From the IMG/VR virus record IMGVR_UViG_3300034110_000490, positions 1 through 33,382 of that record: DNA of 33,382 nucleotides; one strand, 5' to 3'. Below the pieces are notes generated by a model. It worked only from the letters and a program-made list of their open reading frames with translations. It did not search any database and was not told the origin of the DNA. Shown here piece after piece: positions 1 to 33,382 of the stretch (within the stretch, counting starts at the first letter, position 1; the number at the start of each line of letters is the position of its first letter). A program made the position numbers and the translations under genes. This DNA comes from a virus.

Positions 1-43
1 GCTGACCGCTCTCGTTAAAGACACGCAGTCCAAATAGCGCCAT
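1..43 (-). CDS. Partial phage protein downstream of the J gene (first 14 codons)
   Basis: Only the start of this gene is in the window; it reads MALFGLRVFNESGQ and then leaves the left edge. The ATG is preceded by a GGGGT ribosome site that overlaps the end of the J gene, and only two bases separate the J stop from this start, so it is the next gene of the late tail operon. Small proteins of this kind often follow J-type genes in Pseudomonas siphophages, but too little is visible to name a function. Confidence 0.6.
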   Translation of the reverse strand, partial: MALFGLRVFNESGQ

Positions 44-46
44 TGA

Positions 47-3000
47 TTACCCCAGATAGCCGAGACGAACACGCAGCACGTTGTTGGCGTCGTAGACCGA
101 GACGTTCAGTGAGTTGATCACCAGACGACCTTGCCCTGGAACGATGCCGTTTATTTCAAGCGTGCCGTCTTTGTTCAGGATCCAGCCTTGCTGGCCGGGG
201 ATGTAGTTGGTGGAGCTGATGTAGCTTCCGATCTTGGCGTTGGTGATCGTTCCGTCTTGAATGAACGCCGAGTTCATGAACACCTGACCACCCTGCACTG
301 CAAACGGAACCGCGATGGCACCGCCTGCGATGGTGTTGACAATGGCGAACCGGTCGGCGCTGACTAGGAATTGGCTCTGAAGGCCCGCTGGGCCGTTTTC
401 GATTCCAAGGCCAACACCCGTGGTGATGTACTGCCCTGTACCCGAGTTGTATTGCACCTTCACCGACCAGCTCGCGGTGATTTTTCCATTCACGTCATTG
501 ACGATCGACGTGTTCTGCTCAATCGCCGCCTCTTGATTTCCGACCGTTGTGCTCAGCTGGGTCAGTTGCTGAGCTGTTGCCTGCTGGTTAGTAACAACAA
601 CTTGCTCGAGCTCGGTAATGTTCGCCTCGTTCTCACCAATCTTCGCGTCGAAGGTCGTCACACGCCTTGCCATTGCCTCGTTCTCGGAGGCTCTAACCTT
701 CGATTCGGAAGCGATCGCCGCAGTGCTGGTGTAGCTTTTGATCGCGTCCGCGAGATCGCCAGCGCCGTCATCGTCTCGGGAGGAGGCGCGAAGGGCCTCG
801 AAGGCCGTGGCTTGGGCCGTGACCTCGCCGTCGAGTTCGATGATCTCGGCGGTGTTGGTCGCGACCTGCTGGGCCAGACCGTTCGCAGTCTCAACGGTCT
901 GGCCAACGTCGAGCCAGTAGAACGGGTTCGGCGGTGGGGCTTCGATAGGCACCGGGCCGGTGGCTTGGTAGATCCGCTTGCCCTGCACCACCAGGTCGTA
1001 CTCTTCGTAGGTGGATTCAGGGTCGTAGCCTTTCAGGCCGTCGAGTGCATCGATTTGATCCTGAAGGCCGGGTATCTTGTCGATTTCATCAGCGAGCTCC
1101 TGCCCCAGCTCCGTCTTCGTGATTTTCCCAGCGAGAGCGGCCAGGTATGCCGAGACATCGTTCGAGGTCTGCGCGGGCACGTAGAGAAACGAGCTTTTCC
1201 CGTACGCATTGGAGGAGCGGACGAAATAGTAATAGTTCGTCCAGAACCCCAGCCCAGTGTGCGTGAAAGAAAGCCCCTGCCCCAAGTACTCGGCGTCATC
1301 CGAAGTCGCAGTCGGCGAAGTGCTGAAGAAGTACTCGTACGTGCCGCCGTTCAGCCCGTTCTGCGAGTTGCTCGGAATCAGCACGATGTTGTCGATCGAG
1401 GACTGCACCACACAGCTTTCCGGAATGGGCGGGCCGTTGATGCTGACGGTGATCGTCACCTCTCCTGATCGCGCCATGGGGCCAGCGGCCGCCACACTCA
1501 TGGTGTAGTTGCCGGACGGCAAGCCATTGATGGCACATTCCGTCGATGTCGCAGGCACGTTGTGCGACTGAATCGCGGTGGTGCCCTGCCGAACGATGAC
1601 GATGTACTCCTTGACCACGCCAGCAGGAGGAGTCCACGACAGAACGCCCTGCGTCACCTCGGCCGTGGTGTCCTGCGTCCACGCGAGATTCGTTGGCGTC
1701 CCCAGCCCGCCGGATGGCAGATTGATGAAGCCAATCGGGTTGTACGGCTGACCGACGGCGTCGTCGAAGATCGCAGGCTCGTACTGTTTGACCTGAACCG
1801 TGCAGCCCTCGCGATCGCCCATCGACCAGTCGGAGACGATGAACTCGCCATGGATGTTCAGCGACGGCAGGTTCACCCGAACCACGCGACCCGGCCGGCA
1901 GTTGTAGCCGGCAAAGTTCATCGGGATGCTGATAGCGCCACCGGCGCGGCGGCGGCGCAGTTCCATGTTCGCCAAGCGCTGCGCCTGGTAGGGGTCGGTG
2001 ACATACGAATAGGTCAGCGTCTCCGCCGCCTCACCGCCGTCCTCAACAATCCATTCGGCTACGCTGACTTCCGGGTAATCCGTCTCGGTCCACGACTGCT
2101 CCGGATCTATGAAGGTGCCGCGTACGGTATTGATCGCGGTGTCATTCGTTGGCTCGGTGCTGCCGGTGACTGTGCCGATCACCATGTCCTCGGTGATCTC
2201 GAAGTCGTAAGGGCCGTAATAGGCTCCAGCCTGGAACATCCAGCGGCCACCAACTCGAATCAGATGCCCACCAGACGCCGCTTCCAGCTTCTGCAGAACA
2301 CCGGTGCGCTGCTCGTCCGCGCCGATCACGCAGCCGGTGCGATACCGCTGGCTCGTCGAGCCGTCGGCGTTGGTTACGCCTTCATCGCAGACGTTGGCAG
2401 CGCTGGCAAAGGTCTCGAAAACGATTTCATCGTCCGGCACGTTGCAGCGGTTGCGCAGGAACCAGAGCAGGTGGAGCGCAGTGTTTGCGCTGTAACCAGC
2501 CGCCCCGGTGCGCGGATCGTAAATATCATTCCGCCCACGAACCACAAAGCGTGTATCGGGAATGCCCGATGGAAACTTCTCTGCGCTGTAACGGAGGGAA
2601 ACCCGCACATAGGACAGGCCGCGACCGATCTGCGAGTCTTTCCAGTCGGGGCAGTTTGTCTTCAGGAAAGCGTTCACCTGAGTCGGATTGACGACCAGCT
2701 CATAGCTGGCCAACGGGCCGAACGCGCCGATCTCCTCCTCGCCGAGGTAGATGTTTTCGAGCGCATCGATTGCACCCTCACACAGCACGTACACCAGGTG
2801 CAGCCATTCGCCCTCACCCTGATCGCCGGACTGCTCTTGCGCCCACACCAGGACGCCGCCAGTGGAGACGCGGCCGAGGATGAAGCGCACCGGTGCTTTT
2901 GAGGACCGCACGGTCTGGGCAGACGGCTCGTTGTCGCGCAGGGGCGACTTGGTGTTGAGCTTTTCCTGCTGCTCGGCGGCGTAAAAGGCAAGCGCTGCGC

Positions 3001-3088
3001 CAGCGACCGCGCCCCATGGTCCGCCCTGAGCAAAACCAACCACCGCGCCAATGACGACCGATGCGAGTTTTTTAACGCCGCCGCTCAT
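47..3088 (-). CDS. Tail tip / host specificity protein, lambda J type
   Basis: A 1013-residue protein expected to form the tail tip that contacts the receptor. The N-terminus has a glycine/alanine-rich hydrophobic stretch (about residues 10-40). Residues to about 450 resemble the conserved tail-tip core, followed by fibronectin-III-like segments (about 470-650), a long helical stretch rich in E, A and Q (about 770-870) and a DUF1983-type C-terminus. The last roughly 140 residues contain modules WSVK, SADRFAI, GQVFMNSAFIQDGTI, GWILNKDGTLEING and VLRVRLG. It overlaps the preceding gene by four bases (ATGA), as expected for the end of a lambda-like tail operon. The C-terminal modules are partly repeated in the protein at 10137-10823. 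Family assignment is firm; the receptor is unknown. Confidence 0.9.
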   Translation of the reverse strand: MSGGVKKLASVVIGAVVGFAQGGPWGAVAGAALAFYAAEQQEKLNTKSPLRDNEPSAQTVRSSKAPVRFILGRVSTGGVLVWAQEQSGDQGEGEWLHLVYVLCEGAIDALENIYLGEEEIGAFGPLASYELVVNPTQVNAFLKTNCPDWKDSQIGRGLSYVRVSLRYSAEKFPSGIPDTRFVVRGRNDIYDPRTGAAGYSANTALHLLWFLRNRCNVPDDEIVFETFASAANVCDEGVTNADGSTSQRYRTGCVIGADEQRTGVLQKLEAASGGHLIRVGGRWMFQAGAYYGPYDFEITEDMVIGTVTGSTEPTNDTAINTVRGTFIDPEQSWTETDYPEVSVAEWIVEDGGEAAETLTYSYVTDPYQAQRLANMELRRRRAGGAISIPMNFAGYNCRPGRVVRVNLPSLNIHGEFIVSDWSMGDREGCTVQVKQYEPAIFDDAVGQPYNPIGFINLPSGGLGTPTNLAWTQDTTAEVTQGVLSWTPPAGVVKEYIVIVRQGTTAIQSHNVPATSTECAINGLPSGNYTMSVAAAGPMARSGEVTITVSINGPPIPESCVVQSSIDNIVLIPSNSQNGLNGGTYEYFFSTSPTATSDDAEYLGQGLSFTHTGLGFWTNYYYFVRSSNAYGKSSFLYVPAQTSNDVSAYLAALAGKITKTELGQELADEIDKIPGLQDQIDALDGLKGYDPESTYEEYDLVVQGKRIYQATGPVPIEAPPPNPFYWLDVGQTVETANGLAQQVATNTAEIIELDGEVTAQATAFEALRASSRDDDGAGDLADAIKSYTSTAAIASESKVRASENEAMARRVTTFDAKIGENEANITELEQVVVTNQQATAQQLTQLSTTVGNQEAAIEQNTSIVNDVNGKITASWSVKVQYNSGTGQYITTGVGLGIENGPAGLQSQFLVSADRFAIVNTIAGGAIAVPFAVQGGQVFMNSAFIQDGTITNAKIGSYISSTNYIPGQQGWILNKDGTLEINGIVPGQGRLVINSLNVSVYDANNVLRVRLGYLG

Positions 3089-3483
3089 TCAATTCTCCAC
3101 GCGGCCAGTGGCTCGCACTCAACCCGGGCCGCGCCGTCATCGGTCGCCGCCCAGTAATCTCCAGCCCAGAACACGGCCATGCTTCGGCCGCCGGGCGCGT
3201 CGTACAGCACGACGTCACCGCGCTGGATGAATGGCAGTGGCACCCGGGCAAAGTGGGTGTCCCAGGCCGCCTCGAGGCTGCCGTGCTGCTTCTTCAGCTG
3301 CCGCTTGGCGCCGGTTTCCGTCGTGTACTTGCCCCGGTAGTTCTCCGCCGGATCAACGCCACACACCGACACCGTGCAGTCGGCGGCGAACAGGCAACAG
3401 TCAAATTCGCCCCATGAAAAAGGCCGCTCTTGGGCGGCCTTGATCGTTTCGTTCAGACGGGTTGTCCAGTCTCGGTAGCGCAT
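3085..3483 (-). CDS. DUF6950-like / NlpC-P60-like tail assembly protein
   Basis: A 132-residue protein in the position of the lambda K-type tail assembly peptidase, directly before J. A conserved W-GEFDCCLFAADC segment (about residues 24-37) looks like the cysteine motif of the NlpC/P60-like DUF6950 group, and RGDVVLYDAPGG (about 96-107) is the usual second motif. It may act as a murein-hydrolase-like module at the tail tip; activity is inferred. The start MRYRDW was chosen because the longer frame reads antisense-like sequence through the preceding gene. The 5' part contains a perfect terminator-like hairpin (3417-3441), which is unusual inside a coding region. Confidence 0.75.
   Translation of the reverse strand: MRYRDWTTRLNETIKAAQERPFSWGEFDCCLFAADCTVSVCGVDPAENYRGKYTTETGAKRQLKKQHGSLEAAWDTHFARVPLPFIQRGDVVLYDAPGGRSMAVFWAGDYWAATDDGAARVECEPLAAWRIE
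3417..3441 (-). terminator. Intragenic terminator-like hairpin
   Basis: On the minus strand AAGGCCGC and GCGGCCTT form a perfect 8-bp stem around a 6-base loop, followed by TTTC, so five Ts run from the stem end. It lies about 15 codons into the DUF6950-like gene and would truncate transcripts before the main part of that gene and J. Confidence 0.55.
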
Positions 3484-3485
3484 GG

Positions 3486-4088
3486 CTAGCTTCCATAGGT
3501 GAATGTCGGTGCGTCCTTCTTCGAGCCCCAGTAAATGGGCCACTCGGACATTTGGGCGATGGCGTAGAAGAACCGGTCGCCCTGATGGCGGGCGCGGTGA
3601 TTTTCGTCGGTGAATCGTTCGGTACCGGTGCGGCTCCACTCGGCCATGCGATCGATAACCGGGACGGTGATGCTGTTGCCGTCCTCGCCATTGCCTGCGA
3701 AGGAGAACTTCGCCGCATCCATCCGGCCAGAAAACAGAATGTCCGCCGCGTAGTTGCCGGCCTCGTCGAACACCACGAACATGACTTTGGCCATCCGCCC
3801 ACGGCAGCCTCGGACATTGGTTTCCGAAAGGATGTAGGCGTCCAAGCCGCTGAGGGTCAGCTCGACCGACATTGGCGACCCTGAGTTGTCGCTCTCCTGC
3901 GACTGGCTCACCTGGCCGAAATTGCCCACGCCGAGGTACGTGATGCCGTCGATCACCAGATCACCGGTACCTGTGTGCGCGAAGACCATGCCGTCGACGA
4001 AGTCGAGCTGTACGGCATACACCGGCATGAAGCAGCCGGTCGCGATGATGTTCACCACGTTCTGGCTGAACGGGAATGCTGATGGCAT
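3486..4088 (-). CDS. Tail assembly / hub protein, DUF2163-like
   Basis: A 200-residue protein between the distal tail protein and the NlpC-like protein. The middle part has the pattern VELTLSGLDAYIL, then VMFVVFDEAGNY, LFSGRMD and ITVPVIDRMAEW, and it ends FFYAIAQMSEWPIYWG; this recalls DUF2163-type tail hub proteins that occupy the lambda L position. The start MPSAFPF overlaps the previous stop by one base (TGATG), which implies translational coupling. No signal peptide or catalytic motif is visible. The structural role is inferred mainly from position. Confidence 0.65.
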   Translation of the reverse strand: MPSAFPFSQNVVNIIATGCFMPVYAVQLDFVDGMVFAHTGTGDLVIDGITYLGVGNFGQVSQSQESDNSGSPMSVELTLSGLDAYILSETNVRGCRGRMAKVMFVVFDEAGNYAADILFSGRMDAAKFSFAGNGEDGNSITVPVIDRMAEWSRTGTERFTDENHRARHQGDRFFYAIAQMSEWPIYWGSKKDAPTFTYGS

Positions 4089-4672
4089 CAGAACGCCTCC
4101 CTGAATTGGTAGCTGCCGTTGGCGATCACCGGCTTTACGGACATTGCCCAGGTATCGGTGGTCATGCGCATTTCGGAATATGGGTTGAGGTACTCGACGG
4201 CGGTACCGGCCGTGAGCGTCCTGCGGATCCGCTTGTTGAGCGAAACCGTCACCCTGCCCTGCGCATTCGCTGATGCCGCATCTGTAACCTCGAACATTTC
4301 GCCAGCGATGGTGATGTAGTCGCCAGCAGCGAACACAACAGCATTCGCCGGGGCGCCGCCGATGACCATCGACCGCGCTTGCGCGTTGCCGGTGACCACT
4401 GAGAGCGCGCCGACGCTGTTGGTGCGCCGGCGGGTAAAGGCCGGAAGGTTGAAGGTGCCGAACATCCCATCCAGTCGCCCGAGAAACGCCGACAGCTCGC
4501 GCTCTTGGGCTCTGGTCAGTAGTCCGAAGGTCAAGGTGCACTGCCAGTAAGCGCCCGGGTAGCCGACGATCTGCTGGGCATTCGAGAGCGTCGAGGTGAA
4601 CGCCCTGCTGTTGTTGACGATGCCCCACGTCATTTCTGACGGGCGCAGCGAAGCCGGCCACGTGAGAGCCAT
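4088..4672 (-). CDS. Minor tail protein, probable distal tail component
   Basis: A 194-residue protein immediately downstream of the tape measure gene, which is where lambda M-type minor tail proteins or distal tail proteins are encoded. It opens with MALTWPASLRPSEMTW and includes GYPGAYWQCTLTFGLLTRAQERELSAFLGRLDGMFGTFNLPAF, a pattern I associate with siphophage tail proteins, but no named domain is certain. A clear AAGGAG ribosome site sits six bases before the ATG. It is translationally coupled to the following gene. Likely part of the ring that starts the tail tip. Confidence 0.6.
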   Translation of the reverse strand: MALTWPASLRPSEMTWGIVNNSRAFTSTLSNAQQIVGYPGAYWQCTLTFGLLTRAQERELSAFLGRLDGMFGTFNLPAFTRRRTNSVGALSVVTGNAQARSMVIGGAPANAVVFAAGDYITIAGEMFEVTDAASANAQGRVTVSLNKRIRRTLTAGTAVEYLNPYSEMRMTTDTWAMSVKPVIANGSYQFREAF

Positions 4673-4691
4673 GCAGTACTCCTTAAATTGC

Positions 4692-7403
4692 TTAGCGCCG
4701 CGCGATCAGCTGGCGGATGGTTCCGTTCATTTTCAGGTCACGCACGACCAGCTCGTAGCCGCCCTTGGCACCCTGCATTGCCGCCTCGCGCACCATGTTG
4801 ACGGTCGCGTCATCTGGTGTGCCTTGGAAGCTGAAGCTCTGCTGGATGGCAGGCGCAGCGGAAGGGCTCGACGAGATCGGTACGACATTGGAGGTCGATG
4901 CCGCAGCGGTGGCGCCAACGTAGCCGCCATCTGCGTAGCCTTTGGCGTTCGCGTTCATGCGCTCGAGGAATTCCCGAGCGCCCGGCTGGCTCACCGCTTC
5001 CTTGCGGACCACGAACTCGCCGCCGTGCACAACGCCCTTCGGTTCGAACTTGCCACCGTCGCCGGTATAGCCGCCGTCAGAGAAACCGAACTTCGAGCTG
5101 TATCCGGCTGCAGATGCTCCGAGACTGGAGGACGTCGCGCCCGCCGATCCGGCCGCGAGGCCGTTGCCGGCAGCAGCGCCACCGGCGGTCAGCCCGCTGA
5201 AGATCGTGCCGAAGATGCCCACCGCCGCCTGTCGCACCTGGATGCGGATCAGGTCAGCGATGATGCCGTCCGCCAGATCCTTGAACGACAATTTCCCAGT
5301 CTTCACAAACTGGATGATGCCGTCTTCCATGTTGCTGAAGGCGTTGGTGAATAGGTTGCGGGTCTGGCCGGCGACGTCAGCGGCCTCATCGGCGTAGGTC
5401 TGAAATGCGGAGGAAGCCCCGAGCGACCAATCAGACTGTGCCTTGTCGAGCTGATTGTAATAGTCCTGCTGATTGACCAGTCGCACGGCCAATTGCTCGC
5501 GCAAGGCTTCGGTCTGCCGGACGTAATCGTTCTGGGTTATATCCCCGCTGGTTCGCTGCGCCGCCAAAGCCTTCAGATCATTTTCGTACTGCTGCCTGAT
5601 CTGCATTTCCTGCTGAAGCCGCTCGCGCGTTTTGTCGCTCGATCCGAGCCCCGCGAGATCCATGTCATAGCCATTTTTCTGCGTAAGCGTCTGGCTCTGT
5701 TGGGCCGACAGGAACGCGTTGAATTTGGCATCCGCCTCATTTGCTGCCTGTATCTTTTTCAGCGCATCAAGCTCGTCCGCTTTCCCGCGCAAGTAGGCCT
5801 TTTGCTGTTGAGTAAGACCGGCCAGCTTTCCGCTCTCCAGCTCGAAGGCCAGTTTCGTGGCTTCAGACGCCTCTTTTTGCTTGTCTGTGGTGACATTTAT
5901 CAGCTGGATCTGGCGCTGATAATCCTCACCAGCAGTATCGAATGCACGCTGCGTAGCATTTCGGGCTTGCTCACTGGTCTGGGCAGCCTTTTTTGTTGCT
6001 TCCTCTGCTGAGGCTTTGGCGTCTTTCTCTTTGGCGTACTGAAGTAGGAGTTTCTGCTGAGCCGGCAACAGTTTGCCCAGTTCGCCGTTTTCGATTGCAT
6101 AGCGGACTTTCGCGGCCTCGGTATTCTCGCCTTGGAGCGCCGCCTGCTTCTTGAGGGTTTCGAGCATCTTCTCGTAGGCAGGATTCACCGCTGCACCAGG
6201 TGCATCACCGGCTGGCTGCTGGGCGCCAAGGTCGGCCGCTGACTTCTGCATGCGGTTGCGTAATTCGGTGATGCTGCCGGCCTTCTTCTGCAGGTCAGCA
6301 ATCGACTTGTCGAGCTCGTCGACGTCGTAGAATTTGAAGTTGTAAAACGCGGTATCGCCGGCTTTGCCCTTGATGAGCTTGGCTCGAATGTCAGCCAGGT
6401 CGCGCATCTCCGACATGGTCACGCTGAGCTCGTTATTCAGCCCGGCAATGGTTTGCTTGTCGTCGCGAAAGAAGTCCAAAAACTCGCCAGAGTTGAAACG
6501 ATCCATCCCCTCCGAAAGTGCAAGCAGGCCTTTCGCGAACTTGCTGCTGGCAGTCGTCGCCTCGTCCAATTTTCCCACGGTGACTGTGAGGGAGTTGTTG
6601 AATGCGGTCATTGCCTGACCTGCGGTAACGCTCATGCTTGCGCTGAGTTCGTCTACCTTGGTTTTCTGGCTCTCCAGTGCGCGCACGACGCTTTCTGAGG
6701 TCAGCTTGCCCTCGGCGCCCATTGCCCGCAGCTGACCAATAGTGACCCCCAGCCCTCGAGCAATCGCTTGGGCGAGTGCCGGCGTCTGCTCCATGATGCT
6801 ATTGAGCTCATCACCTCGGAGTGTTCCAGAGGCAAGAGCCTGTCCGAATTGCACAAGGGACGCCTCCGCCGCTTGGGCGCTGGCTCCGCTGAGGGCGACC
6901 GACTTGGCGACAGTCTCGGTGATGCTCGCCACGCGATCCAGCGACAGTCCGAGCTGCTTTCCGTTCTGAGCAATCCGCTGATATACCTGTGCGGTGCTTT
7001 CAAGTGCTTGACGCGAGTTCTGTGCGACCTGAAAAACGTCATTCTGAGCCTTGCTCAGCTGCTGGGCACCTTCAGTGACCAACCGGAGACGGTTGGTGAT
7101 ATTGGTGTACTCAGCAGCCGCCTGACTGATCTTCGTAATGCTAAACGCCGCGGCTAAAGGTGCTACGAGCCCAGACGCCATTGCGGAAAGAGATCGAAAC
7201 TGACGCTCCATCCCTATGATTTGAGGGGTAGTAGCCTGGGCATTGTCACCGAGCTGCTGAATGGATCTGCTGGCCTTACTGAGCGCTGGATTAATGAGCA
7301 AACCCTGATCTTCAAGCTCGCCCAGAGCTTTCTTCGTATCGGCTGCTTTCTTCTCTGCATTGCGACTATCGATTTCAAGGACGAGGCGTGAGGTCTGGGT
7401 CAT
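4692..7403 (-). CDS. Tail tape measure protein
   Basis: A 903-residue protein that should set tail length and be threaded through the tail tube; at about 1.5 angstrom per residue this predicts a tail near 135 nm. The N-terminal third (about 60-260) matches the tape-measure N-terminal domain, with ITNRLRLV, SITETVAKSVALSG and GDELNSIMEQTPALAQAIA. The middle is coiled-coil rich in K, A, E and Q. Near residues 790-870 the lambda-type C-terminal signature appears: FSDGGYTGDGG, GVVHGGEFVVRKEAV and YADGGYVG. A GGAG ribosome site precedes the start. It lies after the gpG/gpGT pair, but separated from it by about 950 bases containing other genes, which is unusual. Confidence 0.93.
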   Translation of the reverse strand: MTQTSRLVLEIDSRNAEKKAADTKKALGELEDQGLLINPALSKASRSIQQLGDNAQATTPQIIGMERQFRSLSAMASGLVAPLAAAFSITKISQAAAEYTNITNRLRLVTEGAQQLSKAQNDVFQVAQNSRQALESTAQVYQRIAQNGKQLGLSLDRVASITETVAKSVALSGASAQAAEASLVQFGQALASGTLRGDELNSIMEQTPALAQAIARGLGVTIGQLRAMGAEGKLTSESVVRALESQKTKVDELSASMSVTAGQAMTAFNNSLTVTVGKLDEATTASSKFAKGLLALSEGMDRFNSGEFLDFFRDDKQTIAGLNNELSVTMSEMRDLADIRAKLIKGKAGDTAFYNFKFYDVDELDKSIADLQKKAGSITELRNRMQKSAADLGAQQPAGDAPGAAVNPAYEKMLETLKKQAALQGENTEAAKVRYAIENGELGKLLPAQQKLLLQYAKEKDAKASAEEATKKAAQTSEQARNATQRAFDTAGEDYQRQIQLINVTTDKQKEASEATKLAFELESGKLAGLTQQQKAYLRGKADELDALKKIQAANEADAKFNAFLSAQQSQTLTQKNGYDMDLAGLGSSDKTRERLQQEMQIRQQYENDLKALAAQRTSGDITQNDYVRQTEALREQLAVRLVNQQDYYNQLDKAQSDWSLGASSAFQTYADEAADVAGQTRNLFTNAFSNMEDGIIQFVKTGKLSFKDLADGIIADLIRIQVRQAAVGIFGTIFSGLTAGGAAAGNGLAAGSAGATSSSLGASAAGYSSKFGFSDGGYTGDGGKFEPKGVVHGGEFVVRKEAVSQPGAREFLERMNANAKGYADGGYVGATAAASTSNVVPISSSPSAAPAIQQSFSFQGTPDDATVNMVREAAMQGAKGGYELVVRDLKMNGTIRQLIARR

Positions 7404-7418
7404 AGGGGTCTCCGGGCA

Positions 7419-7442
7419 TAAAAAAACCCGCCGAAGCGGGTT
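7419..7442 (-). terminator. Rho-independent terminator just upstream of the tape measure gene
   Basis: On the minus strand AACCCGC, a TTCG tetraloop and GCGGGTT are followed by a run of Ts. It ends about 15 bases before the tape measure start. The 18-base segment GGGCATAAAAAAACCCGC is repeated exactly at the terminator before the tail tube gene. Confidence 0.85.
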
Positions 7443-7457
7443 CTTGTAGAAATTCTT

Positions 7458-7754
7458 TTATTCGGCGAGCGCCGGTAAATCTGCGTGACAGTGCTTACAC
7501 TTGATCGCCTCTTTTTGGACCAGTTCAGCACAATAGGGGCACTTCCTGTAGCGCGCCGATACACCAAACTGCCTTGCAATGTCCTGACTCTTTTTATCGT
7601 CGATGCCGAGCGGCGGAAGAAACCAGAGTGCAATGAGCGCGAAGACGGAAAAGAAGAAGCCGAGAATCACCCAGCTCACGACGTCTCTGCCTTTTTGGTT
7701 GGCGTAATAGCCACTGAGCGCTGCAACGGCTATCCAGATGATGAGATATTCCAT
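7458..7754 (-). CDS. Small membrane protein with C-terminal zinc ribbon
   Basis: A 98-residue protein with two predicted membrane helices (about residues 3-18 and 26-47) and a cytosolic tail ending in CPYCAELVQKEAIKCKHC, a four-cysteine zinc ribbon. The start MEYLIIW was chosen because a strong GGGAGG ribosome site lies just upstream; the longer frame has no such site. It is followed by a terminator, so it forms its own unit between the tail chaperone genes and the tape measure gene. Proteins of this layout are common in bacteria and phages with no settled role; a superinfection or host-interaction function is possible but only inferred from its moron-like position. Confidence 0.7.
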   Translation of the reverse strand: MEYLIIWIAVAALSGYYANQKGRDVVSWVILGFFFSVFALIALWFLPPLGIDDKKSQDIARQFGVSARYRKCPYCAELVQKEAIKCKHCHADLPALAE

Positions 7755-7883
7755 GACGCCTCCCTGAAGTAATGGCAGCAATCTACCACCATCCGCAGGA
7801 AGCACCAAAGCGGGCTGTACGAATGCCCAGTAACGCCAATGCTCGCCCTGATAGTAGCCTCTCGCCTTCACGCAACGGATAAC

Positions 7884-7916
7884 CCCAGTCCTCCGCCTGC
7901 AAGCCCAAGGACTGGG
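7884..7916. other. Inverted repeat in the 7755-7953 intergenic stretch
   Basis: CCCAGTCCT and AGGACTGGG form a perfect 9-bp inverted repeat with a 15-base loop, and no T run follows on either strand. The surrounding 200 bases between the divergently oriented zinc-ribbon gene and the plus-strand gene hold no other recognisable feature. It could be an operator or a hairpin in the 5' leader of either gene. Confidence 0.4.
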
Positions 7917-7953
7917 ATAGCGCCAATCTCGGCGCGCTTGACCTGGAGGTCGC

Positions 7954-8214
7954 ATGAAAGACGGCAAGATAGATCCGCTAGATGGGATGAGCTCCCCTAT
8001 AACGCTAGGAACATTATCCGCGCTTCTGGCAATGACACGTGTGATCCAAATCCTAGCGGGCAAAGAAAGCAAGATCATCGATAAGGTGATGGAGTCTATA
8101 GAGGCCCCTGCTGGCATAAGCGATCCGGAAGCCAGAAGAGTTTTCGAAGGCCCGGCAAAACAGATTATCGAAGTTGCGAAAGAGACTAGAAAGGCGATGC
8201 AAGAATTGCGCTGA
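7954..8214 (+). CDS. Plus-strand small protein of unknown function inserted in the tail operon
   Basis: An 86-residue protein encoded against the direction of all structural genes. An excellent GGAGGT ribosome site precedes MKDGKIDPLDG by three bases, which supports translation. A mildly hydrophobic segment (LGTLSALLAMTRVIQILAG, about residues 18-36) is followed by a charged helical C-terminus. No family is recognised. A plus-strand terminator-like hairpin follows at 8251-8297, so it could be an independent transcription unit, as expected for a moron gene. No convincing sigma-70 promoter was found upstream. Confidence 0.6.
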   Translation: MKDGKIDPLDGMSSPITLGTLSALLAMTRVIQILAGKESKIIDKVMESIEAPAGISDPEARRVFEGPAKQIIEVAKETRKAMQELR

Positions 8215-8314
8215 TCACATAGCTCATTCTGGTTTCAAAAGTCTTCATTTGGCGCTCACGGTGCAGCTTTTTTCGCACATTCTTGAGCGCCTTTTTTCTG
8301 CGTCTTAGGCTCAT
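8186..8314 (-). CDS. Possible 42-residue very basic peptide
   Basis: The peptide MSLRRRKKALKNVRKKL... is strongly basic in its first half and ends in a short hydrophobic stretch. The ATG is preceded by AAAGGAG at nine bases, a good ribosome site, and the gene lies 34 bases after the gpGT stop in the same direction. Its 3' end overlaps the plus-strand gene tail to tail by 29 bases and it also covers that gene's putative terminator, so it may be a chance frame. No homologue is recognised. Confidence 0.35.
   Translation of the reverse strand: MSLRRRKKALKNVRKKLHRERQMKTFETRMSYVISAILASPF
8251..8297 (+). terminator. Plus-strand terminator-like hairpin after the inserted gene
   Basis: GGCGCTCA and TGAGCGCC pair across a 25-base loop that itself can form GTGC/GCAC, and six Ts follow at 8292-8297. 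It lies 36 bases after the stop of the plus-strand gene. The large loop makes its strength uncertain. Confidence 0.45.
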
Positions 8315-8348
8315 AGATTGTTTCTCCTTTCTGTATACCGGTAACGAA

Positions 8349-9076
8349 TCATTCTTCACTACTCGCCAAGCACACCGCATCCAGCGCAAACATCACATCG
8401 TCAATCTCATCGCGCGGCAGTGGCGACGGGTGCGATTCCAGCCAGTCGGAGATCTCCCGGGCCGACAGTGGCAGCGGGAACGCCCCGGCCATGCCGGCGA
8501 TGTACCGGCGCCCACGAGACACGTTTCGGTAAAGGTTCAGCAGGTAGGCCGTGATCGGATCGTTCTCGGGTTCATCCGGCACAGCCAGCCTCAGCCGCGC
8601 GTAGACCGCCCGGCGCTTTTCTCTTTCCCCGCCCCACTCTTGCTCCCATTCGAAGCGGCAGACGGCTTTCCCACTGACTCGGCTCGCTCCTCAGCGGCGT
8701 CTTTGGCGGCCGCATTGCCCTCGCGAAGGACGAAGACGAAGAACTCGATGTTGTTTTCCAGCAGCTCAGCAGCTACGGCCGGGCTGTACTTGATCGGATT
8801 GCCGTCGGCATCCAGCACACCTTCCCAGTCCTTCACGATGAAGTGGCTGAGCAAAATTGCGTGGTTTTGGTGCTCGGTCATTTCGCCGGCGACCACGCCC
8901 ACCTGGCCCTCTTCAAACCGCGCGTCATTGCGCAGGATCCGGCGGCGCATGCGTTCAAGGGCGACTTGATATTCAGGGTTGTCGATGCTGGCGAGCAGGA
9001 TCTTGGTGTCTTCGTCGAACTTCGCCCAGCGCTCACCGGCGATCGCCGGCTTCTTCTTGCCCAGTTGCAGAGCCAT
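8349..9076 (-). CDS. Tail assembly chaperone gpGT-like fusion made by -1 frameshift
   Basis: A programmed -1 shift at the heptamer GGGAAAG (8666-8672), read G-GGA-AAG in the upstream frame, joins 137 residues of the gpG-like protein to a 105-residue extension, giving 242 residues. The extension begins AVCRFEWEQEWGGEREKRRAVY and continues to the stop at 8349; its frame is open from an upstream TGA at 8691-8693, so it cannot be translated from a strong start of its own. In lambda the identical heptamer makes gpGT, which links tail tube subunits to the tape measure. The fusion is predicted from sequence and not shown experimentally. A GTG at 8582 could alternatively start a 77-residue protein. 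Confidence 0.8.
8591..9076 (-). CDS. Tail assembly chaperone gpG-like
   Basis: A 161-residue protein directly after the tail tube gene, where lambda gpG is encoded. It starts MALQLGKKKPAI with a GAGG ribosome site and has a central helical region (LERMRRRILRND, about 40-52) and a helix LLENNIEFFVFVLREGNAAAKDAAEERA, ending in a low-complexity S/G/K tail. The tail is encoded in the overlap with the frameshift extension and is likely dispensable, which is typical for such pairs. It should act as a cytoplasmic chaperone for the tape measure during tail assembly. Confidence 0.8.
   Translation of the reverse strand: MALQLGKKKPAIAGERWAKFDEDTKILLASIDNPEYQVALERMRRRILRNDARFEEGQVGVVAGEMTEHQNHAILLSHFIVKDWEGVLDADGNPIKYSPAVAAELLENNIEFFVFVLREGNAAAKDAAEERAESVGKPSAASNGSKSGAGKEKSAGRSTRG
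8666..8672 (-). promoter_or_regulatory. -1 ribosomal frameshift heptamer GGGAAAG
   Basis: The heptamer lies in the frame X-XXY-YYZ of the gpG-like gene (codons GTG GGA AAG) and is identical to the slippery sequence of lambda G-T. After the slip the next codons run open for 105 residues. It lies 24 codons before the gpG stop. Confidence 0.82.
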
Positions 9077-9100
9077 TTCAATTCCTCAACGCCACGCCAA

Positions 9101-9140
9101 TAAAAGGGCTCCCCCGGCCGGCGTTTGAACCGAGAGAGCC
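9101..9140 (-). terminator. Terminator between tail tube and chaperone genes
   Basis: On the minus strand an 11-bp stem (GGCTCTCTCGG with CCGGGGGAGCC, two G-U pairs) closes a 12-base loop and is followed by CTTTTATT. It lies 9 bases after the tail tube stop and 25 bases before the gpG start. It would allow tail tube mRNA to exceed the downstream tail genes. Confidence 0.75.
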
Positions 9141-9148
9141 AAAAGGGT

Positions 9149-10069
9149 TTACGGGGTTGGATCAACCGCTTCGCGGGTGATGGTCGGGCTGAGCTTGGCG
9201 ACGGTGTAGTTCAGCGTGACCTCGATCAGGTCGCGCTTGCCACCGTTCGGCAGCTCGCCGTCCACTTCCACGGCTGGGAAGTTGAACGTGTACTTGTTGC
9301 CCAGCGAGTCGGTGATCGGAAAGACAACTGCGATCGGCGTCCGGGTGAAGGTGTTCTTCCAGATCTCCCAGGCGCGCTTCGACCAGGCCAGCGTGATGCT
9401 GCCGGTGACCGCCGCCTCGGTGGCAATGTGCGCGCCCGGTCCCAGACGATCGGAGCCAAGGCAGCGCTGAGTCTGCAGGCTGTTGTCCAGATTCACGGTC
9501 ATGGCCGAGACACAGGCCACGCCTTCCAGCGACTGGCCATTCACTAGGATCGTGCCGACGTTGTTGTTCGACAGGAACGGGGTGGTGGTCGGCGCATTCG
9601 GCGAAACGACAATCGGGATGTCGCCGTCGGTGTAGTCCAGGCACGCCATGTTGAACGTGGCGGTCACCTTGCCTTCTGACGGGATATCGAGCGCGAAGGT
9701 CGAGACGTGCGCGCCCTTGAACACGCCATAGACGCCGACGTCGTTGTAGCCCTTGGCGATGCTGAAGGTGTGGCGGGTATCGCCTACGCGGAGCACGTCA
9801 GCCGTCCACACGCCGTAGAAGGCAGCTTCGAGCAGTTGGTCGAACGAGCCGAACGAGAACTCGGCCGTCAGATCGCCGCCGATATCGATGCTGGTGGCCA
9901 CCGAGCCTTGGCTCAGGCGGGTGTCGGTGATCTCGTCGCTGACTTCGGTATTGACGGTTGGGGTCAGCGCGTTGCCGGTGAGGCGCAGCGTGTCCCAGGT
10001 ACCGGTGGGAGTAACGCCGGGCGTCACCTCCGCAATGATGTGGCTTACAACTTTTGCGCCAGAGCTCAT
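9149..10069 (-). CDS. Major tail tube protein
   Basis: A 306-residue protein of the phage tail tube type. It starts MSSGAKVVSHIIAEVTPGVTPTGTW, and the sequence LTPTVNTEVSDEITDTR and FDQLLEAAFYGVW is characteristic of siphophage tube proteins (Pfam Phage_tube_2 group by memory). The C-terminal half contains an Ig-like domain that probably decorates the tube. A strong GGAGGCTCC ribosome site precedes the ATG. The gene is bracketed by terminators on both sides, which fits the high and separate expression needed for the most abundant tail protein. Confidence 0.88.
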   Translation of the reverse strand: MSSGAKVVSHIIAEVTPGVTPTGTWDTLRLTGNALTPTVNTEVSDEITDTRLSQGSVATSIDIGGDLTAEFSFGSFDQLLEAAFYGVWTADVLRVGDTRHTFSIAKGYNDVGVYGVFKGAHVSTFALDIPSEGKVTATFNMACLDYTDGDIPIVVSPNAPTTTPFLSNNNVGTILVNGQSLEGVACVSAMTVNLDNSLQTQRCLGSDRLGPGAHIATEAAVTGSITLAWSKRAWEIWKNTFTRTPIAVVFPITDSLGNKYTFNFPAVEVDGELPNGGKRDLIEVTLNYTVAKLSPTITREAVDPTP

Positions 10070-10092
10070 TGGAGCCTCCTATTCGCGGGCAT

Positions 10093-10115
10093 AAAAAAAC
10101 CCGCTCGAGGCGGGG
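10093..10115 (-). terminator. Terminator upstream of the tail tube gene
   Basis: On the minus strand CCCGC and GCGGG pair around CTCGA and are followed by seven Ts. It lies between the stop at 10137 and the tail tube ribosome site. It shares the 18-base block GGGCATAAAAAAACCCGC with the terminator before the tape measure gene. Confidence 0.75.
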
Positions 10116-10136
10116 TTGGCTGGCCCAATGGGCTGA

Positions 10137-10823
10137 TTATTTCTGGTCGAATCCGACAGGACCGCCACAGCACATGCAGTTGATGCGGAACCGGTCAGCG
10201 TTCACCAGGAGCTGCGAAGCGATGCCCAGCCCCATGCCGGCAGCCACATACTTTCCGTTGCGCAGTTCCATTTTCAGCGACCAGTTCGTCGCGATTTTAT
10301 TATTGATCGAGGCTTCCTTGATGAGCGCTTCGTTGACGTAGACCGCGCCATCCACCACCACGAACGGTTGGGACTTTTCGTCCACATCTAGATCGCCGAT
10401 ACGAACACGCAGCACTCCATCGTGAAAGATCCTGATCTCACCACCGACAATGCCGATCCGTGTTCCTGCTACCTTCGATTTCTGGATGCGGGCGTCGGCC
10501 TCTTCCTGAGTTTCCGGTCGAACGTAGGTCAGCGTGGTGCGATAGTCCGAACCGTCACGATCAAACGAGAAGTCCTCGGTCTTAAACTCAGCACTATCGC
10601 GAAACTCAGCCGGGATCTTCGCCAGCTCCGCGCCGATGAATGCGTAGCGCTCGATGCCGTTGGCCGGCAGCTCGCTGTCTGGCCACTCGCCTGCCGTGAT
10701 GGCGATAGGGCACGGATCAGGCTGTCGCCCCATGGAAGAGCTTGGGTAGTTGACCTCCAATTCATTGGTGTCCTTGTTGAGCTTCCATCCGGAGACGCCC
10801 GGCACGTAATCTGCGCTTTGCAT
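10137..10823 (-). CDS. Virion protein with J-type C-terminal modules in rearranged order
   Basis: A 228-residue protein between the tail terminator and tail tube genes. Four segments match the C-terminus of the J protein of this window: YVPGVSGWKLNKDTNELEVN (6-25), EIRIFHDGVLRVRIGDL (129-145), VVVDGAVYVNEALIKEASI (155-173) and NWSLKMELRNGKYV plus MGLGIASQLLVNADRF (180-212). In J the order is the last two first. A middle part (31-125) has no J counterpart. Nucleotide similarity remains, for example ACGAACACGCAGCAC is shared exactly (65-79 and 10401-10415). It is presumably a tail fibre or tail-decorating protein. The start with GAGGG upstream was preferred over the longer frame. Confidence 0.7.
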   Translation of the reverse strand: MQSADYVPGVSGWKLNKDTNELEVNYPSSSMGRQPDPCPIAITAGEWPDSELPANGIERYAFIGAELAKIPAEFRDSAEFKTEDFSFDRDGSDYRTTLTYVRPETQEEADARIQKSKVAGTRIGIVGGEIRIFHDGVLRVRIGDLDVDEKSQPFVVVDGAVYVNEALIKEASINNKIATNWSLKMELRNGKYVAAGMGLGIASQLLVNADRFRINCMCCGGPVGFDQK

Positions 10824-10831
10824 TTTCCCTC

Positions 10832-11227
10832 TCAGCCGGCGCGAAACCGGATGTTGACGTTGATTTGGTAGAAGCCCTCGAACTCGCCGGCGACCACTTG
10901 GCTGGCTTCCATGCATTCGAGGTCGCCGGACATCCAGTAGGCGAAGTGCGCTTCGAGCGCGTCGGCCAGTTCGTTGATGGCTTTGGTCCCGGTTCGCTCG
11001 CGGGCGAAGCACTGAATGCTGATCTGCCCGGGCTTGCGGGTATGCGGTCGGTCGGCCATGCCAGCCATGAATGCCGAGCCGTACTGGATATTCAGGCGGC
11101 ACCAGAGGCCGGTCGCCGGCGGCGTGAAAACTTCCGGCTGGTTCGGGTAATCGATCCGCGCTTGGTCAATACCGGTGAAGGCCACCATGCGCGCGGTGAT
11201 GAGCGCTCTGATCTGCTCGAAGGTCAT
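10832..11227 (-). CDS. Tail terminator-like protein (DUF4128/gpU position)
   Basis: A 131-residue protein with the start MTFEQIRALITARM and a core WCRLNIQYGSAFMAGMADRPHTRKPGQISIQCFARERTG, which fits the DUF4128 group seen in the tail terminator position. It should cap the tail tube at its head-proximal end and join it to the connector. It overlaps the preceding gene by four bases (ATGA). Function rests on order: neck protein, tail terminator, tail tube. Confidence 0.7.
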   Translation of the reverse strand: MTFEQIRALITARMVAFTGIDQARIDYPNQPEVFTPPATGLWCRLNIQYGSAFMAGMADRPHTRKPGQISIQCFARERTGTKAINELADALEAHFAYWMSGDLECMEASQVVAGEFEGFYQINVNIRFRAG

Positions 11228-11604
11228 CGAAAGTCCTCCGACACACCGATGAAGGTTATGCCGTAGATGCCTGCCGGAGCTTGGCCCGAGTGACCATTCT
11301 CCAAGCGTTCGGCATATGGCAGGTTGTTCTGGATGTAGACGACGGTGTAAGGCTTGAGCGCTGACAACGCGGCAATCCCTTCCGCCCTAGTCTCGGCCCC
11401 ATCCTTGTCCACCTCGAGGGTGGTGGAGAACACCGGTGCGCCGATGCTGACGATGTTGTTCCGCCGAAAGCGTCCGGTATCGACGGGCGATCGACTGATG
11501 ATTTCTCCATGCATCGCCGTCGCGATAGCGCGGACTCGCTCAACCAGTGCATCCTCAACCTCATCCATGAATAGTGAAGGCGGAACACTCCAGCCCTTCG
11601 CCAT
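11224..11604 (-). CDS. Neck / tail completion protein, HK97 gp10 or gpZ-like
   Basis: A 126-residue protein. The segment MHGEIISRSPVDTGRFRRNNIVSIG (about 31-55) carries the SPVDTGRFR motif typical of HK97 gp10-like and lambda Z-like neck proteins, and the C-terminus YIQNNLPYAERLENGHSGQAPAGI is the usual second conserved block. It joins head and tail. One-base overlap with the preceding stop (TGATG) and ATGA overlap with the next gene show tight translational coupling. Confidence 0.82.
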   Translation of the reverse strand: MAKGWSVPPSLFMDEVEDALVERVRAIATAMHGEIISRSPVDTGRFRRNNIVSIGAPVFSTTLEVDKDGAETRAEGIAALSALKPYTVVYIQNNLPYAERLENGHSGQAPAGIYGITFIGVSEDFR

Positions 11605-11987
11605 CAGACGGCCCTCAGTTGGAGTTGATAGTGGACCTTGGCCGGGTCAGTTTTCACCGGCAGTAGGTCGAAGGTTTTCAACTCCCCAGTGATGGGGTCT
11701 TTCGCGGTGATCTTGTGGCCAGCGCTCGGCAGATCCGTGACTTCATTGGTCAGCACGATCAGCAGCGAGTCAGTCGAAAGTATGTTGACGTTATCGATCT
11801 GCTCGAGCTTGTAACGGGTGAGGACACCCCGACCGGTGTAGGTCACCGTCTGTGCGGTCGTTTCCTCGGTGACTGGGTCGTATACACCCGGTCCGAGGTA
11901 CGTCCCCGTGAAATCGGTCATTACTTCGGCAAACGCCGTGTCGAACAGCGCCCCGAAGGATGACTGCATGGTATCTCTTAGGCCCAT
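11604..11987 (-). CDS. Head closure / head-tail connector protein
   Basis: A 127-residue protein in the stopper position. It contains TYLGPGVYDPVTEETTAQTVTYTGRGVLTRY and ILSTDSLLIVLTNEVTDLPSAGHKITAKDPITGELKTFDLLPVKTDP, a beta-rich pattern like lambda gpFII or SPP1 gp16 type head closure proteins. Relatives are sometimes mislabelled as glutamate 5-kinase; no kinase motif is visible. The ATG lies ten bases inside the preceding gene with a GGAGGG ribosome site. Confidence 0.65.
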   Translation of the reverse strand: MGLRDTMQSSFGALFDTAFAEVMTDFTGTYLGPGVYDPVTEETTAQTVTYTGRGVLTRYKLEQIDNVNILSTDSLLIVLTNEVTDLPSAGHKITAKDPITGELKTFDLLPVKTDPAKVHYQLQLRAV

Positions 11988-12991
11988 GAGCCCTCCTGCT
12001 GCCGAATCGGCACCATTGAGTATTCAGCGATACAGCGGCATCGCGCTCGCTCGGTGAGAGGCGCGCCAAGCGATGAGTCGCATGGAAACATCAGCATTGC
12101 GCCGCGCTGGGTGATGAATGGCTGATCGGCTTGGACTGTTTGTCCATCTGTCGCGGCGTGACTGTCGCGCACCTTCTCATCTCGGCGAGAGCGCCAGGTC
12201 TTTATGAAGGTCAGGCGGCCCTTGCTGCGCTCGACGATCTGTCGCCATGCCTGATCGCGGCCCTCATTGAAGGCTTCTGCAACATACGTCTGGGCGATCA
12301 TCTCAGCCTGAGTTGCCAGAAGCCTGTCAGCGTAACGGCCGACGATCTTGCTCACGTCTTCGGCCTTGAGTGTCCGGCCTTCTCTGATGGCAGATTCGAC
12401 CGTTGCGTCAAAGCGGCGATCACGCCGAACTCGAAGCAAGTATTTTTTCATTTCGGTTGCGTTGCCGCTGAGCAGTTGCGTCCTCGCGTTGGCCACGCTC
12501 TCGGCGAAGTTTCCGCTGAGCCCCACAACTCCGCCCGAGCGCTTGCCTGTTTGCTTGCTGATCCGGCCGATCAAATCGAGTGCAGTTTTGCGCGACGACT
12601 GCCCACTGGCTTGGCCGGCATGCAAGATCGCGCGAACCGCCCTCGCCTCATCAATCGCGGCCTGATCCTGCAGCGAGCGAGCCTGCCCCGACAAGAACGA
12701 CGAAACGTCAGGTGCATGAAGATCCAGATCCTTCGACAGCCCGGGAGCCTTGATCCCTTTTGCCTCGGTTTTTGCGCCCTTGAGGTATGCGGCGCGGATC
12801 AACTCCATAAGGCCGGCGAAGAGGCCGATCGGAAGCAGCGCCGCTACCTTGTCTTCGTCACCATCATCGATCGCCCTCTCGATCTCCGCCAATGTTGCTG
12901 CGCTGACCGTGTCGGCGATCTGATTCAGATAGGCACGCTGCGCGGCAGGCTCCATGCCTTGTATGGCGAGAATCGCTTCTGATGCGTTCAT
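11978..12991 (-). CDS. Minor head protein, Mu F / SPP1 gp7-like
   Basis: A 337-residue protein. Its C-terminal domain shows the Mu F signature: WRSRRDEKVRDSHAATDGQTVQADQPF, then MLMFPCDSSLGAPLTERARCRCIAEY. The N-terminal half is helical. Such proteins bind the portal and enter the prohead, where they help DNA packaging or ejection. The start MNASEAIL overlaps the previous stop as ATGA; a start eight codons upstream is also open. In many phages this gene lies next to the portal, while here it lies behind capsid and connector genes. Confidence 0.8.
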   Translation of the reverse strand: MNASEAILAIQGMEPAAQRAYLNQIADTVSAATLAEIERAIDDGDEDKVAALLPIGLFAGLMELIRAAYLKGAKTEAKGIKAPGLSKDLDLHAPDVSSFLSGQARSLQDQAAIDEARAVRAILHAGQASGQSSRKTALDLIGRISKQTGKRSGGVVGLSGNFAESVANARTQLLSGNATEMKKYLLRVRRDRRFDATVESAIREGRTLKAEDVSKIVGRYADRLLATQAEMIAQTYVAEAFNEGRDQAWRQIVERSKGRLTFIKTWRSRRDEKVRDSHAATDGQTVQADQPFITQRGAMLMFPCDSSLGAPLTERARCRCIAEYSMVPIRQQEGSWA

Positions 12992-13512
12992 ACGACGAAC
13001 ACCGCGACTCCGCACGCAGTCTTGCAGCCCAGCAGAGGAGCAACCAGCTCGTCGACCACTGTTATGACTGGTCGGGTTGGCACCCCGCCGGAGCCGGGCG
13101 CGGCCGACTGGTACTCGATTTCCAAAACGTCGACCTTCTGCCGCTTGATAGCGTTGGTAGCGACGTAGTCCGGGCTTAGGCTGCCCGGTGCGGCGATCTC
13201 TCGCAGCGCCGCCTCATACGTCGCCTGCTCGATCTCCGTCGGGACCTCATCGGCAGGGATCGCACTACCTTCGTTGTCCGTTGCTCCGGTGCGCGGCCAC
13301 TGCAACGCTTGCGCCCTTCCACCGGTCTTGCTCCCGGAGAAAAGCGATTCCCAGCGACCGCAGGCGTTCTGGAACTGGTATTTGCCATCAATGTAAGCCG
13401 ATGCCCGGATCAGCGCGGCCTGCTTCGCCAGGTCATCGCCGGCCCACGCGGCATTCGCGCGCGCAGCGTGATAGGCGTCGGCAGCTGCGACGGTTCCGTA
13501 AAAGTCTGGCAT
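12988..13512 (-). CDS. Head-tail adaptor-like protein (DnaT-like family by name)
   Basis: A 174-residue protein with YGTVAAADAYHAARANAAWAGDD, LIRASAYIDGKYQF and LQWPRTGATDNEGSAIPADEVPTEIEQATYEAAL. This is the family often labelled DnaT-like ssDNA-binding protein, but its constant place after the capsid gene points to a head-tail adaptor. No DNA-binding role is suggested here. The ribosome site (GAGAT) is weak and there is a 50-base gap before it. Confidence 0.72.
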   Translation of the reverse strand: MPDFYGTVAAADAYHAARANAAWAGDDLAKQAALIRASAYIDGKYQFQNACGRWESLFSGSKTGGRAQALQWPRTGATDNEGSAIPADEVPTEIEQATYEAALREIAAPGSLSPDYVATNAIKRQKVDVLEIEYQSAAPGSGGVPTRPVITVVDELVAPLLGCKTACGVAVFVV

Positions 13513-13562
13513 CGGGATATCTCGAATAGGTGGAGCGTCATGCGCTCCGGTTTTGCGGGGTG

Positions 13563-13955
13563 TTATGCCTTGGCGGCGGCCAGTGCAGCTTGCAGGGCTT
13601 CCAGATTTGCTTCGGCGTCGAACTCAACGTTCAGCGCCTTCAGCTCGTCGATGACCTTCTTCTTTTCGGCAGCGGCAGCAGCCTCGGCTTCTTCCAGCTT
13701 CTTGCGCAGGGTTTCGACTTTGCTGTTGCCAGCGGCATCGATGCCAAGTGCCTTCAGCTTGGCGAGCAGTTCGGCCTTTTCTTCACCGTCGGCGGTAGGC
13801 GCCTTGCCATCGACGCTCATGAAGGCGAGACGCGATGCGCCTTTGTGCCCTTCTGGCGTCAGGTCAAGGTCTTGCGTCTCACCAGGAAGAACATAAACAA
13901 CGCCAGCCGTGGTGTGCACGCCCTGAAGCGCCTTCGAGTTGTTGGTCACTTTCAT
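13563..13955 (-). CDS. Small protein with two HeH/LEM-like repeats
   Basis: A 130-residue protein behind the capsid gene. Residues 1-45 form a small beta domain (KALQGVHTTAGVVYVLPGETQDLDL). The rest holds two similar units, LLAKLKALGIDAAGNSKVETLRKKL and VIDELKALNVEFDAEANLEALQAAL, which look like HeH or SAP-type helix-extended-helix motifs. A perfect AGGAGGT ribosome site lies seven bases before the ATG. Proteins of this make are frequent next to capsid genes in siphophages and may be head components, but the role is unproven. Confidence 0.6.
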   Translation of the reverse strand: MKVTNNSKALQGVHTTAGVVYVLPGETQDLDLTPEGHKGASRLAFMSVDGKAPTADGEEKAELLAKLKALGIDAAGNSKVETLRKKLEEAEAAAAAEKKKVIDELKALNVEFDAEANLEALQAALAAAKA

Positions 13956-13967
13956 GTCGACCTCCTA

Positions 13968-14930
13968 TCAGGCTGCTGGTGGGGTGATTTCGTCGAGGTA
14001 CGCCACGGCGCCCGGCAGACGAATCTCGGTGCCGCCGGTACGCGCGATGATGCCGGTCTCGAAACCCATGATGGACTTCTGACGCGGAGCCAGAACGCGG
14101 CGCGGCATTGGCAGGTGGAAGCGAACCACCTCCGGATCCTTCCGGTACGCAACCAGGCGACCACCACCATCAGCGGAAGCATTGCGGGCCTCGCGCAGGG
14201 GCGCGATGTCCAGCGGCTGATTGGTCTCTGCCGTGTAGATGTTGTTCTTGCGCAGGTAGTCCAGCACGGTCATGAAGCCATCACCAGCACCCATGCGACG
14301 AGTCGCAATGTGACGGAAGGCGTCGGGCGGAAGACGCAGCGTGTCGGCCCATTCAACCTCACCAGTGTTGGTGCGGATGCTACCCAGAACACCGTTGACG
14401 TCGTCCAGGATCTGATCCGGCGTTTTATTTGGCCAGAACGTCGAGCTGCCGGTACCGGTCGAAGCAGCGTCGACGCGGGAAACGTTGCCGTCGTTCAGCA
14501 GGCCGGTCCAGCGCTTTTCGGTGCTGCCGACGAATGCGATGGAGTTCAGCAGGCGCTCAACCTTGTCAGCGGCGGAATCCGCCTTAGTGCCGCTCAGGTT
14601 GATGCCGTACAGCTGTGCCTGGTTCACCTCTTCCAGATTCCACTCCCAGCCGGAGCCGATCATCGCGAAGTCGTGCGATGCCTGATCGTGGGTCGCTGAG
14701 TTGAACGGCATATCCGTGCCGGATCCGGACAAGAACTTCGCTTCGCCGGCGGTATCGACGGTGAAGAAGGTGGTGCCGATGGCCCACGGCGCGCCCTCGG
14801 TCACAACCGGGATGCTTGCCGCATAGTTGAACGCTGGGTAACGGCGCGTGTAGATGCGGGTTTCGATGTTCCGGCCTTGGGCCAGAACAAACGGGAACGC
14901 CGACTGAGCGTCTTCAAAGACTTGAGGCAT
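13968..14930 (-). CDS. Major capsid protein, DUF2184 type
   Basis: A 320-residue protein with the DUF2184 capsid pattern: FEDAQSAFPFVLAQGRNIETRIYTRRYPAFNYA near the start, NGAWEWNLEEVNQAQLYG-like motif in the middle (here GSGWEWNLEEVNQ, about 93-105), and VVRFHLPMPRRVLAPRQKS near residue 270. It should form the icosahedral shell with an HK97-like fold. The start MPQVFED has GGAG eight bases upstream; the previous stop overlaps this leader. It sits directly after the cement gene, the normal order for this module. Confidence 0.88.
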   Translation of the reverse strand: MPQVFEDAQSAFPFVLAQGRNIETRIYTRRYPAFNYAASIPVVTEGAPWAIGTTFFTVDTAGEAKFLSGSGTDMPFNSATHDQASHDFAMIGSGWEWNLEEVNQAQLYGINLSGTKADSAADKVERLLNSIAFVGSTEKRWTGLLNDGNVSRVDAASTGTGSSTFWPNKTPDQILDDVNGVLGSIRTNTGEVEWADTLRLPPDAFRHIATRRMGAGDGFMTVLDYLRKNNIYTAETNQPLDIAPLREARNASADGGGRLVAYRKDPEVVRFHLPMPRRVLAPRQKSIMGFETGIIARTGGTEIRLPGAVAYLDEITPPAA

Positions 14931-14931
14931 G

Positions 14932-15411
14932 TTAAGCGCTCCGATGTTTGAGGGAGATTTCGACGATGTCGCCGTTCGCACCGGTGGTGTCGAAGAAGGC
15001 GCCCGGGATGAGCACAGCGCCAGCGGCAGCAGTGGTCACGTAGCGATTGGTGGCGGCGACGTAGTACACGTCGTCACCTGGCACCACCGCAGCGCCGGCA
15101 GTGACATACATCTGGCCGTCGGTCATGAAGGCGCCGGTGAAGTCCTGCGGATAGCCGTCGATGAGCGTGGAGCCGGTAGCAACCGGTGGAACCGCAGCGC
15201 TCAGCACGGCCAGCCCGAGGAACAGAGTGCCGGTGGCAGCGATCTTGTGATCGTTGCCTGCACCCGCAACGCGGAAGCCCGGTGCCCCGAAGACAATGCC
15301 CTCGGCGTTCGAGACGGTGCGGCTGATCTTGTTGCACTTCTCTTCGTTGGCGACCAGGCCGGGCACGCCCTTGGCTGGAGCGCTGGTGTACGTGGTTTGG
15401 TAAGTAGCCAT
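14932..15411 (-). CDS. Head decoration / structural cement protein
   Basis: A 159-residue protein starting MATYQTTYTSAPAKGVPGLVAN, with SNAEGIVFGAPGFRVAG and a glycine/alanine/valine-rich beta C-terminus (GAFMTDGQMYVTAGAAVVPGDDVYYVAAT). This is the structural cement family encoded directly before DUF2184 capsids. It should bind the outside of the expanded capsid and stabilise it. GGAG lies eight bases before the ATG. Confidence 0.78.
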   Translation of the reverse strand: MATYQTTYTSAPAKGVPGLVANEEKCNKISRTVSNAEGIVFGAPGFRVAGAGNDHKIAATGTLFLGLAVLSAAVPPVATGSTLIDGYPQDFTGAFMTDGQMYVTAGAAVVPGDDVYYVAATNRYVTTAAAGAVLIPGAFFDTTGANGDIVEISLKHRSA

Positions 15412-15422
15412 TGCTGTGCTCC

Positions 15423-15977
15423 TTATGCCTTCGGCAGGTGGGCGGTTTGCATGTCGGCAATCATCTGCAGACGCGCTTTTTCCGATTCATCGCCGACGGT
15501 CTTGCCGTCCTGCTGAATCATGTGTTTGCGGAACGGGTCGCCGGCCGGATCTTTGGCGGCGTCTTCGACCAGAATCTCGAAGCGCGCGTCGATGTAGGCG
15601 TCAGCTTTGCCGGCGACGGCCGCATCACCCAGTTTGGCGACCACGACAGCCTTGCGGATGTCGGCATCGGTCTTGCCGGTGTAGTCGGCATCGGCGATGG
15701 CTTTGGCCTTGCTGATCAGGTCGGCGCGGGCGGTGACGCGCTTATCGATATCGGCGTCGCTGAGCTGCTTGGCCTTGAGGGCGTCGATCTCGGCGTCTTT
15801 CTTCGCCAGTTCGCCATCCTTCAGCGCCAGCACAGCGGTATGCGCGTCGGTCAGGGATTTGATGTTTACCCCGGCATCGGCCAGCTGCTTGGTCAGCTTG
15901 TCGATCGCCTGGGCGCCTTGGTCGGTCGTCTGGACGGACAGGCCATCAACGATGACCGTACGCAGTGAATCAGCCAT
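15423..15977 (-). CDS. Nested in-frame scaffold protein (lambda Nu3-like arrangement)
   Basis: Within the protease/scaffold gene an in-frame ATG (MADSLRTVIVDGLS) is preceded by AAGGAGG seven bases upstream, a far better ribosome site than expected by chance inside a coding region. Translation from here would give a 184-residue helical protein lacking the protease. Lambda C/Nu3 shows the same nested layout. Production of the short form is predicted only. Confidence 0.6.
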   Translation of the reverse strand: MADSLRTVIVDGLSVQTTDQGAQAIDKLTKQLADAGVNIKSLTDAHTAVLALKDGELAKKDAEIDALKAKQLSDADIDKRVTARADLISKAKAIADADYTGKTDADIRKAVVVAKLGDAAVAGKADAYIDARFEILVEDAAKDPAGDPFRKHMIQQDGKTVGDESEKARLQMIADMQTAHLPKA

Positions 15978-16553
15978 GTCATGGCCTCCTTGGGGGGTGT
16001 GTGGTTTATGGTCACCGATGCGAAGGTGCTCGCCACCCCGAGCGCGATGCTCAAGGCTGAGGTGATTCATTTTCATGGGGCCGAGGAAGCAGTCGTACTG
16101 CTCGCCCTCGGGGGAAACGCCATCCTGAAACACGACCTCGGCGCCGTAGCCCATGGACAGCTCGCGCTTGCCGGACTCGTAGTCCTCGATCGCCTTGGCG
16201 TCCATCAGCACCAGCGGCACCTTGACGAACTGCCCGTCGCGGACAACCTCGCCACCGGTTTGGCCGATCGCGACGTCTTTCCAGTTCTTGGAGTTGACGC
16301 CGTCCCCGCCCGGGTGGCCGTTGGTCATTGGCCGGTAGGCATACGAGTGCATGGCGTCAGCGTGGAAGACCGCGCTCTCTGGCCGGTACACACGAACGAT
16401 TGGCTTATCCCGCAGGCCGTGTTCGTTGTCCGGGTCGATCTCGGTACCCAGATAATCCTGAATACCGGTGCGCGCGACTCGGGCCTCGGCCACCAGATAG
16501 CCGTCCTCGGTGCGCCGCACTCCCGTGACTGGCACGGAGTCGGTGAAGATCAT
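15423..16553 (-). CDS. Prohead protease with C-terminal scaffold, DUF2213 type
   Basis: A 376-residue protein. The first 170 residues are a DUF2213 domain, thought to be a capsid maturation serine protease. Candidate active residues are H80 in MTNGHPG, S133 in RELSMGYGAEV and H164 or E168 in NHLSLEHR; this is inference. Residues 193-376 are helical and charged, with IDALKAKQLSDADIDKRVTARADL and a C-terminus MQTAHLPKA, as in scaffolds. A second start at residue 193 could give the scaffold alone. It overlaps the portal gene by four bases. Confidence 0.8.
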   Translation of the reverse strand: MIFTDSVPVTGVRRTEDGYLVAEARVARTGIQDYLGTEIDPDNEHGLRDKPIVRVYRPESAVFHADAMHSYAYRPMTNGHPGGDGVNSKNWKDVAIGQTGGEVVRDGQFVKVPLVLMDAKAIEDYESGKRELSMGYGAEVVFQDGVSPEGEQYDCFLGPMKMNHLSLEHRARGGEHLRIGDHKPHTPQGGHDMADSLRTVIVDGLSVQTTDQGAQAIDKLTKQLADAGVNIKSLTDAHTAVLALKDGELAKKDAEIDALKAKQLSDADIDKRVTARADLISKAKAIADADYTGKTDADIRKAVVVAKLGDAAVAGKADAYIDARFEILVEDAAKDPAGDPFRKHMIQQDGKTVGDESEKARLQMIADMQTAHLPKA

Positions 16554-18349
16554 GGGGCGAGCTCCTCGAAGATCTCTGGACCCAGCTCAATCGCGCCACG
16601 GTATGGCTCGACCTTGTCGATATCGACGCTGCCGGGTTCGTAGGTGAAGGTGATGTGGGGCTGATAGTCCGGCCAGTCCCAAGAGGCGCCAGCCTCAACG
16701 ATGGAGACGTGCCGCCAAGCCAGTTCGGAGCTGTTGAACAGCAGCACCACCGCGCCTTCGCCGAACTTGTCGATCAGCCTTGCACCACCTGGTGCAATCT
16801 TGAGCTGACCCTTGCCATCGCCCGACCACGACTCGCCGACCTTCATCCAATCCACCGGGTTGCGGCTGTAGGCGACGGTGACGTGCAGGTCAGCAGCAGG
16901 GACAGTTGATTCGAAGCCCTGCGACTTGGCCCACGCGATGATCTCGGCGCCGTTGATGACCTTGCGGGATACATACAGGGAGCGAGGCGCGGCGTCAGTG
17001 ATCGCTTTCTTCGCCACCGGCTGATCCGCAGCGGTGCCCGGCAGGTCGGCGTCGCCATCTTCGTCATCGGGCAGCTCGCGGCCGAACTTCTCGATCGCCG
17101 ATTCCAGACCCGGCATAACGCTCAGCTCGACCAGCAGGTTCACTGCGGCGGTCGAGAGCGCATCCTCAGGGAACAGCCCGGAGTCTTTCAGCGCCTTGAT
17201 GGTGTCCGCCGTGGTCTTGCCGATATCGGCCCGCTCTTTCGCCGTGGCCTGCCAGAGTGGCGCCCAGGTGTAGTGCACCTCTTTCGGCCGACTGCCGAGC
17301 GCGGAGCGGATCAACCCTTCGTCCAGCACGCTCATCGCTGGCTTGATCTCCAGCTTCTGGCGTGACGCGACGTTGTCGTAGTAGTTGCGGGTGTTCTCTT
17401 CGCCATTGGCGCCGAGCCCCGTCGAGGACTGACCGAACATGCGCGTGCCGGGGATATCGAAAGCGCCGGCGACGCCCTGCTCTGTCTTGGCGATCACCTC
17501 CGGCAGGTTGCCGAAGCTGGCCGACTTGGAACTGTGCGTCTCCTGTCCGTCGAGGATCAGCGTCCCGTTGATGCCTTTGGCAGTGGCAGCGAGACGCAAG
17601 CGCTCCAGCAGCAGGCGCTCGTAGTTCTTGTCCTGCATGCTCGACATCAGATTGGGGATGTTGATGACGTCGATCTTGGCCTCGTAGACCAGGCTGACCA
17701 CGTTGGCGACCGTCTCGTCGTAGTGACGCACAGCCGGCATGGCCGATAGCAGCACCGAGTCGCCCCAGCCGAAGCCAGTGCCTACGGCAAGCTCGGAGTC
17801 TGGATGCGGCACGCCGACGAAGATGACAAGACGCGACGGGTGAATCTCCACCGTCGAACCGGGCAACCGGTAGGCCTTGGGCTTCCCAAAGCGTGGGCTT
17901 TGCGGATCCTGCTCGATCTCCGTGGCGCTCAATTGGCGGCGAGTCATCACCGTCAGGTACTTGATGCCACCCTTCCCGACTCGATCCGGCTTTAGCTCAG
18001 ACGCCGTGTCACGCTCACCGGTGCCGATGAACACCGCAGCCCCGCCGAACAGGCGGGCGTTCAATAGGGCCTCCAGAATCTTGCCCTTGACGTTCAGGCG
18101 ATCCTCTTCGGCTTCGATCAGCTCGATCTGAGCTTTGTCGGCCTGCCAGTTGCGCCAGTTGCGGCACGCGTCTACGGCCGGGATGCTCACGCCCTTCTGC
18201 GCCGTCCACGATCCACGGAAGGCGTTCAGCAGTTGCTGGTCGTCCATCACCGGAAGTGCATAGTGCGAGTGCGATGCCTTGTCGCGCGCAGTGCCCAGTC
18301 CTGCGACCAGGTTCTGCAGGCTGTCTTTCAGATAAGTGAATGCGCTCAT
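16550..18349 (-). CDS. Portal protein (DUF1073) with C-terminal Acb1-like anti-CBASS domain
   Basis: A 599-residue protein. Residues 1 to about 430 are a DUF1073-type portal, with WTAQKGVSIPAVDACRNWR, LLNARLFGGAAVFIGTG and FDIPGTRMFGQSSTGLGANGEEN. The portal forms the ring through which DNA passes. From about residue 450 a second domain begins (SLYVSRKVINGAEIIAWAKSQGF) with two HxT motifs, H489-V-T and H565-I-T, and a WPDYQPHITF segment. This matches 2H phosphoesterases of the Acb1 family, which degrade cyclic oligonucleotides of CBASS immunity. Both histidine-threonine pairs are intact. A linker rich in D and P joins the parts. Whether the domain is active or released is unknown. Confidence 0.87.
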   Translation of the reverse strand: MSAFTYLKDSLQNLVAGLGTARDKASHSHYALPVMDDQQLLNAFRGSWTAQKGVSIPAVDACRNWRNWQADKAQIELIEAEEDRLNVKGKILEALLNARLFGGAAVFIGTGERDTASELKPDRVGKGGIKYLTVMTRRQLSATEIEQDPQSPRFGKPKAYRLPGSTVEIHPSRLVIFVGVPHPDSELAVGTGFGWGDSVLLSAMPAVRHYDETVANVVSLVYEAKIDVINIPNLMSSMQDKNYERLLLERLRLAATAKGINGTLILDGQETHSSKSASFGNLPEVIAKTEQGVAGAFDIPGTRMFGQSSTGLGANGEENTRNYYDNVASRQKLEIKPAMSVLDEGLIRSALGSRPKEVHYTWAPLWQATAKERADIGKTTADTIKALKDSGLFPEDALSTAAVNLLVELSVMPGLESAIEKFGRELPDDEDGDADLPGTAADQPVAKKAITDAAPRSLYVSRKVINGAEIIAWAKSQGFESTVPAADLHVTVAYSRNPVDWMKVGESWSGDGKGQLKIAPGGARLIDKFGEGAVVLLFNSSELAWRHVSIVEAGASWDWPDYQPHITFTYEPGSVDIDKVEPYRGAIELGPEIFEELAP

Positions 18350-19665
18350 TGGCCGCTCACGTTTGCGAGTGTGTAGGAGTTTGCGAGGCCGTACCGCTGG
18401 GCGATCATGTAGCCCATCGCATCCACCATGTGGTCGAACCCGCCTTTCTTGTCAGGGTCGCCTTTCTTGTCATAAACCTGCCGTTCAAGGCACTGCGTCA
18501 GCTTCGGACACTGGTCAATGTTGACCTTGTAGCGGCGCTCGCCGTAGGCGTTCAGGAACATGGCGTTGACTGCGTTCACGCGGTCTTTCACGCCCGGGTT
18601 CGTCGAATCGACGTACACGGCAAAGCCTGCCGTGCGAAGCAGCGACAGATCGGACTCGCTCGCGTTTTTGCTGCTGGTGTTCTGGCCGCTGGCATCCGGA
18701 TACACCGCGATGCTGTGCCCTGGGAACCGCGCCTTGATCTTCTCGATCATCTCGGGCGTGTCGCGCACCGCATGGAACTCGTCGAGCGCCAGAGGCAGGC
18801 CGTTACGGACCACGTTGACGACCGCAGACATCTTCATGACGTTGAAGTCGATGCCGATGTGCAGTGCTTCACCGGGCTTGATCCGCTCGGTGGTGCGGCA
18901 CTCCTCTCGGTTGAAGGTGTAGTAGACGACGCCCTGATAGTTCTCGAAGCTCGCCTCGTATTCCTGGCGGAATGTGCGCGGGTCCATCTTGCGGCGTGCC
19001 GCTTCGATCTCTTCCGGAGGGACGTTGCCCCCATCCACCGAGGTGTAGAGCCAGCTCTTGTGGTCAGGCTCGTTACCGGGCCGGCCATCCTGAAACGTGT
19101 CGTAGCAGTGGTTGAATCCCTTGGGTGTGCCGATGCGTAACGCGTGGCCACCCTTGCGCATGCCAATGCCCGGTATCGAGTATTGGCAGGTGGAAAGCAT
19201 CGGGCGGAGGACTTCTTCCCATGCTTCCCATGGGCAGTCCGCCCATTCATCCACCAGAACGAAGAACAGACCGGAGCCGCGCAGATTGTCGTAGTTGTCG
19301 AGACCCACCACGCGCATGACGTGGCCAGACTTGAGCGTGATCGAGCATTCCGTTTCGTTCGGGCGGTGTGCACGCCACGCTTCAGGGATCGCCTGCTTCA
19401 GCCGACGCCAGAACACGCGCTTGGCCTGCTTGAAGGTCGGCGCGCCATACCAGATCTCATCTTCGACGCTCACACCCCATTCAGCAGCGAGTCGAGCAGC
19501 TCGGCGCATTTCAGCTTTGCCCAAGAACGTCTTGCCGAACCGTCGACCACACACCGCATCGCGGAAGCGCGCCTGAGGCTGGAAGCCCCAGCAATAAATG
19601 TTCGCCTGCTTCGGCGTCAGCTTTACCGGCGGGTCATAGGTACGGGGTAGCGGGGACATTCTCAT
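18346..19665 (-). CDS. terL: Terminase large subunit
   Basis: A 439-residue packaging motor ATPase and nuclease. The Walker A motif GRRFGKT lies at about residues 40-46 and the Walker B strand FFVLVDEWAD near 130-140. The nuclease domain shows HIGIDFNVMK, YPDASGQNTSS and DHMVDAMGYM, the acidic triad positions of the RNase H-like fold. The start MRMSPLP was chosen because GGAG lies just upstream; MSPLP two codons on is equally possible. It overlaps the small subunit gene by about 30 bases and the portal gene by four. Confidence 0.93.
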   Translation of the reverse strand: MRMSPLPRTYDPPVKLTPKQANIYCWGFQPQARFRDAVCGRRFGKTFLGKAEMRRAARLAAEWGVSVEDEIWYGAPTFKQAKRVFWRRLKQAIPEAWRAHRPNETECSITLKSGHVMRVVGLDNYDNLRGSGLFFVLVDEWADCPWEAWEEVLRPMLSTCQYSIPGIGMRKGGHALRIGTPKGFNHCYDTFQDGRPGNEPDHKSWLYTSVDGGNVPPEEIEAARRKMDPRTFRQEYEASFENYQGVVYYTFNREECRTTERIKPGEALHIGIDFNVMKMSAVVNVVRNGLPLALDEFHAVRDTPEMIEKIKARFPGHSIAVYPDASGQNTSSKNASESDLSLLRTAGFAVYVDSTNPGVKDRVNAVNAMFLNAYGERRYKVNIDQCPKLTQCLERQVYDKKGDPDKKGGFDHMVDAMGYMIAQRYGLANSYTLANVSGQ

Positions 19666-20110
19666 CAGGCTCCAGGGTGTACTCAGCAACGGCGTGCTGC
19701 TGGTCCGCTTGGGAGCCCAGAGGTTTTTCAGGTTCGAGGCGACGATTCACGTAAACGTCGCCCACTTCTTTGGCTGCCTGCTCCAGCAACTGGGCAGTCA
19801 GCGCCATGTTCTTCATGTTCTCGGCCTTCTCGGCCATGCGCCCCAAGGTGCGAAGTCGATACGCTCGGTTGGCGATCGGGATCTCTGCCGTCTCTTCCCG
19901 AAACCTCTTGCGGGTGTCGTTGAACAGCGTCTGCCACTTCACGTGCAGGTTGCGTCCAACGTACTTGGTTGGGTCGTATGCCTCGCACTGCTGGCGGGTA
20001 ACTTCGAGCCCAAATCTTTCTTTGACGGACGCCACCACTTGCGATGGCGTGTCAAAGCAGGCGAGAGCCTGTACGACAAAGGCTTTCACCTCGTCTCTGA
20101 GTGCGGCCAT
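19634..20110 (-). CDS. terS: Terminase small subunit, DUF2280 type
   Basis: A 158-residue DNA-recognition subunit. It begins MAALRDEVKAFVVQALACFDTPSQVVASVKERFGLEV, a helix-turn-helix region typical of DUF2280 terminase small subunits, and continues with YDPTKYVGRNL and RFREETAEIPIANRAYRLRTLGRM. The C-terminal helices should mediate ring formation and contact with TerL. The order TerS, TerL, portal is standard. A cos or pac site was not identified. Confidence 0.85.
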   Translation of the reverse strand: MAALRDEVKAFVVQALACFDTPSQVVASVKERFGLEVTRQQCEAYDPTKYVGRNLHVKWQTLFNDTRKRFREETAEIPIANRAYRLRTLGRMAEKAENMKNMALTAQLLEQAAKEVGDVYVNRRLEPEKPLGSQADQQHAVAEYTLEPDENVPATPYL

Positions 20111-20140
20111 AAGTGGGCATCCGTCAAAGTACTGTCAAAG

Positions 20141-20764
20141 TCAGGCCGACTTGAGCAGACAGGTTCCGCAGGCCCTCGATATGTTCAATTTCCCCACCTC
20201 GGCAGGACTGTTTGCAGCGTCCACCAGCTCTTGCACTTGAGTGCTTGCACCATACCGACGCACTACACCTACGAACTCTTCAACGTCATGCCCACGCATC
20301 TCAAGCTTGGGCAATCCTTCCTGGGTGAACTTGGGTGCGCCGTACTGATCGGTCGCTTGAGCGATGTGATAGAGCTCATGCTCGACCAGTGCGCAGAAGT
20401 CAGCGTCGGAGCAATCCGCGCAGTAGTCGGCAGCCAGGGTGATGATGTAGGCCGGCACGTCGCCGAACCAATCCAGCATCTGTTGTTCCATTCGGGCCTT
20501 CTGCCAGCCACCGGCGCGGAACGCTACCTGCTCGGCTTGACCGACTACCGTGCGCCCTTTCTTCGTGAAGGCGGCAGACGCCCACATCACTCGAATGTCC
20601 GCATCGATCAGATGTGCGTGGTCTTCGTTGTAGACGCTGCCGGTGTCAGAGAGGATCTCGGTCTGGAGCCACTCCCACACTTCAGGCGCTGGGATCAGGC
20701 GGATACCGAAGCTGGACATCTCAGACGTGTTGAGCAGTGATTCAGGCGGCATTGGTCGATTCAT
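20141..20764 (-). CDS. Putative phage metallopeptidase
   Basis: A 207-residue protein with an HExxH zinc site, H129-E-L-Y-H133, in CALVEHELYHIAQ, and further conserved GWQKARMEQQMLDWFGDVPAYIITLAADYC before it. This matches the phage putative metallopeptidase family encoded near terminase or lysis genes. A role in virion maturation or host takeover is not established. The start MNRPMPPE has GGAG five bases upstream. The C-terminus ends in a CGTC pair. It is the first gene of the packaging block after the lysis genes. Confidence 0.75.
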   Translation of the reverse strand: MNRPMPPESLLNTSEMSSFGIRLIPAPEVWEWLQTEILSDTGSVYNEDHAHLIDADIRVMWASAAFTKKGRTVVGQAEQVAFRAGGWQKARMEQQMLDWFGDVPAYIITLAADYCADCSDADFCALVEHELYHIAQATDQYGAPKFTQEGLPKLEMRGHDVEEFVGVVRRYGASTQVQELVDAANSPAEVGKLNISRACGTCLLKSA

Positions 20765-20823
20765 TTCATCTCCATCCGCCCACTCAACTAAGATCAGTTG
20801 CACTCAACAAGGGAAATCCGTAA

Positions 20824-21021
20824 GTGAGCCATCGCATTGATGAAACAGCTGTGTTGAAGGCCGCATCAGAATGGGCGGAGCGAACCGGGAGGAACACCGA
20901 GACGGTAAGCTCAACCGCTCAGGACGTCATGGTCAGGCTTAAGTCCAAGCTCACTGCTTCCGAATATCAGGGAGCGCTCAAGCAGCTTCATGTTCAATAC
21001 AAGAGAGGCATTGGCTCCTGA
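20824..21021 (+). CDS. Plus-strand small hypothetical protein
   Basis: A 65-residue helical protein (SHRIDETAVLKAASEWAERTG..., TASEYQGALKQLHVQYKRG) read against the late operon, starting with GTG. AAGGGA lies nine bases upstream. It sits head to head with the metallopeptidase gene and tail to tail with Rz1. No family is recognised. It could be a moron, but codon evidence for such a short frame is modest. Confidence 0.45.
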   Translation: MSHRIDETAVLKAASEWAERTGRNTETVSSTAQDVMVRLKSKLTASEYQGALKQLHVQYKRGIGS

Positions 21022-21024
21022 CCA

Positions 21025-21064
21025 GTGTCGCGACACAATTTGCACTCTCGCGAAACGTGTCGCG
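21025..21064. repeat. GTGTCGCG dyad pair between the small plus-strand gene and Rz1
   Basis: GTGTCGCGACAC at 21025-21036 is a perfect 12-bp palindrome and ACGTGTCGCG follows at 21055-21064; CGCGACAC and GTGTCGCG also pair as an inverted repeat with a 20-base loop. The same core occurs twice in the 13-bp inverted repeat at 28072-28107. Confidence 0.5.
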
Positions 21065-21066
21065 TG

Positions 21067-21333
21067 CTACTTGCTCTGACTGCGCTTGATCTGCGCGTCC
21101 ACCTGATCTGCGCAAGTGTCGAGCAGGTTGATGGCTTGGTTCTTCAGCTCCCACAGCTGGCCGTTGTCGGCGAGGTCTTCATCAGCTACCCGCTCGCAGG
21201 GCACCAGCTCAGGGGGTTCGACTCTTACTGCCGCTGTCTTTGTTACCACTGGCGGCTTTCCCGCGCAGGCCGTCAGGCAGAGGCTGAGCAGCCCAATCAC
21301 GAACAGGCTTGCTGTTGCGTTTGAGTTCTTCAA
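21067..21333 (-). CDS. Rz1: Rz1-like outer-membrane spanin lipoprotein
   Basis: An 88-residue lipoprotein with an N-terminal signal (SLFVIGLLSLC) and lipobox LTAC, the lipidated cysteine being residue 23. It starts with TTG, preceded by GGAG at seven bases, and lies in another frame across the end of the Rz gene, overlapping it by 125 bases. The mature part contains a proline segment and two further cysteines. It should pair with Rz to fuse inner and outer membranes in the last step of lysis. Confidence 0.85.
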   Translation of the reverse strand: MKNSNATASLFVIGLLSLCLTACAGKPPVVTKTAAVRVEPPELVPCERVADEDLADNGQLWELKNQAINLLDTCADQVDAQIKRSQSK

Positions 21334-21595
21334 AGTTCTTCTCCGCCTTTCTGGCTTTGGCCTGACTGGCCTGTAACCGCTTGTTCAGGTCTTTCTGGTA
21401 ATCGGCGTTGCGCTGGGCTTCGGCGCGCAGTGTGGTGATCGTGGCTTGGCTTTCGAGGTTGGCGTCCACCGCCTTCTTCTTCTCGCTGGCTTCGAATGCC
21501 ACCTCCCCGCGAAGGGCGACGACGCGCGACTGTTGAATCCCAATGAGCAGCAGGCCGACCAGGGCGATGATGATTGCAGCAGCGAAGGCCTTCAT
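21209..21595 (-). CDS. Rz: Rz-like inner-membrane spanin
   Basis: A 128-residue protein with one N-terminal membrane helix (AAAIIIALVGLLLIGI, about residues 4-20) followed by a long periplasmic coiled coil (EASEKKKAVDANLE... to about residue 100), the standard i-spanin layout. The start MKAFAAA overlaps the holin stop as ATGA. The Rz1 lipoprotein is encoded within its 3' part. It spans the periplasm with Rz1. Confidence 0.85.
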   Translation of the reverse strand: MKAFAAAIIIALVGLLLIGIQQSRVVALRGEVAFEASEKKKAVDANLESQATITTLRAEAQRNADYQKDLNKRLQASQAKARKAEKNFEELKRNSKPVRDWAAQPLPDGLRGKAASGNKDSGSKSRTP

Positions 21596-21915
21596 GCGGC
21601 ATCCGCCTTGCGACCGAGGAAGCGGGTCACCAGCTCGCGAATGGCTGTCACGCCGAGGAAGCCGATCGTGCCACCGGCAGCGATCGATAGGCTTGAAGGC
21701 CAGGCCATCCACTCAATAACGCTGGACGCGACCAGACTCAGCGATCCGCAAATCAGCGCCTCGAAAATGATCCGGCGCACGCTGGTTTCTTTTCCGTCGT
21801 AGATGACGCGAAGCAAGCAAACGGTGATGGCCATGATGACGCCCGCCATTAGCGGATTGCTCAACGCCAGCCAGAGCTTGGCCCATGTGTCTGGCTTGTC
21901 AGGCATGTTTGGCAT
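21592..21915 (-). CDS. Phage holin
   Basis: A 107-residue membrane protein with probable helices at about residues 21-38, 51-66 and 72-92, the last containing GGTIGFLGVTAI. The sequence ALICGSLSLVASS and basic C-terminus RELVTRFLGRK fit the HP1-type holin family. It should permeabilise the inner membrane to start lysis. Two starts three codons apart (MPNMPDK) might give two forms, as in other holin genes. A GGGGGAGG ribosome site lies eight bases upstream. No endolysin gene is next to it. Confidence 0.8.
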   Translation of the reverse strand: MPNMPDKPDTWAKLWLALSNPLMAGVIMAITVCLLRVIYDGKETSVRRIIFEALICGSLSLVASSVIEWMAWPSSLSIAAGGTIGFLGVTAIRELVTRFLGRKADAA

Positions 21916-21997
21916 CCGGGTTGCCTCCCCCTTGGGGAGATTGATAAATCCGGCGTCCGCTGCACTCCCAGCTCGGGGCAATGGGTGTGGGGAGCCG

Positions 21998-22027
21998 AAA
22001 ACGATAAGCCCCTGCGAATGCAGAGGC
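21998..22027 (-). terminator. Possible terminator before the holin gene
   Basis: On the minus strand GCCTCTGC and GCAGGGGC form an 8-bp stem (one G-U pair) around an ATTC loop, followed by TTATCGTTTT. It lies about 80 bases upstream of the holin start. Confidence 0.5.
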
Positions 22028-22292
22028 CCTGAATAGGTGCGCTCGTCTTTCCGAGCTGTCGGCCAAAGACTTTCCCAGCGTCGACGCCCCTTTGCATCGA
22101 TCTCGCTGTTCCTGTCTCGCGCCACCCTGAAAGCATTGTGAGGTCAGGGTGCACGGGCTGCCGGCGTTGATCCGTGCGTCGCACTATCCGGCTATCGACG
22201 TCCAGGCCTTCCCGAAGGCTGCCCTGGCTACAGGTGAAACTTGGTACATCTGGGAAAGCATCCACTTGGGTAGCGGCTTTCCTCGGAGGTAC
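22028..22292. other. Gene-poor stretch upstream of the holin
   Basis: No convincing gene was found on either strand in this stretch. An 8-bp inverted repeat CACCCTGA/TCAGGGTG (22123-22151) is present without a T run. Open frames here lack ribosome sites and recognisable proteins. It may be the leader of the lysis transcript or remains of a lost gene. Confidence 0.4.
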
Positions 22293-22323
22293 AAAAAGCC
22301 CGGCGCGCATGTCCGGGCTTTTT
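22293..22323. terminator. Strong bidirectional terminator after the small exported protein gene
   Basis: AAAAAGCCCGG and CCGGGCTTTTT form an 11-bp stem with a 9-base loop, with A and T runs on both sides so that it should work in both directions. It lies 20 bases after the stop of the minus-strand gene at 22343. Confidence 0.85.
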
Positions 22324-22342
22324 CTGTTGCTTCCAGGCGTAT

Positions 22343-22633
22343 TCAGCAGGGGGTCAGGCCGACGCCATCAGGGGCAGGCTTGGCCGAGACCATCACGAAG
22401 TGGTTGCTGGATGCGCGCAGATTAGAGGCCAAGCCATCATCACCGGACTGGCTACCCGTTCGCCACATGGCGAGGGTCAGCTCCATGCGTTGCAGCGCAA
22501 CACCTTGCGGCTCGGCCACCACGTATGCGACGCGGTAGGCTCGAGTCAGTGGCTCGGCGAGCGCCGACATGGAGAAACAGGACAGGCAGCCGGCGAGCGC
22601 CAGACCCAGATAAGCAGAGAGTCGCTTAACCAT
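22343..22633 (-). CDS. Small exported protein or lipoprotein of unknown function
   Basis: A 96-residue protein with a clear export signal, MVKRLSAYLGLALAGCLSCFSMSALA. Cleavage after ALA (residue 26-27) by signal peptidase I is plausible; alternatively LAGC (cysteine 16) is a lipobox. The mature part has no recognised domain. AAGGA lies seven bases before the ATG. It is the first gene after the presumed late promoter and is enclosed by two terminators, so it is expressed early in the late transcript or on its own. A role in lysis control or surface exclusion is possible but not supported by sequence similarity. Confidence 0.65.
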   Translation of the reverse strand: MVKRLSAYLGLALAGCLSCFSMSALAEPLTRAYRVAYVVAEPQGVALQRMELTLAMWRTGSQSGDDGLASNLRASSNHFVMVSAKPAPDGVGLTPC

Positions 22634-22666
22634 TCGGCATTCCTTCTGGTGGTTTTCTTTGGACAA

Positions 22667-22694
22667 TAAAAAACCCGGCACGGTGGCCGGGTTT
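22667..22694 (-). terminator. tR'-like terminator just downstream of the candidate late promoter
   Basis: On the minus strand AAACCCGGC and GCCGGGTTT form a 9-bp stem with a 6-base loop followed by more Ts. It lies about 40-65 bases after the predicted transcription start, which would stop late transcripts unless RNA polymerase is modified. Confidence 0.85.
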
Positions 22695-22736
22695 CGTTCG
22701 TCAGTCCTACACACGCAGGAATGACAGGATGGGTGA

Positions 22737-22766
22737 ATAATGCGACATGGCGACATGACATTGCAA
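22737..22766 (-). promoter_or_regulatory. Candidate late promoter (PR'-like) with tandem repeat in the spacer
   Basis: On the minus strand TTGCAA (-35) and CATTAT (-10) are 18 bases apart. The spacer contains CATGTCGC twice in tandem (22742-22757). In lambda and phage 21 the Q-binding element overlaps the late promoter in the same way. It lies 20 bases after the stop of the Q-like gene and before a terminator. Confidence 0.6.
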
Positions 22767-22785
22767 GCCCTTTTGAGGGACTATT

Positions 22786-23466
22786 TTATGCCGCCTCGCC
22801 TTCCAGCACTCCAACCGCTTCAAGCATGTGCTGCGCCTCGACCAGAGCCTCGTTCACAAGTGACTCCAGGCCGTCCTTGATGGCCTTGTTCCAGCGCTGG
22901 TAAGTGCGCTCTGTAAGCCCTTGGGAATCCCAGTTCGTCATGTCGTAGTTCGAGTCGGCCAGGACGATCATCTCGCCGGGCTTGTCCTCTGCTACCGCGC
23001 GCGCATGCTTGTTGGCCCGGGCGACGTCAGCGTCCGCTGCCGCGTTGCGCCAATCCCACTGCCCCTCCTCCTTGTTCTCCCGGTGTTTCGGCGCCTTGAT
23101 CTGGGCAACCGCTCGCTGAATGCCCTTCACCTGCTGCGGCACCGCCCACACCAAGACGGCCTGTTGCGTGAAGCGCTGCGGTGCTGGGGTCTTCACCACG
23201 GCGACCAGCCGGCCGATGGAATCGATCTTGCGACCACGGTGCGTGCTGTACTTCGCCACTAGGGCGTTCCAGTGCCTCGGGGAAAGCTGGGCGTGCAGGA
23301 GCTTGTGCACGATGCAGTCAGCCAACAGCGCGGCATCCTTCCCGGATATCTCGCCCTTGAGCTTGCTGGCCTGCACCCGGGGCTCGACGTTGCATCCGCC
23401 GGAACTGTTGATCGTCTCGGCTGCCAAGGCCCGGACTACGGCGGAAATCACGTTGCGATAGGTCAT
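22786..23466 (-). CDS. Candidate late antiterminator, Q-like
   Basis: A 226-residue protein ending the early operon after ninG. It begins MTYRNVISAVVRALAAETINSSGG and contains LLADCIVHKLLHAQLSPRHWNALVAKYSTHRGRK, a helical pattern seen in phage Q-type proteins, and WNKAIKDGLESLVNEALVEAQHMLEAVG at the C-terminus. The placement after nin genes, directly before a promoter-plus-terminator and the lysis genes, is that of lambda Q. Several terminators inside the late operon give it a purpose. Sequence similarity alone is weak, so the function is mainly positional. It overlaps ninG by four bases. Confidence 0.6.
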   Translation of the reverse strand: MTYRNVISAVVRALAAETINSSGGCNVEPRVQASKLKGEISGKDAALLADCIVHKLLHAQLSPRHWNALVAKYSTHRGRKIDSIGRLVAVVKTPAPQRFTQQAVLVWAVPQQVKGIQRAVAQIKAPKHRENKEEGQWDWRNAAADADVARANKHARAVAEDKPGEMIVLADSNYDMTNWDSQGLTERTYQRWNKAIKDGLESLVNEALVEAQHMLEAVGVLEGEAA

Positions 23467-24113
23467 GCTGCAGCCCTCTTCAGTTCGCGGGTCTTAGCCC
23501 GGTAGTCGGCGGTGATCGCCTTGAGTTCTTCTACGGTGTGCTTGCGCGGTTCGTGGTCTGCTTCGAGCGCTTCAACAGCCTCCAGACCGATGCGGGCAAT
23601 CAAACCGGTGCGGAATCCTTGCGAAACCGTCTGGCCCTTTCTGGCGTACTTGGATGACCCGGCATTGCAGCTCTTACACTGCAACCAGATGTTGTTCGGC
23701 ACCAGCCGCAGCTCGGGCCGTGCGCCCTTGCCAAGGAAGTGGCCGGCATCGAACGCACCTCCAGTCTTCCAGCCCTGCGCCGCCAGAATCGATTCCTGCG
23801 ACTCGCCGCAGCTCATGCAACCGCTGCCGATGCTCAGCTCATAGGTGCGCCGATAGTCGCGCACAGCCTTCTCGGCATCCTTGAGGTGATCGCCGCGACT
23901 TTTCAGGGCCTCTTTGCGGACCTTGATCTCGCGGCGACCGAGCTGGGCGATCGCCTTACTGGCTCTCTCGCTATTCGCCGGCGCAATGGCCAGCGCACAC
24001 TTCGGACTGCAAACCGCTTGCCCCAAGCGCTGCGGCTGGAAGCTGATGCCGCACGCTGGGTTCTTGCACTTCTTCGGCTTCGGGGCCTTCTGTTCCTTGA
24101 TGGCGGTTCGCAT
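23463..24113 (-). CDS. ninG: NinG recombination protein
   Basis: A 216-residue protein of the lambda NinG (Rap) family, a Holliday-junction or branched DNA nuclease that supports phage recombination. Zinc ligands appear in CKNPACGISF and AVCSPKCA at the N-terminus and CMSCGESQES in the middle, followed by GGAFDAGHFLGKGARPELRLVPNNIWLQCKSCN, a His-Asn nuclease-like core. The start MRTAIKEQ has GGAGG nine bases upstream and overlaps the ninB stop by one base. Confidence 0.88.
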   Translation of the reverse strand: MRTAIKEQKAPKPKKCKNPACGISFQPQRLGQAVCSPKCALAIAPANSERASKAIAQLGRREIKVRKEALKSRGDHLKDAEKAVRDYRRTYELSIGSGCMSCGESQESILAAQGWKTGGAFDAGHFLGKGARPELRLVPNNIWLQCKSCNAGSSKYARKGQTVSQGFRTGLIARIGLEAVEALEADHEPRKHTVEELKAITADYRAKTRELKRAAA

Positions 24114-24511
24114 CAATACCGTCCTCCCCACTTGTCCTGCTCAGTCCAGCGAACGTCATGCTCGGCGCCAAAGGCATGCATCAACTCGAACAGATCGCTG
24201 AACCACTTCTGCGACTGCTTGCGGGTCGATACGGCCATCACCACGAAGCCGCCATCGAGGCCAGGCTCCGCGCGCTGCTTCTCCAGCGAGGCACTGAAAA
24301 GGCACTTCCAGTCCTCACTGGTCAGCTTCTTGCCGTGCCAGATCACTTGCTCGGATACGTCCTTGAGCATTGCCCACATCTTGCGGTTGCAGACGTCAGG
24401 GCGCTTCTCGTCCTTGATGACCACGATCTTGGGCTTGGTGAAGTCGGTTGCATGCAGGACGCCCATGAGGCGGCTGATATCGCGTTGGCTGCGGATTGCG
24501 AACTCGTTCAT
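24113..24511 (-). CDS. ninB: NinB recombination protein
   Basis: A 132-residue protein of the lambda NinB (Orf) family, a single-strand DNA-binding recombination mediator that can replace RecFOR. The segments KMWAMLKDVSEQVIWHGKKLTSEDWKCLFSASL and VMAVSTRKQSQKWFSDLFELMHAFGAEHDVRW are the conserved core. It lies between the C39-like gene and ninG with four-base and one-base overlaps, so the three are translated together. Confidence 0.88.
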   Translation of the reverse strand: MNEFAIRSQRDISRLMGVLHATDFTKPKIVVIKDEKRPDVCNRKMWAMLKDVSEQVIWHGKKLTSEDWKCLFSASLEKQRAEPGLDGGFVVMAVSTRKQSQKWFSDLFELMHAFGAEHDVRWTEQDKWGGRY

Positions 24512-24984
24512 GCCGCAACCTCCGTCGCCATAGCATTCGTGTGTTTCTCCACCAGGTGGGAACGTGAGACGAACGCATCGACGACGAACCCTCCGAGATC
24601 GATTGCGAGCGGATCACCGTTGCCCTGGCCGCGCGGCACGTAATACTTGCGATCCTCGCGGCCTTGAACCGGGTCAATCACGAAGTAACCCTCATCGGTC
24701 ACCTCGATCAGGATCTGGTGATTGCCAGCTTCGATATTGAGTGACGGCGCCGTGCAGAGATAAACACCCTCGTCCGCCAGCGGCGGGTTGTCGACACTGA
24801 AAAACGCCGTGTATTTGATCCCGAGGTATTCGAGCATTTCGCGCATGGTCAATTCGCCCTCGCGGTAAGCCTTGTGCAACTCGTCGATGACCTCAGCAGC
24901 AGGTCGACCGGCAAGCATCGCGAGGCACGTTGAAACGCAACTCACCGGGCACGGTTGCATCTGTCGAACGATCAGTGGATTCAT
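24508..24984 (-). CDS. C39-like papain-fold cysteine peptidase among the nin genes
   Basis: A 158-residue soluble protein. The N-terminus MQPCPVSCVSTCLAMLAG places Q10 six residues before C16, as the oxyanion glutamine and nucleophile of C39-type peptidases. H89 in GNHQILIEV and D104 in YFVIDPVQG complete the expected triad with the usual spacing. There is no signal peptide and no ABC transporter part, so it would work in the cytoplasm. Substrate unknown; it might cleave a host or phage protein, or only bind. It is coupled by four bases to ninB. A non-catalytic papain-like fold is the main alternative. Confidence 0.65.
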   Translation of the reverse strand: MNPLIVRQMQPCPVSCVSTCLAMLAGRPAAEVIDELHKAYREGELTMREMLEYLGIKYTAFFSVDNPPLADEGVYLCTAPSLNIEAGNHQILIEVTDEGYFVIDPVQGREDRKYYVPRGQGNGDPLAIDLGGFVVDAFVSRSHLVEKHTNAMATEVAA

Positions 24985-25415
24985 GACTGCTCTCCCTTGC
25001 TCATGGCCGACAGGATGTCGTGTAGATACCCTGTCGCCACACTTGGCTGCTTTCCTGCGGAATCACACAGCTTCTGTACGAAAGCTGTAGCGCTATGCAG
25101 GCGTTTGGCATCCTTTCGAAGCGCCTCGTTCTCGGCCTTGAGCCGGTCGCGCTCGATGGTCACTGACAAGGTCTCGGTGATGGCCCGCCCAACCTCTTGA
25201 TGCACTGTCACCTCGGCGGAAACCCCAGCAAGGCGAAACTGCGTGGCAAGCCGCTCGTTCTCCTCCAGCAGCTCCAGCGCCACCTCCTCCACGGTCTTCT
25301 CCCCGAGGAATTCCTGCAGCGCCTCGGTGTTGCGCTTCCAGTCTGCGCAGTCGGCACGGTAGGACGCGGCCTCGGCCCACAGCAGCTTCTGGAGTTTTTG
25401 TTTGTCGATGGTCAT
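24981..25415 (-). CDS. Hypothetical coiled-coil early protein, Ead/Ea22-like
   Basis: A 144-residue protein with a long helix: VEEVALELLEENERLATQFRLAG and ITETLSVTIERDRLKAENEALRKDAKRL are coiled-coil repeats. The ending KQPSVATGYLHDILSAMSKGEQS is separate. This make is common in the early regions of lambdoid phages and sometimes called Ead/Ea22-like; function is unknown. The start MTIDKQK with AAGGA upstream was chosen; it lies one base after the helicase-loader stop. Confidence 0.65.
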   Translation of the reverse strand: MTIDKQKLQKLLWAEAASYRADCADWKRNTEALQEFLGEKTVEEVALELLEENERLATQFRLAGVSAEVTVHQEVGRAITETLSVTIERDRLKAENEALRKDAKRLHSATAFVQKLCDSAGKQPSVATGYLHDILSAMSKGEQS

Positions 25416-25416
25416 G

Positions 25417-26223
25417 TCAGAACCCTTCCTTACCGCGTTGCGATTCCCAGTCGAACGGCACAACGATCATTCCGCCCTCGCGCAGGCGGTCGACGCAGCG
25501 GTCCCCCATTGCGGCCGGCAACTGGCTGGCTTCGAGGTTGGAGATCACCACCGTCGGGCGCTCCTGCTCGTACCGGCCGTTGATGATTGCGAACAGGGTC
25601 GTCAGCTCGAAGTCACTCGGCTGCTCCTTGCTCACGCCTACCTCGTCCAGCACCAGCAGATCGGGGTCGATCAGGCTCGACAGAATCTCGGCCTCGCTGC
25701 GTTCGCTGTGCTTGTCGTACGTGGAGCGGATCGCCTGAAGGATTGCGCCGACAGTGCGGTACACGGCCGTGCGCGACGTGTTGTGCAGCAGTTCGTTGGC
25801 CATGCCGGCGCCGAGGTGTGTCTTCCCGGTACCGGGCTTGCCGATCAGCACCATGCAGCGACCGGTCTTCAGGATCTCGTCGAAGATCTGCACGTAGTGC
25901 TGGCAGAACCGGAGGGCTTTGCGCTGGCCGTCGTTCTCGGCCTGGTAGTTGCCCAGGGTGCGAGTGGTGAAACGCTTCGGGATCAGCGCATCGCCAAGCT
26001 TGCGAGCGAGGGACATGCGCAGCTCCATCGACTTGTTGGCCTGCTCAGCGGCTTCGGACTTCTCGCGGGCAATACGGCTGCACTCTGGGCAATTGCTTTT
26101 CAGCTCCCGACCCAGCACAGGAAAGACCCGCTGCTCGTACGCGCCGTGGGTTTCGCACTCGGCAGGCTGGATGCGGGTGCCCGGTGGCAGCTCCGGAGTG
26201 GCTTGGACTGGTTCAGAGCGCAT
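25417..26223 (-). CDS. DnaC-like AAA+ helicase loader
   Basis: A 268-residue ATPase. C23, H26, C45 and C48 form a probable N-terminal zinc site. The Walker A motif GKPGTGKT is at 128-135 and Walker B LLVLDE at 189-194; VISNLEASQL and DRCVDRLREGG near residues 225-250 match sensor and arginine-finger regions of DnaC/IstB-like loaders. It should load the host replicative helicase at the phage origin, doing the job of lambda P. It overlaps the initiator gene by 11 bases. Confidence 0.88.
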   Translation of the reverse strand: MRSEPVQATPELPPGTRIQPAECETHGAYEQRVFPVLGRELKSNCPECSRIAREKSEAAEQANKSMELRMSLARKLGDALIPKRFTTRTLGNYQAENDGQRKALRFCQHYVQIFDEILKTGRCMVLIGKPGTGKTHLGAGMANELLHNTSRTAVYRTVGAILQAIRSTYDKHSERSEAEILSSLIDPDLLVLDEVGVSKEQPSDFELTTLFAIINGRYEQERPTVVISNLEASQLPAAMGDRCVDRLREGGMIVVPFDWESQRGKEGF

Positions 26224-26992
26224 AGCTGCCGTCCTCCCGCTGTTTTAGGCCGGCGTGATAGTCACGCTCAGCGAAGCCGGTGTGGCGAGACTGAGGGAAC
26301 GGGTGCACGTTGCTGGATGGCTTGACCTCGTCCTCCCAGCGCTTGCCGTTGAGCCAGGTGGTCGGCATTGGGACGTACTTGCCGCCGTCCTTGAGCCAGT
26401 CACCAGACACAACCTGCGCGGCGAGTCCTTTGGCGATCAGGTTGAACAGTTCGTCAGTGACCTTGAGTTTCGTCCACGCCTTCAGAGCCTTGGCTTTGTC
26501 CTGCTTGCGTGGATAGAGCGCCCAGAACTTCGGGAACAGATCGAGCGCCTCGCTCACCGCAGGTGCGCAAGTCTTTTGATCTACTGATTCTTGGTTAATG
26601 GTTAGTGGTTTATGGTTATTGGTTAGGTGACCATCCGTGCACGCTTCGTGCACGAGTGGTGCACGCTTCGTGCGTTTGGCTTCCTCGCGCTTCTCTGCGA
26701 TCTCTTTATTTTTCAAAGCAGTAGCGTGATAGGCGGCAATTTCATCCTGAATGCGCGCCTGGACGTAAACGCCATCGACAAGCTCAAAGAACTTGCGCAA
26801 AACAAGCTCAACTGCGTCGATTTCTTCCTTGTTGCGTGCCCAGCACCAGTCAATTGCTTCTTCCAAAGTAGGGAAACGTTCGCGGTCATAACAGGCATCG
26901 AGGAGCAGCGTATAGGCGCCGTGCTCAAGCATGGTGAGGCGACCAGCCTTCTTGTGGTAGTCGCCTATGTTTCTCTTGAAGTAATGCATCAT
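26213..26992 (-). CDS. Replication initiation protein, DUF1376/YdaU and O-like
   Basis: A 259-residue protein. Residues 1-95 (MMHYFKRNIGDYHKKAGRLTMLEHGAYTLLLDACYDRE) match the DUF1376 winged-helix domain of phage initiators. A variable linker (about 105-145) encodes the iteron cluster. The C-terminal domain, FPKFWALYPRKQDKAKALKAWTKL to PMPTTWLNGKRWEDE, is typical of replication proteins that contact the helicase loader. It is the lambda O analogue, upstream of the DnaC-like gene. Two adjacent ATGs open the frame; the first has GGGGG upstream. Confidence 0.83.
   Translation of the reverse strand: MMHYFKRNIGDYHKKAGRLTMLEHGAYTLLLDACYDRERFPTLEEAIDWCWARNKEEIDAVELVLRKFFELVDGVYVQARIQDEIAAYHATALKNKEIAEKREEAKRTKRAPLVHEACTDGHLTNNHKPLTINQESVDQKTCAPAVSEALDLFPKFWALYPRKQDKAKALKAWTKLKVTDELFNLIAKGLAAQVVSGDWLKDGGKYVPMPTTWLNGKRWEDEVKPSSNVHPFPQSRHTGFAERDYHAGLKQREDGSYAL
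26593..26673. repeat. Candidate replication origin: heptamer iterons and GTGCACG repeats inside the initiator gene
   Basis: Five head-to-tail heptamers lie at 26593-26627: GGTTAAT, GGTTAGT, GGTTTAT, GGTTATT and GGTTAGG. They are followed by two copies of GTGCACGCTTCGTGC (26637-26651 and 26659-26673), each able to form a GCACG/CGTGC hairpin. An AT-rich iteron block within the initiator gene resembles the position of lambda ori inside O. Function is inferred. Confidence 0.6.
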
Positions 26993-27309
26993 GCGACCCC
27001 CTTGAGATTGGTTGGCCGGAAAGCTTCGAGCGCGCGCAGCGCGGTGTGGTGACGACGCTTGGCGTTGTATTCGGCTTTCTTGGCAGCACGAACGCGCTGG
27101 AACTGCGCCTCGGTGAAATCCATCACAGGGAGGAAGGCCTCGTTGTATGGGTCGAACTTCCCGTCAGGTCGGCCATGGGCTCGGAAGTAGGTGTCGTACA
27201 GCGAGCGCAGTTCAGCCTTGAGGGCCTTTTTAGTGTTCTGCGCATTGAAGTGCTCAAGCGCAGTAGTGGCGGCGCGTTCGATCAGCTGCTGATAGGTAGG
27301 ACCGGTCAT
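26989..27309 (-). CDS. Hypothetical early protein
   Basis: A 106-residue helical, basic protein: MTGPTYQQLIERAATTALEHFNAQNTKKALKAELRSLYD, then GRPDGKFDPYNEAFLPVMDFTEAQFQRVRAAKKAEYNAKRR. No domain is recognised. The start was fixed by the ATGA overlap with the Rha stop, and its own stop overlaps the initiator start. Its place between a regulator and the replication initiator suggests an early replication or regulatory accessory role, without direct evidence. Confidence 0.6.
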   Translation of the reverse strand: MTGPTYQQLIERAATTALEHFNAQNTKKALKAELRSLYDTYFRAHGRPDGKFDPYNEAFLPVMDFTEAQFQRVRAAKKAEYNAKRRHHTALRALEAFRPTNLKGVA

Positions 27310-28148
27310 GCCAGGTCCCCCTCTGTCGCCTTGCAGTGGCAGAACTGACCATCCCAGGTCTTTTTCATTGGGAGCTTCTGAGCCATGTACAAGTCGTGCA
27401 GACGCTTGGCGCCCTCTTTCAGCAAGATCGGCGTGTACTTGGCAAAGGCATCCATCCCTTCGTTGGAGATGGTGGTCACCTTCTCCGTGAGGTATTTGTC
27501 GCGGGCGATCGAGCCGACCCGGAACTTGACCGATCGATTCTCGTCTCGCTCCGAATTGAAGATCCATTTGCGGGCCAGCAGCGCGTTGTTGACCTGCTGG
27601 CAGTTGACACCATTCAGGCGCTTGCAGAATTGCGTTGGCGTCATGCCTACCTGGAAGATGGATTCAAGGCTGGCGATCTTCTCGGCCTGCTGATGATTCT
27701 CAACGCGCAGCACCGCCGTTTGCTCGATCTGATCGGCATAGAGGCGAAGAGCTTCGGCATATGACGGGAGAGCTGCCGGCTGACAGCTCTGCTCCTCCAG
27801 CGCAGTCATCCTGTCGAACACCAGAGCTTGAAGCTCGTAGCTGTAAGACATCGCCATCAAGCAGGCTTCGCGCTTAGGGAAGATATAGATGCGCCGGACT
27901 ACCTTGCCCCCGCTTCCATTGGCGTAGGAGTCAGTTCCCAAAAAATTGGGAGCTGCTTTCCCGATAACGCGCGGCACTTTCGCCATAAAATGATCATGGC
28001 GAAGCTCCGGCTGCCCCTCTTCTTTCGTTGAGTTGATGAAATCGACCAGCTCGATACTGGTCATCGAAACCCGCGACACGTTTTCAGAACCAGCAAAACG
28101 TGTCGCGACATTGGCGGGGGTATTGCTCGTTAGGCTTGAGTGGTGCAT
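27306..28148 (-). CDS. Rha-family regulator with KilA-C/antirepressor-like C-terminus
   Basis: A 280-residue protein. About residues 27-110 match the phage Rha domain: RVSMTSIELVDFIN, LRHDHFMAKVPRVIG, and RRIYIFPKREACLMAMSYSYELQALVFDRMTALEE. From about 180 the sequence MTPTQFCKRLNGVNCQQVNNALLARKWI and a basic tail look like a KilA-C type DNA-binding end. Such proteins modulate phage development or act as antirepressors. The start MHHSSLT has GGAG six bases upstream. Its 5' codons contain a perfect 13-bp inverted repeat (28072-28107), so it may be self-regulated. Confidence 0.75.
   Translation of the reverse strand: MHHSSLTSNTPANVATRFAGSENVSRVSMTSIELVDFINSTKEEGQPELRHDHFMAKVPRVIGKAAPNFLGTDSYANGSGGKVVRRIYIFPKREACLMAMSYSYELQALVFDRMTALEEQSCQPAALPSYAEALRLYADQIEQTAVLRVENHQQAEKIASLESIFQVGMTPTQFCKRLNGVNCQQVNNALLARKWIFNSERDENRSVKFRVGSIARDKYLTEKVTTISNEGMDAFAKYTPILLKEGAKRLHDLYMAQKLPMKKTWDGQFCHCKATEGDLA
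28072..28107. repeat. 13-bp perfect inverted repeat in the 5' end of the Rha gene
   Basis: CGCGACACGTTTT (28072-28084) and AAAACGTGTCGCG (28095-28107) are exact reverse complements separated by ten bases; TGTCGCGACA (28101-28110) is itself palindromic. It could form an mRNA hairpin near the start of translation or bind a protein as two half operators. The GTGTCGCG core recurs at 21025-21064. Confidence 0.65.
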
Positions 28149-28185
28149 TATTCGCTCCAGACATTAGTTGTAAGCGCTGCACATG

Positions 28186-28212
28186 AAACCGACCTGATCC
28201 GTCGGTTTTTTT
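28186..28212 (+). terminator. Plus-strand terminator upstream of the Rha gene
   Basis: AAACCGAC and GTCGGTTT form an 8-bp stem with a 7-base loop followed by more Ts on the plus strand; on the minus strand the T run is short. No plus-strand gene precedes it, so it may end an antisense RNA over the Rha 5' end, in the manner of lambda OOP, or block stray transcription into the immunity region. Confidence 0.6.
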
Positions 28213-28233
28213 TGTGCCTGTGGTTTGAGATCT

Positions 28234-28440
28234 TTAAGTGTCACTTTTGAGGCCCTCTTTGGGCGTCAATTGGTACAGCTTGGCTTTGGGTCGCCTCATA
28301 AGTGAGGGTCCTCCCATTGCCAGAAACTCGATGGCAATCGCCTCGAGTGCTTCGTCGATGCCTAAGCCTTTCTTCAGTGCAAAGGCCGCGACTCGCCGCT
28401 TCGCACCATCACTCAGGTGCTCGTAGTCAATTTCAGGCAC
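28234..28440 (-). CDS. Small early protein, unknown
   Basis: A 68-residue protein starting with GTG after a strong GGAGGT ribosome site five bases upstream. The sequence PEIDYEHLSDGAKRRVAAFALKKGLGIDEALEAIAIEF is helical and may be a small helix-turn-helix-like fold, but no family is recognised. It stands where lambda carries cII, two genes after cro; nothing in the sequence proves a CII role. Confidence 0.6.
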   Translation of the reverse strand: MPEIDYEHLSDGAKRRVAAFALKKGLGIDEALEAIAIEFLAMGGPSLMRRPKAKLYQLTPKEGLKSDT

Positions 28441-28460
28441 TGGTCACCTCCAAAGGGCCT

Positions 28461-28661
28461 CTATGCGGCGCTAGACTTCTTCTCGTTTTTGCTCAGCGCT
28501 TCGATTGCACCGTTTTCAACAGCCCACTCGATCATTTCGTACAGGTAGGTCGCGTGCTGCATCTCGGCCCGCTCGGCCGCCCGGTGCAGGATTCGGTCAA
28601 GGGTTTTGTTGAAACGCACCTTCCGAGGCGTGTCACGCTTGTGTGATTGATCGGCGTACAT
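28461..28661 (-). CDS. Small protein, possibly ribbon-helix-helix
   Basis: A 66-residue protein with TPRKVRFNKTLDRILHRAAERAEMQHATYLYEMIEWAVENGA. A short strand followed by two helices is the pattern of Arc/MetJ-like ribbon-helix-helix repressors, which is a structural guess. TAGGAG lies eight bases before the ATG. It follows the cro-like gene in the early operon, so a second small regulator would make sense. Confidence 0.55.
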   Translation of the reverse strand: MYADQSHKRDTPRKVRFNKTLDRILHRAAERAEMQHATYLYEMIEWAVENGAIEALSKNEKKSSAA

Positions 28662-28690
28662 TTGTTGCTCCTAGCGGCTGATAAATGGGT

Positions 28691-28912
28691 TTAAGCGGCG
28701 GATTTGGATTTGCTTGGCGGGAACGCATCGTCCAGTCCGCACTTCGCCCCGAGGGTGTTCAGCGCATCAACAATCAGCCTTGCCTCGGTAAGGCCGGGCA
28801 CTCGAAGGCCTGCCTCATAGTTGGCAAGGCGCGACTGGTTCCAGCCGAGCGACCGTCGAAGGTCGGCCTGGGTGATCCCTGCTTTCTCTCGAATTTTGCG
28901 GACGTGGTTCAT
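28691..28912 (-). CDS. cro: Cro-like HTH repressor
   Basis: A 73-residue protein with an XRE-type helix-turn-helix: MNHVRKIREKAGITQADLRRSLGWNQSRLANYEAGLRVPGL, where residues about 14-35 form the DNA-binding unit. It is divergent from the repressor gene and shares its operators, the defining layout of cro. GAGG lies nine bases before the ATG; an upstream ATG (MHQRNEP) is less likely. It should repress the immunity promoters during lytic growth. Confidence 0.82.
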   Translation of the reverse strand: MNHVRKIREKAGITQADLRRSLGWNQSRLANYEAGLRVPGLTEARLIVDALNTLGAKCGLDDAFPPSKSKSAA

Positions 28913-28946
28913 GGGTTCGTTCCTCTGATGCATAACCAAAGGATAA

Positions 28947-29006
28947 AACACGTTCCGTGTTAATAGCAAACACAATAAGTGAAAGCCCGATATTTCATTT
29001 CGTGAT
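28947..29006. promoter_or_regulatory. OR-like operator region between cro and cI, three dyads
   Basis: Three 15-base sites of the form NNCAC-N5-GTGNN or half of it are evenly spaced: AACACGTTCCGTGTT (28947-28961), AACACAATAAGTGAA (28969-28983) and ATTTCATTTCGTGAT (28992-29006), centres 22 and 23 bases apart. A minus-strand extended -10 (TGCTATTAA) lies between the first two and would drive cro. Confidence 0.75.
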
Positions 29007-29018
29007 GAAATTCCGGGC

Positions 29019-29834
29019 ATGAACGAATCTCTAGGTCAGCGCATCAAGCGCCTGCGCAAAGCAGCTCAATTATCCCAGGCACAATTGGCGGAGGCTTGCG
29101 GCTGGAAATCCCAGTCGAGAGTTGGCAATTACGAGGTTGGCAGTCGTGAGCCGACCCTGGCCGATATCGCCGCCATGGCTAAGGCTTTGCGAGTTGATCA
29201 ATCAGAGCTGCTACTGGATACGGGGAGCGGCGGCGCCGTGGCGCCCTCTTCCCCTCTTTCTGCTGCCGACATGGTTCGGGACATGCTCGCCCAGAAAGGA
29301 AAAGGGCTATCGGTTGAGGCGCGCGCTCGAATTATTGCGGCTGCAGAAGAGCCTGACGATGCGCCGGCGGGTTATTTCCCTGGTGGCCTTTCCAGCCTGC
29401 GCCCAACGAACGACGAGATCCTAATCCCTCAATACGACATCCGTGCCGCAATGGGCCACGGCCAGGTTCCGCCTGAGTACAACGAGGCGGTCCGTAACCT
29501 TGTGGTGCGGGAGGCGATCTTGCGTGAGAAGGGAGTGACCTACACCGCAGCCAGTGCACTAGCCATGATCACTGGCTGGGGCCAGTCGATGGAAGGCACG
29601 ATCAATGACAAAGATCTGGTGATCGTAGATCGCGGGATAAAGGAGTTCATTGGCGAGGGAATTTATGTGATGACCTGGCACCAGGAGCTGTACATCAAGC
29701 GTGTCATGCGCCTCGACGAAGACAATTACCGCCTGATCTCGGACAACCAGCATTACGAAAACCAGACCGCCCGGATCGATGACGTGACGATCCACGCGAA
29801 GGTTCTGTTCATATGGAATGGCCGTAAGGCCTGA
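29019..29834 (+). CDS. cI: CI-type repressor, HTH plus S24 peptidase fold
   Basis: A 271-residue repressor that should hold the prophage silent. An XRE-type helix-turn-helix occupies about residues 7-60. The C-terminal LexA-like domain has S190 in GWGQSMEGT and K227 in LYIKRVMR, the self-cleavage pair. The usual cleavage dipeptide Ala-Gly is replaced by Met145-Gly146 in IRAAMGHGQV. No good ribosome site precedes the ATG, as in leaderless lambda cI. It faces away from cro across the operators and is followed in the same direction by the Rex-like pair. Confidence 0.88.
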   Translation: MNESLGQRIKRLRKAAQLSQAQLAEACGWKSQSRVGNYEVGSREPTLADIAAMAKALRVDQSELLLDTGSGGAVAPSSPLSAADMVRDMLAQKGKGLSVEARARIIAAAEEPDDAPAGYFPGGLSSLRPTNDEILIPQYDIRAAMGHGQVPPEYNEAVRNLVVREAILREKGVTYTAASALAMITGWGQSMEGTINDKDLVIVDRGIKEFIGEGIYVMTWHQELYIKRVMRLDEDNYRLISDNQHYENQTARIDDVTIHAKVLFIWNGRKA

Positions 29835-29876
29835 TGATATCTAAGAGCAATAATTAAAGCGCTTCGAGGACTATAC

Positions 29877-30869
29877 ATGCACAGGACAGCAACTTTCGTA
29901 GATATCAGAATTGAAGCGTTCGGCATCACCAAAGCTAAAGAGCATCCGATATTATTCAATGCTGACCCCAAATCAATGCGCACATTGTCAGACCAGGTTA
30001 TGCAGCTCTGGAACAATGGAAATCAGTTCGTAAAAAAAGGTAGAACAGATTCATCTGCAAGACTATATCTTGCAGATGTTGAGTTACAACAAGACAAACT
30101 AGTTTTGCTTATTAACAGAAGCGATCCGACGGCTCCCGATGCAGTCTCATCAGACCCAGACAACAAAAGCCGGGTGGTGCATAAAAAACCCTTCAATCAC
30201 GGAAGCGAATACTCAGCTCACGTCGTTATCGGGCTAGATTCGACCGTCGGCGATAACTATTACCTTTGCATAATCGAAACCGTATACGGCTCGGGTTTAC
30301 ACTTGAGCAGTATCAGTGACTACCTGAAATCCATCATCGCTGTACTGCGGAAACAATTCGCTGCTGAGTACTTAATTCCTCACGCTGCCGGAATAAAGAC
30401 GAAAAGCGGCGATCCGGTAATGGTCCGGCACGTCCACGTTTTGGAGTTGCAGGGGCATCCATCTGATTCGTTCCAAGCGGATCTTGATACGGGCGTTTTG
30501 TCAGGTATAGACCTGATAAATTTTTCCGGTACTGGGGCCGCCTGGGATGATAAAGGTGCCATCACGGAACACCAGAAAATCGTTCAGCTGAAGCCTACGT
30601 CTGGGCTGGTAGGCTCGGCAGCTAATGCTATCAGACAGGTGAGGGCAAAGGTTAGCAAAACCCATTCTGAATACCAGCATATGCGTGTTCGTTTCAGAAC
30701 CGAGTCTGGCGAAAGTAAAGACGCGACAATTGCTTCTGACACAGGCAAGTTAATCGATCTTGAGAAATATGTTAAACGACACACTATTCCGTCGCCTATT
30801 TCGGATACGAATAGCTTTGACAAGATAAACAAGGCTATAATTAAATCCATCTTTGCGCTAATGGTGTAG
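29877..30869 (+). CDS. RexA-like soluble protein of a candidate exclusion system
   Basis: A 330-residue protein without signal peptide or membrane helix, 42 bases after the repressor stop with GAGGA seven bases before its ATG. The order of features, SSARLYLADVELQQDKLVLLINRSDPTA, then EYSAHVVIGLD, YYLCIIETVYGSGLHLSSISDYL and later a K/R-rich C-terminal half, recalls lambda RexA (LYIHKIDGKTFLFTK..., FARTVFGPTTSDLTDFL), but identity is low and this is my recollection of RexA, not an alignment. The gene is visibly more AT-rich than the structural genes. It is probably co-expressed with cI in lysogens. A different abortive-infection family is the alternative. Confidence 0.6.
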   Translation: MHRTATFVDIRIEAFGITKAKEHPILFNADPKSMRTLSDQVMQLWNNGNQFVKKGRTDSSARLYLADVELQQDKLVLLINRSDPTAPDAVSSDPDNKSRVVHKKPFNHGSEYSAHVVIGLDSTVGDNYYLCIIETVYGSGLHLSSISDYLKSIIAVLRKQFAAEYLIPHAAGIKTKSGDPVMVRHVHVLELQGHPSDSFQADLDTGVLSGIDLINFSGTGAAWDDKGAITEHQKIVQLKPTSGLVGSAANAIRQVRAKVSKTHSEYQHMRVRFRTESGESKDATIASDTGKLIDLEKYVKRHTIPSPISDTNSFDKINKAIIKSIFALMV

Positions 30870-30871
30870 CC

Positions 30872-31438
30872 ATGCTTATAGGCCAACTAGCAAAACCGTT
30901 AGGATATTTGTTTATCAAGCACCCCTACAAATGGATTGTTGATTGGTTATATCCCACAATATTATGCGCAGTTTTCATGATCGCAATTTGCAACCTATCC
31001 ACCATTGACGTCTTCTTTCGTCCCGGCGGAATACTTTCACTAATATTAGGTTTTGTACAATCTCTACCCGGCTTTTACATAGCAGCGCTTGCAGCTATAG
31101 CTACCTTCGGCAGACTAGATATAGATGATATATTGCCCGAACCGACACCAAAAGTAGTAGTTAAACTGCGAGGAACGGACAATATCATTTCTTTGACTCG
31201 CAGACGTTTTTTGGCAATGTTGTTTGCTTTCCTGACCGCAGAAAGCGTTATTCTTACAGCGCTTGCGATTGTTTTTATACCGCTCTCCTCCGACATACAG
31301 TCTCTCAATCTAATTTTTGAGGGGTCTGGGAAATGGATTGCAATCGCTTTGTCGTTCATCTATATGATTGGTTTTTTCCAAATGATACTAGCCACTTTCT
31401 GGGGACTATATTATTTAGGTTACAAGCTTCAAGAGTAA
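30872..31438 (+). CDS. RexB-like four-helix membrane protein
   Basis: A 188-residue inner-membrane protein with four predicted helices (about 22-44, 54-80, 112-138 and 155-182) and a hydrophilic loop between helices two and three (about 82-110). RexB of lambda has the same topology and a similar ending (LYNLTREQE against LYYLGYKLQE here). It starts two bases after the preceding stop, so the pair is translated together. It could be the ion-channel-like effector triggered by the soluble partner during infection by other phages. The assignment is by topology and context. Confidence 0.6.
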   Translation: MLIGQLAKPLGYLFIKHPYKWIVDWLYPTILCAVFMIAICNLSTIDVFFRPGGILSLILGFVQSLPGFYIAALAAIATFGRLDIDDILPEPTPKVVVKLRGTDNIISLTRRRFLAMLFAFLTAESVILTALAIVFIPLSSDIQSLNLIFEGSGKWIAIALSFIYMIGFFQMILATFWGLYYLGYKLQE

Positions 31439-31470
31439 GTGCAGAATCAAACACCGCGCCTCAATTAATC

Positions 31471-31494
31471 AGCCCGCCACCAAGCGGGCTTTTT
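31471..31494 (+). terminator. Terminator closing the cI-rexAB-like operon
   Basis: AGCCCGC and GCGGGCT form a 7-bp stem with a 6-base loop, followed by TTTTAAT on the plus strand. It lies 32 bases after the membrane protein stop and just before the convergent DUF1654 gene. Confidence 0.8.
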
Positions 31495-31502
31495 AATGCT
31501 CG

Positions 31503-31817
31503 TCAGAATGGCGCGACCTCCTCCACCTTCATGAACTCGTCAGGTACCTCCGCCTCATGATCGTTCTCTGATGACGCCTCCCACTTGAGCGTCACCGACT
31601 CATCATCGTTGAACGTAATTTCTATACCGTCCGTTTCGGACAGCACGCCCATCACCTCCTCCCACTCTCGATCTCCATCCGTATCCAGGCGATGGATCGT
31701 CACCCACCGCTGATCCTGCGCGATAGGGTGGTTGATCATTGATGAGACGCGAAGCCCTAGTCTTTCGATGCCCGTCATCCCGTGGCGCTCCTGTGGTGCC
31801 TGATTCTTGCTCTCCAT
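31503..31817 (-). CDS. DUF1654-like protein
   Basis: A 104-residue acidic protein. The core GIERLGLRVSSMINHPIAQDQRWVTIHRLDTDGDREWEEVMGVL ... VTLKWE is the DUF1654 pattern, found mainly in Pseudomonas and its phages; function is unknown. GGGGGGA lies four bases before the ATG. It is transcribed toward the Rex-like pair from the region carrying the operator at 31867-31881, so it may be repressor-controlled. Confidence 0.75.
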   Translation of the reverse strand: MESKNQAPQERHGMTGIERLGLRVSSMINHPIAQDQRWVTIHRLDTDGDREWEEVMGVLSETDGIEITFNDDESVTLKWEASSENDHEAEVPDEFMKVEEVAPF

Positions 31818-31866
31818 TGATCCCCCCTAGAACTGTATATTCATCCAGTTAGTGGGTGGAGCATAT

Positions 31867-31881
31867 ATCACGTGCCGTGAA
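31867..31881. promoter_or_regulatory. Isolated operator-like dyad upstream of the DUF1654 gene
   Basis: ATCACGTGCCGTGAA has the same CAC-N5-GTG form as the operators between cro and cI. It lies about 50 bases upstream of the DUF1654 start, where it could block a minus-strand promoter near GATATATG. Confidence 0.6.
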
Positions 31882-31930
31882 TTCGGAACCCTTCGATCGG
31901 TTGGATTTTTATATCCGCCTGCAAAAATAA

Positions 31931-31972
31931 ATCACATTGCGTGTTGACGAATAAAGCACGATGCGTGATAGT
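31931..31972 (+). promoter_or_regulatory. OL/PL-like promoter with two operators
   Basis: TTGACG (31944-31949) and GATAGT (31967-31972) are 17 bases apart on the plus strand. ATCACATTGCGTGTT (31931-31945) overlaps the -35 and AGCACGATGCGTGAT (31955-31969) overlaps the -10, both of the CAC-N5-GTG type. The promoter reads away from the immunity region. Confidence 0.72.
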
Positions 31973-32023
31973 TCACCCATCGCAGCGACACATAGCCACT
32001 GCGAAGGGCCTGAACAGACCCGC

Positions 32024-32100
32024 CGCTCTTTAACAACCCAAACCATTCGCGGATCGATCCCCGGAAACGGGCAGCCCTTGAGGCATCGCTGGAAACGGCG
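32024..32100 (+). promoter_or_regulatory. nut-like antitermination site: boxA and two GAAA-loop hairpins
   Basis: CGCTCTTTA (32024-32032) in the context GCTCTTTAACAA equals the rRNA/lambda boxA consensus. Downstream, CCCG-GAAA-CGGG (32060-32071) and CGCTG-GAAA-CGGCG (32087-32100) are hairpins with GNRA tetraloops like boxB. It lies about 50 bases after the predicted PL-like start. No N-like protein was identified. Confidence 0.55.
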
Positions 32101-32129
32101 AACAACGCGAACCATAAATTTCGATCCCC

Positions 32130-32252
32130 ATGTCAGCTCTGGAACTGAAACACGCCCGGCTCTGGTTACCGGACCAGGTCGACCTGCTGATGCATCTGGA
32201 TTCAGCAGTCACCGACCTGCGCTGTGAGCACTCCCTGCTGGAGCCAAGATGA
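32130..32252 (+). CDS. 40-residue small early protein
   Basis: The frame reads MSALELKHARLWLPDQVDLL and continues to ...SLLEPR, a compact helical peptide with no rare stretches. It lies after the nut-like site. No strong ribosome site is visible upstream, and no family is recognised. A 28-codon frame overlaps its stop (ATGA at 32249) but looks unlikely to be a gene. Confidence 0.4.
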   Translation: MSALELKHARLWLPDQVDLLMHLDSAVTDLRCEHSLLEPR

Positions 32253-32433
32253 GGCGCTTTACCGGCAAAGTGCGAAGCGGTGACTTAAATGCGCCTCCCG
32301 GGATGGCGAGTAATCCCGTACCGACAGCCAGATGATCAAGCCAGTGACGGCCGCCAGCAGCGGGTCACGGAGAACAGATTTACTGATGCCGCTTCGATGA
32401 GGCGGCATTGTTGAATTCAGTGAGGGCAAGACG
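32253..32433 (+). other. Short stretch with hairpin between small early genes
   Basis: Only very short frames are present. ATGCCGC and GCGGCAT (32386-32408) form a 7-bp hairpin with a 9-base loop; no T run follows. The stretch ends in the GAGGG ribosome site of the next gene. Confidence 0.35.
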
Positions 32434-32649
32434 ATGCCAGACCCAAACAGCCCAAACGGCTGCTACCAGCGCCACGGGTACACGGTTGAGCGAACTCTGC
32501 GCAAGAGCGGCGCCGGCCACCACCGAGCAATCTACGACCAGAACGGTCAGCAGGTTCTGAATCGCGCCGGATACGACGCAGAGATTCAGTTCTGCACTGA
32601 GCGAGGACTGATGCTGAAAGAAGACCAGGTCCCGCTGCAAACCGCGTAG
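32434..32649 (+). CDS. Small hypothetical early protein
   Basis: A 71-residue protein, MPDPNSPNGCYQRHGYTVERTLRKSGAGHHRAIYDQNGQQVLNRAGYDAEIQFCTERG, with a pattern of short strands (YTVERTL, HRAIYDQNGQQVL). GAGGG lies seven bases before the ATG. It is probably transcribed from the PL-like promoter. No function is recognised; the position is that of lambda's small left-arm genes. Confidence 0.6.
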   Translation: MPDPNSPNGCYQRHGYTVERTLRKSGAGHHRAIYDQNGQQVLNRAGYDAEIQFCTERGLMLKEDQVPLQTA

Positions 32650-32693
32650 CTGCCATCCGCAGCGCTTGAAACGGAATACATGGGCCTGATCCC

Positions 32694-32775
32694 CGACAGC
32701 CTGTCGTTAACTGCCCGATCCTCTCTATGAGAGCGCATCGGGGTGTGATCTGAGTGTAAGCGCAGGCGATGCGCT
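32694..32775 (+). ncRNA. Run of hairpins, possible structured RNA
   Basis: Three independent perfect hairpins follow one another: CGACAG-C-CTGTCG (32694-32706); a compound hairpin with CCCGAT/ATCGGG enclosing CTCTC-TAT-GAGAG (32714-32742); and AGCGCA-GGCGA-TGCGCT (32759-32775). No reading frame covers them. They lie between the 71-residue gene and the tRNA-like element. Strand and function are uncertain. Confidence 0.45.
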
Positions 32776-32820
32776 AAGCGTGATGGGTGACCGGGTTCCT
32801 AGGCCGGGTGACCAGAGCGT

Positions 32821-32890
32821 GACCATGTAGCTCAGTTGGTAGAGCGGCCTCGCAAAAGGCGCGCCGGTGGTTCGAATCCACCCATGGACG
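32821..32890 (+). tRNA. Degenerate tRNA-like element
   Basis: GACCATG and CATGGAC form a 7-bp acceptor stem with one A-A mismatch. The D arm GCTC-AGTTGGTA-GAGC and the T arm GGTGG-TTCGAAT-CCACC are perfect. Only 20 bases separate D and T arms, two or three fewer than a normal tRNA, so the anticodon arm can only be GCCT-CGCAAA-AGGC with a six-base loop and no proper anticodon. No CCA follows. It is probably a tRNA relic or mimic rather than a working tRNA. Confidence 0.5.
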
Positions 32891-32906
32891 CAGGTTCGCA
32901 ACCTGC
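32890..32906. other. Hairpin directly after the tRNA-like element
   Basis: GCAGGTT-CGC-AACCTGC is a perfect 7-bp hairpin that begins at the last base of the tRNA-like element. It lacks a T run, so it is not a standard terminator; it may be a processing signal. Confidence 0.4.
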
Positions 32907-33327
32907 CAGATCACACCTCGATGCGGACGAAACTGCGGCCTATAACCGCCCACCTGCATGCAGCACCCCAGAGACCGGCGAGCGCCCGCCAAGATGCCAA
33001 CGGCGCGCATTGGAGGATGACCATCATGAAATAGATCATCGGTTCACCCGCGCGGCGCGGCAAGCCTGAAGGCCGGCGCCCATCACTCATACAGGCAGCG
33101 GACAGTAGGCCGTCGATGTCACCGCGCATCGGCCGAATGCGGTAGGCCACCCCAGCGCCCGAAGACAATTTGACGCTGCAAACCCGGTCTGTCGCCAGCA
33201 GCGAGACCGGGCCACCCTCCCCCGACCAATCCCGAATGCACTCCCTTCCGCGCCCAACGGCAACCAGCGGAGCGGATGAGTGCATCCGAGTTTTGTTGGA
33301 TCAACACCCGCCACCACGGAGGCGACC
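32907..33327 (+). other. Leader-like stretch without a clear gene
   Basis: No frame with a ribosome site was found. Two inverted repeats are present: CCCGGTCT/AGACCGGG (33183-33211, 13-base loop) and ATGCACTC/GAGTGCAT (33236-33286, 35-base loop). A frame from 33236 is open to the window end but overlaps the next gene in another phase and lacks support. Confidence 0.35.
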
Positions 33328-33382
33328 ATGGCAACCAGCTATGCAGACAGTGCGCAGGCCCGAGAGTGGGATAGGCGCTACG
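33328..33382 (+). CDS. Start of a plus-strand gene cut by the window edge
   Basis: Eighteen codons are visible, MATSYADSAQAREWDRRY, preceded by GGAGG at six bases, a strong ribosome site. It continues the plus-strand early operon. Too little is present to name a family. Confidence 0.6.
   Translation, partial: MATSYADSAQAREWDRRY

Follow-up and report, generated by a model that had tools for sequence, protein, structure and literature searches.

A probable family of Q-type late-gene antiterminators in Pseudomonas phages, associated with a tandem repeat of 8-bp period in the putative late promoter

The sequence under study, referred to below as the window, is the whole of the IMG/VR virus record IMGVR_UViG_3300034110_000490 (33,382 bases), and the locus of interest lies on its minus strand (Table 1). 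The gene order is lambdoid: a CI-like repressor is encoded on the plus strand at 29019-29834, replication genes lie between this and NinB, and NinB and NinG precede a gene for a protein of 226 residues (stop codon at 22788-22786), which is therefore placed, as is expected for a Q-type gene, between the nin and replication genes on one side and the lysis, head and tail operon on the other. Elsewhere in the window, a stretch matching PHROG 513, labelled transposase (20144-20803, minus strand), lies near the large terminase gene, where one would expect a small terminase subunit, and there is a tRNA match (Rfam, 43.2 bits) close to the record end at 32821-32890 (plus strand).

Table 1 Features of the window, with promoter positions numbered taking +1 as 22730.
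Feature	Position in window	Strand	Remarks
Late genes: holin, Rz-like spanin, terminase, portal, head, tape measure, tail fibre	47..22125	-	downstream, same strand
Second terminator-like site	22006..22029	-	further along late leader
Proteo-phage-1 RNA (Rfam RF03044)	22156..22233	-	75.4 bits vs gathering 42; in late leader
Intrinsic terminator with T run, tR'-like	22664..22695	-	stem 22695-22670
Leader RNA hairpin	22699..22726	-	between candidate pause site and terminator
TGCG, candidate pause site	22714..22717	-	+14 to +17
-10-like CATCCT, candidate sigma-dependent pause element	22726..22731	-	-1 to +5; conserved
-10-like CATTAT	22737..22742	-	read directly
Candidate binding element copy 2, ATGTCG (inside CATGTCGC 22742-22749)	22743..22748	-	-18 to -13
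Candidate binding element copy 1, ATGTCG (inside CATGTCGC 22750-22757)	22751..22756	-	-26 to -21
-35-like TTGCAA	22761..22766	-	read directly; conserved behind relatives
Q-like antiterminator gene (putative), 226 residues	22786..23466	-	PHROG 3412 ('unknown function'); Foldseek top match AlpA 7xya_G
Predicted DNA-recognition helix, codons 186-192 (ERTYQRW)	22891..22911	-	residues in or next to helix best predict repeat
NinG gene	23463..24131	-	PF05766 E 5e-41; directly upstream of 226-residue gene

The -35-like TTGCAA begins 19 nt past the stop codon of the 226-residue gene and is separated from the -10-like CATTAT by 18 bp, in good agreement with the initial annotation, which had placed a promoter with an 18-base spacer about 20 bases behind the gene. 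Between these two elements, again as had been described there, an 8-bp sequence, CATGTCGC, occurs twice (22757-22750 and 22749-22742), the two copies abutting head to tail and the final C of the second forming the first base of CATTAT. The 16-bp repeat occurs just once in the window, 0.03 occurrences being expected when up to two mismatches are allowed. The match of the promoter to consensus is weak (8 of 12 positions), which is why a consensus promoter scan requiring at least 9 of 12 does not return it.

Downstream, the initially transcribed region contains CATCCT, a -10-like sequence that may act as the pause element expected of a Q-type system, followed by the candidate pause site; polymerase engaged by the Q protein of phage 21 (21Q) arrests at +14, and the lambda pause is at +16/+17. 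The leader has a predicted folding energy of -30.4 kcal/mol (z -5.6). An early intrinsic terminator, as would be needed for Q-type control, is also present, its stem and T run extending from +36 to about +65, so that the strong terminator previously suggested at about 40-65 bases downstream is borne out. The Proteo-phage-1 RNA, which is of Rfam type sRNA gene and is found also in L001, L030, L038, L047 and L077 (L numbers being used here for individual relatives), lies between the putative Q-type promoter and the holin gene, where an antiterminated polymerase would transcribe it.

Relatives of the 226-residue protein are known from 62 phage records, which with a single exception are named Pseudomonas phages, as well as from many IMG/VR contigs; they include orf84 of phage D3 and a gene of F10, and those members that were examined are 175-238 residues long. 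The family is present in 88 of 349 Pseudomonas genomes and in none of the 368 other genomes of the class that were searched. For the member in phage PseuP_222 the existing annotation reads 'transcription regulator, anti-termination', and an antitermination protein is mentioned for the cluster in the paper on that genome (PMC10305613), so that the functional guess is not wholly new; a literature search, with most subscription journals outside its scope, found no description of the promoter or of the family. A 98-residue protein of phage MD8 that is annotated 'antitermination protein Q' (L102:1167-1463) was also weighed as the true Q and rejected, as its match is to PHROG 5085, for which no function is given, and it hits no antitermination family; in the window there is no room for such a gene, NinG abutting the 226-residue gene. 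In many relatives (e.g. L014, L097, L106, L171) gene and late promoter overlap, the TGA stop forming part of the -35 sequence, TTGACA or TTGACN.

Conservation of the repeat was assessed in 102 clusters of relatives (at 90% identity), using a stretch of 76 nt starting at the stop codon, and 20 dinucleotide shuffles for comparison. A perfect 6/6 direct repeat at a period of 8 bp is found in 65 of the 102 clusters (shuffles: mean 1.05, maximum 3), and one with at least 5/6 matches in 88 (shuffle mean 17.9), other periods from 6 to 14 being at chance level in these clusters except for period 9 at 5/6. This period-9 signal (63 clusters) was considered as a possible binding element in its own right, but was traced instead to ATCCTG...TTCCTG in the leader. 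Besides ATGTCG in the window and GCAACA in D3, the repeated words include TGGCCG, TGAGCG, TGAGCC, TGAGCA, TGATCA, TGAGAA/G, TGGCAG/T, CGAACA, CCATCA and TTGCCG; the word may thus change completely from one subfamily to another, and yet the period, the position and the identity of the two copies are kept. It is hard to reconcile this, or the cluster statistics, with the notion that the repeat arose by chance or selfish duplication and that the terminator just ends the early transcript after the 226-residue gene, and although the terminator is real and terminators behind early operons are common, such an explanation is scarcely credible. A search for the window element beside the same gene family elsewhere, which had been proposed as a check, was likewise positive: of 97 exact copies in IMG/VR, 93 are preceded at 17-31 nt by a family gene, whose product in every case has TERTYQRW, the others being three that are too near a contig end to tell and one with the gene about 0.5 kb upstream. 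Two Pseudomonas relatives, L268 and L346, have repeats of TGAGCA, which is the phage 21 word, in conjunction with a protein of unrelated sequence.

The features of the leader are conserved as well. Of 84 clusters, 71 have T[GA]CG at +14 to +17, a frequency to be set against about 0.8% in letter shuffles, and an intrinsic terminator occurs within +110 in 61 of 76 relatives (1.8 expected), beginning mostly at +32 to +44. The hairpin is kept in relatives while its sequence changes, with a mean z of -2.0 over 74 distinct leaders and at least 8 of 9 arm positions paired in 61% of leaders, as against 8.8% in shuffles; these pairs were counted by script, because in a MAFFT alignment of the leaders the 3' arm was misplaced owing to variation in the loop. 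Its role could possibly lie in preventing backtracking, in retention of the ring, in RNA stability or in pausing. Rfam matches to rnk_pseudo and anti-hemB over the leader scored far below gathering and were rejected.

In three groups of relatives no terminator directly follows the hairpin, its place being taken by other conserved sequence that seems to encode small membrane proteins. The first group comprises L009, L030, L033, L063, L073, L088, L095 and L343, the second L038, L069, L071 and L309 (L038 having terminators some 300 nt further on) and the third L047, L052, L062, L077 and L086. The suggestion that a tRNA might replace the terminator in L009, L030 and L343 was dismissed, as ARAGORN found none there, and the sequence that follows resembles a small membrane protein gene. 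In D3 and its relatives tRNA genes do occur directly behind the late promoter (L097 3184-4008, L104, L112, and L372 at about 2510-2600), the tRNA-like sequence in L372 being located between hairpin and terminator.

Co-variation of protein residues with the word was examined by regressing pairwise repeat similarity on identity per protein column (n=189), with N-terminal identity held constant. The best predictors among the 189 columns are residues 187, 185, 193 and 190, all inside or next to the predicted recognition helix and reached in none of 500 permutations; residue 220 scores too. When the set was reduced to 32 sequences of less than 70% identity, the top five columns (191, 185, 187, 197 and 193) all fell in the same helix, only the first of them exceeding every permutation, and at 60% N-terminal redundancy, with only 14 sequences left, no column was significant. 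Numbering the helix residues E-R-T-Y-Q-R-W as positions 1-7, Arg at position 2 goes with G at base 3 of the word (TGGCCG, ATGTCG, TTGCCG) and Ser, Gln or Lys with A, while Tyr at position 5 goes with A at base 5, and Glu or Asp/His at position 6 with altered bases 1-2. Exceptions are L166 and part of L345, which read TGTCCG. On a helix, positions 2, 5 and 6 point to the same side.

A tree built from N-terminal columns was used to compare clades, and separate clades have Arg at position 2 with TGGCCG, or Ser or Gly with TGAGCG, TGATCA or TGAGCA; the Arg/TGGCCG pairing occurs within clades that otherwise have Ser or Gly in L269 (beside L267, L268 and L272), in the L286 group and in the L164 group. 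On this tree the helix class and the word change with similar frequency, in 32 and 28 steps, and tree-based independent pairs are nearly all in the right direction, though too few for significance. The codons of the helix are only about 0.15 kb from the promoter, and recombination could move the two together; linkage is nevertheless unlikely to be the sole cause, since the signal peaks at the helix and not at the nearer C-terminus. From this co-variation we infer that the protein would bind the repeat, which has the expected location for a Q-binding element between -35 and -10.

Some of the promoters are displaced. In members lacking a repeat immediately behind the gene, the sequence beyond was searched for the word that the helix would predict, and this was found in full promoter context in L149 (GCAACA, +519), L165 (TGGCCG, +496), L247 (TGAGCG, +510) and L255 (TGAGCG, +65), of which three are true predictions, the displaced promoter of L255 having already been seen before the test. 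In L101 (PS-1), L176 and L279 the word was not found downstream and no recognisable element is present there, while for L342 only about 0.5 kb of downstream sequence was to hand. These results bear on the idea that some other host or phage protein binds the repeats, the 226-residue gene being a mere neighbour associated by co-inheritance. With only about 20 nt between the end of the gene and the promoter, the two would recombine together; neighbourhood of this kind would not, however, concentrate the co-variation in recognition-helix columns, nor link substitutions of a single helix residue to one and the same base change in different clades, nor have promoters displaced by about 500 bp still fit the helix, and we regard it as very improbable.

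As regards fold, the window protein as modelled by AlphaFold (pLDDT 78.6), when compared with the PDB using Foldseek, gave AlpA (7xya_G) as first match (probability 0.99) and lambda Q as fifth, while for the D3 relative (pTM 0.76) the list was headed by both AlpA structures, with probability 1.00 and TM values of up to 0.59, lambda Q being sixth. The E-values of these matches are only about 0.1 and the rmsd large, so that the predicted AlpA fold amounts to support, not proof. By sequence, a PDB search with the 226-residue protein gave no match, searching PDB sequences with a profile (E up to 10) brought up no antiterminator (21Q and AlpA 7XYA/7XYB being absent), and Pfam gave no antitermination match at E up to 0.1 for the protein itself or at E up to 1 for the F10 and MPK9 members; by the searches made, the protein thus cannot be assigned on sequence to any of the families of 21Q, lambda Q, 82Q and AlpA. 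It might still be argued that it binds the tandem repeats as an ordinary activator or repressor of initiation, with the terminator incidental, given that a helix-turn-helix protein located between -35 and -10 could act on initiation and that co-variation speaks for binding alone. That the terminator would block the way to the late genes, that the -10-like and pause-like sites are conserved and that the predicted fold is the AlpA/Q fold rather than that of a classical regulator all make this improbable.

Among known systems the closest in layout is PR' of phage 21, where, between -35 and -10, a 6-bp word is likewise present twice, in direct repeat at 8-bp spacing; there the Q protein binds TGAGCA repeats, with C at positions -21 and -13 (PMC6606751). 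A -10-like element in the initially transcribed region, a terminator downstream and helix-turn-helix recognition (predicted here) are further likenesses, whereas there is no detectable sequence similarity to 21Q, and the larger protein, the many repeat words and the conserved leader hairpin are all unlike phage 21. AlpA of Pseudomonas aeruginosa (PMC7969949, PMC9371919; PDB 7XYA, 7XYB), the best fold match, shares the host genus, the downstream terminator and an element between -35 and -10. Its -10-like element CACGAT, substitution of which impairs antitermination (PMC9371919), is at the same position (-1 to +5) as CATCCT in the window, both having A at +1 and T at +5. However, one AlpA molecule binds one 6-bp ABE core (GGGACG; putative motif GGGACGN5GGTA), in contrast to the two equal copies seen here; neither the window word nor those of relatives is GGGACG, and no sequence similarity to AlpA was found.

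In lambda the Q gene similarly follows nin genes, and the late control of lysis, head and tail genes from PR' is paralleled by what is proposed here, but lambda Q (7ubn_Q) is a weaker fold match than AlpA, shows no sequence similarity and gives no Pfam match, and the tandem repeats are as in phage 21. The 82Q family (Pfam Phage_antitermQ), to which neither the window protein nor its relatives have a Pfam match, occupies the functional slot proposed here, as ORF61 does in Pseudomonas phage YA3 (PMC7326022). GafZ of the Caulobacter gene transfer agent (PMC11150451) also has an element between -35 and -10 and shares the terminator bypass proposed here, its element being an inverted rather than a direct repeat.

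Q-type late control is supported by the way in which the gene order, the tandem element, the -10-like element at +1 and the pause-like site join in agreement with the early terminator, the late operon downstream, the AlpA-like predicted fold and the co-variation of repeat and helix. Accepting this, we consider it highly probable that the 226-residue protein is a late-gene antiterminator working like phage 21 Q and Pseudomonas AlpA. The lambda-type control originally envisaged is thus supported as to Q-type action, on grounds of layout, co-variation and fold, but not as to a lambda layout, the arrangement being that of phage 21 and AlpA. We infer the start site, the pause, binding and its stoichiometry, readthrough and a nozzle mechanism as follows: sigma-70 RNA polymerase would start at about 22730 on the minus strand and would be held on CATCCT by sigma region 2, with the RNA end near +16 (TGCG); one copy of the protein would then be passed to the RNA exit channel, which its N-terminal part would narrow, and polymerase so loaded would ignore the terminator at 22695-22670 and later ones and transcribe the lysis, head and tail genes.

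A more ambitious proposal, put forward tentatively and, taken as a whole, rather doubtful, is that the recognition code can largely be read, base 3 of each half-site apparently being specified by helix position 2, base 5 by position 5 and bases 1-2 by position 6, and that through its diversification at least a dozen late-promoter specificities have come to exist in nature. The leader hairpin, lying between pause site and terminator, would on this view help in loading, perhaps by keeping polymerase from backtracking or by holding the ring on the RNA. No description of such a code or of a loading-assisting hairpin was found in the literature searched.

The present analysis proposes a function for PHROG 3412, including orf84 of the classical phage D3, and the paired repeat would mark the late promoter of these phages. 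To our reading this is one more Q family, in which numerous specificities occur naturally, and it adds to the case that Q proteins unrelated in sequence share one fold. Within it there are also natural protein pairs whose N-termini are nearly identical but whose DNA words differ; the L147 and L179 types, for example, are close relatives in their N-terminal part and yet have TGAGCG and CCATCA. Since such pairs exist, promoter choice by Q proteins and the limits on cross-activation between co-resident prophages become directly testable.
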